Origin: Posidonia oceanica
Taxonomy: Eukaryota > Streptophyta > Magnoliopsida > Alismatales > Posidoniaceae
NCBI GenBank assembly: GCA_037176725.1
Contig: JAZBRS010000026.1
Span: 148,439,501 to 148,503,500, forward strand
Direction: 5' to 3'
DNA length: 64,000 nucleotides
In this document: one piece after another, positions 1 to 64,000 of the stretch
How positions within the stretch are numbered: the first letter of the stretch is position 1
Layout: the number at the start of each line of letters is the position of its first letter
Notes under the pieces: generated by a model
Databases searched by the model: none
Seen by the model: the letters and a program-made list of their open reading frames with translations, nothing else
What the model was told of the DNA's origin: nothing
Position numbers and translations under genes: made by a program

Positions 1-164
1 AGAGGTAGGGTCTGGTTCGGCAAACTGATTTCATTCGGTCAACTGGACCAGGGACCTAGACTCACATCCAGGGGCTGATTCGACAGACCGAAATGGGTCA
101 GTCGACAGAATCAGGGACCAGAGGCCACACTCAAGAGCATCTTCGGCATACCGAACTGATTTAG
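1..164 (-). repeat. Left part of an old gypsy-family LTR
   Basis: Non-coding. It carries several copies of the TTCGGnnnnCCGAA-type palindrome (for example 142-155) that also fill part of the LTRs of the chromovirus and of the solo LTR in this window. The same motif resumes directly on the other side of the chromovirus at 10167, so this looks like one arm of an older related LTR that the chromovirus entered. Its outer end lies outside the window. Assignment is by motif similarity only. Confidence 0.5.
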
Positions 165-2786
165 TGTAACGACCTGAGCCGCTACCAACAAAAACCAATA
201 GCACAAATAAATTTAAACATAAAACAACTGTTACATTTACAATTATTTACAGGCTATTACAACCATATTTGTGCCAGGAACCTGCAGTGGACTGCTACAT
301 GACTCCGACTATATGCACTATAAACCAGCACTAGCTAATCACTTGCACCTACAACTAAAACCACAAGGAAAACATGTGAGTGACCATAAATTGTCACCCA
401 GCACACACCTCACAAAAACCACGACAAAACCGGAATAAAACCGTAATATGGAATAAACTGATCAAACAACCAAAACCAAACCGATATCATCATTTATAAT
501 AATAAAACATCTTTCCCAAATCCCACAAGCTAAAATAGGAAAAACCAGATGTATCCTAAAGCTCAATAATCCAAAACTCAGGCCCACTGGCCAAAACCCA
601 ACAAGGCCACAATACCGCCATAAGCAGGAAGAAAAGCTCTAGGTCAAATACGGCTAGAAACAACAATCACAAGCCCCATGGGCACAAGAACTACAACAAG
701 TAGTGTTGCCTGGTGCCAAGCAACCAACCTGGCCTCAAGTAGCCATCGAAGCACACTACACTGCCACGGACACCCGCCTTGTGGAGGAGCGTGCCCGTCA
801 TGGCGTCCTCTCACCAGAGGAGCCTCAAAAGTAATTCCCACCTAGGAAAGCTACTCACCCCACTTGGGCGAGCTATCCGTAATCAGGACAGAACCATAGG
901 GCACGCCACATCGGCGCTCGCAAACAATGTGCTTCGAACCACTCACGTGGTCCTCAACACCACAAAGGTGAGTCTAGGTGCCCCGTAGCGACTAAGGTAT
1001 CACGCCCAGCTAAGAAGGAGTATCATACCTCCTGGGTCTGTTGCCACGATACCGCTAGGTACAGATGACATCCTGACCCCCAAACCTCAACCCAGGTGAA
1101 GTGTGCGACACACTAGGAATGCCGTCACATCCCCGGGTCTAGGCCACACAACTCGTAGGTTTCGGCCCCCAACAAAACCTTGGCAAAACCTTTTGAAAAC
1201 ACATTCATCTTTACTCAAAAAATCATCTTTGAAAACCTTGATCATGCCACAAGATAACCATAGGCTAAAGCATAATTAATCACTAATTAAATCATAATTA
1301 AAACCCATTTAAAAACAAGCCTAGGATAGCCCCAGGCACTGGTTCGGTAGACCAAATTTCTCTGGTCGACCAGACCAAATGCTCAGGATGCTCCTAGGTC
1401 CTGCTTTCGTAGACTGGAAGTTTCTGGTCAACTGAACCAGGAGCCTGAGACTAGTTCTAGGCCCTAATTCGGCAGACTGAAAGGTTTCGGTCTACCGAAC
1501 TGCCCCCTGCCTCGGCATGCTGGAGGATTTCGACACGCCGAATCAGGGCACAGCCATGCAAAACCTGCCATTTTCCAAAACACATATTTTTCCTACATTC
1601 AACCAAAAATCACATACAATATACCAAAATGTTTGGAATGGAACAAGGAATCCATCCACACCAAAAATTGTGGCATTCCAAGGCATATAGCTCACAAAAA
1701 CACTGGAAAACCACATGGCATTCATTTAACAACTGAAGCCGAATAAATTCGATTAAAACTTGTATAATCTACCAAAAATCGCCAAACTACTTCCATTGCA
1801 TTCAAATCATAGCAAGGAACACGTGCATATCATTTTTAAGCTAATTAGAGAGAGAGAGTGCGAGATGTGCACCTTATGAGACACGACAACCATTGTCTCT
1901 TTGGCGACCTCTGCGCAACACCGGCAATACACCACCGCACCCGGCTCCTCATGGCTACTCTCGAGCTCACCACACCACCAGGAGGAAGGCTGGAGCTCGC
2001 CACAGCTGCATGATTTGAGGAGGAGGGAGGTCGGCGATCGCCCACCACACACAGCCAACAGGGGAGGAGGAGAAGAGAGGAGGAGGAGCTCGGGAAAGGT
2101 GGAGAAGGGAGGGAGGAGATGGAGATGGAGGAAGGGAGGAGGAGGAGATGGGTGAACCACTGCCAGCCTAGAGGCTAGGGCACAGGCGAGAGAGCGAGAG
2201 AGAGTGGGGGAGAAATGAGGGAGATGGGGGAGGAGGAGTGGAGGGGACGAGTGGGAGGAGGGAGAGGAGTGAGTGAGTGGAAGGAGAGAGACGGGAGAGT
2301 GAGTGTGAGTGGAGGGAGGGAGAGAGAGAGAAATGAAGGAGGAGAAGAATGTGTGTGTGCCGAGAGAACGAAACATGGCCATGCAGGTTATAAGCATAGC
2401 CACAACAACTATAGAACCACGGGCATCTGCTTTCCCCCACAAGGCGTGGATCTGATTTCCTAACCAACTAGCAGGCCCATGAGCACGTGGAGCCACCACC
2501 ACCAGCACAATTCGTGTTGCAGCACACTACATAAACAGTGCCAGGCGGTCCCACGTATAGTGATATGCTGGGTAAATTGCACAACACACCCCTAAGAATT
2601 AGGAAATCAAGAGATGAAGAAGATAGGGACCCAAGAGCAAAGAAGGATAAAGCCAGGGACCAAACCACCACTGGTCCCACTAACAAAACACAGAGGCAAG
2701 CCACATAAACCAATAACACCCGTCCATAGTTAAAGAATTCATTTAATTTATACAATTACAAGGGAAATGAATTCCCAGGTATTACA
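165..2786 (-). repeat. 3' LTR of the chromovirus
   Basis: Matches 7662-10166 along its length: the same start TGTAACGAC, shared blocks around 640-1020 and 1540-1740, and the same inner end near 2762-2786. It is 2622 bp against 2505 bp for its partner. Most of the difference is an extra purine-rich block of roughly 115 bp at about 2150-2265, absent from the other copy. Substitutions between the two copies are frequent, so the insertion is not young. GA-rich tracts at 2060-2350 create long spurious reading frames on both strands. Confidence 0.88.
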
Positions 2787-2820
2787 CCATATACACTTAA
2801 AAAGGATTTCGCCCTCGAAA

Positions 2821-2967
2821 TCAGTAGTAGGCGAAAAGGTGCAGGTACCGAGCAAGGATGGCATCCTTGGGCTCCCAAGTGGCCTCCTCAGCTCCATGAT
2901 GCTGCCATTGCATGAGAACTAGCAGAATCACCTTGTTCAGCAGCACCTGTTCCCTCTGATCAATAAT
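2821..2967 (-). pseudogene. Chromodomain at the C-terminus of the integrase
   Basis: The minus-strand reading contains the tail of a chromodomain (QVLLNKVILLVLMQWQ and GAEEATWEPKDAI), ending in a stop at 2821-2823. Chromodomains in this element class bind modified histone H3 and steer integration into heterochromatin (known for the family). A stop at 2968-2970 separates it from the integrase, so as it stands it cannot be made as part of the polyprotein. The residues seen match the usual W-E-P core of the fold. Confidence 0.75.
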
Positions 2968-2970
2968 CTA

Positions 2971-4300
2971 GACAGCATCCTCGACATAAGAGAGATATAC
3001 CTGGAGGACCTTTGGCTGAATAGGGATCACCTGCGACACATTAGCCAGGTACTTCCTCAGCATTGAGACATGGAATACATCATGCATTGCTAATAGCTCT
3101 GGTGGTAGGGCCAATCTATAGGCATCCTCGCCAACCCTTTACGTGATCTGGTGCGGGCCAATATAGTGGGGACTCAACTTCCCACGCTTGCCAAATCTCA
3201 TCATGCCTTTGGTTGTTGAAACCTTTAGGAATACAAAGTCCTCCACCATGAACTCCAGCGGCCTCCGCCTCTAATCAGCATAACTCTTCTGCCGACTCTG
3301 TGCAGTCACAAGCCTTCTACGAATCAAGTCCACCTTGTCTGCATATTGCTGCACAATCTCAAGACCAAGGAGCTGCCGTTCTCCTACTTCGCTCCAGCAA
3401 ACCAGCGATCTGTAGGGCCTACCATACAGAGCCTTGTATGGTGCCATCCCGATGCTAGAGTGGTAGCTGTTGTTGTAGGCAAACTCAACCAACAGCAGGT
3501 GGTCCTCCCAACTCCCTTGCAAATCTAGGGCACAAGCTCTCAGCATATCCTCCAGCGTCTGAATGGTCCTCTCTGTCTGGCCATCCGTTTGCAGGTGGAA
3601 TGCCGTGCTGAAGTTAAGTACCGTGCCAAAAGCTTCTTGCAGAGTCCTCCAGAACCTTGAGGTAAACCACGTGTCTCTGTCAGACACAATGGATACAAGA
3701 ACACCATGCAGTCGAACAATCTCTGATACATACAATTCTGCTAACCGTCGCAAAGGGAGATTCACCTGAATTGCAAGAAAATGAGCTGACTTGGTTAGCC
3801 GATCCACGATCACACACATGGTGTCATTCTTCCTCACTGTACGTGGCAACCCAGTCACAAAGTCCATAGAGATGTGTTCCCATTTCCATTCAGGAATGTC
3901 TAATGGCTGCAAAGTCTCTCCAGGCCTCTGATGCTCTGCCTTGACCAGTTGGCAAGTCATGCACCTCGCTACATAGTCAGCAACATCTCTCTTCATGCCA
4001 GGCCACTAGAAGTTCCTCTTCAGATCTTGGTACATCTTCATAATCCCTGGATGGATAGTGTACTTGGACCGATGAGCTTCGTCCAGTAGCCTCTGCCTGG
4101 CCTCCTCATACTGGGGTACATATAGGCGCAGATCAAATCTCAACTCCCCATGTATGCCGAGAGAGAAATTAGGTGCTTCCCTAGCCTCCATCTTCTCAAT
4201 AGTTGCCTGAATAAAAGGGTCCATCTGTTGACAGGCAATGATGAATTCCACTAGCTTGGGGCGAATAGACAGGCTTGCCAAGCAGGCACCACCCATCCCC
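2971..4300 (-). pseudogene. Chromovirus integrase, broken
   Basis: Integrase that would join element cDNA to the chromosome. Reading downward from 4300: an HHCC zinc region (EAHRSKYTIHPG, then CMTCQ near 3950-3970), the catalytic core with D in HISMDFVTGLP, D in VSDRDTWFTSRFW and E in QTDGQTERTIQTLEDM, then a GPY/F module (GPHQI and VGEDAYRLALPPELL near 3090-3150) ending HDVFHVSMLRKYL. All three catalytic residues are present. Stops fall at about 4006, 3268 and 3130, so the gene is dead. It is followed by the chromodomain. Confidence 0.88.
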
Positions 4301-4317
4301 CAAGGTAGTCTCTTGAG

Positions 4318-4788
4318 TCAACAGTCAGCCAAATCCTCCAGCATGGTCCACTCCTTGACCATTAGGCTCTCCATGACGTGCGTACGCCGACTTAGAGCAT
4401 CGGCGACCACGTTGGCCTTCCCAAGGTGGTAGGACAAGCTGAAATCATAGTCCTTAAGATACTCCACCCACCTCCTCTGCCGCATGTTGAGGTCCTTTTG
4501 AGTAAATATGTACTCCAGACTCTTGTGATCGGTGTAGACCTCGAACTGCTCCCCATACAGATAGTGTCGCCAGAGCTTGAGTGCAAATACCACGGCAGCC
4601 ATCTCTAAATCATGGGTAGGGTAGTTCTTCTCATGGTCCTTCAGTTGACGAGAGGCATACACCACAACAATTCCATGCTGCATCAGAACACCACCCAACC
4701 CAACACCACTTGCGTCACTATACACAGTGAAGCCCCCACTACCTAAAGGTAGGGTCAGAACAAGAGCTGTAGTCAGATGAGCCTTCAA
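4318..4788 (-). pseudogene. Chromovirus RNase H
   Basis: RNase H domain that removes the RNA strand during reverse transcription. Visible motifs: [18 protein letters not shown] (first catalytic Asp), [18 protein letters not shown] (Glu), [12 protein letters not shown] (Asp), and [13 protein letters not shown] at the end (final Asp). The domain itself is uninterrupted for about 150 residues, but its neighbours are not in one continuous frame. It lies between RT and integrase as expected for Ty3/gypsy. Confidence 0.88.
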
Positions 4789-4818
4789 CTCGTTGAAACT
4801 CGCCTCACAGTCGCGGTC

Positions 4819-5620
4819 CTAGATGAACGGAACCCCTTGCTTGTTCAGAGCTGTTAGGGATGATGCAATAGAAGAGAAGTCCCTGATAAACATCTTGTAG
4901 TAACCCGCCAATCTCAGAAAACTTTTGATCTCAGTCACAGTCCTGGGTCTCTCCCAATTGCTAACAACCTCAACCTTGGCAGGGTCCACTCTGATGCCTT
5001 CTTTAGTAATACGATGGCTGAGGAACATAACTTCACTTAACCAGAACTCACACTTGGAGAATTTGGCATACAATTGGTGCTGCCTCAGAATATCCAGCAC
5101 TGCCCTCAGATGTAGAGCATGAGTTTCTTCATCAGGAGAGTAGACCAAAATGTCATCCATAAAGACCACCACAAACTAGTCCAAGAAAGGCCTGAAGATC
5201 TGGTTCATCAACTCCATGAATACGGTAGGGCGTTGGTTAGGCCAAAGGGCATAACCATAAACTCATAATAGCCATACTGCATCCGGAAAGCAGTCTTCTG
5301 AATGTCTAAGTCATGAATCCTCAACTGGTGATATCCCGATCTCAGATCTATCTTAGAGAAAACAGATGCAGATTGCAACTAGTCAAACATGTCCTCAATA
5401 CGGGGCAAGGGATACTTGTTCTTTATTGTAATCTGATTCAACATTCGGTAATCTATGCATAGACGGAGTGAACCATCCTTCTTACGGACGAACAAGACAG
5501 GTGCTCCCCATAGAGATACACTTGGCCTAATGAAATCCTTGTCCATCAACTCTTGCAAATGGGCCTTGAGTTCCCACAACTCAGCTGGTGCCATACGATA
5601 AGGATTCTTCGCAACAGCAC
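4819..5620 (-). pseudogene. Chromovirus reverse transcriptase, frameshifted
   Basis: The N-terminal half ([20 protein letters not shown] near 5410-5480) and the C-terminal half (FMDDILVYS at about 5138-5165, then KCEFW and [16 protein letters not shown]) lie in different frames. At least one stop and one frame change separate them at 5175-5380. The catalytic motif reads FMDD where FIDD or YVDD is more usual, which still keeps both Asp residues. Order PR-RT-RH-IN is the Ty3/gypsy order. Confidence 0.88.
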
Positions 5621-5924
5621 CACACCCTGAGGCCATCTCAATGGTGAACTCTACCTCCTTGTGAGGTGGCATGCCAGGGAAGTCATCAGGAAAGACGTAG
5701 GGATATTCACACACCACAGAGATGTTGTGAACACCCAACCCCAGAGAAGTAGAGGCAATCACACTAGCAAAGTACCACATACATCCCTTGGTCAAAGACT
5801 TGTAAGCCTTCATAGCAGAGATAACAAACTTAGGCTCACCTTGGCGCACACCTTGCACAAAGAAGGAACCAGCATCAACAGCTCCAAAGAAGACTCTCCT
5901 CCAAGCACAGTCGATCAGAGTAGA

Positions 5925-6182
5925 GTGTTGGCCCAGCCAGTCCATGCCCAAGATTACATCATACTTGTGCATGCCCATGAGAATGAGAGTGGCATCGAAC
6001 TCCCGACCGTTCAGCTCCAGATCGACAGACGGTAGATACCTCTATGCCAAATAGTGCTCCCCTAGCGGCGTTACTACATCTAGGTGGAAAGCCAACTTAG
6101 CTGGCACATCATCCAGTTCCACTGCAAATGACTCGGAGACAAAGGAGAGAGTACTCCCCGAGTCAAAGAGAACTTTGGCCAT
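5925..6182 (-). pseudogene. Chromovirus aspartic protease
   Basis: The active site reads LFDSGST (Asp codon near 6163-6165) and the distal motif reads DVILGMDWL near 5940-5965. Both are typical of Ty3/gypsy proteases that cut the Gag-Pol polyprotein. DSG in place of DTG is a common functional variant. A TAG falls between the two motifs at about 6045, so the domain is interrupted. It lies directly before RT. Confidence 0.8.
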
Positions 6183-6394
6183 TCGGCCGCCACAGAAAGG
6201 AACCTAAAGGCCAAGCACAACCAACAATATCCCCAATTAAACCAAATAGTTCATAATACAAGGGGAGAAACAACAATCACACAATGGGTCACACCACCCA
6301 GTGATCTATGCGGAATTACCCTCTACAACATCACTAGAGGGCCCACAGTCGGGAGCAGAGATAGTGAACACACGTCCCTAGGTCAACTACTGTG

Positions 6395-7500
6395 GCACAT
6401 TCCCCGCTCTCTTGGGAGGATCAGGATAGAACTTCTGCACATGCCCCGGTCTCCTGCAATTGTAGCACCCCGTCCCTCGCTATCTCATCGCCTGCTGTGC
6501 TCAAGGGAAATTCACCGCAAAGTGACCTGCCTGGCCACACTGGAAACACTGGGCGCTCCCCTACCCACTTGAAGCAGCCTGGTTAGGACCGGCGCTACCA
6601 ACTCCAGCAAAACTGTGTCGGGCATCAAAGACAGAATCGACGCGACTACCTCTTGTGAAGTTGTGCCGGGCACCAGAGACACCACCAGACCTGTCCTTCT
6701 TCCTCTTCCCCGGGCTACTCGTGCTGCTGGAACTTGGCGGGCTAGAGAGAGAGAATCGGGAAGCACAGGACGTCTTGGTCTTCCCTTTGGAGCGACCTCC
6801 CACGTACTGCTATTCCTCCTCAAAGCGGGAAGCCATCTGCAACATATCAGCTACTGTCTGGCACCGGCAGCCCATCACCTTCACCCTCAAACTAGGCTGA
6901 AGGCCCTCCAAAAATCTCTTCACCCCCTGTCCTCAGTATTGAAGACTTGGGCAAAACACTCCAGTCAGGCAAACTTGGCTTCATACTCAGCCACAGTCAT
7001 ATTACTCTGCTGGAGGCTACGGAATTCTCGGTTGAACTGATCTCGCACATGATCCGGGAAGTATTTCTCATGGAAGGCCATCTCGAAATCCTTCCACTTG
7101 ATTTCGACCGTCACAGCTTCTGGGAACTTCAGCCGCTGCACAGACTTCCACCACTCATCCGCATCACCCTCCAACTGATACACGACCAATCTCACCCAGT
7201 GCTCTGCCAGGCATGCCATGATATCTAGAATCTACTCGACTCGCCGCAGCCATGCCACACTCTCCTCGGGAGTACCTTTGCCCTTGAACATCGACAGGTG
7301 GAGCTTGCCCAGCTGACGTAACCATGGATCGCCCCCCGATTGATCCACTGGAGTTGCTCTTGCCAAACACGTGAGAGATCCCGTGCATCCAGCTTCGCAG
7401 CTCGGTCCACATGCCCTGCCATCCGCCCTCCTCTCGAGAGCTGGGCTCCTCAACAGGGGTCTTGCCCTTACTACGACCACGACGAGGCGTTCTGCAGCAA
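6395..7500 (-). pseudogene. Chromovirus gag
   Basis: Capsid-type Gag. The N-terminus near 7490 is basic (TPRRGRSKGK). The retrotransposon gag core is clear at 6965-7219 (YQLEGDADEWWKSV, then DFEMAFHEKYFPDHVRDQFN). A serine-rich linker follows, then two CCHC zinc knuckles near 6500-6545 and 6425-6465. In both knuckles the last Cys is lost: the first reads CFQC...H...F and the second CYNC...H...Y, each explained by one base change. Several frame changes and stops break the gene. Confidence 0.82.
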
Positions 7501-7645
7501 AAGAGAAACAAACTACCTGCACCACAATCAGGGAGACAACATTAAATCATGATAAAACTGACAAGTGTAGACTCAACTATGCCATGCATTCCTATGGAGT
7601 CACTAGACCGACCACTCCTAGGCTAGTGCAACCTAGTGAACTTGG

Positions 7646-7657
7646 GCTCTGATACCA
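7646..7657 (-). other. Primer binding site (initiator-Met tRNA type)
   Basis: On the minus strand this reads TGGTATCAGAGC, the standard plant retrotransposon primer site complementary to the 3' end of initiator methionine tRNA. It lies four bases inside the 5' LTR edge at 7662. It fixes the element's orientation and inner LTR boundary. Confidence 0.92.
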
Positions 7658-7661
7658 AATT

Positions 7662-10166
7662 TGTAACGACTCAAGCCACTACCAACAAAAACCAATAGCC
7701 CAAATAAATTTAAACATAAAACAATTGTTACATTTACAATTATTTACAGGCTATTACAAATATATTGTGCCAGGAACCTGCAGTGGACTGCTACGTGACT
7801 CCGACTATATGCGCTATGAACCAACACCAGCTAATCACCTGCACTTGTAACTAAAACCACAAGGAAAACACGTGAGTGACCAGAAATTGTCACCCAGCAC
7901 ACACCTCACAAAAACCACGACAAAACCGAAATAAAACTGCAATATGGAATAAACCAGTCAAACACCCAAAACCAAATCAATATCATCATTTATAATAATA
8001 AAACATCATTCCCAAAGCCCACAAGCTAAAATAGGGAAAAGTAGATGTATCTCAAAGCTCAATAATCCAAAACTTGGGCCCACCGGCCAAAACCCAACAA
8101 AGCCACAGTACCGCCATAAGCGAGAAGAAAAGCTCTAGGCCCAATATGGCCAGAAACATCAATTATAAGCCCCACAGGCACAAGAATGACAACAAGTCGT
8201 GTTGTCTGGTGCCAAGCAACCAACCTAGCCTCAAGCAGCCATCGAAGTGCACCGCACTGCCACGGACACCCGTCTTGTAGAGGAGCGTGCCCGTCACGGT
8301 GTCCTCTCACCAGAGGATCCTCAAAAGCAATCCCCAACTGGGAAAGCTACTCACCCTACCTGGGAAAGTTGTCCACAATCAGGACAGAACCACAGGACAC
8401 GCCACATTAGCGCCCGCAAACAATGTGTTTCGAACCACTCATGTGGTCCTCAACACCACAAATGTGAGTCTCGGTGCCCCATAGTGACTAGGGTATCACG
8501 CCCAGCTACGTAGGAGTATCATACTTCTCGAGTCTGCTGCCACAATACTGCGAGGTACAGACGACACCCCAACCCCTGAACCTCAACCTAGGTGAAGTGT
8601 GTGACACGCTAGGAACGCCGTTACATCCCCAGGTCTAGGCCACACAACTCCCAGGTTTCGGCTCCCAACAAAACCTCAGTAAAACCTTTTGAAAACACAT
8701 TCATCTTTCCTCAAAAAACCATCTTTGAAAACCTTGATCATGCCACAAGATAACCATAGGCTAAAGCATAATTAACCATTAATTAAATCATAATTAAAAC
8801 CCATTAAAAAACAGGCTTGGGATAGCCCTAGGAACTGTATCGGTAGACTGAATTTCTTCAGTCGACCGGACCAGAGGCTTAGGACACTCCCAGGTCTTGC
8901 TTCGGCAGATCGGAAGTTTCTGGTCGACTGAACCAGGAGCCTGAGACTAGTTCTAAGCCTAGATTCAACAGACCGAAAGGTTTCGATCTGCCGAACTGCC
9001 CCCTGCCTTGGCATGCCGAAGGATTTCAGCACGTTGAATCAGGGCACAACAGGGCAAAACCTGCCATTTTCCAAAACACCCATTTTTCCTACATTCTACC
9101 AAAAATCGCATACAATATACAGAAATGTTCGGAATGGAACAAGGAATCCATCCACACCAAAAATTGTGGCATTCCAAAGCACATAGATCACAAAAACACC
9201 GGAAAATCACATGGCATTCATATAACAATTGAAGTCGAATAAATTCGATTAAAACTTGTATAATGTACCAAAAATCTCCAAACCACTTCCATTACATTCA
9301 AAGCATAGCAAGGAACACGTGCATATCATTTTTAGGCTAATTAGAGAGAGAGTGCGAGATGTGCACCTTATGAGACAAGGCAACCACTGTCTCTCCAGCG
9401 ACCTCTGCGCAACACCAGCGATACGCCGCCGCACCCGGCTCCTCACAGCCGCTCTTGAGCTCACCACGCCACCAGGAGGAAGGCCGAAGCTCGCCACAGC
9501 CGCACGATCCAAGGAGGAGGGAGGTCGGCGATCGCCCACCACACACAGCCATAGGGGAGGAGGAGAAGAGAGGAAAAGGAGCTTGGGAAAGGTGGAGAAG
9601 GGAGGGAGGAGATGGAGATGGAGGAAGGGAGGAGGAGGGAGAGGAGTGAGTGAGTGGAAGGAGAGAGAGAGAGACGGGAGAGTGAGTGTGAGTGGAGGGA
9701 GGGAGAGAGAGAAATGAAGGAGGAGAAGAATGTGTGTGTGCCGGGAGAACGAAACATGGCCATGTAGGTTATAAGCACAGCCGCAGCAACTGTAGAACCA
9801 TGGGCATTTGCTTTCCCCTGTAAGGCGTGGATCTGGTTTCCTCACCAACCAGTAGGCCCACGACACGTGAAGCCACCGCCACCAGCACAATTCGTGTTGC
9901 AGCACACTACACAAACAGTGCCATGCGGTCCCACGCATAGTGATATGTTGGGTAAATTGCACAACACGCCCCCAAGAATTAGGAAATCAAGAGATGCAGA
10001 AGATAGGGACCCAAGAGCAAAGAAGGATAAAGCCATGGACCAAACCACCACTGGTCCCACCAACAAAAGACAGAGGCAAGCCATGCAAACCAATAACACC
10101 AGTCCACAGTTAAAGAATTCATTTAATCTGTACAATTTCAAGGGAAATGAATTCCTGGGTGTTACA
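7662..10166 (-). repeat. 5' LTR of the chromovirus
   Basis: Partner of the LTR at 165-2786; on the + strand it starts TGTAACGACTCAAGCC and ends GGGTGTTACA. It holds the element's promoter by position. The stretch 8820-9040 carries decayed copies of the TTCGGnnnnCCGAA palindrome. GA-rich microsatellite-like DNA at 9540-9740 gives long but meaningless reading frames on both strands. Confidence 0.88.
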
Positions 10167-11095
10167 TTCGGTATACCGAAATCTAGGTTCAGGGGACACA
10201 CAAGAGCAAAATCGGCATACTGAAATAATTCGGCATGCCGAACCAGACGAGTGCAGAGGGCGACCCAAAAATCGCCCAAACTAGAATTTGTGATCGCTCC
10301 CTGCACAGACAATCCAAAATACACAAATCACATACCCAAATGAAGATTTCGAGACGATCTACGATTTGGGACCAGAAATACAAAGATTTGCTGGATGGAT
10401 CGCAAGAAATCACAATCCAACACAAACCTAATACTATTCAATCGAAAATCAACCTCTTGCTATTAATGACCATAAATACCCCATAAATCCTCATAAATTC
10501 TCTACAACTAATCCAATCATCCACACACTATCATGCCCCTACCAATCCAATTGAGCAAAGAAAAGAAGAAGCTATCGAGGCGTGTACCTTCCACCAACGA
10601 CACCGGACAGTGCACGGTGGTGACCACAACCTCCTCCTTGTGCTGCTCCACTGAATCTCCTCCTCCAAGGCAGCTCTGGATCCTCCTTCTCCAAGGCAGC
10701 TCTAGATCCTCCTCCTCTCCTCCTGGCGGCGACGGCGACGGCGACAGCACCGACCTCTTCCTCCACTGCCTCCATCTCCCTCTCTCTCTCTCGTTCTCTT
10801 TTTGTCTCTTTTTGTCTCCCTCTCCTTGACAAAAGGAGAAAAAGAGAAGAAAGAAGAAAAAGAAGAGTAAGAAGAATAAGGAGAAATGGGAAAAGGAGGG
10901 AAGAAGCAACTTCAAACCTCCACTTGCACTGTACCCCAGGTCTAGGTCGTTACATTGTCTCTCCCCTACCAAAGAAGAGGGAGAAGAAGGATAAGAACGG
11001 GAAAAAGGAGGGAAAAGAAGAAGGAGTAAGTGAGAAGCCAGCCGTGAGCACAAAACCACAACCACTCAACCACTTCCAAATCTGGGTCGTTACAG
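10167..11095 (-). repeat. Right part of the old outer LTR
   Basis: It begins with a perfect 14-bp palindrome (10167-10180) and has another at 10229-10242, both of the class seen at 1-164. It ends GGGTCGTTACA at 11095, which on the minus strand is an LTR start (TGTAACGACCC). It is therefore the 5' portion of an LTR interrupted by the chromovirus. Its first bases differ from the solo LTR at 12629, so it is a related but distinct subfamily. No coding content; the long GA/CT tracts at 10700-11065 only look open. Confidence 0.6.
10815..11095 (-). repeat. Tandem duplication of the LTR start
   Basis: On the minus strand the LTR start TGTAACGACC occurs twice, ending at 11095 and at 10955. Each is followed by a similar pyrimidine-rich stretch of about 140 bp (CTTCTT and TTTTC-rich) that ends GGAGAGA. 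The two copies differ at many positions, so the duplication is old. Confidence 0.6.
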
Positions 11096-11218
11096 TGGGT
11101 TTCTCTTTCCATTATCTATCACACTCCACTCCAGTAAGGGTTTCTCTATGATTTCCAGTGATTTCCATTTAAATCTAGTGTTTTCCAGTGATTTCCATTT
11201 AAATCGAGTGATTTCCAG

Positions 11219-11412
11219 TTCCTCTATTTTAATCTCCTGTGTATTTTTTTGTAATCAATTGTGTATTTTTTGGCAATTAGCTGTGATCAATTGTGATTTC
11301 CTCTATTATAATCTCGTGTGTATTTTTTTGTGATCAATTGTGTATTTTTTGGCAATCAACTGTGATCAATTGTGATTTCCTCTATTATAATCTCCTGTGT
11401 ATTTTTTTGTCA
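11219..11412 (+). repeat. 79-bp tandem repeat upstream of the MURA gene
   Basis: Units starting CCTCTATT recur at 11221, 11300 and 11379, a period of 79 bp, with about 2.4 copies. Each contains the strings GTGTATTTTTTTG and TGATCAATTGTG. It lies between the old LTR edge and the first Mutator-like coding block, so it may be 5' leader or intron DNA of that element. Confidence 0.7.
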
Positions 11413-11486
11413 ATTGTATCCCACATATGTCTACAATTTTATACACATTTAATATCAAGTTTTGGTGTTTTCTTGACAATGACAGA

Positions 11487-11844
11487 AATGGAGAGATTGC
11501 CTACCGTGCTAATGTTGACCCAGACAGGATGTCCTACTTTGAAATAATGGACTTACTTGCAGACTTGTATATAGACAGGAGGAGCACTGTCTATTATAAG
11601 CTTCCTGGAAAGGATTTGGATAATGGACTTGTTCTACTTAACGCAGACAATGAAATATTGAACATGTTTGAAGTTTATAAGGAGTCCAAACATGTTGACA
11701 TATACGTAATAGGAGTAGAGGTGGTTGATTCACCTACTAGAATGTTGGATTATGGAGATTATGCACCATGAGCTCCTACTGATTGGATTGATGTAGGGGT
11801 ACTTCTTTTTGAAGAAGTCTACCACAATGATACCTCTAAGGATC
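11487..11844 (+). pseudogene. Mutator-like (MURA) transposase, N-terminal block
   Basis: Encodes a PB1-like N-terminal domain common in plant Mutator-like transposases (GEIAYRANVDPDRMSYFEIM, then YYKLPGKDLDNGLVLLNAD). A splice acceptor (TTGACAATGACAG) just upstream suggests an exon start near 11487. A TGA at 11769-11771 breaks the frame, after which the frame stays open to 11844, where the CACTA element begins. The reading frame continues at 48255 if the CACTA element and one GAT copy are left out. Known role of intact relatives: cutting and pasting Mutator elements in the nucleus. Here it is a relic. Confidence 0.82.
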
Positions 11845-12210
11845 ACTACTAGAAAAACAGGAATTTGCTAGGACATATGCCCTCGCAATGTCCTCGCTAA
11901 AGGCTCTTGCAAGGACATTGCGAGGAAATATTATCCTCGGAACACCTGTCGTCGTTAAATTGATTTTGCGAGGAAATTTCCTCGCAATGTCCTTGTGAGA
12001 TAGTTTGCGAGGAGACATGTCCTCGATATATCCTTGCAAATAGCTTGCTTAGTATTCGCAAAAGATGGAAAAATATTATAGTAGTCCCAGAAATAACGAG
12101 GTTACTGCCAGGACTTGTCTTTGTTATTTCTAGGATAAACAACTAGATTAGCGAGGACATTGCCAGGACAAGTCCTCGCAATGTCCTCACTATTTCTGGG
12201 TAGTCGAAAA
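11845..12210. repeat. CACTA left terminus and subterminal repeats
   Basis: The terminal repeat is followed by many copies, in both orientations, of a motif close to GCGAGGACATTG or its complement CAATGTCCTCGC (for example 11885-11900, 11905-11930, 11970-11995, 12145-12190). In the En/Spm family, subterminal repeats of this kind bind the TNPA-type protein. The same motif recurs at 48070-48254. 12211-12628 holds AT-rich DNA without recognisable genes. Confidence 0.88.
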
Positions 12211-12628
12211 TAAATAAATTAGTATCATCAATGATTGAAATTACCAGAATATACCTGCTAAAATCACATTCAAATGCATCCACAAATATATTAAATCACA
12301 CATACATTACACATCCATGCATTTTATAGAAAAAGTATCAATTAATATTAGAACATATGGTTTTACATATCTATTTGTTCACAACATTGAATGTAACACA
12401 ACATTGAAATGGTTTTACATTTCCAATCAAAACGATATAATACAAGTCATCATCTTCTTTTACCGACTTGCTTTCCTTTACCTTTTGAGGAAGATACATG
12501 GATGGAACAACGGTCACGTGTATACTTCTCGTAATGCTCATCATCGTCACTCGACAAATTGACCTCATGCTTGTTCTCATATTTTCTGATCATAAAAAAC
12601 AAACTTACAATATGTTATGATGGATAAT

Positions 12629-15115
12629 TGTAACACCTGGGAATTCATTTCCCTTGTAATTATACAGATTCAATGAATTCTTTTAACTATAGATGGGTGT
12701 TACTGGCTCGTGTGGCTCTTTTTGTGGTCAGTTTGTTGGCTTGGTGTGGCTTTGGCCTTTTGTGGTGGTACTGTGCTCTTGAGGAGCGGTTGTAGTGTTG
12801 TTGGGGCTCGTGTTGGTGGAGTGGGTGTTGTGAAAGGGTGGTTGTGCTCGTGTGGTGTGGTGGTTGATGTGTGGTAGTGTGGTTGGTAGTGGACTTGCAG
12901 CTCTTTGCATGTGTTCCTTGACCAGCAGCTACACGTACGTAAACCATCTTGGCCGTGGCTTTATAAGAGAGAGGAAGGAAGTGTGCTCGACACTCCTCAT
13001 CCTCCCCACCCTTTCTCCCACACAGAGTGCCGACCTTCCCCTTCCTTCTCCCTTCCCGACCTTCCCCCTTCCTCCTCCACCTTCCCTGATCTCCTTCTTC
13101 CCCTTCTCCTCCTTCTCCAAACCTTGAGAGAGAGTGAGAGAGAGATGGATGGAGGGTGTGTGGTGAGGGCTTTTGGTGGCCGATCGTCGTTTCCCCCATG
13201 CTCGGTGGTGGCAAGGAGCTCCGGTCTTCGTCCCAAAGGTTGTGCGAGCTCAAGAGCGGCCGTGTGGAGCTCGAAGCCATGGTGGATCGCCAAAGAAGTG
13301 TGAGGATCGTCGGCGTGGTGTGGAACCTCAGTGAGCTTCGAGAGGTGCACATCCCATAAATCTCTTCTAAATTAGATAAAAATTATATATTTGAGTTCCT
13401 TGTGATGATTGTGATCTATTGGAAGTGATTTCGTGATTTTTAGTTGATTATGTGATTTTTAGTCGAAGTTATTTAGTTTTGGTTTATGATATTCAATTAA
13501 TGGTTCTTTGAGGATTTTGAGAGTTTTATGCTATGAAATGGTGCGAACTTGGTGTGGAATGATTCCTTGTTTCAATACGATCATTTTGACATATTGCATG
13601 TTGGTTGTGGTTGAGTGTATGAGCAGATTGCTTTTTAGTTTTGGGTTTGAAGCTCTCTGTTTTTTTGTGATGGCTAGGTTCGACATACCAAATTGGTTCG
13701 GTTTGCCGAATAGGCTCTCTGTTTCGGCTTAGGACACTAATTCGGTCGATCGAATCCTTTCAATCTGTCGAAAGTGCTCTCTGGTTCAGCCCAAGGCTAT
13801 GGTCCTGTAGACCAACCCATTTCGGTATGCCGGGATAGCATCCAGTTCAGTCGACCGAACCTATTTCGGTTTGCTGAATCTGGACATGGAAGTGAGCACA
13901 GGTCTTTGGTTCGGTTGACCGACCTATTTCAGTCTGCCTATCCAGACCTTAGTTTATTCTAGGGTGCTTTTGGATGGGTTTTTAATTAGTATAATTTATG
14001 TTAATTAATGCTTTGGACTTCATGGATTATTTGGTGACCTGGAAATGATTTGAAAATGATTTTTGAGGAAAAATGTAGAATGATTTCGAAATGATTTTGC
14101 CGTGGTTTGGTTGGGGCCAAAATACCGAGGTGAGTGTCGTTAGGACCCGGGGATGTGACGATGTTCCTGGTGTGTCAGACACGTCTCTGAGGTTGAGGTC
14201 TGGGGGTCGAGGTGCCGTCCGTACCTAGTGGTATCGTGGTAGCGGACACGGGAGGTGTGATACTCTTGTGTAGCTAGACGTGATACCCTAGTTGCTATGG
14301 ATACCAAGACTCGACTTGGGGTGCTGAGGAGCCCTGAGGGGTTCGAGCATTGAGTTTCAGGGGGCCGATAGGATGTGCCTTGTGGTCTTGTCCCGAGTGA
14401 GGACAGCTCACCCAAGTGGTGTGAGTAGCTTTCCTAGGTGGGGATTGCTTTTGAGGCTCCTTTAGGTGGGAGGACACCGGGACGGACATGCTCCTCCACA
14501 GGGCGGATGTCCGTGGCAGTGTAGTGCGCATTGGTGGTTACTTGTGGGCTAGTGTTGGTTGCTTGGCGTTGAGCAATAGGATTCATTGTGTTTTCTGCCT
14601 GTGGGGCTTATGGTTTTGAGGTTTCTGGCCAGAGTGGGCCTTGAGCTTTTTTGTCTTTGTGGCGTTGTGGCATTTTGCCGAGTTTTGGCCAATGGGGCCC
14701 GTGATTTGATAAATGAGTTTTGAAATAAATAGTGATTTCAATGGAATGGCTTTATGGCTTTAGGGAAAAAATGATTTAAATGGAATTATAGGATAAAATG
14801 ATTTTGGATTGATGATTTGTCTGGTTTAATTCTGAATGAAAGTTTTATTCCGATTTTTGCGTAATTTTCCATGGGGTGTGTGCTTGGTGACATTTATGGT
14901 CACTCATGTGTTTTCTTTATGTTTTTAGATGCAGGTGTAGGCGAGTAGCAGTTTGCATTTATAGTGCACATAGTCGGAGTCACGTAGCCATCCACTACAG
15001 GTTCCTGGCAGATATTCATTGTATTAGCTTGTAATTAACTGTAAATTTAGCATTTGTTTATGTTTAAATTTATTCGGGCTAATGGATCTTGTGGGTAGCG
15101 ACGCGGGTCATTACA
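12629..15115 (+). repeat. Solo LTR of the chromovirus family
   Basis: Starts TGTAACACCTGGGAATTC and ends GGTCATTACA, the same termini as the LTRs at 165 and 7662 but in the opposite orientation. A perfect 5-bp duplication ATAAT flanks it (12624-12628 and 15116-15120), and there is no internal region or second LTR. It is therefore a solo LTR left by recombination between the two LTRs of an intact insertion. The segment 13680-13935 is rich in TTCGGnnnnCCGAA-type motifs. The CT-rich and GA-rich segment at 13000-13150 gives spurious open frames. Confidence 0.93.
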
Positions 15116-15120
15116 ATAAT

Positions 15121-15565
15121 CATTATATTATAAGGTTGAATTCAACATAACAAATGCATATCAAAAAAAATTAAACTATATAAAATGTTACCATACAAGT
15201 CGATTCTCCAAAGCATGTATTTCACCCCTTATTTCCTCCCTTATTTGCTGCCTTATGTCCTACTTTATATCTGAACGTATTGAAGTTGCCAACTCTGAAC
15301 TAGGAATGCAAATAATCTCGATCAAGTGGAGAAGAAGAAGACTAGGTCAAACATCCAAAATGCACAGTACAACTGTAGAAAAACCAATAATAGACTTTAC
15401 TGAGTAGTATGGATCAAGACCACCCAGGCCGTGCTTTCTTAACGAACTACCTACGTTCCTTTCCATTGAAATTTGCTTCCAAAGTTTCTTATCAAAGGCA
15501 CCAATATCACTTTATTTGCACCGGAGTATTCCAACTTGAGGATCTCTTTTAAGATACCATAATAG
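15121..15565 (-). pseudogene. CACTA transposase, 3' coding end and downstream DNA
   Basis: On the minus strand, 15565-15454 continues the DUF4216-type domain of the TNP2 gene cut at 42885. Joined across the retrotransposon with one AATAG copy, the frame reads on without a break (YGILKEILKLEYSG is visible here) to a TAG at 15451-15453. The rest, 15121-15450, is AT-rich DNA probably 3' of the gene. The solo LTR sits directly beyond. Confidence 0.72.
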
Positions 15566-18500
15566 TGTTGACACCCCATTTCGACAAGGCTGAATCGGTA
15601 GATCTCTCTGGCGGCTAGGAAAAAACCCAAAATCGCACATTTCTCTTCATCCTTCTTCCCAAATCAAAACTCCAGCTCAAACCTCAAACCAAACCTAGAA
15701 CCACACCCATTTTCAAACCCCAAAACCTTACCCTGAAATCATCCCAAAACCTTACCCTGAAACCATCCAAAACCTAAGCCAAAACCAAACCCTAACCCTC
15801 CTCTCTACCCTTCAAAACCAGCCAACTTGACCTAAGCCTTTACCCCTCTTCCCGAGCTCAAAACTTGACCAAAATCCATAGGAAAATCCACCAACACCCA
15901 CTCAACAAACCTACTCTAGAACCTAGAAATTTCTAAACCTAACCCATTCCCAAAAACCCTAGAAAACCTAGGTGAATTTTCCCTTTTTCTACACCTTGAA
16001 ACCCCTCCAAAACCTTCTTAAAATCAAACCAAAACCTTAGACCCAATACCTTAAGCCCTAGACTACCCACTCACCAATTTTCACCCCATTCCAAGACCTT
16101 TAAGACCTCCATTCACCCAGATTATCCTTTTCTCTCTCCAGGATTATCTTTTTCTCTCTCCTCTCTCTCTCTCCTGATTATCATCTCCCTTTTCATCCCC
16201 TTCTTGCCCTTTCCCTGGCCTGGCTGTAAGCCCCCTTTGTGTTTCTATCCCTTCTTTATCTTATTCCTATTTTTATTTTATTTTTAGCATTTTCCCTGAA
16301 TTTTAAAAAATCATTTCCCTCCAACTCATCTCTTTCCCTTTTATTTCTCCCTTTTTCCATTTTCTTCCTCCTTCTCTTTTCCTTTTCTTTCTTTTGCAAA
16401 AACCCATAAAAACCCCTAAAAATCTGTAAAATTCCAAAACATAAAAGAGACAAACCAGAACTCTAAGAAAAACAATTAAAAAACACTAAGCAAGCAATTA
16501 AAAACTTAAACTTAACTAAATCAAGCTAAAAAGAAAATCAAGCATGCAAACTAAAAAATGCAAAACAAACCAAAAGAAAATACCAAAAAATCTAGGAAAA
16601 AACTAAAATAAAACCAAAACCTACCAAAAGTAAAAACCCCATCAAAAGAATTAAAAAACAAACCCTAAAAAGAAGAATTAAAAAACAAACACTAAAACAA
16701 GTAATTAAAGAAGCAAAAGACTTAAACCTAATAAACATAAGAAAAACAACATAAAAACTTAATGAAAAAAGAAAAGAAAAACACATCTGAAAGACTTAAA
16801 AACACCCCATCAAACCAGTAAAATCTAATTAAAAACTCCAAGAAAAATCAACAAACAAAAATCAAAGCATAATTTAGAAGACTTAAGAAAGAAAAACCCT
16901 AAAAAGACTAAGACTTAAAAATCCAAAACCAACCCTGATTAATACGAAAATAAATCCTAAAAAATCCTAATCAATATTCTAAGTGTCCAACAAGGGAAGC
17001 ACAATTTTTAAAACAATTTAAAAAGATTTAACAAACACTTAATCAAATGGAAAACAAATTAAGGACAAAACAAAACCATAAAACCCTAATCAAGCCCAAA
17101 ACACACTAATTAACCTAAAAACAGTCACTAAAAATCTAATTAAAATCCTAACTCACAACACAACTTTTCTAGTATTTTTACTTATTTTTAATTTATTTTT
17201 TCTTCTAAATTTTATTTCCTTTCTCTTCCTTTCTTCTTCTTCCCTCCTTTCTTTCTCACTTCTCATTCCTCTCTTCCTCCCCTTCATTTTCTTTTCTTTT
17301 TTTTACTGTGCTCAAGGCCCAGCCCATAGCCGGCCAACTCTTTCTTCTTCCCTCCTTCTCTTCTTCTTCTTCCATTCTTCTCCTCCTCTTACAGCCAAAA
17401 ACGACAGTAGCCTCCCTCATTGGTTTTCTTTTTTTTCAAACCTCCCTGACACCACCTTGACCTCCCACCATCACCCACGACCCACGACCACCATCACCAC
17501 CCTACCCTGTGGCCTGAAACCAAGGACAGCAACCCATCCTTTCTCTTTTTGACTGTTGGAAACCAGCAAGTTTGGAGGGATCAAAACTTGGGATTTTGGA
17601 ATCAGAAAGGGATTCGGCCGACACACCTGCGAAGAGGAAGTCACCAGCTCTCTCACCCTTCTTCCAGAACCCAAAAAGACCCCCAATCCTTGCCGGAATC
17701 CTTCCCCGAAGTAGCCAGCACCCAAGCAAGCTCAGAGCGACCTTCTTCTTTGCAAACCCACCACCACGAGCATCCAAAAATTCCCAAACTCCACCATCGT
17801 ACTCACCAAGTTCCCACCTTCACAATCCACCCAATATCTCACTCTGAAACCTCCCACAGTCACCGCATTCCACTACAAACACTTGGGTCCTCTTTTTTGC
17901 CAAAATCTTCAAACACCCATATCTTCCTCTACACTCAGTGAAATCCACTTCTGTTTCCTCCCACGCACTCCCCGAACAACCACCTAGCCGCCCGTGCCTT
18001 CGCCTCGCCTTGGAGCGCCGCACATCGCCGTATCCACCTCGGCCATCACAGTTGAGCTCCGGTCGAACCAGATCTTGCTCCAGGCCGTAGAAGACCCTTC
18101 TGGAACCTCCGTCATCCTCCTCGGGCCTCCGGCAACGTCCCCCGAGCTCCCCAACGCAGCAGCCGCCGCCCTCCGCCGTCCCCACTCCTCTCCGGCCGGT
18201 CGAAAGCCACCCAGGTGGGTGGGCTCTTCCGGCGCGCGTAACGGTCGAAGAAAGTCTCCCCTGGATTCCCCTCGTCTCCCTCTTGCTCCTCGGCTTTTCC
18301 CCGAGGCGTTTCGTCGCCTGTGCCGCCCGCAAGCTCTCGCCGGAGTTCCCATCTTCTCCGGCACCGGTCGCCGGCGCTGCAAGGACAGCAGCTTCTCCAC
18401 GCACGCCCGCCGCCGCCGACGCACCGCCGCACCCCTCCTCGCCTCCGTCGCACCCTGCCGGTTCCCCCCCGCTCTCCGCCGCCCCGCGTCGCCCCTCCTC

Positions 18501-21284
18501 CGCGGGTCCAGAGCGTCGTTGGCGGACCTCCGGCCGTCTCCCCGCTGTAAGTCCTCTGTTCTTCTTTTCTTTTTTATTTTCAGCAACTTTAGCTTAATTT
18601 ACCTGCATTGCATTCATGCCTTATTAAGTTTTCAATATTGCTATTAGGTCCTGATGAGTTAAGTTTTATGTTATATTGAAGTTAAAATCTTATTAAATTG
18701 CTTTAAATGTTTCTGGTTTTTAGTATTTGCATGATAATCCATTTACTGTACTGACCAGTTGTAGAAAATTATGTTTTAGCCCTTCTACTCTTAATTTTTG
18801 CATCTGAATCCTGCAGTAGATTATTTAATTTAAATGCTGTAAGTTTGCCTTATTGTATTGCGTTCTGGGTCCTTCTTAGTTTCTGTTTTTGCATCTTAGT
18901 CCAATGCACTGTAGAACTTAGGGTTTATTTTCGTATTTTGCATGCTGCATTGCACATTTGCCCTTCTGATTTTTAATTTTTGCATCTAGGTCCATTTAAA
19001 TGCACAGTAGCCATCTTGCATGCATTTTTGCATATTGCATTGCATTTTCAACCCTGTTTTTTTAAAAAATTGCACATCAGTCCATAAACCTTGATTTCAG
19101 AGCACATTTTGCATCTAAAATTGCATACTTGACCCTTGCATGATTTAAAAATGACATATAGGTCCTTGCATCCTTTTAAAGTCATGTAAAAAGACTGTTT
19201 TGCCCCTAAAAATGCATCTTAGCTCCCATGCTTGCAAAATTGCACGTAGACCCTCCACCTGCATTCCCAGACTCCCCAGGACCCTGTTTTCTGGAAAAAT
19301 TGCATTTTAGCCCCTGATGTTTTTAAAAATTGCATTCTGCTTGCCATTTGCTTTCAAAACTTCCTCTGATGCATACCTACTTTTAAAAAGCTATGTTCTG
19401 AAGCCTATTCTTTGCAAAACCACCCTCTGTCACCTCCTGTTCTCAGAACCCCTGCCTGTAAGCCCCATCCTTTTCAAAAATTTGCATTTAAACCCCCTCT
19501 CTTTTCAAAAATAGCTTTTGAATCTCTACTTTTCTAAAAATTCCCTTCTAGTCTTTTCTTGCTTCTTGCATGCATTGGCATCCATCTAGTCTTGCATCTG
19601 GCATTCCTTTGCACACACCAGAGCCCCCTTAGCTCCCATTCACCTGGGAGGACCCTTTTGCACACCCTTAGGACCTCCTGAACACTTAGATCTGTTCTTC
19701 TCTCCTGTTCTGGCCCTTCCGCCCTGAAGCTGCGATATCTTCCAATCCGACCGTCGGATCTTCTCAAGCAAGCTGCCCAGGCGACCGCAGCGAGGCGCTC
19801 TTCAGCATGGACCAAGCGGATTTCAGATCAGACTCCAGGATTTCCAGGTATGCCCTCCTGAACCCTTGCATTGCATTCATTCGCATGCCATTTGCATAGT
19901 TTGCCTCGTTTTCGCTTTCGGTCTCTTTGAGCATGTAGAATAGGACCTCCCCTTCTTGTCTATCAATTCCAATCCTCGTTTCGCGTACTCTTGAGTGTTT
20001 TGTGTCGTGTTTTCCTTGGATTCACCACTTAATGCGACTTTTTTCCCCCTTTTCCACGATCCGATCGCATCGCGAGCTTTGGGCAGCGTGCGAGACACAC
20101 CGTGGAGCGGTTTAGTGGGAAACGGTCACAAAGAGGCGATAATCCCTCCGTTTGCTCACTCTCTCCCTTTGTAGGTCTTTACACCTACTCCGTGTGGCCC
20201 CGAACAGCGTCTGTTCTCACACACGCGCTGTCTTACTTCTCTTTGGCTTCTTTTGATCTTTTTCTTTGCATTAGCATTCGCATAGCTTTTCCGGGGTTTT
20301 GTTTCGCTGTTTTGGCACCGTTTTGCGTGCCTGCTTTGCTTTTGCGCCGTTTTACGCGCTCGTCTTGTTTTGGCACCATTTCGCGTGCTCGTAATCGTCT
20401 TTTTGCACCGTTTTGTGTGCCATTCTGTTTTGTTGTCTCGTTTTGCGTGCCGCCTTGTTTTTTTTGCTTGTTTTGCGTGCCGGTTTCGTTCTTTTGCACC
20501 GTTTTGCGTGCCATTCTGTTTTGTTGTCTCGTTTTGTGTGCTGCCTTGTTTTTTCGCTTGTTTTGCGCACCAGCTTCGTCCTTTTGCACCGTTTTGTGTA
20601 CGTTCTTGTTTCTCGCCTCGTTTTGCGTGTTTTACGCCGTTTTCTCTTGCATGTCGATCGCATTGCATGACTTTGTCGTTGTTTTGCTTTCTCGTCTGCA
20701 TTTGCATATAGGGCTGTGATGCTTACTGCCTGGAGTTCTCACGAGCTAGGTTTCGCCTGGTTCGGAACACGGACAGCGTAGCTGAGCATTTAGAGAGCAC
20801 GTTTACTTCCCTGCCTTGCATTTTCCCACTTAGAGCACTCCTTGAGCATTCATTTAGGCATTCATAGGCACATAGGCATTCAATCCTGCATTTCCCTGTG
20901 CATGCGAGCGTAAGCCTAGAAAGACCGATTCTCGGGCGTGTCGGGGGTGCCTAACACCTTCCCCGCGCGTAACAGAAGTCCTTGCCCTGTCTTCTGGCCC
21001 GCAATGACCATATTGCCCCTATCCTAGGCTAGAGTCATCTCATTTGCATTCATTTGCATTTGTTTTCCTTTGCATTGCTTTGCTTTGCATTTCTTTCTTG
21101 GTTTTGCGTGTTAATTCACGCATTTCCCTCGGTTTTCCTTGTCTCCCGTTAATAGACATGGTGGCGACTCTGATTTGTCTTATCTTTCCCTTTTCTCCTT
21201 GATTTAAAGTGTTTTCGAGTTGAGCCTCTTCCTCGGATCCAATCGCCGCTAATAGTGAGCCTGATTCCGATCGGGATTACTACA
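15566..21284 (+). repeat. 5' LTR of the Ogre-like element
   Basis: 5719 bp, TGTTGACACCCC to GGGATTACTACA. It is a mosaic of compositional blocks: A/C-rich and almost G-free on this strand (15650-17160), pyrimidine-rich (17160-17700), CpG-rich (17960-18545), T-rich with many TGCAT strings (18560-19950), a GT-rich minisatellite (20290-20640), and a final block at 20905-21284 that is also found in the LTR at 59322. Open frames of 100-217 codons in the CpG block overlap on both strands and look like chance products. A good splice-donor string GCTGTAAGT at 18544-18552 could belong to a leader intron. Confidence 0.95.
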
Positions 21285-21303
21285 GTGGCGACTCCGCTGG
21301 GGA
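21285..21303 (+). other. Primer binding site of the Ogre-like element
   Basis: GTGGCGACTCCGCTGGGGA directly follows the 5' LTR end. Ogre elements are described as using a tRNA-Arg primer; I cannot check the isoacceptor here. A near copy (GGTGGCGACTCTGA, about 21160) lies inside the LTR roughly 125 bp upstream, and again at the matching place of the 3' LTR (about 42760). Confidence 0.8.
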
Positions 21304-22457
21304 TGCTAGACTCCGGCTTTCGCTCTTGGCTTTTTCGCTCGCCTGTTTTGCAGCTTTGTCTGCCTTGTGTGCCTTCTTTGCCTGTTTTGCTCGCCTTTCT
21401 GTGCAAACTCCTAGCAAGTCGCTTCGTGGCTACTTTGCTTAGGTTTTGCACTTCTTTCGCCTCGGTTTGCGCTTTCTTTTGCTTGGCTTCGCTTATTTGC
21501 TTGTTTATTTACTTATTGCCTTGCTTATGCTCCTATTTCTTTTACAGTCTGCTTACTTTTACCTTGCTTTGCCTTACTTGCTTATTATTGCTTTAATTCT
21601 TGCACATTACATGTCTACATACTTTGTTTGGCTAAAATACATGCTTTTTGAATGTTGAATGCTTCTTTTACACTCTTGCTATGTCACTACACACGCACAT
21701 ACTATGCTTACATGCCTTTTGACTTGATGAATGTTTCTTTTTCACCATCATGTTCACAAACACTCGCACATGCCATGAACATGCCTTTTGTTGTGTTGTA
21801 TGATGGTTGCTTGCCATATTTTGACTGATTTTCTTCCCTTTTGCACTTGCCATGCTTAGGATAGTAGAGACTTGTCTGCTTCCCCCATGGTTAACTAAAA
21901 AATGCAAGTAAAAAGAACTTCCAGGAGCAACTAGAGACTACAAACAATCCTTCACACCCTTGGGTTAATAAAACGCGCAAGATAAAAAAACTCTAATCAT
22001 TTGCATAAGCATCATATAGGGCATGCATTCTTCTCCCCTGAGTCCACCTACTAGTCTGCGAAGGACGGTTCCGGCCTCTTGTTCCACTGCTTTGGGCGTG
22101 GCATAAGTTGGTCGGTCCGTCCCCTCCTTGTCCGGGGGTCGTGTCGGTGTTAGTAGAGGGTACCACCCACGCTTTGGCGGGGTAGAGGCCACCAATGCAC
22201 CACCCTGTCATTACCTGAGCTTTGGGCCGGGAGTTAGGCAGGGGACCTACTTTTTCTGACCTGAGTCGGTGACCCGTACACCTAGGGATACCCGGAGTAG
22301 ACCGCCTTACTAGGGCACACTAGTTGGGTAAAGGGGGGCATGCTAGAAAGCATGCACGTCATTCATGCCATTTAACTAACTCATTTGCATTCATCTTCTT
22401 AGTCTCTAACCCTAATTTCCTTCTGTTGTGTCAGCGTGATCGGTAAGCGAGTTCCCT
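21304..22457 (+). other. Leader between primer site and gag
   Basis: About 1.15 kb without a supported gene. It is T- and TTTGC-rich at first (21300-21880), then mixed. Ogre elements often have an additional ORF upstream of gag; here there is none, and the extra ORF lies 3' of pol instead. Confidence 0.6.
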
Positions 22458-25388
22458 TTGCCAGAGCTTGAGTACCGACCCTCGTTGACGCCCCTGTTGC
22501 GACCTATTCGCGACCATTCCCTTTCCGAGCTATCCGCACTTGCGACGATAGCTCCTCTTAGGAAGCACCGCTTGAACACCCGTCGCAGCCCTGTTCTCAC
22601 GCGCTCTAGGTCAGCGATGGCCCAGTACGTTAGTGAGTCTTCTTTTACTCCTGTCACGGAGGGTGTTTCCGTTTCGGCCCCTCCGGTTGCTCTTTCTGTC
22701 CCTCTTGTTCCCCCTCCGACGCCAGGGTTTCCTCCTCTGACGTCTCTAGGTTCTCAGTACATCCCGGGACAGTAGCAAGCCTCCCTTCCTCCGGATCCGG
22801 TCGCCGAATCTATCTTGACGGCCGTTACTCGCGCTCCGGAGACGCCACTGCCCCCTCCGTCCCAGGGATACGTCGCTTTCGACATCCCTTCCACCGCTGC
22901 TGCGACCTTCTCTGTAGAATCCTTCCCTCCCGGACAGTCTGTGTCCGTGCCACTTGTTTCTCAGCCTCCGCCGGCACTGCACTTCAGCGTCCCCACTGGC
23001 GAGATGCCCGAGGCGCAGTACCAGCATCTGATGGAGCTCGCCCAGAGACTGCAGGGCATGGCTCTATCAGTTCGTCCTTCTTCTGTCTCTGTCGTTCCTA
23101 AGGTTCCTCCGAGGCCAGTTCCTGCATTTCCTGCATCAACCTCTGCACCTCCGCCTCGACCATCGTCGCAACTGCTCACGGTTCCGACGATGGGGGCCCG
23201 TTTACCGCCTCCTGCACAACACTTGGCACAGCATGCTCCACTTCTTTCTGGTGGTCAACCCATTGGACCGGCTGGAGCCCAGTACCTCGCTGGCTCGCTG
23301 TCTGGCACTCCGCCTATACAGCAACTGGTGCTCCGCCATCCTACCCCTGTCCCAGCACAGCATGGCATTTATTCTTCTCCTCTCCCATAAATCCAGCATC
23401 CTGCATACACTCCTGCATACACTATCCCCCAGCACGGATACGCCGGCCATCCCGTTGCTCCACCAGGCGACGCTATGGTAGATCCGGAGGAGCACTTAGG
23501 TGCGACCCATTCGGCGTATGTGCTCACTACCCCTGCTGACCCCTCTCCTCCAGCAGCAATCCAAGACCCCATCAACAACCGGATGGACGTCCTGGAGAAG
23601 GCACTACGACTGGTGCAGGGTACTGAGCACCAGACCTACCAGTTCCGGGACCTCTGTTGCTTTCCAGAGGCGGTACTCCCTCCGAAGTTCAAAATCCCGG
23701 ACTTCGAGAAATACAATGGTAGGGGCTGCCCCGTAGCACACCTGAAGGCGTATTGCGGTGATCTCGCTCAGCTTCAGGCTGACGAGAGGTTGCTGATCCG
23801 CTTGTTCCAGAAGAGTTTGACCGGACCGGCACTCAAGTGGTTCACATCACTCGATATGTCAGCCATCAAGACTTGGAACGACCTCAGTCAGGCGTTCCTG
23901 GAGCAGTACTCCTTCAACCTCGATCTTGTCCCAAAGAGGGCGGACTTGATCGCCATCAAGCAGAACTCTGGCGAGCCGTTCGGGGAGTACGTCGGCCGCT
24001 GGCGCGCCCTTGCCTCTCAGGTTCGAGATAGACCCTCTGACGAGGAATCTATCGAGATCGTCATCAAAGGGGCGCAGCCGTCTCTCGGAGCTCTGCTTAG
24101 CATTCAGCCAGTCACTACTTTTGCGGCACTCATCAGAGCTGGAGCGCGCGTGGAGAGTTCTTTGCGGAGTGGCAACTTCCCGGCTCTCTCTGCGTTCGCT
24201 AAGCAGGCAGCGATCAGCAGCAACAGTGCCAACAGCAGCATCTCCAACAACAACAACAGCGGCAGCAACAACAACCGCCCGAAGAGGAAGGATTCGCCGA
24301 AACCCGCTGTTGCATTCGTCGATTCTCCTGCTGTGCCTGTTCGCTTGCCGTCTCGGCCTACCCCAGCTCAGATGGTGTACGCTCCTGCACCTAGGAATCC
24401 ACACACACCGCACATCACAACCACCGCTAGACTGGTCTATCCTGCTGCACCGGTTCAGCAAGGCCCGTACCCGAGGCAAAGAAGACCACCCACTGAGAGG
24501 CGGAATTTCACCCCATTGGTGGAACCACTCACGGTCATCTTGCCAAAGGTGGCATCGCTCCTGAAGTTCCCGGAGGTTCGTCCGCCGCCAAGCCCTCTGC
24601 CGCATTGGTTTAGGTCGGACCTCTTCTGCAATTTCCATCGAAGCGTCGGGCATTCGACGGACAATTGCTTCTCCCTGCGGAACGCAATTCAGGACCTGAT
24701 CGAATCGGGAACGATTGTGATCGACACGCATGAGGCATCCACTCAAGCACGCACTCATGCATCTGCATCTCCAGCTGTTCCCCCGCATTCTGGCATCGTC
24801 CGCCAACCTCTACCGGAGCACTCTTATCCGGGAGGGGCGGGAACCTCAAGCGTCCACTCTGTCTTTCCTTCTGGGCCTGCTACCTCTGAAGTAGACCCTT
24901 CCGATCTTATCTCTGACATCTCTGAGCCTTTTCCGGTCAGTCTCTATCTTGCGGCAGTTGTCGGCTCCGAGTCGGGAATCCATTTGATCCGACCGCGTGC
25001 CAGGCCGGAGCACCCTCTCGCGCCTCCCACCGTGCTCCCTCAGGCTCAATCCCCTGTGCACCTTCTAGCTAGGGCCCAGCCTAGTTCCCCTATCCACCTT
25101 TTAGGGCGACCTCAGCCACACCTTCTAGGCAGACCTCAACCTGCCCCAGCCTTCCCACCCCAACAACCATACCCCTTAGATAGACCTCAGCTACACCTCC
25201 TAGGCAGACCTCAACCTGCCCCAGCCTTCCCACCACAACAACCATATCCCTTAGAACGACCTCAGTATCCTGTAGGTCCCCCTGTAACCCCTCCTGTGCT
25301 CGCAGCACGTGCTCCAGTCGTCATTGATTTGACCCTGGACACCCATCGCGTCCCTTACAGCTACGCCACAGAAATGTGCGCGAAGTAA
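22458..25388 (+). pseudogene. Ogre-type gag with two in-frame stops
   Basis: One frame is open from 22458 to the TAA at 25386-25388 except for TAG at 22773-22775 and TAA at 23388-23390. The Gag core is at 23640-24170: LPPKFKIPDFEKYNGRGCPV, then LIRLFQKSLTGPALKWF and TWNDLSQAFLEQYSFNLDLV, the pattern of Ogre/Tat capsid proteins. The N-terminal third is Pro/Ser-rich. A Cys/His segment (FCNFHRSVGHSTDNC at about 24625-24669) resembles a divergent zinc knuckle. The C-terminal part has a tandem Pro-rich repeat (HLLGRPQPAPAFPPQQPYPL, two copies at 25115-25250). Both stops can be explained by C-to-T changes in Gln codons. A start near 22617 (MAQYV) is also possible. Confidence 0.88.
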
Positions 25389-26749
25389 CGCGATCGGGGA
25401 GGGTTTATAGGCCCCCAGTGCCGGCAACTAGGCCAACTCACCCTAGACCTGTTATGCCCCCACCCTCAAGCCAACCCATAGCAGATCCAACTCCAGATCA
25501 GCCTGTAGTTAGCCAAATCCCTACCCAGCCTGTAGTAACCCAGCTTCCTTCCACTACCCCTGTAGAACCTGCTAGAATCACCCCTCCAGCTGCTAGGAGA
25601 AGCCAACCCAGAGCAGACCTAACTTCCCAGCTTAAGAAGGTTAAAGCCGACATCTCCATCTGGGATTTGATCCACACTTCTGCCGAACACCGCGAGGCTT
25701 TTCTTTGCGTGTTCCAGGCTGCTCGTGTGTCCCAGTCCATTGAGCCTTCTGCCTTGGAGAGCATGGTTGGGTTAATCGCGGAGCCTCAGGTCATCTCTTT
25801 TACGAGTGATGAGCTGCCTCCGGCGGGGATTAATCACAACCAGCCCCTATTCGTCACAGTGCAGTTCAAAAACTTCCGCATTCTCCTAACACTGGTTGAT
25901 AACAGGTCAGGCCTTAACGTCTGCCCCTTGCGTACAGTAACCAAGCTCGGATTCAAAGCCGAGGATATCACGCCAGCCGTGAAGGGAATGACTGCTTTTG
26001 ACAACACTCACCATGACGCTCTAGGGATTCTGATTATCCCTCTGGCTATCGGTCCGGTCGTCTTCGACGTAGAATTCTATGTCGTCGACTTGAAGCCTAA
26101 CTTCAATCTTCTGCTTGGGCGCCCTTGGCTCCATAAGCATCAGGTCCTTCCTTCGACCCTCCATCGAATGATAAAGTACCGTCATGGCGATGATGTCATT
26201 GTCGTCATGGCGGAGAACTTTGAGAAGGAGCGGATTGAAGCAGTCTCTCCCATGTCTTCACAATCTATCCCATTTGACCCCGAGACTTCTGAAGCCCTCT
26301 ATCGTGTTAACCGGTGCGAGCCAGTTAACTTCGTTCCTGATCTTGAACGTGTCAACTCTTTGGCCGTTCACAGTAACCCTTTTCGAATGGTCGAGAATGT
26401 ATGTCACAGGTGGGGTTACACGAAGGGCACGCTGCTCGGGCGTCACAGCCAAGGGATCGCGGAGCCGATCGTAGCAGTGGAGCGAAGGAAATCGGAAGGC
26501 CTCGGCTACGAACCAAAGCTCAACGAAGATCACTGCTTCCAGCTCAAAGATCGTGAAGCAGCCATTCCCAGAGACCTCACTAACTTCACCAGTGCAGGAA
26601 TTCTGGGATCCACCAACGATCAAGCCACGACGCCGACAGAGGATTGGGTGTGTGTTGAGGACTACTACTCGGATGAGGAGCAGTCTGGCACAACAGAGGC
26701 AGTCCCAACCGGCACAGCAGAAACAGTGGTCAGAGCAGAGGCCCCATAG
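25376..26749 (+). pseudogene. Ogre-type aspartic protease
   Basis: The frame is shifted by -1 relative to gag and open from 25328, overlapping gag's end. It begins with EVTRSGRVYRPP, the usual Ogre gag-to-protease linker, so a one-base indel is more likely than programmed shifting. The active-site loop reads LVDNRSGLNVCPL with Asp codon at 25898-25900: the Gly of the expected D-x-G-S is Arg, which should inactivate the enzyme. The second conserved motif is NLLLGRPWLHKH near 26100. A TAG at 26747-26749 separates it from RT, which follows in the same frame. Confidence 0.85.
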
Positions 26750-29700
26750 TCAGTCTTTTCAGCTCTCCCTCTGGCAGATATAGCAGGCAGCTCAGCAGGC
26801 CCTGTGGCAGAACAAGCAAGTTCCCACTCTTTTGCAGCCACATCTGCATCACAAGTTCAGGCAGCAGTGCAAGAGTTAGAGACACTCCTTCTGACAGAAC
26901 CAGACATGCTACCGGCGGTCACAACCACATCAGTGCCACTGTCCCCATCTCTGGAGGGACCATCTATCAGCTCAGTCAGCAGCGCGGCTCAGCCCGCTCC
27001 CTCGGCATCATCTTCAGGAATGCAGCTGGCACAGTCCGCTTCGCATTCTCCTGACAACCAGCAGCAGCTCTCATGGCAAGACCCTATGGCGTCAGAGGCT
27101 GCACTCTCCCAGTTACGGCCTGATACAAAAGGCCAACTGAGCACTACGCTCTCTGGGCCCCTGAGCCCTCTGAAGAGCACCCCTGCTTACTCTCCAACTG
27201 TGACCCTGGCAGCTTATCCATCTATGGCACCGCTGACTTGTCTACTTAGGCCTTCTACATCGGAGTTGCCGCCGTCGGACGCGCCCGTGAACCAGATCAT
27301 GCAGATTCCAAGGGCAGCGATCCGTCTTGCAGCCGGGCCAGTGCCGCAGGCCCCCGGCGCCTACTACGTCGACTCCCCCTCGGACGAAGAAGAAGGAGTG
27401 GCGATAGAAGCCCAGGTCGATTCCTGGATGTCCGACTTAGAGTTGCTTTATCAAGAACAACTCAAGTCGATAGCAGATGACCTAGCAGATCACCAAGCTG
27501 CAGAAAGGAAAGGGAAAGCCGTAGTCACGGATCCTCCTCTGCAAGAGGACCATGCCTCTATCATGGTCCTGGAAGACTCAGCAGCGCCGGACTCCCTTAG
27601 ACCAGATGAGCTCATCACTCTGCAACCAGAAGGCGGGTCTAGGTGGTTTGTGCAACCCATGCCTCACATGAGCAATATACCGAGCGGCAGTAACCAGATC
27701 TGCCGCCAGTCTGGCATATCCTCCACAAGCACACTAGAAGACCCAGAGGGAGGAGCATCAGCAGTAGATGCTACAGTAACAGAGCAGAATGCCTCAGCAG
27801 TAGAGCAGTCAGCAGCCTCAGCAGCAGAACAGTCAGCAGTATCAACAGTAGAGTCAGCTAAGCCCTCAGCAATATCAACAGAGCACTCAGCAGAGCCAGT
27901 CAGGCCAGAGCAAACAGTAGAAGGAGTTGCTGGGACGGAGGTCGCGCACCGAGGCTACAAGAATACCCGAGTGAGCGTGACCATCCTGAAACATCACCAG
28001 GGCCAAACAGCAGAACACATGCACTCTTTCGACATCACAAGCCCTTCCTTCGAGAAAGAGATCCTCTCAGAACTTATTGCTTATGGAGAAGAGGATGATA
28101 CGGGCATGGATGAGACTGACAAACCTTTGCCCAAGTTCCGGCCCTATGACGACGACCCAGAAGGCCCCAACCTCCATGTCGAAGAAGAAACGGAGGTTGT
28201 CAACATTGGCACAGCTGAGGAAGTCAGAGAGATTTGCATCAGTGCCCAGTTGTCCGCCCAGGCTCGAGCAGAATTCGTCGCATTCCTAAAAGAATATGCG
28301 GATGTCTTCGCCTGGAGTTATGAAGATATGGTCGGCCTTGACATAGAGATAGTGGTGCACAATCTGCCCTTAAATCCAGATGCCAAGCCAGTAAAGCAGA
28401 AATTGAGAAGATGGCGACCGCAGTGGCTGCTCATGATCAAAGAAGAGATAATGAAGCAGCTTGGAGTCAACTTTCTGAAGGTCGTTCTTTACCCTGAATG
28501 GCTGGCAAACATTGTACCTGTGCCCAAGAAAGATGGCCGAATCCGGATCTGTATCGACTACAGGGACCTGAACAAGGCGAGTCCCAAGGACGACTTTCCG
28601 CTGCCCCACATTGACGTCCTAGTCGACAATACAGCAGGCCACAAGATGCTCTCCTTCATGGACGGCTTTTCTGGATACAATCAGATCAAGATGGCAGAAG
28701 AAGACATGGAAAAGACTTCATTCATCACCCCTTGGGGAGTCTTCTGCTACCAAGTCATGCCGTTCGGCCTGAAAAACGCTGGTGCAACCTATCAGAGGGC
28801 CATGACTGCACTATTCCACGACCTCATGCACCAAGAAGTGGAGGTCTATGTAGACGATATGATTGCCAAAACCAAAGAGCCTGAAAATCATCTTGCCTGT
28901 CTCAGAAAGCTCTATGACCGTCTACGGAAGTACAAACTGCGCCTGAATCCCAAGAAGTGCGTATTCGGGGTGTCTTCTGGCAAATTGCTTGGCTACATTG
29001 TTAGCCAGAGGGGGATTGAGGTGGACCCGTTGAAAGCACAAGCCATCGTGGACATGCCACCCCCTAGAACTGAAAAGGAAGTCAGAAGTCTGCTTGGGCG
29101 TTTACAATATATCAGTCGCTTCATTGCACAGCTTACGCCCATCTACGAACCCATATTCAAGCTCTTAAGGAAGAATGCGCAGATTCACTGGAGCGAGGAG
29201 TGTCAGGCTGCATTTGCCAAGATCAAGCAGCTGTTGATCAAGCCTCCTGTCCTGGTCCCGCCTACGCCGGGGAGACCTTTGCTTCTCTACCTTTCTACCA
29301 TGCAGCATTCCATGGGCGCCGTCTTGGGCCAACATGACGAATCTGGTAGGAAGGAGCGCGCCATCTACTACCTGAGCAAGAAGTTTAATGAATGTGAAGC
29401 CAGGTACACAACACTAGAAAAGACTTGCTTGTCCCTTGTCTGGGCCGCACAGAAGCTGAGGCACTACATGATGGCATACCCAGTGCAGCTCTTATGCCGG
29501 CATGATCCCATCAAATTCCTCTTCCAGAAGCCGGCCATGGTGGGCAGATGTGCTAAGTGGCAGGTGTTATTGTCTCAGTACGACATCACCTTTGTCACAC
29601 AGAAATCCATGAAGGGTCAAGCAATGGCAGACCATCTTGCCGACCTTCCTCTGCCTGAATACCAACCCCTCCAGACGCAGTTTCCTGATGAAGACATTCT

Positions 29701-31474
29701 CTTTGCAATGGAGGGCTCTGAGCAGAAAGATCCTGAAGAAGCAGAGGAATGGCAGCTCTACTTTGACGGTGCGGTCAACAAGAAGGGCCGAGGCGTAGGT
29801 GCAGTGCTGACCACGCCCCAAGGACAGATGACTCCTTTCGCGAGGAAGCTGACTTTCACCTGCACAAACAACGAAGCAGAATACGAAGCATGCATCTTGG
29901 GGTTGAAAGTCGCCCTCGAGCATGAGGCGCAGAAGCTGCATGTGCACGGTGATGCCATGCTGGTAATTTCTCAAGTGAACGGCGAATGGAAGACAAAAGA
30001 TCCCAAGCTTGTGCCGTATCACGAACACCTGCTGAGGCTGATGAAAGAATTCAAGAGCATCCGCTTCACATACCTGAACAGAGCGAAGAACGCGTATGCA
30101 GACGCACTAGCAACTCTAGCATCCTGGCTCACTATATCAGAAGACAGCACTGTGGATGTATCAGTCACTCGCATTGAGCAGCCTGCATACTGCATGAGCA
30201 TAGAAGAAGCGGATCCCGCAGAGGGGCAGCCCTGGTATCAAGACATAAAATCTTTCCTGGAGTCTGGTAACTTTCCTCCTGATACCACGGCAGCAGACAA
30301 GAGAACTTTGGCGCGTCTGGCGTCAAAGTATGTGTTAGGGGCCGGGCAGCTGTACAGAAGGTCTTACAATCAGATGCTACTGCGCTGCCTGAACAAATCG
30401 GAGGCGGATACGCTGATGCTTCAAGTGCATGCGGGGACTTGTGGCCCGCACATGAACGGCGTCCTCCTGGCCAAGAAGATCATGCTTCAAGGATATTTCT
30501 GGCAAACCATGGAAGCAGACTGCTGCCGGTTCGTGCGTAGATGCCACAACTGTCAGATCCATGGTAACTTCATCAAGGCCCCTCCACATCAGTTGCACAA
30601 TATGTCTTCGCCATGGCCTTTCTCCACCTGGGGGATCGATGTCATCGACGCCATCCACCCCGTTGCTTCAAATGGTCATCGTTACATTCTGGTAGCGATC
30701 GATTACTTTACCAAGTGGGTGGAAGCGGCTTCTTACAGGACAGTCACCGCTGTGGCAACAGAAAAGTTTATCAGAAACAATATCGTTGCCCGGTATGGGG
30801 TCCCGTACTCTGTCATCTCGGATAATGGCTCAAACTTTATTGCCAAAAGGATCGAAGAATACCTGCAAAGTCTCAAGATCAAGCACCATCGATCCTCGCC
30901 TTATCGGCCTCAGATGAACGGAGCAGTGGAATCTGCAAACAAGAACATTGTCAAGATCCTGAAGAAAATGGCAGAAACCCACAAGGATTGGCACGACAAG
31001 CTCCCGTACGCACTCTGGGCGTACAGGACATCAATCCGGACCTCTACAGGAGCCACCCCGTACTCTCTGGTGTACGGCATGGAAGCAGTGTTACCTGTTG
31101 AAGTGGAGATCCCCTCTCTGCGGATCCTGCGGGAAGCTGAGTTGGAAGAAGCAGAATGGGTCGAAGACCGCTGCATCCAACTGAACTTAATTGATGAGCG
31201 CAGATTGCAAGCCATGCACAACGCTCACTGCTATCAGAAGCGGATGGCCAGAGCATTCTTAAAGAAGGTCCAGCCTAGAAACTTTCGGCCAGGGGACCTC
31301 GTCTTGCGCGCCATTCACTTGCCTGACGGTCGAGGGAAATTCTGACCCAATTGGCGCGGCCCCTTTGTGGTCAAATGGATCTTCTCGGGAGGCGCAGTAA
31401 CTCTTGAAGATATGGACCAGATTGAACAGTCTGAGGCCGTCAACCTCTGCTATCTGAAGAAGTACTATCAGTAG
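26750..31474 (+). pseudogene. Ogre-type pol: RT, RNase H, second RNase H, integrase
   Basis: Open from 26750 to a TGA at 31343-31345, after which the same frame continues to a TAG at 31472-31474. Residues are counted from 26804. A low-complexity Ser/Ala/Gln linker (1-420) is followed by RT with YVDD at 682-685. The first RNase H (about 820-960) lacks the first catalytic Asp (LYLSTMQH in place of a DAS-type motif). A second, archaeal-type RNase H keeps its Asp/Glu residues (YFDGAVNKKG with Asp 988, NNEAEYEA, VHGDAMLVI, NAYADALA). Integrase has the HHCC region at about 1207-1250 and D1279, D1340, E1376. The TGA cuts the GPF-type C-terminal module (RGPFVVKW follows it) and fits a CGA-to-TGA change. 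Confidence 0.93.
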
Positions 31475-32003
31475 CCGAAAGCGGCCCCGTTGCAGATGCC
31501 CTTCTCCCACTTGCATTTTCACTTTCGCCTTCTTGCTTCAACTCTGTTTCAAATCATCATCGTCATCCTTCCAACTCTCGCCCCCTTTCTTTTCAAACCA
31601 TCATCGTCATTCTCTCAAGCATCGCATCTTTCGCCCGGTGATGACAACCGGAAGTGCTTGCCTGCTCTGGAAAGAGTCACCCTGCCTCACCCGGCACTAC
31701 TTAGATGTCTTAGCAAGTGAGGGAGCCATCACCAACGAGGACGGGCAAACTGTCTAATCTCGTAAGGACATACACCTCTGAGGGAGAAAAATGTTAGGAT
31801 GTGAGTCTGAAAAAGGTGAGAGTAGACATCTAGGCTTGGGCACGTCTAAGGAACAGAAGGCGAAGACACAGGCCGACCCTAGAGATAGGGGTGTGCAGTC
31901 TAACCCTGTTCCTTCTACCCATCACACAGCAGGCCCAAAGCCTAAATCTATTACAATTCAAGCTCCCTCCTTTTGCCACCAAAATGGGGATAGCAGAAGC
32001 CTG

Positions 32004-32035
<32 letters not shown>

Positions 32036-32940
32036 GAATCAAGCAAAAAAAAAGAGATAGAACAAAAGACCCGGAAAAAAAAGGAGAGGAAAAAGCAAGC
32101 AAAAAACAAAAAAAAAAAAGAGAAGAAAAGGGCAAGTTGCAGCCCGAAAATACAGGCACCGTTATCCCCCATACCATCACTAGAGATCCCCAGGGAGTTA
32201 AGCTTGAAAAGGGTCTACCACATCCCTCCAAGAGCAACACTTACCCTTCTTCTAGCTAGGGGCAGGAAAAGACTGCATACCTATGAGGGAGGAGTCAATC
32301 AAAAAGTAAGAGCTGAAAGAATAGGTGTAGGTCCTGAGAGTGCGGCAAGTAGCCTGTCCTCACCACACCACCACCCGTATAATGCCAACAACCCGTTCCA
32401 GAGCGCCACCAACAAGCCAAGAGTCTAGGTAGGGCCCAGTGAGTTAGGGACCACTCCCTTCCTTTGAAGCAGGCACCAAAGCGCTCCGTATGCTGAGGGC
32501 ACTCAAGCATACTCATATATCCAAGCATACTCATCCCTTCAAACATACCACTCATCTTCATAAGCATATCACTTGCATCCCGCATACATGCATCCCCATC
32601 TATCCTTCCTTTCCTGCCAATCTCTCCGCTCTGCAACACGCTCAGGCCCTGAGGCAGTACTTCTCCCTAGCAGGGTGCGTCGACGACACTCGAGCTGCAC
32701 TGGTCCAGATCTCCTACCAGCCCTCGCCCCCGTGTCCGCAAGACCGTAACAGAATCCCCCTGCTTATCAGTGCTTAACTGCTATGTTCCGTTATCAACTG
32801 CTAAATGCATATGGAACTACGTTTTCAGTTTCAGTTTCTGCTTGTTGCCAATGATTACATACCTGCGAGATCTGACTGTTTATTGATAGCAGGTACCTTC
32901 AAGCCTTGCAGTAATCAGCCTGTCTTCTGCAATCAGCGCA
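31475..32940 (+). other. Spacer between pol and the extra ORF
   Basis: No coding sequence supported. It contains a long purine tract (31984-32135) with runs of A, and a segment at 32490-32600 repeating CATACTCAT-type strings. Ogre elements are known to be spliced, so intron signals could lie here, but I cannot identify them. Confidence 0.6.
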
Positions 32941-34119
32941 ATGGGCTTCACTACTCTGCTAACTCCTGCACATTGCTCGGAAACCCTGCGAGAATGGATC
33001 GGCAGGCTCACTCAAGTAGACTGTGAAAAGCTGCGCCTGTGGGGCATACCAACTAAGCTGCTGAAGGCCGCTGATGTGGAGGTCAGCCGCCACCTTCTGT
33101 GTGCCGCCGCAAGATTCTGGAAGCCGGCGCACCACGTCTTCCGCTTTGGCAAGACTGAACTGACACCTACACTGGAAGAGGTGCGTCGGATCTGCGGCTT
33201 TTCAAAGATCATGGGGCCGCCAGTCTTTATGAGGCGCAATGGGTATCTCCAGGTCCTAAGCCAGCTGACTGGGCTATCCACTCGAACCTGCCAACAGAAG
33301 CTAATCTGCACCAGTGGACCAGAGCCTATGCTTCGCCTTGCACACTTCAATGATATCATGAACAAGCGTGCTGACCTCGGAGATGAGCTGTGGCTCCGAG
33401 GATTTGTCATCCGCTTTCTGGGCGAGCTGATCTTCACTCATGGCCGACTGACAGTGGCCATCGAGGTTGCAGAGATTGCGCTAGCTGTGGTGACCCAGCA
33501 CATAGACCTGGCACCAGTTGTCTTGGCAGAGACCTATCGCAGGCTGGACCGCATTTCTCATCGCTGCCGCCACTTCCACGGTTGCGGAGCACTCATACAA
33601 GTCTGGCTGACTGCGCACTTAGAGATGGACTTCCTGCGCCCTCAAGTACACGCCTTCGAAGCATACTGCAGCAGCGCCCGTACCAGAGCAGACAAGAGCG
33701 TCAAAGAAGAGTACGAGAGGCTGTCAGCACTGACTGACGACGCTGTGACCTGGCGTATCGTCCCCTCTGCAGTCGAGCCATTCGCTGTCTTTTTCAGCGT
33801 GTGCGACACGCGGCTGGTCATTCTTCCAGGCTTCACAGCAGGCGTAGAGTACCACCCAATCAGGGTCATGCGCCAGTTCGGCTTCCAGCAGGGCGCCTTC
33901 ATCGACAGTACAGCGCCCGAGCTTCTACAGACTTATCCTCTCAGCACCACTGCCCCAACCAAGAAGCTTGCTAGTCTGATGCAGCATGGGGTCCAATCCA
34001 CAGACATTGCAGCTGTGAGAGGTGTAGGATGCACCCCTGAATATGAAGCTGAAGTCCGACAGCTCTGGCCTATTACTGAAATTCCGCCAGGCGGCCCTTT
34101 GTTCCCCGACTCTCGGTAG
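32941..34119 (+). CDS. Extra ORF of the Ogre-like element (plant mobile domain-like)
   Basis: 392 codons, no interruption, ATG at 32941 and TAG at 34117-34119. The N-terminal half has the pattern LRLWGIP, then FWKPAHHVFRFGKTELTPTL followed by EEVRRICGFS. This W...H.F.F...ELTPTLEE signature is shared by the plant mobile domain and related domains found in plant transposable elements. I see no signal peptide, membrane segment or catalytic motif. Tat-lineage elements often carry extra ORFs 5' or 3' of gag-pol whose function is unknown. This is the only internal ORF without a stop while gag, protease and pol are all broken. An unrelated captured host gene cannot be excluded. Confidence 0.75.
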   Translation: MGFTTLLTPAHCSETLREWIGRLTQVDCEKLRLWGIPTKLLKAADVEVSRHLLCAAARFWKPAHHVFRFGKTELTPTLEEVRRICGFSKIMGPPVFMRRNGYLQVLSQLTGLSTRTCQQKLICTSGPEPMLRLAHFNDIMNKRADLGDELWLRGFVIRFLGELIFTHGRLTVAIEVAEIALAVVTQHIDLAPVVLAETYRRLDRISHRCRHFHGCGALIQVWLTAHLEMDFLRPQVHAFEAYCSSARTRADKSVKEEYERLSALTDDAVTWRIVPSAVEPFAVFFSVCDTRLVILPGFTAGVEYHPIRVMRQFGFQQGAFIDSTAPELLQTYPLSTTAPTKKLASLMQHGVQSTDIAAVRGVGCTPEYEAEVRQLWPITEIPPGGPLFPDSR

Positions 34120-34419
34120 TCGAAGAAGGCCCGATTTGACTAGGCCCTTGTGCAACCATCATATGGTCTTCTTTCAGACTATGCTGTACATTTCTGGCCT
34201 GCCACAGGCATTGTACCCACCAAGCTTTATCAATGAAAAACTGTTTCTGCTTTCTGCTTGCACATCAAGATTCTTTGCTGTATTGCATATCATTATCATC
34301 ACCATCTTGGGCCCTCTAACCAGACTTGCAGGCATCACAACGCAGCGAAGTCCTCAGCACCCAATCCGGAGTCCAGAACATCTGCGGACCCGCGTCGTCA
34401 AGCTACGCCATCCGGCGTC

Positions 34420-35060
34420 CCCAGCTGGTTGCCCCCAGCTGAAAGTCCCTTGCGGGCTGGCAACCCAAACTGCTCGGCGAAAGGTCCGTCAACCTGTCAC
34501 TCTCCTCAGCTGATCATCCCCAGCTGAGTCCCTTGCGGGCTAGCACCCCAAACTGCTCGGCGATGGGTTCGTCAACCTATCATCCATCCACTCACTCACC
34601 TATCTTTGCATCCTGATGCCAGGGGCGCTTCGACCATCCCCTGGTATCATCCTGATACCAGGGGCATCTTTTGACTGCCCTGCGATATCATCCCCAGCTG
34701 ATCATCCTCAGCTGAATTCCCTTGCGGGCTGGCACCCCAAAATGCTCGGCGGAAGGTCCGTCAACCTGTCACTCTTCTCGGCTGGTCATCCCCAGCTGAG
34801 TCCCCAGTTGGCCGTCCCCAGCTGGATCACTCTTCTGCGGGCTGGCACCCCAAACTGCTCGGCGGAAGGTCCGTCAACCTGTCACTCTTCTCGGTCGGTC
34901 ATCCCCAGCTGAGTCCCCAGTTGGTCGTCCCCAGCTGGATCACTGTCTTCTGCGGGATGGCACCCCAAACTGCTCGGCGAAAGGTCCGTCAACCTGACAT
35001 CCTCCTCAGCTGATCACCCTCAGCTGAGCCCCTTGCGGGCTGGTACCCCAAACTACTCGT
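34420..35060 (+). repeat. Tandem repeat array 1 with self-complementary CAGCTG motifs
   Basis: Six imperfect units begin TTGCGGGCTGGCACCCC or a near variant at about 34450, 34533, 34722, 34836, 34950 and 35033. They contain AACTGCTCGGCGAAAGGTCC and GTCAACCTGTCAC. Between units lie hairpin-forming pairs such as CAGCTGG...CCAGCTG, CTCAGCTG...CAGCTGAG and CCAGTTGG...CCAGCTGG. Tandem repeats in the 3' untranslated part of Tat/Ogre elements are known and vary strongly between families. Confidence 0.82.
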
Positions 35061-35174
35061 CTGACAAGCACGACATTCTTATCATCACTCTCTGCTTTCG
35101 ATGCCAAGGACGCGCTGGCCAACCCCTGGTGTCATCCCGACACCAGGGGCATCTTTTGATCGCCCCTTGGTATC
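34615..35174 (+). repeat. Four long hairpins with GATACCAGGGG-type stems
   Basis: Hairpins pair 34615-34625 with 34638-34648, 34654-34664 with 34678-34689, 35100-35109 with 35124-35133, and 35139-35149 with 35163-35174. Stems run GATGCCAGGGG/CCCCTGGTATC and variants with G-T pairs or small bulges. The first two and last two occur back to back, separated by the family-1 repeats. Confidence 0.78.
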
Positions 35175-35225
35175 ATTCTTTCCCTCTTTCCCCTACGACG
35201 TTCCTGGCGTCATGGGATGATTTCT

Positions 35226-35580
35226 TCTCATCATTCCCTCATCCCCTCTTTGCCGGCCGATAAGTCCGATATCTTATCATTCTTATCATTCCCTCATCCC
35301 CTCTTTGCCGGCCGATAAGTCCGATATCTTATCAACCAACCCTTCTCATCATGATCTCATCCCCCTCTTTAGCTTAGCTTCTCATCATGATCTCATCCCC
35401 CTCTTTAGCTTAGCTTCTCATCATGATCTCGTCCCCTCTTATCAACAATCAATCACTCGTGCTAGGCTGATATCCGAAACTAGCAATCTATCAATCACTC
35501 GTGCTAGGCTGATATCCGAAACTATCAATCTATCAATCACTCGTGCTAGGCTGATATCCGAAACTATCTCAGGCTGATAT
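35226..35580 (+). repeat. Tandem repeat arrays 2 and 3
   Basis: A 69-bp unit with CCGGCCGATAAGTCCGATAT and CTTATC occurs twice (GATAAG at about 35250 and 35319; GATAA...TTATC forms a hairpin). A 49-bp unit with CATCATGATCTCATCCCC occurs three times (35340-35430). A unit of about 49 bp with CACTCGTGCTAGGCTGATAT occurs three times (35450-35575) and holds GATA...TATC hairpins. Confidence 0.8.
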
Positions 35581-35616
35581 TCCTAAACTATCTTCTGGTC
35601 GATCCATGGTCGGCCC

Positions 35617-36450
35617 GCAGTTGTGTTATACGGCTGACATCCAGTAACTGTCCCTCGTAATTGCACTTTTCCAGTTGATAGGTCTGTAAACTATCCGCCG
35701 GTTGACAGGACCGTAAACTGTCGCTCCAGTTGGTAGGACTGTAAACTACCGCGTGCAATTACGTTATACGGCTGACATCCAGTAACTGTCCCTTGCAATT
35801 GCGGTTTCCAGTTGATAGGTCTGTAAACTATCCTCCAGTTGATAGGTCTGTAAACTATCCGCCGGTTGACAGGACCGTAAACTGTCGTTAGGCTGATATT
35901 CCTAAACTATCACCAGCAATTGCATTATACGGCTGATATCCAGTAACTATCCCTCATCATTGCACGTTTCCAGTTGATAGGTCTGTAAACTATCCGCCGG
36001 TTGACAGGACCGTAAACTGTCGCTCCAGTTGATAGGTCTGTAAACTATCCACCAGTTGGTAGGACTGTAAACTACCACGCGCAATGATGTTATACGGCTG
36101 ACATCCAGTAACTGTCCCTCGCAATGCCGTTTCCAGTTGATAGGACTGTAAACTATCCTCCAGTTGATAGGTCTGTAAACTATCCGCCGGTTGACAGGAC
36201 CGTAAACTGTCGCTCCAGATGATAGACTGTAAACTATCCGGCATTGCGTTATACGGCTGATATCCAGTAACTATCACTCATGGTTTGTGGTTTCCGGTTG
36301 ACAGGACCGTAAACTGTCGCTCCAGTTGATAGGTCTGTAAACTATCCACCGGTTGACAGGACCGTAAACTGTCGTTAGGCTGATACTCCTAAACTATCAC
36401 CCACAACCATGTTATACGGCTGATATCCAGTAACTATCACTCACAACTGC
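35617..36450 (+). repeat. Branched fold: six unique arm pairs, six 32-nt connectors, 25 hairpins
   Basis: Outer arms are 35617-35624 and 36443-36450 (8 of 8 paired). Five branches lie inside: 35657-35666/35753-35762 (10 of 10), 35795-35802/35916-35923 (8, self-complementary), 35956-35963/36081-36088 (8 of 8), 36121-36128/36240-36247 (8 of 8), 36280-36290/36401-36410 (10 pairs, one bulged T). Between consecutive arms lies a connector GTTATACGGCTGAYATCCAG plus TAACTRTCCCTC, always exactly 32 nt, at 35625, 35763, 35924, 36089, 36248 and 36411. Connector stems are GACA/TGTC three times and GATA/TATC three times. Branches hold 19 small hairpins with stems GATAG/CTATC, GACAG/CTGTC, GGTAG/CTACC or GATA/TATC around a loop with GTAAA or CTAAA. 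No coding potential. Function unknown. Confidence 0.88.
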
Positions 36451-36676
36451 TCCGGTTGACAGGACCGTAAACTGTCACTCCCGGTTGACAGGACCGTAAA
36501 CTATCCGGACGATAAGCCCGTCACCTTATCATTTTTTTTCTCCTTTTCGGCGTGACCTTGTCCCAGGAAGACAAAGTCACGCACCCCCTTTCTGCGATAG
36601 GAGAGTTGGCCTCTCTCCCCTCGCACCCTTTCCTTTTCTGCTGGCTTGTTCCCCAGACGGGGACAAGCTGCACCCT
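36451..36676 (+). repeat. Further hairpins before the polypurine tract
   Basis: GACAG/CTGTC at 36457-36475 is followed by one imperfect unit at 36487-36505 (GACAG facing CTATC, one mismatch) and GATAA/TTATC at 36511-36529. Then come two longer hairpins: 36550-36562 with 36570-36582 (13 positions, one mismatch, 7-nt loop), and 36644-36654 with 36659-36668 (10 pairs, one bulge, 4-nt loop). 36677-37008 is TGCAT-rich DNA with no recognised feature. Confidence 0.75.
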
Positions 36677-37008
36677 GTTTCCCCTCGCTTTGTCGCGTAA
36701 GTTTGGCCTCCCTGCCAGATCCTCGCGCCACATCGCGTCCTTTTATCTTCTCTCTTGCATCATCTCCGCACTTTCTCAGCTAGCATTGCATATTAATTTA
36801 ACATCATCAGCATCACTTGCACGGCATCAGCATCTCTTCTAGTTGCACTAACTTTTGTACTAACTTTTGCATCGCATTAGCATGCATTGCATACTTAGCA
36901 TCATTCAACTGCACCTAGCATCTTGCATTGCGGCAATGGGCTACGACGTTCGGTGCATCCGCCGAATAAGTAACTCACGCCAATAGCAAATCTTTTGGCC
37001 CTCCGGTC

Positions 37009-37092
37009 AAATGGGGTGTCTTGTCAACCCTGAGCAGCGGTCTCGGTCCCCTTGACCTCGCTCAGGGAGGGGCATCTGTTGACACCCCATTT
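37009..37092 (+). promoter_or_regulatory. Polypurine tract inside an extended hairpin at the LTR edge
   Basis: The polypurine tract AGGGAGGGG (37064-37072), which would prime plus-strand DNA synthesis, ends four bases before the 3' LTR. Around it, 37009-37020 pairs perfectly with 37081-37092 (12 bp, the latter inside the LTR), and 37028-37035 pairs perfectly with 37060-37067 (8 bp). The tract and LTR junction therefore lie partly in the inner stem and partly in an internal loop. Confidence 0.8.
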
Positions 37093-40000
37093 CGACAAGG
37101 CTGAATCGGTAGATCTCTCTGGCGGCTAGGAAAAAACCCAAAATCGCACATTTCTCTTCATCCTTCTTCCCAAATCAAAACTCCAGCTCAAACCTCAAAC
37201 CAAACCTAGAACCACACCCATTTTCCAACCCCAAAACCTTACCCTGAAACCATCCCAAAACCTTACCCTGAAACCATCCAAAACCCAAGCCAAAACCAAA
37301 CCCTAACCCTCCTCTCTACCCTTCAAAACCAGCCAACTTGACCTAAGCCTTTACCCCTCTTCCCGAGCTCAAAACTTGACCAAAATCCATAGGAAAATCC
37401 ACCAACACCCACTCAACAAACCTACTCTAGAACCTAGAAATTTCTAAACCTAACCCATTCCCAAAAACCCTAGAAAACCTAGGTGAATTTCCCCTTTTTC
37501 TACACCTTGAAACCCCTCCAAAACCTTCTTAAAATCAAACCAAAACGTTAGACCGAATACCTTAAGCCCTAGACTACCCACTCACCAATTTTCACCCCAT
37601 TCCAAGACCTTTAAGACCTCCATTCACCCAGATTATCCTTTTCTCTCTCCAGGATTATCTTTTTCTCTCTCCTCTCTCTCTCCTAATTATCATCTCCCTT
37701 TTCATCCCCTTCTTGCCCTTTCCCTGGCCTGGCTGTGGGCCCCCTTTGTGCTTCTATCCCTTCTCTATCTTATTCCTATTTTTATTTTATTTTTAGCATT
37801 TTTCCTGAATTTTAAAAAATCATTTCCCTCCAACTCATCTCTTTCCCTTTTATTTCTCCCTTTTTCCATTTTCTTCCTCCTTCTCTTTTCCTTTTCTTTC
37901 TTTTGCAAAAACCCATAAAAACCCCTAAAAATCTGTAAAATTCCAAAACATAAAAGAGACAAACCAGAACTCTAAGAAAAACAATTAAAAAACACTAAGC
38001 AAGCAATTAAAAACTTAAACTTAACTAAATCAAGCTAAAAAGAAAATCAAGCATGCAAACTAAAAAATGCAAAACAAACCAAAAGAAAATACCAAAAAAT
38101 CTAGGAAAAAACTAAAATAAAACCAAAACCTACCAAAAGTAAAAACCCCATCAAAAGAATTAAAAAACAAACCCTAAAAAGAAGAATTAAAAAACAAACA
38201 CTAAAACAAGTAATTAAAGAAGCAAAAGACTTAAACCTAATAAACATAAGAAAAACAACATAAAAACTTAATGAAAAAAGAAAAGAAAAACACATCTGAA
38301 AGACTTAAAAACACCCCATCAAACCAGTAAAATCTAATTAAAAACTCCAAGAAAAATCAACAAACAAAAATCAAAGCATAATTTAGAAGACTTAAGAAAG
38401 AAAAACCCTAAAAAGACTAAGACTTAAAAATCCAAAACCAACCCTGATTAATACGAAAATAAATCCTAAAAAATCCTAATCAATATTCTAAGTGTCCAAC
38501 AAGGGAAGCACAATTTTTAAAACAATTTAAAAAGATTTAACAAACACTTAATCAAATGGAAAACAAATTAAGGACAAAACAAAACCATAAAACCCTAATC
38601 AAGCCCAAAACACACTAATTAACCTAAAAACAGTCACTAAAAATCTAATTAAAATCCTAACTCACAACACAACTTTTCTAGTATTTTTACTTATTTTTAA
38701 TTTATTTTTTCTTCTAAATTTTATTTCCTTTCTCTTCCTTTCTTCTTCTTCCCTCCTTTCTTTCTCACTTCTCATTCCTCTCTTCCTCCCCTTCATTTTC
38801 TTTTCTTTTTTTTACTGTGCTCAAGGCCCAGCCCATAGCCGGCCAACTCTTTCTTCTTCCCTCCTTCTCTTCTTCTTCTTCCATTCTTCTCCTCCTCTCA
38901 CAGCCAAAAACGACAGCAGCCTCCCTCATTGGTTTTCTTTTTTTTCAAACCTCCCTGACACCACCTTGACCTCCCACCATCACCCACGACCCACGACCAC
39001 CATCACCACCCTACCCTGTGGCCTGAAACCAAGGACAGCAACCCATCCTTTCTCTTTTTGACTGTTGGAAACCAGCAAGTTTGGAGGGATCAAAACTTGG
39101 GATTTTGGAATCAGAAAGGGATTCGGCCGACACACCTGCGAAGAGGAAGTCACCAGCTCTCTCACCCTTCTTCCAGAACCCAAAAAGACCCCCAATCCTT
39201 GCCGGAATCCTTCCCCGAAGTAGCCAGCACCCAAGCAAGCTCAGAGCGACCTTCTTCTTTGCAAACCCACCACCACGAGCATCCAAAAATTCCCAAACTC
39301 CACCATCGTACTCACCAAGTTCCCACCTTCACAATCCACCCAATATCTCACTCTGAAACCTCCCACAGTCACCGCATTCCACTACAAACACTTGGGTCCT
39401 CTTTTTTGCCAAAATCTTCAAACACCCATATCTTCCTCTACACTCAGTGAAATCCACTTCTGTTTCCTCCCACGCACTCCCCGAACAACCACCTAGCCGC
39501 CCGTGCCTTCGCCTCGCCTTGGAGCGCCGCACATCGCCGTATCCACCTCGGCCATCACAGTTGAGCTCCGGTCGAACCAGATCTTGCTCCAGGCCATAGA
39601 AGACCCTTCTGGAACCTCCGTCATCCTCCTCGGGCCTCCGGCAACGTCCCCCGAGCTCCCCAACGCAGCAGCCGCCGCCCTCCGCCGTCCCCACTCCTCT
39701 CCGGCCGGCCGAAAGCCACCCAGGTGGGTGGGCTCTTCCGGCGCGCGTAACGGTCGAAGAAAGTCTCCCCCGGATTCCCCTCGTCTCCCTCTTGCTCCTC
39801 GGCTTTTCCCCGAGGCGTTTCGTCGCCTGTGCCGCCCGCAAGCTCTCGCCGGAGTTCCCATCTTCTCCGGCACCGGTCGTCGGCGCTGCAAGGACAGCAG
39901 CTTCTCTACGCACGCCCGCCGCCACCGACGCACCGCCGCATCCCTCCTCGCCTCCGTCGCACCCCGCCGGTTCCCCCCCGCTCTCCGCCGCCCCGCGTCG

Positions 40001-42884
40001 CCCCTCCTCCGCGGGTCCAGAGCGTCGTCGGCGGACCTCCGGCCGTCTCCCCGCTGTAAGTCCTCTGTTCTTCTTTTCTTTTTTATTTTCAGCAACTTTA
40101 GCTTAATTTACCTGCATTGCATTCATGCCTTATTAAGTTTTCAATATTGCTATTAGGTCCTGATGAGTTAAGTTTTATGTTATATTGAAGTTAAAATCTT
40201 ATTAAATTGCTTTAAATGTTTCTGGTTTTTAGTATTTGCATGATAATCCATTTACTGTACTGACCAGTTGTAGAAAATTATGTTTTAGCCCTTCTACTCT
40301 TAATTTTTGCATCTGAATCCTGCAGTAGATTATTTAATTTAAATGCTGTAAGTTTGCCTTATTGTATTGCGTTCTGGGTCCTTCTTAGTTTCTGTTTTTG
40401 CATCTTAGTCCAATGCACTGTAGAACTTAGGGTTTATTTTCGTATTTTGCATGCTGCATTGCACATTTGCCCTTCTGATTTTTAATTTTTGCATCTAGGT
40501 CCATTTAAATGCACAGTAGCCATCTTGCATGCATTTTTGCATATTGCATTGCATTTTCAACCCTGTTTTTTTAAAAAATTGCACATCAGTCCATAAACCT
40601 TGATTTCAGAGCACATTTTGCATCTAAAATTGCATACTTGACCCTTGCATGATTTAAAAATGACATATAGGTCCTTGCATCCTTTTAAAGTCATGTAAAA
40701 AGACTGTTTTGCCCCTAAAAATGCATCTTAGCTCCCATGCTTGCAAAATTGCACGTAGACCCTCCACCTGCATTCCCAGACTCCCCAGGACCCTGTTTTC
40801 TGGAAAAATTGCATTTTAGCCCCTGATGTTTTTAAAAATTGCATTCTGCTTGCCATTTGCTTTCAAAACTTCCTCTGATGCATACCTACTTTTAAAAAGC
40901 TATGTTCTGAAGCCTATTCTTTGCAAAACCACCCTCTGTCACCTCCTGTTCTCAGAACCCCTGCCTGTAAGCCCCATCCTTTTCAAAAATTTGCATTTAA
41001 ACCCCCTCTCTTTTCAAAAATAGCTTTTGAATCTCTACTTTTCTAAAAATTCCCTTCTAGTCTTTTCTTGCTTCTTGCATGCATTGGCATCCATCTAGTC
41101 TTGCATCTGGCATTCCTTTGCACACACCAGAGCCCCCTTAGCTCCCATTCACCTGGGAGGACCCTTTTGCACACCCCTAGGACCTCCTGAACACTTAGAT
41201 CTGTTCTTCTCTCCTGTTCTGGCCCTTCCGCCCTGAAGCTGCGATATCTTCCAATCCGACCGTCGGATCTTCTCAAGCAAGCTGCCCAGGCGACCGCAGC
41301 GAGGCGCTCTTCAGCATGGACCAAGCGGATTTCAGATCAGACTCCAGGATTTCCAGGTATGCCCTCCTGAACCCTTGCATTGCATTCATTCGCATGCCAT
41401 TTGCATAGTTTGCCTCGTTTTCGCTTTCGGTCTCTTTGAGCATGTAGAATAGGACCTCCCCTTCTTGTCTATCAATTCCAATCCTCGTTTCGCGTACTCT
41501 TGAGTGTTTTGTGTCGTGTTTTCCTTGGATTCACCACTTAATGCGACTTTTTTCCCCATTTTCCACGATCCGATCGCATCGCGAGCTTTGGGCAGCGTGC
41601 GAGACACACCGTGGAGCGGTTTAGTGGGAAACGGTCACAAAGAGGCGATAATCCCTCCGTTTGCTCACTCTCTCCCTTTGTAGGTCTTTACACCTACTCC
41701 GTGTGGCCCCGAACAGCGTCTGTTCTCACACACGCGCTGTCTTACTTCTCTTTGGCTTCTTTTGATCTTTTTCTTTGCATTAGCATTCGCATAGCTTTTC
41801 CGAGGTTTTGTTTCGCTGTTTTGGCACCGTTTTGCGTGCCTGCTTTGCTTTTGCGCCGTTTTGCGCGCTCGTCTTGTTTTGGCACCATTTCGCGTGCTCG
41901 TAATCGTCTTTTTGCACCGTTTTGTGTGCCATTCTGTTTTGTTGTCTCGTTTTGCGTGCCGCCTTGTTTTTTTTGCTTGTTTCGCGTGCTCGTAATCGTC
42001 TTTTTGCACCGTTTTGTGTGCCATTCTGTTTTGTTGTCTCGTTTTGCGTGCCGCCTTGTTTTTTTTGCTTGTTTTGCGTGCCGATTTCGTTCTTTTGCAC
42101 CGTTTTGCGTGCCATTCTGTTTTGTTGTCTCGTTTTGCGTGCTGCCTTGCTTTTCGCTTGTTTTGCGCACTAGCTTCGTCCTTTTGCACCGTTTTGTGTA
42201 CGTTCTTGTTTCTCGCCTCGTTTTGCGTGTTTTACGCCGTTTTCTCTTGCATGTCGATCGCATTGCATGACTTTGTCGTTGTTTTGCTTTCTCGTCTGCA
42301 TTTGCATATAGGGCTGTGATGCTTACTGCTTGGAGTTCTCATGAGCTAGGTTTCGCCTGGTTCGGAACACGGACAGCGTAGCTGAGCATTTAGAGAGCAC
42401 GTTTACTTCCCTGCCTTACATTTTCCCACTTAGAGCACTCCTTGAGCATTCATTTAGGCATTCATAGGCACATAGGCATTCAATCCTGCATTTCCCTGTG
42501 CATGCGAGCGTAAGCCTAGAAAGACCGATTCTCGGGCGTGTCGGGGGTGCCTAACACCTTCCCCGCGCGTAACAGGAGTCCTTGCCCTGTCTTCTGGCCC
42601 GCAATGACCATATTGCCCCTATCCTAGGCTAGAGTCATCTCATTTGCATTCATTTGCATTTGTTTTCCTTTGCATTGCTTTGCTTTGCATTTCTTTCTTG
42701 GTTTTGCGTGTTAATTCACGCATTTCCCTCGATTTTCCTTGTCTCCCGTTAATAGACATGGTGGCGACTCTGATTTGTCTTATCTTTCCCTTTTCTCCTT
42801 GATTTAAAGTGTTTTCGAGTTGAGCCTCTTCCTCGGATCCAATCGCCGCTAATAGTGAGCCTGATTCCGATCGGGATTACTACA
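37077..42884 (+). repeat. 3' LTR of the Ogre-like element
   Basis: 5808 bp, nearly identical to 15566-21284. By eye I see roughly 35-45 substitutions, most of them C/T or G/A, a 2-bp loss in a CT repeat near 37680, and one extra 92-bp minisatellite unit. The count is not from an alignment. Divergence below 1 percent means a recent insertion. Confidence 0.95.
41888..42071 (+). repeat. 92-bp unit duplicated only in the 3' LTR
   Basis: The unit TTTCGCGTGCTCGTAATCGT and onward, to GCTTG, occurs at 41888-41979 and again at 41980-42071. The 5' LTR has only one copy (from about 20379). It lies within a longer GT-rich minisatellite built on CGTTTTGCGTGCC strings (41820-42240; 20290-20640 in the other LTR). 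Confidence 0.85.
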
Positions 42885-45800
42885 AATAGTCAATATGGTC
42901 TTCTTTATAACATGATCCTTTCACCATAACTCCTGAATTTTGAGTAGTCAATTCCCCATTGTATTCTTGTGTGTGAAATCGATAGCTATTTGCAAAGCAA
43001 GCTTCATACGACTTTACTTGGAAAATAGGACCATAAGCTAAGTCCTTTAAGAACTTTTGCTTAGGATTAGGATCAAGTTGGTTTACATGATTTCTAAACC
43101 ACTCGGGAAATGTCATCTTGAATAAGTCCAAGATATCATCATCTTTTAGAGTAGGACCATCGACCATTAATTGTTCTCTGAATTGCCTGCAATTGAAAAC
43201 TTATAATATAGTTAGATAATACATTATTTAAATTTATTAAATAGACGTATCGAGAAAGATAGCGATAAATACTCGACAAAGGGTGAGGCTTCATCGCAAT
43301 TGTCAAGAAAATATAACTCTGTAGCATCTTTCTCACTCCAGGTCAGTAGGCGTTCTTTTGCCTTTCCAAATGGACGAGCACTAGAACAAAAGACAGAAAG
43401 TATATCATTTTGTTCCTCAACTCCCACATCATCATTCTTCTATACTCGATTACACATTATTTCAACCTCGGTGCGAAATATCTAGAATAAAATGTGGCAA
43501 CCTCTTCGTAGATATATTGAGCACTTATTGAACCTTCTACTCTATTCTTTTTTTTGCAAAACAAAAAAAAAAAAAAATACGCGTCGAACTTTTCAAACTT
43601 ATTTCGAAGCCAAAATGTGGCACTTATTTCAAACTTTTCTTTTTAAGAAAAACATGTACTAAATAAGAATGTGGATAAATTAGATAAAAGTGCTGGCAAT
43701 GACAAATGAAAGAACAAATTTTCTTTAAAATAACATATACCTCTCGAAAGGATACATCCATCGTTATTGCACTGGTCCACCCAGTTTGGCTTCATAAGGC
43801 AAGTGAACCATGAGATGTTCCATCGAATCAAAAAAGGCAAGCGGAAATATCTTTTCAAGATTGCACAATATGAGAATAATATTTCCCTCTAAAGTCTTCA
43901 TGTCTTTCATAGACAATTTGAAGGAGCAAATGGCCTTGAAGAATTTGCTTAGATCTATAAATACGTCTACAATGGGCTTAGGCAACAAACCTCTAAATGC
44001 AAGGGGAAGCAGTCTCTCCATGAACACATAACAATCGTGGCTTTTCATTCCCTTGAAAGTATATTTCTTGAGATCCACAAGTTTTGATATATTTGATGCA
44101 TACCCATCTTGAAATTTCAAGTTGCTGACCCACTCACACACTGCCTCTATCTGATTCTTATTGAGTATGTACTTTCCCTTAACAATTTCAGTCTTTCCAT
44201 TGGCATGCTTTATCAAGTGCAAGTCCTTATGACTACAAAGCAACTTCAAATCTCTACGTGCATTCTCTGTGTCCTTTGTCTTGCCCTTGACATCCAATAC
44301 CATGTAGAACACATTGTCAAATACATTCTTCTTGATATGCATGACGTCTAAGTTGTGACGAATTAGGAGTTTCGACCAATACGGTAACTCCTAGAATATG
44401 CTGATCTTTGTCTAATTGTGAGTATTCCCGAATCCCTCTAAAGTTTGTAAACCAACACCAAGTCCAAATATGAGCTGCTCAAACTTTGACAGTCGACTAA
44501 ACAATTACTTTCCCGACAACTTGGGAGGTGAGTTGGACAATTCGATTGTCTTCTTCTTAAAAGCTTGCCTCTGTTTGCGATATGAGTGGTCCATGGGCAA
44601 GAATTGATGATGGCAGTGGAAGAAACATGGTTTGTGACTATATTGAAGCTGAAATGACTTTGTGTGTTCCATACAATAAGGATAGCTAATCTTTCCATGC
44701 GTGCTTTAACCAGACAACATCCCATATGCAGGGAAATCGCTAATAGTCCAAAGCAAGGCAACCTTCATGATAAAAGTTTGCTGCTTGCATGCATCATATG
44801 TCTCAACCCTAGTGTCCCAAAGCATCTTCAACTCGTCTATAAGAGGCCTCAAGTATACGTCAATGTGTTTTCCAAGATGACTTGGACTAGGAATGAGCAA
44901 AGACAAAAAATGTACGGCCTCTTATTACATATCAAAGGAGGTAGATTGTATGATGTGATCATGATAGGCCAACACGAGTAATCTTTCCCTCTACCATGTG
45001 GATTGAATCCATCACTAGAAAGACCAACAACAACGTTGCGGTTTTCTACAACAAAGGAAGGGAAGGAGTCCTTCAGGTCTTGCCAACACTTAGTGTCAGA
45101 AGGATACTCCATATTAGTGTCCTGTGTATGATCTGCATGCCATGTCATATCTTTTGCTGTCTCTCTGCATTAGTACAACCTCTTCAGTCTCGGTGCTAAA
45201 GGGAAATATAACGAAGCACCTTCTGACTTATACGTGTCTTTGAGTCACTTTTGTAACGAGGCTCGTGACATTCTAGACACACTAATTTATCTTCGTGTTC
45301 CTTATAGTACAGGATATGTTGTTTTAGCAAGCATCAATCTTCACCTCTGCTAACCCCATCTTTCTCATCATCTTCTTCGTCTCGTAGTAGTTCTTCGGCA
45401 ATTCATGGTTCTCTAGCAGCATTTTCTTGATTTTACCTATCATGGCATCAAAACAGCTATCTATCATGTTGTAGTCGATCTTCAAAGCCAATAACTCAGA
45501 CACGGCTGATAACTTTGTGTAATTCTTGCAACCTGGCCAACAATGGCTCCTCCACCTTTCTTAACAAGTCAAAAAACTCTTAGGATTCCCCATGTGGCTC
45601 TTCATTAGTAGACGGGTTGAACTCAGGACCTGCCACATCCATCACCATGTCCACAATAGGATCTGTACTAACAGGAGTAACATTCTCATGATAAGGAAAT
45701 GTCTCTCCATGTTTAAATCAACACTTGTAGCCTTCCACAAATTCATTCTTATACAAATGTATTTCCACATCCATTCTCAATTGTTTTTTCTGCAGTGCAC

Positions 45801-45960
45801 ATTTTTTACAAGGACATATAATCCTACCATCACTTTTCACAATGCCCTGACCGTGACTATATGCAAAATCCACAAACTTCTGAACACCATGCTGAAGACT
45901 ATTACACACTTTTCCATCCACAACTCGTGTATACATCCAATCACAATGAGAAGACATTTC
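42885..45960 (-). pseudogene. CACTA transposase (TNP2 type), interrupted
   Basis: Read downward on the minus strand. The transposase-associated domain is at 45957-45718 (WMYTRVVDGKV, CPCKKCALQKK). TNP2 core: SSDGFNPHGRGKDYSCWPIM and YNLPPLICNKR (45040-44920), IDVYLRPLIDELKMLWDTRV and ALLWTISDFPAYGMLSG (44880-44706), ELPYWSKLLIRHNLDVMHI (about 44388-44330). DUF4218-like region 44342-43764. RPFGKAKERL near 43370, an intron at roughly 43275-43190, then a DUF4216-like block (NSYRFHTQEYNGELTTQNSG) to 42885, where the giant retrotransposon enters; the frame resumes at 15565. Frame changes and a TAG before ELPYW show that it was decaying. Intact relatives cut and paste CACTA elements. Confidence 0.88.
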
Positions 45961-48069
45961 TTTCTACAAAAGGAAGTTACAATAATTAGAATGGCAAATG
46001 AAAGTAAATTATTGCATGGCAATAATTAGAACGGTCTTGAGCTTCCTATTCTTTCACGCAATGGTGCATATTATGATGTTTTTAGTTGGTAATGTATATT
46101 ACGACGTTAAAAATGCTATGTTCATTTCCTATATAAAGGGATATTCATGCATGCCACTTAGAAATATATCTATAGTATATCTGAAAGTTCTAGAAGTGCT
46201 ATGTTTGTCTACTAGATGGTCTAGTAGGAATTGTTTTCAGAATACATTGAAAAGATTGGTCATCATGAAGAGAATACATGAATACATTCATCAATGGTAG
46301 TCATGTCAAGAATACATTAAGACCCATGAAGAGAATACATGAAATACAATTCATGAAGAGAATACATTTCATACCAGAAATTTAGACTATATGAAGTACA
46401 ATTCAAAATTCTGTTATCATGGCAAACTAGAAAACAAATTATATTGAAAGACGATAGAGTTATTGAAATGGTAAATTTATAACCACAAAATACTTGCCTA
46501 GTTGGTAGTCACCATTGGTGAAGCGGACCTGACACTGCATGATACTGAGTGAAACTCAAAAGAGGCACAAGTGTCTTTGCTTCTTCATTGTAGCTAAAAA
46601 ACAACCAACTAATACAAATTGAAATGTCCTAGCCGACTTTAATAGCAAACCAAGAAAAATGGGCTCCTAATATTCATTCAAAAAACTAAAGAGGCCAATT
46701 AATTCGGTAATGTATGACAAGGATTCACCAATGTTTCATTTAAAGAAGAAACACAAGTACTTAGGACAACATATGTGCTATATTATACGAGTACTTAGGT
46801 GATAGCTTGTAGGCTATGCTATATTATACAAATAATAGATATGTTAAATAAACAATTATTGAGATTAATATTCTCAACAATAAGGTAGTAAATATGCTAA
46901 AGAAGAAAAAATAGGGATGTGGTTGAATAAACTTTAGGAAGAAGTTTCTCTTGTAATTGAAGACCATGAAATAATCACATCTTGTTTAAGACTAACTTTC
47001 AAAATAATCTCATCGCCTTTCACAATAATAATTTCATTTCGTGGGAAAAGGGATGATATCTAACCCAAAAATTATTGATGTCATTCTTAAATTAATTAAG
47101 AACCCAAAAGGAAGGAGCAAGAAACAAATTAATCTTACATTATTCAACTAATTGCATGCTAATTAATCATCCCAAATCTGAGTACTTTATATGGTCTTAA
47201 CGTTTATATTTGAATGATGAGATCTCATCTGAAGTTGCACTAGCCAATATTATATCCTAGCTATGTTCCAAGTTTTTCTAGCTCAGAGATTGATCCAAGT
47301 TGTAAAACAATACATATCCAAGTAGACTACATCCAAAAATGCTATCTACCTTATCAATGTGTTTGCTAATACAATGTTTCCCCCCTTTTCTCTTTCCTTA
47401 ATTTTTTGCAGAAGTAACACCAAAGAGGATACTGCAGCTTATGAATGTGAAGGGATTAAGTTTTTCTCATATCAAAAGTCATCTACAGGTATAACTGCTT
47501 AAAAGTTGTTCTTATGCATACTGGATGTAAATAAATTAATTAAGCATCTTATATCTGGTGGTATTAATTTCCAACCTAGAGATTTATATATATATTTTTT
47601 GTGGAAATTAATGATCAATTGCAACTCTTTTCTCAACAAGGGATAGTTTTTCTTGTGTTGAATATGGACCTCTTCAAATCCTTTTTAACTTGTATTCTAG
47701 GAATTTAAAATCAAGAAAAACTACTAAACCCTACCTACCAACAGAAACGGCGACGAGATTGGTGGAGTCACATGGCGAGGAGGGGGAGGCTGAGGGAGGA
47801 GCTAGACGAGAGGTGGAGCATGGAGGAGGCACATGGTGGGGAGGCTGAGGGAGGAGAGAGGAGGCGGATGAGAGGCGGAGTCGGTGGATGAGAGGCTGAG
47901 CAGTCGGTGGACGAGAGGCGGAGTTGGCGAACGTGAGGCTGAGCAGTCAGAAGGAAGTAAGGAAGGATTCAGTGGTGCAGTTGGAAGGAAGGAAGGAGGA
48001 TTCGGTGCCTGCATGTGGAAAGAAAGGAAGGAAGGAAAGAAAGGGAGAAAAAAGGCTGGCCGTTGGAAA
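45961..48069. other. CACTA non-coding part upstream of the transposase
   Basis: AT-rich, no gene recognised. 46250-46400 repeats GAAGAGAATACATGAA-like strings three to four times. 47750-48060 is a GA/GC-rich minisatellite with GATGAGAGGCGGAG-type units; its open frame on the plus strand (about 47884-48249) is probably compositional. The TNPA-type gene expected in an autonomous En/Spm element was not found. Confidence 0.55.
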
Positions 48070-48254
48070 TTAGCAAGGAAATGTCCTTGCTATTTCCTCA
48101 CTAAAATTTTGCAAGAAAATAGCGAGTATACATCCTCGCTAGAATATTGCAAGGACATGTCTTTGCTATATGTCCTCGTTAAAATCTTGCGAGGACCTTT
48201 CCTCACTATATCCTCGCGAGGTGTCCTCGCAAAATGTAGCTTTTTCTAGTGGTG
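48070..48254. repeat. CACTA right terminus and subterminal repeats
   Basis: Contains repeated TCCTCGC / GCGAGGA-type motifs (for example 48138-48145, 48172-48215, 48222-48232), matching those at 11845-12210. It ends in the inverted terminal repeat TTTTTCTAGTGGTG. The next three bases are the GAT target duplication. Confidence 0.9.
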
Positions 48255-49510
48255 GATGAAGACTACAACCCTATAAACATGGAGGACGACAGTGATGATG
48301 AGGAAGACAGTGATGATGAGGAGGAGGATATTGACTTGGTAGAGGAGGAGGTGGCAGCAGCAATGGAGGATGAGGATAACAGTGATAATGATAACCACCC
48401 AGTGTATGATAAGGAGAACCCAAAGCTTGAGGTTGGGATGAAGTTCCCATGTCCACAGCATTTTAGGGATACAGTAAGACTTGTGAATATAAGATTTGGA
48501 TGTGATTTGTACATTGCACAGAACAACTATGAAAGAGTTATAATCAAGTGTAAGGAGCCACAATGTAACTACAGAGTTCATGCTTCATGCCCACTGAGCA
48601 CAATTTTCAGATTAAAACCATGCAACCTAACCATAAATGCAATAGGCAGGGTGAAAATTAGACAGGCTACCTCAACATGCTTGGCCAATCAGTATCTTGA
48701 TAGAATCAGAGATGACCCAGGGTGGAAGCCTAAATCCTTGAAGGAATGTGTGCAGAGATCTATGTTTGAATACCTCTGATTCCAAGATATACCAAACTAA
48801 GAAGAAAGCATTGGCATTAATAGTTGGTAGTCACAAGGAGCAATATAATAGGCTTTGGGACTATTGTAACATTTTGAAACTAAAGAACCCAAGGATAGTT
48901 GCGTTGCTAATGGTTGAGAGGCCCATACTTGGCAGTGGTCCACTTTTCTAGAAGTTATTTGTATGCTTGGATGCAATGAAGAAGGGAATGGCACATTGTA
49001 GACTTTTCTTAGGATTTGATGGTTGTCATTTATCTAGTCTATACAAAGGGATTCTACATAATGCTATAGCCATGGATGCCAATAGTCAACAATTCCTTGT
49101 TTGTTTTGTTGTTGTTGAGAATGAGACAAAGGATAGTTGGATATGGTTCTTGATAATGTCCTTGAGACATTGGAGACCCTAGAATGTGGATGGACTTTCA
49201 TGTCAGATAGGCAGAAGGTAACACAATGATAACCATATGTATGATTATTACTCTTTATTTTTGGTGCTTGTGTCATGTCAATTGTGTTTTGATAACCGAT
49301 AACTAAATTCTTTTCGTAGGGTATACTTAAAACTTTTGATACCATACTAAGTGGTGTAGACCACAGATATTGTTTAAGGCATTCACATGCAAATTTTAGA
49401 GAGAAGTTTAGGGGTAAGGTCTGCAACGATGCACTTTGGGTTGCTGCTAGAGCCTACAATGAGGCTGCTTTCAAAGTGAAGATGCAAGTAATGAGGAGAA
49501 TCAACATATT
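48255..49510 (+). pseudogene. Mutator-like (MURA) transposase, central and catalytic blocks
   Basis: Continues the gene cut at 11844. It begins with an acidic Asp/Glu stretch (48285-48400), then a MuDR-type DNA-binding domain (VGMKFPCPQHFRDTVRLVNI, CKEPQCNYRVHAS). After a frame change near 48750 come SHKEQYNRLWDYC and the catalytic region FLGFDGCHLSSLYKGILHNA and ENETKDSWIWFL, with a TAG at about 48949. A second frame change near 49146 leads to SDRQKG. That motif is split by a plausible intron at 49218-49319 (GT...AG) whose removal joins the exon in frame, followed by HRYCLRHSHANFREKFRGK. Similarity fades after 49510. Dead gene. Confidence 0.87.
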
Positions 49511-49514
49511 GATG

Positions 49515-49690
49515 TACTACAGGTCATTGATGTTGTTGATGTTGATGTTGTTATGAACATATTGATGTGCTATAGGTCATTGGTGATGTTGTTGTTGATC
49601 ATTGTTGTTGTTGATGTTGTTATGAACATATTAATGTACTACAAGTCATTGATGTTGATCATTGTTGTTGATGTTGATGTTTACTGCTAT
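49515..49690 (+). repeat. TTG/GATGTTG-rich tandem repeat
   Basis: The phrase AACATATTGATGTRCTAYARG plus TCATTGATGTTG recurs about three times, separated by GTTGTTGATGTTG runs. Low-complexity DNA that directly follows the last recognisable MURA coding. Confidence 0.7.
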
Positions 49691-49739
49691 ATTTTCTTCT
49701 TTGATAATCGACATTATGTAACATTCTATCACTTGAGTT

Positions 49740-50345
49740 CAAGTCCTTAATTGATCTAGCATTCTGTAATATTCTGTAACATTGATCAACATTTTGTAAC
49801 ATTCTAGTATTCATTCTGTAACATTGATCAACATTCTCTTATCATGCTATCATGATATCAGTATCATTCTAGTATTCATTCTGTAACAATGATCAACATT
49901 CTGTAACATTAAAGAAGAAAACATTTTCAGGCCAAATATTCAGTAACAACACAGTATCATTCATTCAATTGAAAAATTAAATCATTCTCTAGGCCAAACA
50001 TTCTCAACTCAAGAAAACATTCATTCAGCAACTTCACAGCAAACTTTCATTCTTCATGTAACATTTTGTAACACCACAGTATCATTCATTCAATTGAAAA
50101 ATCGAATCATTCTCCAGGCTAAACATTCTTTGTTCAAGAAAACATTCATTCAGCAACTTCACAGCAAACTTTCATTCTCCGTGTAACATTCTGTAACACT
50201 ATAGTATCATTCATTAATTTGAAAAATTGAATCATTCTCCAAGCCAAACATTCTCAGTTCAATAAAAGATTCATTCAACAATTTCATAGCAAACTTTCAT
50301 TATTTGTGTAACATTCTGTAACACCATAGTATCATTCTCCAACTA
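49740..50345 (+). repeat. Tandem repeat of about 120 bp
   Basis: First a short-unit part with ATTCTGTAACATTGATCAAC (49760-49910), then about four imperfect units of roughly 120 bp. Each contains GTAACACCACAGTATCATTC, ATTGAAAAATTGAATCATTC and CAGCAACTTCACAGCAAACT. Non-coding. Confidence 0.75.
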
Positions 50346-50362
50346 AAAAATTTCACAACAAA

Positions 50363-50560
50363 TTAAACAACTTTGCTATGAAATATCCAATAATTCTAGT
50401 CTTTAGAAAACCAACACTACTTAAACCAATACAGTGATACCTAATAATCATATTTAAAACTCAAAGAAAATTAAACAACTTTGCTATCAAATATCCAATA
50501 ATTTTAGTCTCTGGAAAACTAACACTACTTAAACCAACACAGTGATACCCAATAATCATA
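50363..50560 (+). repeat. Two-copy direct repeat of about 105 bp
   Basis: Two units with AACAACTTTGCTATSAAATA and ACACTACTTAAACCAA start at about 50363 and 50468. 50561-51265 beyond it is AT-rich with no feature I can name. Confidence 0.7.
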
Positions 50561-51269
50561 TAGAACCAATATAGTGATAACCAATACAATGATACTTAAA
50601 GTCCAACAATTGTCCAACACATGAAAAAGATCATATAGAAACAGAAATAGATGCAAGAGAGAAAAAAAACAAGAATACCACCTTCCTGGCATATGGGTAC
50701 AGGCTTACATAAGTTGATGCAACCAAGCTCCATATAGGAATATACTACAAAACTAACAAAAATATGTAATTCATAGAGACCAAAACAATATACACTCAAC
50801 AATATGAAGTTGAGATTCCAATAGAAAATATAGAGTAGAAATGCGAGTCGCAATAGTTGCATCTTTTCACAAAAATCAATCAAACAACAGGAAGCTCCTC
50901 ATCAACCAAAATAATATACACAACAACTTTCAAAACAACAACTTTTAATAGAATCATTCAATCGAAAAGTGATACAATTGGTACATTACAAGACCAAATA
51001 TCAATCTAACTAAAAACCATTTTAATCTCATGAAAAACAAAGTAAAAAATGGAACACCTACTGATGGAGCATCCAAATTACCTCCACTCCACGTTCAGTT
51101 AGTGGAGGATCTATCCACTCAAAACACCCACAACCACCTCATGTAAATCTTGAGCACCTATGGAACCATCGACCAAGGCTATGTCTCATCCAAGCTGTCA
51201 CCATGGGGGAGAGCAAACCACAGTGATAAAGAGCTTCTTCTTCAAGGAGCTTTGGTTGCTTCAATCTTC

Positions 51270-51470
51270 GACGTGAAAGTGAAGAGGACGACGGTGAGGT
51301 GGGCATGGTGGTGGGTGGTGTCTCTCCTCTAGGGTTTTGAAGTGAGAAAGAAGAAGGAGATAGTTGAGACCTTGATGTTGAAGAGGAGGACGATGAGGTG
51401 GGCATGGTGGTGGCTCTCCTCTAGGGTTTTGAAGTGAGAAAGAAGAAGAAGGGAAAGGAAGAAGGAGAAG
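51270..51470 (+). repeat. Two-copy direct repeat of about 100 bp
   Basis: GGTGGGCATGGTGGTGG, CTCTCCTCTAGGGTTTTGAA and GTGAGAAAGAAGAAG occur at 51299-51355 and again at 51399-51450. The minus-strand frames over this stretch are pyrimidine-rich and repeat-derived, so I do not call a gene. Confidence 0.7.
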
Positions 51471-51489
51471 GGAAAGGAAGAAGGTGAAG

Positions 51490-51702
51490 GGAAGGGACCA
51501 ACGTTTCGTCCTTTTTTTGCCATATATTTCAATGTTGGGGGGGCATTTGGTCCTTTTTTTGTAAAGCAAACATTTCCTAATAGAAGTACTAAATTGATTA
51601 ATGGTAATAGCTGGGAGTACCATAGTGAATGGTTTTATAAATGAGGGTATTAAAGTGAAAAAATAGGTATAATTGAGAATACCATTAAGGAAATTACTCT
51701 TT
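51490..51702. repeat. Possible right terminus of the Mutator-like element
   Basis: Read inward from 51702 on the minus strand it starts AGTAATTTCCTTAATGGTAT, the style of plant Mutator-like terminal repeats, and it lies beyond the MURA gene as expected. The matching left terminus is not present at 11096-11217 and may have been lost when the LTR inserted. No target duplication can be checked, so this is tentative. Confidence 0.35.
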
Positions 51703-51851
51703 GTTATTTTTTTACACTTTTCGACATCTCATATTTTTTATTTTATTTTTAATAGTACAAATAACATTATCAGAAAATGAAAGTGATTTTCCTAATAAAG
51801 TAGTCTATAAAAGTTGGAGAAGCAACACCTAAATGACTCCATTTGTTTGCT

Positions 51852-53333
51852 TTTTTTTTTTTTGCAAAAAGAATGTAACCTTTATTAATAAAATGATAGG
51901 TTACAAAGCATGAAGGCTACCAAAAGGACTATGGAACAAAAAGTCCAAAGTCAACGAGTACTCCAGAGCAGCAACCAAGCTCCCTTATTCACAAAGAATA
52001 ACAACCCTTACAAGAAGTATAACTAGAAAAGAGAAACTAGTAAGCAATAGCAAGGGCTGGCAATCATGCAGAGTACACAATTGCCAGAATAAACTCCGTC
52101 TCAAATCCCAAAAACCTGACCCTTGCAGGAAAAAAGAGAAAGGAGACAGAATTTATTCGAGTACTCAGCCACTACATAAACCATCTGGCTAGGAAACCAT
52201 AGCATACAAAACCTAACTGTAGCTTCTTTTGACGTATGGATGGAATACCCCATCTATCCAAGTTGCATATACCACGTAACTCTGTAGGCATCTCACTAAA
52301 CAAATGAAAAATTGAATCTTTCCTGGAGACACTTCCCTACTTAGTTAAGAAATCCGCAAGAGCATTACTTTTTCGATAACAATGAGAAAAAGAAATAGTA
52401 GGGACGAAGGAATGCCTTTGAATCATCTTGCACCATTTACTGCAGTTCCATTGAGTGGTCATCTCAGCTTTTAACATACGAACCACATTCAACGAGTCAG
52501 GCTCAACCACCGCCAAGGTGAAATTCAAGGCTTCACAAATCTGGAGAACATATAGCCCGCATCTCAGCCACATTGTTTGTCACAGTACCATAGTAACTAG
52601 AGAAGGCCAGAATGACATAGCCCTCAGAAGACCGAACAACCCCACCTCCACCTAACGAGTTAGCCATACTCGACCCATCAACATTGGCTTTCAACCCACC
52701 TCTAAAAGGATGCTAGGATATAACCATATACCATGTATCAAAAACCATCGGGACAATAAAACCTCTATCTAGGAGATCTAGAATCATTCCTCCCTGAGAA
52801 AATAACTTTTTTTCCAGCCATCGTAACATTGCAATCAGATATGATAAGAGAAGATACTTGACACCAAGATTTAGAAAATTTTGAAAATCTCCTAGCACAA
52901 TGTTCCCTCCAAATGTACTAACAAATGAAGCCCGGAATAGCACCAATCAAAGCTTTTCTGTAAGAAGAAGCACTAGCAGCTTGAACCCAAGCCCCAATAG
53001 TATCAAACACACAATGTAACACTGGCATCTGAAGAAGGTTACCAAAGAAAGTCCACAACTGCTGAGCCAACTCCCCTTCAATAAAAAGATGGTTGATTGT
53101 CTCACAGTGAGGAAGCACACAACAGTTGCATTTAGAAACCAAAGGAATATTAAGCGCTTCAATATTCTCATCAACTGCCACTCTATTCCAACCCATTTTC
53201 CACAACAATAAAGATATCTTTGACGGAAAACTAGAAGACCATAACCATTTGTAGAAGCTCTACCGAGTGTAATGCTTATTCAAAGCCTTCCATGTGCTTT
53301 TAATGGAGAAGGCACCGTCCCCTGCAGGTGCCT
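51852..53333 (-). mobile_element. 5'-truncated LINE (L1-type) with target duplication
   Basis: On the minus strand: a zf-RVT domain (53208-52918: SKCNCCVLPHCETINHLFIE, then LAQQLWTFF), an interrupted middle, and an RNase H domain of the plant LINE type (52573-52337: EPDSLNVVRMLKAE, ISFSHCYRKSNALADFL). AATAAA and an A-tail (T run at 51851-51863 on the plus strand) follow. A 14-bp duplication TCCATTTGTTTGCT flanks it at 51838-51851 and 53334-53347, the mark of target-primed insertion. Endonuclease and most of RT are missing: 5' truncation. Confidence 0.9.
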
Positions 53334-53347
53334 TCCATTTGTTTGCT

Positions 53348-54550
53348 AATTGTTAGTGATATTGTTAAGATTTACATTGTGAGTGATGTATGAACCACAA
53401 GACTATGATCGTGCTAACCATCTGAAGTTTAAACCAGTTTTTTTGCTTTTCCAGGAAATAATTAAGAACTGATACACCTATCTACCAATTGTTTTAGGTT
53501 CTATCATATTGAAATCTGCCTCATTAGCTATGTTCTTTTATTGGTTCAAAGAAATTCATAACAAGATTATTAACCTGTAAATTTTAAGATTTTAATCGTG
53601 TGAATGTGAGAACCCTTATAGTCAAGATGGTTGTACAAGCTCTTACGATTTCCCTGCGTGCATTGTAAGTTGCTTCGTGTTGACAGGACGGGTTAAACAT
53701 GGATAGAAATTGGACCATAAACTTCACACGCTACGCAATTCGTTTCTTCGTTATCCTTTCTTTCTATTTCTGGTAATGGAAGAGAAGACGAATTCCATGG
53801 AATTGATGTGTACACGTATAAAAATCTTGACCCATCAGTATTTTCCTGGTGCACCAATAATTGCTGGGCAGCGACTTAAATGCACATATTTACAGTGGCA
53901 TGGGGCACCACCACTTTCTTCTTCAGTGCTTTTTGTGGTTGTGAAATCTCCCCGACAAAGAATGGCGACTGCTGGACGAGAACAGCACCATTCATATGTG
54001 GACCCAAATAGGCACAAAAAAGGCATCTAGGATCTCGATTAAGACAGTAAAGTCTTAATCCTATTTAGACAATAAAGTTACTTCCACGACATGAACTTGA
54101 GAACGTCCACATTTAAGATTTAGGATCTCGATTCCTGGCATCTAGTCTAGCATGACGGTGGAGTTTGCTTTCTCATGAGCCAGTCGTGTTGAAAACAATA
54201 GCTCCCATGACAATTCATTTGTGGTATTCCACGTGTTGTCGTCATCAAGATCGGAATCTCTCCGATATTCACACCAGACAAAAATATGAGGTTAATACGG
54301 AGATAGCCAGAGAGTAAATGAATGGCCAGATATGTCGATGTGTAGAATCATGATCAACTTGCGAAGGTTTATTTTCTCTGATTAAAAGAATGAAGCACTA
54401 TCAGGCGATTATCCGGAATTGTATGCCAATCATGTTTGATTGATAACAATCAAAAGAAAACGAAAGAAGAAGTGGGATCTGGAATAACTATGCATATGAA
54501 CAATTGCTAGGAATTCCAAGATATATATACCATGATTTTAGGTCATCAGT
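53348..54550. other. Unassigned DNA
   Basis: No recognisable gene or element end. A 106-codon plus-strand frame at 53710-54030 has no family features I know. 54025-54130 contains GATCTCGATTAAGACAGTAA and a partial echo (TTAGGATCTCGATTCCTGGC). Confidence 0.4.
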
Positions 54551-54551
54551 T

Positions 54552-55235
54552 GTGATAAAAATCAAGAAGTGGGTGAGACTAAATAAAAATCAAGATCAAC
54601 TTCAATTTAAGTATTTTAGGTCCGATTATTAGGTCTAAGGTTGTTATTGGCAAGTTGTACTTAGATTATTATAAATAGTATGAAAATTTAGACTAGTTGG
54701 AAATGTAGAACTAAGTGCTGAATTCAAAGGAATAAAAATTACCTCTAGAATCTTGCATCGCCTGGTTATATTTATAGATTCAGACATAGACTTAAAATGT
54801 TAAAATGGGAGGTATTGTAACATTTTAAGATTTAGTTCTACATTACTTAAAAAAGGAAGTAGGTGAGGTTAAATAAAGTCTAAGATAAACTACTATATGA
54901 ACTTTAACTTAAGCATTTTAGGTTCAGTTGTTGAGTCTAATATTGTTTTGGGTCAACTGGGTGTGGATTGTTACAAATGACATTAGATTTTGAACCGATT
55001 AGAAATATGAGAATTAAGTGTTACACTAAAGACCGAGAAGCTACCTCTAGAACCTTACATCGTCTAGTTATGACTGTGAGCTTCAACAAAGACGATAGAT
55101 ATTCAAATAGGGATATTGTAATATCCAATATTTAGTCCTACATTACTTAGCAAAAGAAGTAGGTGAGACTAAATAAAGACTAAGACTAATTTCAACATAA
55201 GTATTTTAGACTTAGTTGTTGAATCTTAGGTTGAA
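54552..55235 (+). repeat. Imperfect tandem repeat, period about 295 bp
   Basis: The anchor GTGAGACTAAATAAA (variant GTGAGGTTAAATAAA) recurs at about 54573, 54863 and 55163, each followed by TTTAAGTATTTTAGG-like text and preceded by TTTAGTYCTACATTACTTA in the last two. Between anchors lie paired strings ACCTCTAGAATCTTGCATCG and ACCTCTAGAACCTTACATCG. About 2.3 copies, AT-rich, non-coding. Confidence 0.75.
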
Positions 55236-56867
55236 TGAACCAGTTGGGCCTAAGTCATCACACTTATACTCGAAGCATACGAACTCCTCATTTCAACCAT
55301 TGAAGATCCCCATGAAAAATTAGAGAACTGATGGCCTCTCAATGTGACCTTTTGATCTCTACAAACACACGATATTTTTCTCCATCCGCAACTCTCTTTT
55401 GATATGGTTTCTATATTATGTGTCATTCATCTATAAACCCTAACATAGGTTATATTTATAGAGATATCTTGGGTGAGAAGTTCTTGTGTGGATTTAATAT
55501 GGATGCAATTAGTAAATCATATGATCGAAATAAGAATCCAATTTCACTACATCCAATAGATTACGAAACATGGGGTACAAGTAAGTACACCAAATTACTT
55601 ATAACTAAAACCCATAATTGGACTACTGTGTTACTATATCCTTTTAGAGATAACTTATTTATCTTAGTCCATTAACATTTTATTATCAAATAAGTCTAGT
55701 AATAATTCGATACATTGTATTATTATGTACTATTTGCATATTATTCTAATCACTAATCTAGATTTTAAAAAAAATCAATTATTTCCATAAATATTATGAT
55801 AAACTCAATTTATCTAATAAGTAGGGATATGCAAAAGATTAGAATAGTAAAAATCATACATGAATTTCATCTTAAAGGCCTACATAATGTATGTAACTAA
55901 AATGTCCACTCAACTAACTAATATATATTCTCCTATTAGATATCAACCATTGGTCAATCAAACTGAACGTAAATAAATATGCAGTCATGATGTTCTTCTT
56001 ACAATCAAATTACTCATTGTTGCACCAAGTGACAATAATTAATAAGGACATAGTGATCCAATTCAATGTACTCATTGAATAATATACATCCGTATTTACA
56101 CCTAAGAATCAATATCCAAGTAGATGAGATATAGTACTCCATCATTGTGTGGTGAGCTATACGCTAATTCTATCATATAAAAAGCTAGTAATTTGTATTG
56201 GACTAAGAATAAACAATGTTGAGGCTCTAAACAAGATCAAGCATGTTTCATTATCATGAATCAGTAATAATACATTGATCTAATCTTTCGCTTAGTTTTA
56301 TTAGGATGATTACCCAATAAAGCATGCATAAGGTAGATAGGTGAAAATAAATCAAATTTATTAATTACTTGAAATAATCAAATTATTTCAAATTTACAAT
56401 GGCTTCTAGGAAATGAATGTCAACAAAGAAGATGTCGCTTCTTGTTTGAGAGAAATTTAGGGAAACATCACGATAATAAAGAGCGAGAGATATTACTGCA
56501 AGATATGTCAAGACCTTGTATTGCGGCTCAAAAAAAGTCAAGAATATAGTGAAGAAATGCTCGTGTATGAGTTTGAGGAATTTAGCAGGTCACAATTCCT
56601 TTTGTGTAGCATAGTCAAGTCTGTCACTACTGTGGCGAGGCTTAAACCTGTGATAGATTAGCATCAACTATTGACTGTGTTTGTTTGGTGGATTTGGATT
56701 GGGCTCAAAATCCCAGAGCTATCATTGTAGTAGATTCCAAAAGAGCTCCTCAACTCCCAGCTCCCATTCACCCATGGCACTACATTTGGCAACCAACTCC
56801 AGTTACACCTCTCTGAATTCTAGGCTTCCAAATCTACCCCTTGATGGAGTCAAATCGGTATCACATC
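55236..56867. other. Unassigned AT-rich DNA
   Basis: No gene supported. An 85-codon frame at 55418-55675 has no features I recognise. GTGTTTGTTTGGTGGATTTG at 56677 resembles the edge of plant MITEs, but I find no matching inverted end or target duplication before the copia LTR. Confidence 0.4.
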
Positions 56868-57160
56868 TGATAAGTGTGGTTAGTTTGGGTTTTGAGTCTA
56901 TTAGTTTTCTGCTAGAGTTCAGTTAGTCTTGGGTGTTGTCTGTTAAGGTTGTTTTAGGTGATAGGTTGTTATGTTGCCATGTCAACAGTTGAGGTGTAAG
57001 GTTGTTAGCTCAGCATACTATATAAGTGCTTGTAATGGTCATTACTGAGTTATTAAGAAAATGCTTTCCACCATTGTTAACTGCTCTTAAGCTCTGCAAC
57101 TTCTCCTTCTCCTCATCTCTTCTTAGTTTATCTATAAACTCCTTCTCTACTCAACTTTCA
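56868..57160 (+). repeat. 5' LTR of the copia element
   Basis: TGATAAGTGTGG to CAACTTTCA, about 293 bp, ending directly at the primer site. A TATA box (TATATAAG, 57019-57026) lies in it, as expected of a copia promoter. The left edge is inferred from the TG rule; the partner LTR is not in the window. Confidence 0.72.
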
Positions 57161-57174
57161 TGGTATCATTTGCC
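57161..57174 (+). other. Primer binding site of the copia element
   Basis: TGGTATCATTTGCC follows the LTR. The first eight bases match the initiator-Met primer site TGGTATCAGAGC; the rest has changed. Confidence 0.7.
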
Positions 57175-57210
57175 TCTCTGCATCACTGCAACTGATCAGG
57201 GCTAGTGGTT

Positions 57211-58150
57211 ATGGCGTCAATCTCGTCGTGCGGCGGCACTGCCGTCGGAGCTTCGTCCAGCCAATCTCCGTCTTCAGCCAGCTCTCCGATGGTTATCAAC
57301 AACATTGTGGGCTTGATTCTGATCAAGCTCGATGGAACGAACTATCTGATGTGGCGATCCTTGTTCTAGCCTATTCTTCATGGACAAAATCTTATGCACC
57401 ACATTGATGGATTTGTCTCTTCTCCAAGCTGTGACTCATCGGAATTCCATCTCTGGTATGTTATCGATCAAGCTCTCCTCTCTTGGATTAATGCGACTCT
57501 ATCCTTGTCTACACTCCCCTATACTATTGGGATGACCTCAGCTAAAGAAGCATGGGATAAACTTGCCAGACGGTTTGGCAAGATCACTTCTGCACATGTT
57601 CTCTCTCTTCGTAAATAGATGCACAACATTAAGAAAGGCTCTCTGTCCATGGGTGACTTCCTAAACATTTCAAGACGATCACTGACCAGCTTGCTGCAAG
57701 TAACTCTCCAGTGTCAGATGATGATTTGCAAGTGTTTATTCTGAATGGACTGTCTTCTGAATATCGATCCTTTGCATCATCCATTCGAGCATGGTTAGCT
57801 TCAGTTAACATTGATGAGCTTCATTCACTTCTTGTTGCAGAGGAACTTTGTTTACTTGATGAGTGTTCATCTGAAACGGTTCTTGCTATGGCTGCTTAGA
57901 ATCAGTCTAACAAACACTTCTGCAGTAACAAAGGATCTCAAGGATTCAAGAATTTTCAAACTAAGAACACTTCATTCAAGGGTGTATCTACTTCTCAGCA
58001 ACCTCCTTTGCTACCCACGCCCAATTCCATCATGTCTTCTAGATCTTTTCATAATCATGTTCAGGGTCAAATCTATCAAAAGTTTGGACACTCTGCAATT
58101 GATTGCTTTCAAAGGCTTAACATGAATTATATTGGTAGGCAAGTAGCTGA
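57211..58150 (+). pseudogene. Copia gag
   Basis: Start ATG at 57211. The copia gag signature IKLDGTNYLMWRS is near 57330, followed by a TAG at 57367-57369, then AKEAWDKLARRFGKITSAHV (57540-57600) and another TAG at 57616-57618. A frame change near 57663 leads to SDDDLQVFILNGLSSEYRSF (57711 on). The zinc knuckle near 58070-58110 keeps His and the last Cys (FGHSAIDC), but the first two Cys are gone (GQIY). Non-functional. Confidence 0.83.
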
Positions 58151-59280
58151 GAAACTTGCTGCCATATTGCTAGCAAGAATTCTATCATAGATGAGTCCTT
58201 ATGGTATACTGACACAGGTGCCTCCCATCATGTTACCTTTGAACTTGGATATCTTCAGAGCTCTACTCCTTATCATGGCTCCGATTTGGTTCAGATAGGT
58301 AATGGTGATACTCTTTCTATCTCCAATGTTGGTAGTTTAATGTGTTCAGCAGGTGATACTACCTTTTCCATGCATAAAGTCTTATATTGTCCAAAAGCCT
58401 CTTTCAATCTTTTATCTGTCAAACGATTTGCGCGTGATAATTGCTGTATGTTTCAATTTGATGGCGATGGCTTTCTTATCAAGGACAAGTTCTCAGGGAA
58501 GATTCTACATCAAGGCCAAGCTGAAGGGGATATGTATCCCATCTCCTTTACAGCTTTCACAACTTCTTCTCCTAAAGTCTGTATCAGTAAAAAGGATTCT
58601 ACCAAGCTCTGGCATCATAAGCTTGGGCATCCGTCAACCAATATTTTGTCTACCATCCTTCTTCAGCTTCATCTCCCTTCTTCTTCACTTGATTCCATCT
58701 GTTCCTCTTGTCAGCAAGGAAAGAGTTGCAGGCTTCCCATTGCTCCAACAGTGTCTTCAACCACTGGTTTATTTCAACTTCTACATTGTGACTTGTGGGG
58801 ACCTTCTCCAATTCTCAGCGTTGTTGGTTTTAAGTACTACATTTTAATAATTGATGACTTTACCAGATATAGCTGGATGTTTCCTATCAAACTTAAATCT
58901 GATTTCTATCATGTGTTTGTGGATTTTTGCACCTTGATTGAAAACCAATTCAATACCTCTATCAAAATGATACGAACTGATGGAGGTGGTGAATTTTTCA
59001 CCAAGCTTCTTGCTAACTTCCTTTGAACTAAGGGTATTCTGCATCAGAAGACTTGTCCCTATACCCCTGAGCAAAATGGAAAAGTTGAAAGGAAGCATCG
59101 TCACCTTATTGAGACTGGTTTAACTTTGCTTGCCCAATCAAAGCTTCCGCTATCCTTGTGGCTTGAAGCATTTACCACTGCTGTGTTTCTAATCAATAGA
59201 TTGCCCATTATTGCTAATGGCAGTGTCTCTCCTTTCAAATGATGTTCAACAAACAACCAGATTATTTTCTCTTAAGACCA
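58151..59280 (+). pseudogene. Copia protease and integrase
   Basis: The protease active site is WYTDTGASHHVTF (about 58204-58242). The pre-integrase zinc region is KLWHHKLGHPSTNIL and ICSSCQQGKS (58600-58730). Integrase shows HCDLWGPS (first Asp), MIRTDGGGEFF (second Asp), a TGA at about 59024, and PEQNGKVERKHRH (Glu). It ends at INRLPIIANG and a stop, with residual similarity to 59321. All three catalytic residues are visible despite the stops. Confidence 0.87.
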
Positions 59281-59321
59281 TTTGATTGTAGGTGCTATCC
59301 TTGGCTGAGGCCTTATAATAC

Positions 59322-61751
59322 TGTAGACACCTCGTTCTGGCAGCTAGCCGTTGGAGGATCTTTGGAGGTTTACTCGGATTGTGGCATGGCGAACCAAACC
59401 TAAAACCCCATTTCAAACCCACCAAAACCTAAACCTAATCCTAATCCCAAATCCCAATCCTAAACCCAAAACCCTCCAAAGCTACCCAAGACATCCACAC
59501 TACTAGCCTTCACAAGACCAAGCCCATTAGCAGCCCAATAGACCCTGGAATAGGCCCTGAAGAGTCAGGAGGCCCTGGTTGCCCATCACATCGGCGACTA
59601 GACCCGTCGTCTCTCACAGCGGCGACTAAGGTTGTCGCCATGTAGAGAGGCAACTCACCTGTTAAACTCTTCTCCTACGCAAGTTGCCTCCCCCCACGAC
59701 CTACACCCACACCGTCCGCCGCTATCGTGCACGCCATCCCTCGCTAGAGCTCGCCCATGCCTCTGACACTCGCCAGGCCAGGCCCTGCCATCCTCTCCCG
59801 TGCACACCTCGCCCTGCCACCATCCTTCCTGGCAGGCTCGCCGAACAAAACCATTCTCCCACGAACCCATTCATGGCCGGCGACACTTCACCCATCTTCC
59901 TCGATTGCCGCTTGAACCACAGCGAGCTCTGGCGATCCAGAAACACTCCCCAGCACCATAGCTTTCGCCCAAGCATCCCACACCTTTCCTTAGCCTCCTG
60001 GACCATCGCCCGTGCTATGCCGAACCTCGCAGCCCACCGGAACCCATCGCCGGTGACACCTTCCGTCAGCCTTCCCACAGCAACCACAGTAGCTCAACAC
60101 ACCTACAGCAATCCCCAAACACTCCTAGCATCCCGTGCATCCTTCCCACAACCCTGGACCACCACGAATAGCCAACACCTGCCACCGCAAACCGCCGCGC
60201 CGTTCCTCCTAGCCGCCGTCGGCCAACAAGTGCCAGTGGCCACACCTCAACGCCAAATGTTGCCAAACTTCTCCCACACCTTCGCCGAACATCCACGAAC
60301 TCGACACGATCACTCCGAGCAGCCACCATCGCTCCCAGCACCACAACGACCTCCACACCGGTGCACTCCGGTGAGCCACGTCAGGGAGCCGCTCCACGTG
60401 CCCCCGCAGGTGAGCAACCTCTCCCTCGCCTTCATGGCACCCTGAGCATGCTTCCTGGCCATTTAATTGTATTTTATCGTCGCTTTACTGCCGTCTTTAG
60501 CCTTCTTCTCTGGCGTCGGAAGGACTGCCAGGTTAGGCGCCAGCATGAGTGGTGACTAACCTCCTCCTCTAGCTGCCACTAGTCTGACTTTGGGCTGTTG
60601 CTCCGGCCAACTCAGAGCTCTGTTTAGTTTGTTTTTTGCATGTCTGTGATGCTGGTTGTTTCCTCTATATTATTGAGTAGTTACATGCTTATTTAGCTTA
60701 GCCATGGGTACGAGATTTGGTCCCAAAGTTGATTGTTTGAGCTACCTGAGTTGCAGTGATGTCGCCGGTCTCACCGGTGACTCACCTGCAACTCTTGGCA
60801 GTCCTCTGACCAAACTTGGAGCCGTTGTAACTCGCGACCTAGGCATCCATTTTACAGTTTGATTGCATGGTTGTGTTCCTGGATATGCCCTCTGTATTGC
60901 TATGTATTTAGTTTCGTGTTTTGCATCATTTATGTTCCCTTTCACCAGCGTTGAAGTTGGCTGTCTGCAGTAGTGAGCAGCAGGTGCCGTCGCTTGTCCT
61001 ACAGGCGACTTGTGCCACCGTCGCCCAGAATGGCGCCATGTGCCGCCGCCGCTCAAACCGGCGATGTGTTCTGCCGCCTGACTGACCGGCTACCAAGCCC
61101 ACTGTCTAGACAGTGGACAGATGCTCCTTGTTTGCCGCTTTGTTTTTCATCTACTTAGTTTGTTTAACCCTGTTTTAGCTTCCTAGTTGTTTTACCACTG
61201 CATCATGGTATTCTAGCCTTAATTACCCATGTTTGGCATGTTTTTTCACTAAGTACAGCATATTTTTAAATGGCATTTAAGCAAGTAAAGCATACATTAA
61301 GCATTCATAGCATCTATCGCCCTTGGACGTACAGTAAAGGCAAGCACTGTCGACATTCCTGCATATGCAAGCGAGAAGCCTAGAAAGACCGATTCTGGGT
61401 GTATCGAGGGTGCCTAACACCTTTTCTGTGCGTAACAAGAGTCCTTACCCTTTGTCTTGACCAGTAATGACCATTATGCCCTTATCCTAGGCACGAGTCA
61501 TTTATTTTTGCTTAGCATTGCACCCATTTGTATGTTTTCATGCTTTTCTTCGATTTTCCTTGTGTTCCGATTAGTAGACTAGGTGGCGACTCTGAATTTG
61601 CTTTATCTTTGTTTTTTCCTTACTTTTTTGGTGTTTTCGAGTCGAGTTTCCTTCCTCGGATCCACCTACTATTCACGACCTCTTGTCGGTTGGTACGCAC
61701 GAGCTCTGGTAGTGCACACAGCGTCGCTCTGGTGATACCCCGGTCACGACA
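59322..61751 (+). repeat. 5' LTR of the second Tat-type element
   Basis: About 2430 bp from TGTAGACACC to GGTCACGACA. 59400-59470 is rich in CCTAAACC-type text as in the Ogre-like LTR start. 59680-60440 is C-rich and open on the plus strand for 253 codons, but opposite frames are open too, so I treat it as compositional. A related structural plan (C-rich block, then T-rich, then conserved terminal block) is shared with 15566-21284. The partner LTR is not in the window. Confidence 0.75.
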
Positions 61752-61935
61752 ATGGCGACTCCGAATTTGCTTTATCTTTGTTTTTTCTGTGCTTTTTTGA
61801 TGTTTTCGAGTCGAGTTTCCTTCCTTGGATCCACCTACTATTCGCGACCTCTCGTCGGTTGATGCGTGCGAGCTCTGGCAGTGCACACAGCGTCGCTCCG
61901 GTGATACCCCGGTCATGATAGTGGCGACTCCGAAC
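61580..61935 (+). repeat. Duplicated LTR end and primer-site block
   Basis: A unit of about 170 bp running from TGGCGACTCTGAATTTGC to GATACCCCGGTCACGACA (about 61582-61751) is repeated at 61753-61920, ending GGTCATGATA. A third TGGCGACTCCGAA starts at about 61922. There are thus three primer-site-like strings and two LTR-end-like strings in a row. The true LTR end could be 61751 or about 61920. Confidence 0.8.
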
Positions 61936-62059
61936 AACATGCCGTTGCATACGTCGAATCTCCAGCTGAGCCTGCCATTGTAAAGAGTCAGCTAGACTCT
62001 ACTCTGCTAAATCATGCACAAAGTCTTGCACACACTGCACGCATTGCCACCATCGAGCC

Positions 62060-62774
62060 AGTGCATCACGTAGCACCAGCTCGGCAAGGACTCCAACCGG
62101 GGCAAAGACGACCTCGTCGTGTCGAATGCGATTACACTCCTCTTGCTGAGCCGTTGAGTGTCATCTTTCCCTAGGTTGAGTCACACTTGAGACTCCCGAC
62201 TGTTCATCCGTCACTGAATCCCCCTCCTTGGTGGCATAACACGGATCAGTTTTGTAGTTTTGGTCGAGCCACGGGGCACTCGACAGATGACCGCCTCACT
62301 TTATGGGATGCCGTTCAGTGCCTGATTGATCGAAAGACCATCAGCGTTGTCATGCAGGAGGCAGCACCTACCCCGACACCTACACCTGCACAAGCACATC
62401 CTAGTGTAACTGGCCCTTCTTTTTCCGAGCCTGTAGGCTTTGAAGATGTCGGAACCTCGAGGGTCTTCTCCCTCACTCCTGTCCTCTCTGAGTCTAGCTC
62501 CACTCTGGTGGATCCTTCTGAACCCTTTGGCGCAATCTCCTTTTCGTACCTTTCCCAGCTCACCCAAGGGATGCTCGGAGACGCAGCGGCAGCGTCGACA
62601 GCAAACCCGATCGCAGCACCATCCAGGTTAGCATCTCCTCCAACCTCAGTAGCTCCAGTGCTCCCTGCACTGCCATCAGCAGCTCCAGCAGCCCCAGTGC
62701 TCCCCGCACTACCATCAATGGACCTCGCCGACAGCACCAGCAACGTAGGAGCGGACCCAGCACCTCCATCCTAA
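62060..62774 (+). pseudogene. C-terminal part of a Tat-type gag
   Basis: Matches the Ogre-like gag around 24470-24730. Shared features are QRRPRRVECDYTPLAEPLSV (62102-62160), a TAG at about 62173, NPPPWWHNTDQFCSFGRATG followed by HSTDDRLTLWDAVQCLI (62215-62330), against PHWFRSDLFCNFHRSVGHST in the other. A Pro/Ala-rich tail then ends at 62774. The N-terminal capsid core is absent. Confidence 0.8.
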
Positions 62775-64000
62775 GGTTGCTGACAGGTAAGTCCCTCTTA
62801 CCCTATTCTTTTCTTTCCTGCATCGTGTAGTTTTCTTTTCATTTTGTTTTGCGTTTTCTCTCTTATCAGAAAACCCATAAAAAATATATAAAATCCATCA
62901 AAACCCAAAAACATACATATCACTTCATTGCATGTACATATCTCTACATATCACCTACATATCACTCCCTGCACATACATGCCACTTCCTGCACATACAT
63001 GTCACTTCCTGCATGTACATATCACTTCATATCACTTCCCACATGCATTTTCATATCCTGCATGTACATATTATTTCTTGCATCCTATAAAAGGCAAAAA
63101 CACCAAAAAATCAAAAAAATCAAAAAAAAAAACAACAAAAACATGTTTTCCCTTTCTGCTAGTTTTCTCCTTTTATGTTTTCCTAAACCTGAAAAACCGT
63201 AAAAATACAAAACCAATGCAAAAACCCAAAAATATGTTTGTCCCTTCCTTTTCTAGAATATACAAAACTCACAAACATTTGTATAATGAAAAACCCGACT
63301 TTGGACAACAAGCAGCGCTGAGAGAATGTCAAGCATCAACTATCTCAGGCAGAACTCACCCAAGCAGTGCCATCTCATTGCATGTGGCCACAATGTGAGA
63401 CTTAGAGTAGAACAGAGAATCTCGCTGAGCATGAAATCCCAAGAGCAAGATCTATCCAATCAAGAGAGTCCACTAGACATGGAGAGGACCAAAGCGGAGC
63501 AGAGCATAGCTAGAGGCTGCCTGTACATACAGCAGAGGCTAAGGGTGTATGCTGGATAGCCAAACTCCTAACTCCTCATCTGGGACCGCTACCCAAAGAG
63601 GGCGAAGACATGCATATCCAAAAGAATTGAGATCATGTGAGTAAAAAATATGATAACAAGAAATGCATGCTGGGCATAAAAGAAAAAATGAAGAAAGATG
63701 TTGAAGAAAGAAGATGCCATTGAGAGGAGTGACTCAGACAAGCAACGAAGCCCCCTCAACTTTCAACTCCAAGCACCACATCACCAACTGCATGGGAAAC
63801 ATCATCAAGAGGACCTGGCCCCACCCTTCGAGCGAAGCAGCACGCTCAGACCCCTCGTGCAAACAACTCCACCTCCTTGGTAGGCTAGATGCAACTCCAG
63901 TCACTCGTGAGGGGAAAAGAAGTATAATCCAAGAGTGTCAAAAGTGGTAGTCGGTCCCCGAGGAATTAAGACGGAGGCTATGAAGCTACATCCGACGCTT
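62775..64000 (+). other. Non-coding internal part of the second Tat-type element
   Basis: A splice-donor-like CAGGTAAGTCC occurs at 62786. 62920-63075 repeats CATACATRYCACTTCCTGCA about six times with variation. 63080-63260 is A-rich. No protease, RT or integrase motif is visible to the window end. Confidence 0.6.

What the first reader, a model, noticed from the sequence alone, without database searches (positions are those of the whole stretch)
35617..36450. Large branched fold with unique covarying arms in the 3' region of the Ogre-like element
Seen directly: an outer arm pair encloses five branches, each closed by its own arm pair. The arm sequences differ from branch to branch yet always complement their own partner (8 of 8, 10 of 10, 8 of 8, 8 of 8, 8 of 8, and 10 with one bulge). 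Six connectors, one between each neighbouring pair of arms, are all exactly 32 nt. Simple tandem duplication would give identical arms. Different but matched arms imply compensatory change and hence selection on an RNA or single-stranded DNA structure. Tandem repeats in the 3' region of Tat/Ogre elements are known, but I know of no such closed multi-branch design. Possible roles (inference): genome packaging or dimerisation, transcript stability, nuclear retention, or aiding reverse transcription.
Basis: seen in the sequence. Interest (0 to 1): 0.95.

Follow-up and report, generated by a model that had tools for sequence, protein, structure and literature searches.

The report
Pseudoknot arrays in plant retrotransposon tail
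The untranslated tail of a young plant retrotransposon is built from about 45 small repeats laid out like folded RNA knots, 25 of them in a closed five-branched domain, and two distant relatives carry similar repeats, so the repeats may be a working RNA part rather than junk.

Summary
Six arm pairs close five branches and an outer stem; the observed pairing is the best of 720, and the arms have mean pair probability 0.85-1.00. More important is what they enclose: the 27-nt repeats, the connectors and the 42-, 55- and 113-nt repeats upstream are about 45 copies of one layout, S1-L1-S2-L2-S1'-L3(A-rich)-S2', an H-type pseudoknot. S2 shows compensatory change. S1 exceeds its null in the 3' untranslated regions, more on the sense strand, and not in control regions. 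Two other Tat-type elements (gag 36% and 54% identical) carry different arrays of this layout. The closed form is known so far only in the focal family, where 22 of 30 rows chosen by a neighbouring stretch keep its exact spacing. Against: folding energy is only modestly better than shuffled (z -2.4), 6 of 56 rows have an uncompensated arm mismatch, 14 of 45 units pair incompletely, and two covariation measures do not exceed shuffles. Best reading: a cis-acting RNA domain resembling tobamovirus upstream pseudoknots; its function (stability, translation, packaging) is inferred.

The parts
15566..21284 (+). 5' LTR of the focal element; TSD AATAG at 15561-15565 and 42885-42889
   Evidence: matches the 3' LTR at 98.9% over 5067 columns and 96.6% over a further block of 981; ends read
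23475..34119 (+). coding part: gag, G-patch ORF, pol with RT, two RNase H domains and integrase, then a plant-mobile-domain ORF
   Evidence: Pfam
34454..35057 (+). upstream array of H (GGG CT GGCA . CCC AAAC TGCT type) and N (CGG C GATRGG T YCG TCAA CCTATC type) units: 6 H, 5 N; 4 of 5 N have S2 mismatches in this register
35254..35592 (+). upstream units: 2 G (S2 GATAAG/CTTATC, in the 55-nt repeats), 3 M (42-nt repeats), 1 F; numbers differ between copies. The 36-nt repeats at 35342-35440 hold no such unit
35617..35625 (+). outer closing arm, 5' side; pairs with 36442-36450
36442..36450 (+). outer closing arm, 3' side
35656..35763 (+). branch 1, arms CGTAATTGCAC/GTGCAATTACG, encloses 3 pseudoknot-layout units (A B C)
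35794..35924 (+). branch 2, arms TGCAATTGC/GCAATTGCA, encloses 4 units (A A B F)
35955..36089 (+). branch 3, arms CATCATTGC(ACG)/(CGC)GCAATGATG, encloses 4 units (A B A C)
36120..36248 (+). branch 4, arms CGCAATGCCG/CGGCATTGCG, encloses 4 units (A A B A)
36279..36411 (+). branch 5, arms CATGGTTTGTGG/CCACAACCATG with one bulge, encloses 4 units (B A B F); of other length in 6 of 56 aligned rows
35626..35655 (+). connector 1 of six (others start at 35764, 35925, 36090, 36249, 36412; 30-nt core); S2 GACA/TGTC in three, GATA/TATC in three
36453..36530 (+). three units downstream of the closed domain (B, B*, G)
   Evidence: the mismatched C at 36489 is T in 27 of 27 other copies compared
37029..37076 (+). 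hairpin CCTGAGC..GCTCAGG and purine-rich tract just before the 3' LTR (PPT)
   Evidence: read; similar layout in L060 1320-1367
37077..42884 (+). 3' LTR

Best explanation
The 3' untranslated region of this Tat/Ogre-type retrotransposon is an RNA-level domain made of tandem H-type pseudoknots: S1 (3-5 bp), a 1-2 nt L1, S2 (4-6 bp), an A-rich 3-5 nt L3. In the focal family 19 of about 45 units are packed in groups of 3-4 into five branches, each closed by its own matched arm pair, the branches separated by six near-identical connectors (each itself of this layout) and the whole closed by an outer stem. Shown by sequence: the layout, compensatory change in S2, sense-strand bias, recurrence in two distant elements, recovery of the arms by folding. 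Inferred: that the pseudoknots form in vivo and that the domain acts in cis on the genomic RNA. Most likely mode: a multivalent platform toward the RNA 3' end that protects the genomic RNA and supports its use (stability/translation, as reported for tobamovirus upstream pseudoknots and the Evade ENE; about 0.35), next Gag binding and packaging (about 0.3), nuclear export (about 0.15).
For: Arms: best of 720 matchings, mean pair probability 0.85-1.00, 0 of 200 arm-shuffled controls as stable. Layout: 41 descriptor hits (28 distinct sequences) in the 3'UTR sense strand, 13.9/kb, against 0-2.0/kb on the same strand of LTR, gag-pol, PMD ORF and both flanks; on the opposite strand 4.7/kb in the 3'UTR and 0.5-3.4/kb in those regions. 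S1 given S2: z 4.8 and 6.9 in two parts of the 3'UTR, -0.5 in gag-pol, 0.6 in the LTR, 0.2 downstream; sense/antisense z 9.2/4.8 focal, 5.2/2.7 outer and 6.4/0.1 inner element, -0.7/1.2 in an LTR control. Covariation: S2 columns 7-20 AU 13/GC 13 and 8-19 UA 14/CG 9 of 27 distinct rows over three elements, covariation score reached by 0 of 500 shuffles; GATAGG/CCTATC alternating with GATAAG/CTTATC in the 64-nt array, 1 of 500; 27-nt units 4 of 500. S1 differs between unit families yet stays paired (CAG/CTG, CGG/CCG, AGG/CCT, GGG/CCC). Branch 5 has other contents in 6 of 56 rows, with the closing arms unchanged in 5 of these 6. Two elements with gag but no pol match in the fetched stretch keep the layout.
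Against: Whole-domain energy z only -2.4; permuting right arms costs little (74 of 300 at least as stable). The two covariation measures that the tool calls least prone to relatedness, pairs with two-sided change and number of pair types, do not exceed shuffles (277 and 500 of 500; 322 and 405; 25 and 500). 14 of 45 focal units pair incompletely: M (3) and K (6) have 2 of 3 S1 pairs unless K bulges an A, one M also has an S2 mismatch, N (4 of 5) S2 mismatches, B* one. In the three-element set S1 is 86% paired with no two-sided change. Antisense z is also raised in the focal and outer elements (4.8, 2.7). 6 of 56 rows have an uncompensated C.C in arm B3 and single changes occur in the other arms. 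Of 30 rows chosen by the stretch downstream, 8 do not keep the exact spacing. Substitutions among copies are not clearly rarer in stems than in loops (arms 0.060, S1 0.079, S2 0.097, short loops 0.093 per site). Units are duplicates, so counts are not independent. No probing or expression data; no tool here folds pseudoknots.
Confidence: 0.72

Rival explanations
1. Only simple hairpins (S2) plus arms are selected; S1 is a by-product of what the ancestral repeat looked like and no pseudoknot forms.
For: S2 carries most of the covariation; S1 has no two-sided change within the three-element set; M and K units have incomplete S1.
Against: S1 exceeds its own null in the 3'UTRs and not in the control regions tested; S1 differs in sequence between unit families and stays paired; one S1 pair changes on both sides within the 27-nt units and two within the 64-nt array, in few rows; the short L1 and A-rich L3 lie where H-type geometry (recalled) asks for them in the sense RNA.
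Confidence: 0.2
2. Neutral minisatellites: repeats made by slippage or template switching in reverse transcription, with matched arms produced by templated (quasi-palindrome) correction rather than selection.
For: Tandem repeats in Tat 3'UTRs are known to be hypervariable (PMC7004042, passages); upstream unit numbers vary between copies, and 8 of 30 rows chosen without regard to the domain depart from the exact spacing.
Against: Templated correction would have to match arms about 86-816 nt apart and two interleaved stems at once; 22 of 30 rows chosen by the stretch downstream (and 28 of 28 chosen by the domain itself, which is biased) keep the exact spacing; the layout recurs in elements with gag 36-54% identical.
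Confidence: 0.13
3. A DNA-level feature (protein-binding palindromes, cruciforms, recombination sites).
For: Hairpins are symmetric in DNA; antisense z for the whole domain is -3.3 and S1-given-S2 is raised on the antisense strand too in the focal element (4.8).
Against: Sense exceeds antisense in all three elements tested: z 9.2/4.8, 5.2/2.7, 6.4/0.1. The reverse complement would need a 4-nt L1 and a 1-2 nt L3 (by reading the units).
Confidence: 0.06

Closest known systems
Upstream pseudoknot domain (UPD) of tobamoviruses and other Virgaviridae
   Same: Consecutive H-type pseudoknots in the 3'UTR of an RNA that works in plant cells; [quoted passage not shown]).
   Different: TMV has 3 units next to a tRNA-like structure; here about 45 units, no tRNA-like match in Rfam, grouped into closed branches, in an LTR retrotransposon. 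No sequence relation is claimed.
Tandem repeats in the 3'UTR of Tat/Ogre/Retand elements
   Same: Same place (between coding part and 3' LTR), same kind of short variable repeats (PMC7004042 and PMC11963269, passages; PMC3305785, parts 1-2 of 3, which gives a 26-bp repeat A in soybean Gmr9/GmOgre).
   Different: In the passages read they are treated as DNA repeats and satellite precursors; the words hairpin and secondary structure do not occur in the two main texts searched. Whether their monomers fit the layout was not tested.
ENE of the Arabidopsis Copia93/Evade element
   Same: 3'UTR RNA structure of a plant LTR retrotransposon that raises RNA stability and mobility (PMC12501189, passages).
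   Different: ENE is a stem with U-rich internal loops that clasp the poly(A) tail; no such U tracts in 35600-36530 (read).
Ty1 5' pseudoknot
   Same: Pseudoknot in LTR-retrotransposon genomic RNA, with a Gag C-terminal-region binding site (PMC4974528, passages).
   Different: Single, at the 5' end, long-range; a role in packaging could not be shown there.

Membership tests
Tat lineage of Ty3/gypsy LTR retrotransposons | second RNase H domain beside the RT-linked one (criterion recalled) | tested here: met
   RVT_3 at 987-1105 after RT_RNaseH at 822-926 of pol
Tat lineage of Ty3/gypsy LTR retrotransposons | tandem repeats between coding part and 3' LTR (common, not universal) | tested here: met
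   TRF rows between 34609 and 36507
Ogre proper | ORF upstream of gag and intron in gag-pol (recalled; also in the Gmr9 figure legend) | not tested
   a 191-aa ORF at 22815-23390 has no Pfam match; splicing not examined
Virgaviridae-type UPD | run of H-type pseudoknots in a 3'UTR | tested here: inconclusive
   layout and S2 covariation met, S1 weaker; formation not probed
Virgaviridae-type UPD | adjacent tRNA-like structure | tested here: not met
   no Rfam match at gathering level in the window; in 35200-36600 five matches, all below gathering, best E 1.4
Virgaviridae-type UPD | eEF1A binding | not testable with these tools
   needs a binding assay
ENE | paired U-rich internal loops | tested here: not met
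   no T run of 5 or more in 35600-36530 (read); no Rfam match in the window. The rest of the 3'UTR was not examined for it

The most novel reading that the evidence does not exclude
The hypervariable tandem repeats of Tat-type 3'UTRs in general are tandem pseudoknot arrays, a multivalent cis-acting RNA module kept through turnover of its sequence; the plant satellites said to arise from them descend from RNA pseudoknot units; and one family has enclosed its array in a five-branched, arm-addressed domain for which I found no parallel.
Probability: 0.35. Interest if true: 0.92.

Novelty: new variant of a known kind. Interest (0 to 1): 0.8.

Why it matters
Tandem repeats in Tat/Ogre 3'UTRs are common and reported to seed satellites, and the soybean paper states that the function of its repeats is not known. 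A repeated, covarying pseudoknot layout gives them a concrete testable role as RNA, would explain why units keep a layout while sequence changes, and offers a natural array of about 45 related pseudoknots for structural work.

Tried and rejected
Rfam at gathering level on the window and permissive on 35200-36600 (best E 1.4): nothing convincing. IMG/VR scans for the connector and for RT relatives: no relatives. One protein search with gag: 6 hits, source names for three (Vicia, Malus, Mucuna), no DNA context. Global folding energy as main evidence: rejected as weak. Substitution rates in stems against loops of young copies: inconclusive (46 of 56 other loci usable; L3 had 0 of 76 sites changed, but the L3 stretches are TAAA or AAAC and so hold almost no C or G, and a C-to-T bias alone could explain it). 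One search compared copies without turning minus-strand loci; redone, and with more copies. The fuzzy connector search missed mutated connectors; redone. One N row had a wrong start; N units were recounted in the register homologous to the other elements (in the register, three of the five rows pair fully). Two rows of the alignment (H3, M1) had wrong coordinates; that alignment was not counted. For A2 I dropped 4 of 35 anchor hits as chance (window 35904 and 36431, L060 7800 and 8140); two H units (34726, 34954) did not fit the anchor pattern and are not in it. E unit 36216, one base shorter, was left out of A4. I did not search the two neighbouring elements for closing arms. Wider sampling of sister families failed: the genome-search machine answered only.

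Full report
The element. The window carries a Ty3/gypsy LTR retrotransposon with both ends, 15566-42884 (27.3 kb), with LTRs of 5.7 and 5.8 kb that match at 98.9% over 5067 columns and 96.6% over a further 981-column block, target-site duplication AATAG, a PBS-like GTGGCGACTCCG after the 5' LTR, gag, a G-patch ORF, pol with two RNase H domains, and a plant-mobile-domain ORF. The two RNase H domains place it in the Tat lineage (recalled criterion). The 3'UTR runs from about 34.5 kb to 37076.

The observation. The six arm pairs are there. Each left arm matched to its own partner gives the best of all 720 arrangements. RNAfold puts all six into the ensemble at mean probability 0.85-1.00, and none of 200 versions with letter-shuffled right arms is as stable. 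But the energy of the whole domain is only z -2.4 against dinucleotide shuffles, and permuting the right arms among branches leaves 74 of 300 versions at least as stable, presumably because the arms then pair elsewhere. Arm sequences are related between branches and differ by matched changes (for instance TAATTGCAC/GTGCAATTA in branch 1 and TCATTGCGC/GCGCAATGA in branch 3 of 44 of 56 rows).

What the arms enclose. The 27-nt repeats have two interleaved stems: for example CGGT-T-GACAG-G-ACCG-TAAA-CTGTC, where CGGT pairs with ACCG and GACAG with CTGTC. CAG/CTG with GATAG/CTATC, CAGT/ACTG with GGTAG/CTACC and TTAGG/CCTAA with TGATA/TATCA follow the same plan. The connectors, the 42-nt, 55-nt and 113-nt repeats fit it too; the 36-nt repeats do not. 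There are 45 units: 19 inside branches, 6 connectors, 17 upstream, 3 downstream. Of these 31 form every pair of both stems (G.U allowed) and 14 do not (K 6, M 3, N 4, B* 1). This is the layout of an H-type pseudoknot with a short L1 and an A-rich L3 (geometry recalled).

Is it chance? A fixed descriptor finds 41 such places (28 distinct) in the 3'UTR sense strand (13.9/kb) and 14 (4.7/kb) on the antisense strand. On the sense strand the 5' LTR has 1.40/kb, gag-pol 1.78, the PMD ORF 0, the flanks 2.00 and 1.24; on the other strand these regions have 0.52, 3.18, 3.39, 2.77 and 1.38. Given an S2 hairpin, an S1 partner is in excess in the 3'UTR, z 4.8 and 6.9 in its two parts, against -0.5, 0.6 and 0.2 in gag-pol, LTR and downstream flank. 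Related units make these z values too optimistic.

Copies in the same genome. The genome (2.96 Gb, 80 contigs) holds many copies; each search scored only its best 40 candidates of 963 and 2697. I read 58 rows (57 loci, the window twice): 28 picked by similarity to the domain and 30 by the stretch downstream. 56 of 58 show six connectors. The spacing 138-161-165-159-163 is kept in 28 of 28 of the first set and 22 of 30 of the second; of the other 8, six have a branch 5 of other length and two lack connectors. In five of those six the branch-5 units can be read as A-type, and five of the six keep both closing arms; L048 has one changed arm base. Upstream M and G units vary in number. The B3 arm is a perfect 12 bp in 44 of 56 rows; the window copy has one mismatch. 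Against the reading, 6 of 56 rows have a C.C mismatch in that arm, and single changes occur in the other arms. In 27 other copies compared, 26 have GATAG/CTATC where the window has GGTAG/CTACC (a matched double change, possibly by conversion from the unit at 36053), and 27 of 27 have the T that pairs where the window has a mismatched C at 36489.

Distant relatives. Right of the window lie two elements, one apparently inserted in the other, with gag 36% and 54% identical to the focal gag and no match to its pol or PMD ORF in the stretch fetched. Their 3' regions carry other arrays of the layout: 21 repeats of 64 nt, each holding CGG-TC-GATAGG-T-CCG-AAA-CCTATC and CGG-TC-GATAAG-T-CCG-AAA-CTTATC types, and GGG-CT-G(AT|GC|AC|GT)A-n-CCC-TAAC-T(AT|GC|GT|AC)Y types. 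On 31 units of three elements (27 distinct) 91.5% of cells pair (shuffled 85.1%), with AU/GC and UA/CG exchange in the two middle S2 pairs and 0 of 500 shuffles reaching the covariation score; sliding the partner drops pairing to 31-53%. The 42 units of the 64-nt array (30 distinct) give 94.8% (shuffled 92.2%) and 1 of 500; 18 focal units, 5 distinct, 97.5% and 4 of 500. The numbers of two-sided pairs and of pair types do not exceed shuffles in these three counts (277 and 500, 322 and 405, 25 and 500 of 500), so the covariation claim rests on cell counts and scores, which relatedness can inflate, and on the matched combinations themselves. S1 within the 31-unit set is 86% paired without two-sided change; S1 evidence comes from differences between unit families and from the S1-given-S2 test: sense z 5.2 and 6.4, antisense 2.7 and 0.1, LTR control -0.7 and 1.2. 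I did not search these two arrays for closing arms.

How it may work. The strand bias, the location between the last ORF and the PPT, and presence in elements without a detected pol speak for a cis-acting function of the sense RNA. [quoted passage not shown] the Evade ENE, a 3'UTR structure in a plant LTR retrotransposon, raises RNA stability and mobility (PMC12501189, passages). The Ty1 pseudoknot holds a Gag binding site, but a packaging role could not be shown (PMC4974528, passages). I favour a multivalent stability/translation platform, with Gag binding close behind. The closed branches may keep 3-4 pseudoknots each apart from their near-identical neighbours, so that S1 and S2 strands do not mispair between units (inference).

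Novelty. Nine paper searches showed, in the rows listed (titles and starts of abstracts only), no paper on pseudoknot arrays in retrotransposon 3'UTRs; the library lacks most subscription journals, among them the 2009 Gene paper on hypervariable 3'UTRs, which I have not seen. The main texts of the Retand and nanopore papers do not use the words hairpin or secondary structure, and the soybean minisatellite paper says the function is not known.

Noticed in passing
37009-37092: Just upstream of the PPT lie AAATGGGGTGTC, complementary to bases near the start of the 3' LTR (GACACCCCATTT), and a CCTGAGC..GCTCAGG hairpin; the neighbouring inner element has a similar arrangement (about L060 1301-1380).
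   Followed up: partly
25376-26749: ORF between gag and pol with a G-patch domain; it overlaps the end of gag by 13 bases in another frame and ends 54 bases before the pol ORF, in the same frame.
   Followed up: no
32941-34119: Sense ORF with plant mobile domain / DUF7745 downstream of pol.
   Followed up: no
59321-64000 and L059-L060: Two apparently nested Tat-type elements with gag but no pol match in the fetched stretch; probably non-autonomous.
   Followed up: partly
35727-35750: The window copy and one of 27 others carry a GGTAG/CTACC unit where 26 carry GATAG/CTATC; three linked changes suggest conversion between units.
   Followed up: partly
165-2786 and 7662-10166; 13955-15122 inverted: Another repeat pair, 89-90% identical, and a related inverted copy; RT-like matches on the minus strand between 3421 and 5510.
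   Followed up: no
34387-35365: The 3'UTR also holds longer plain hairpins (CAGCTG-type and GATACCAGGGG-type); three 150-nt windows between 34616 and 35365 have local folding z below -3.
   Followed up: no
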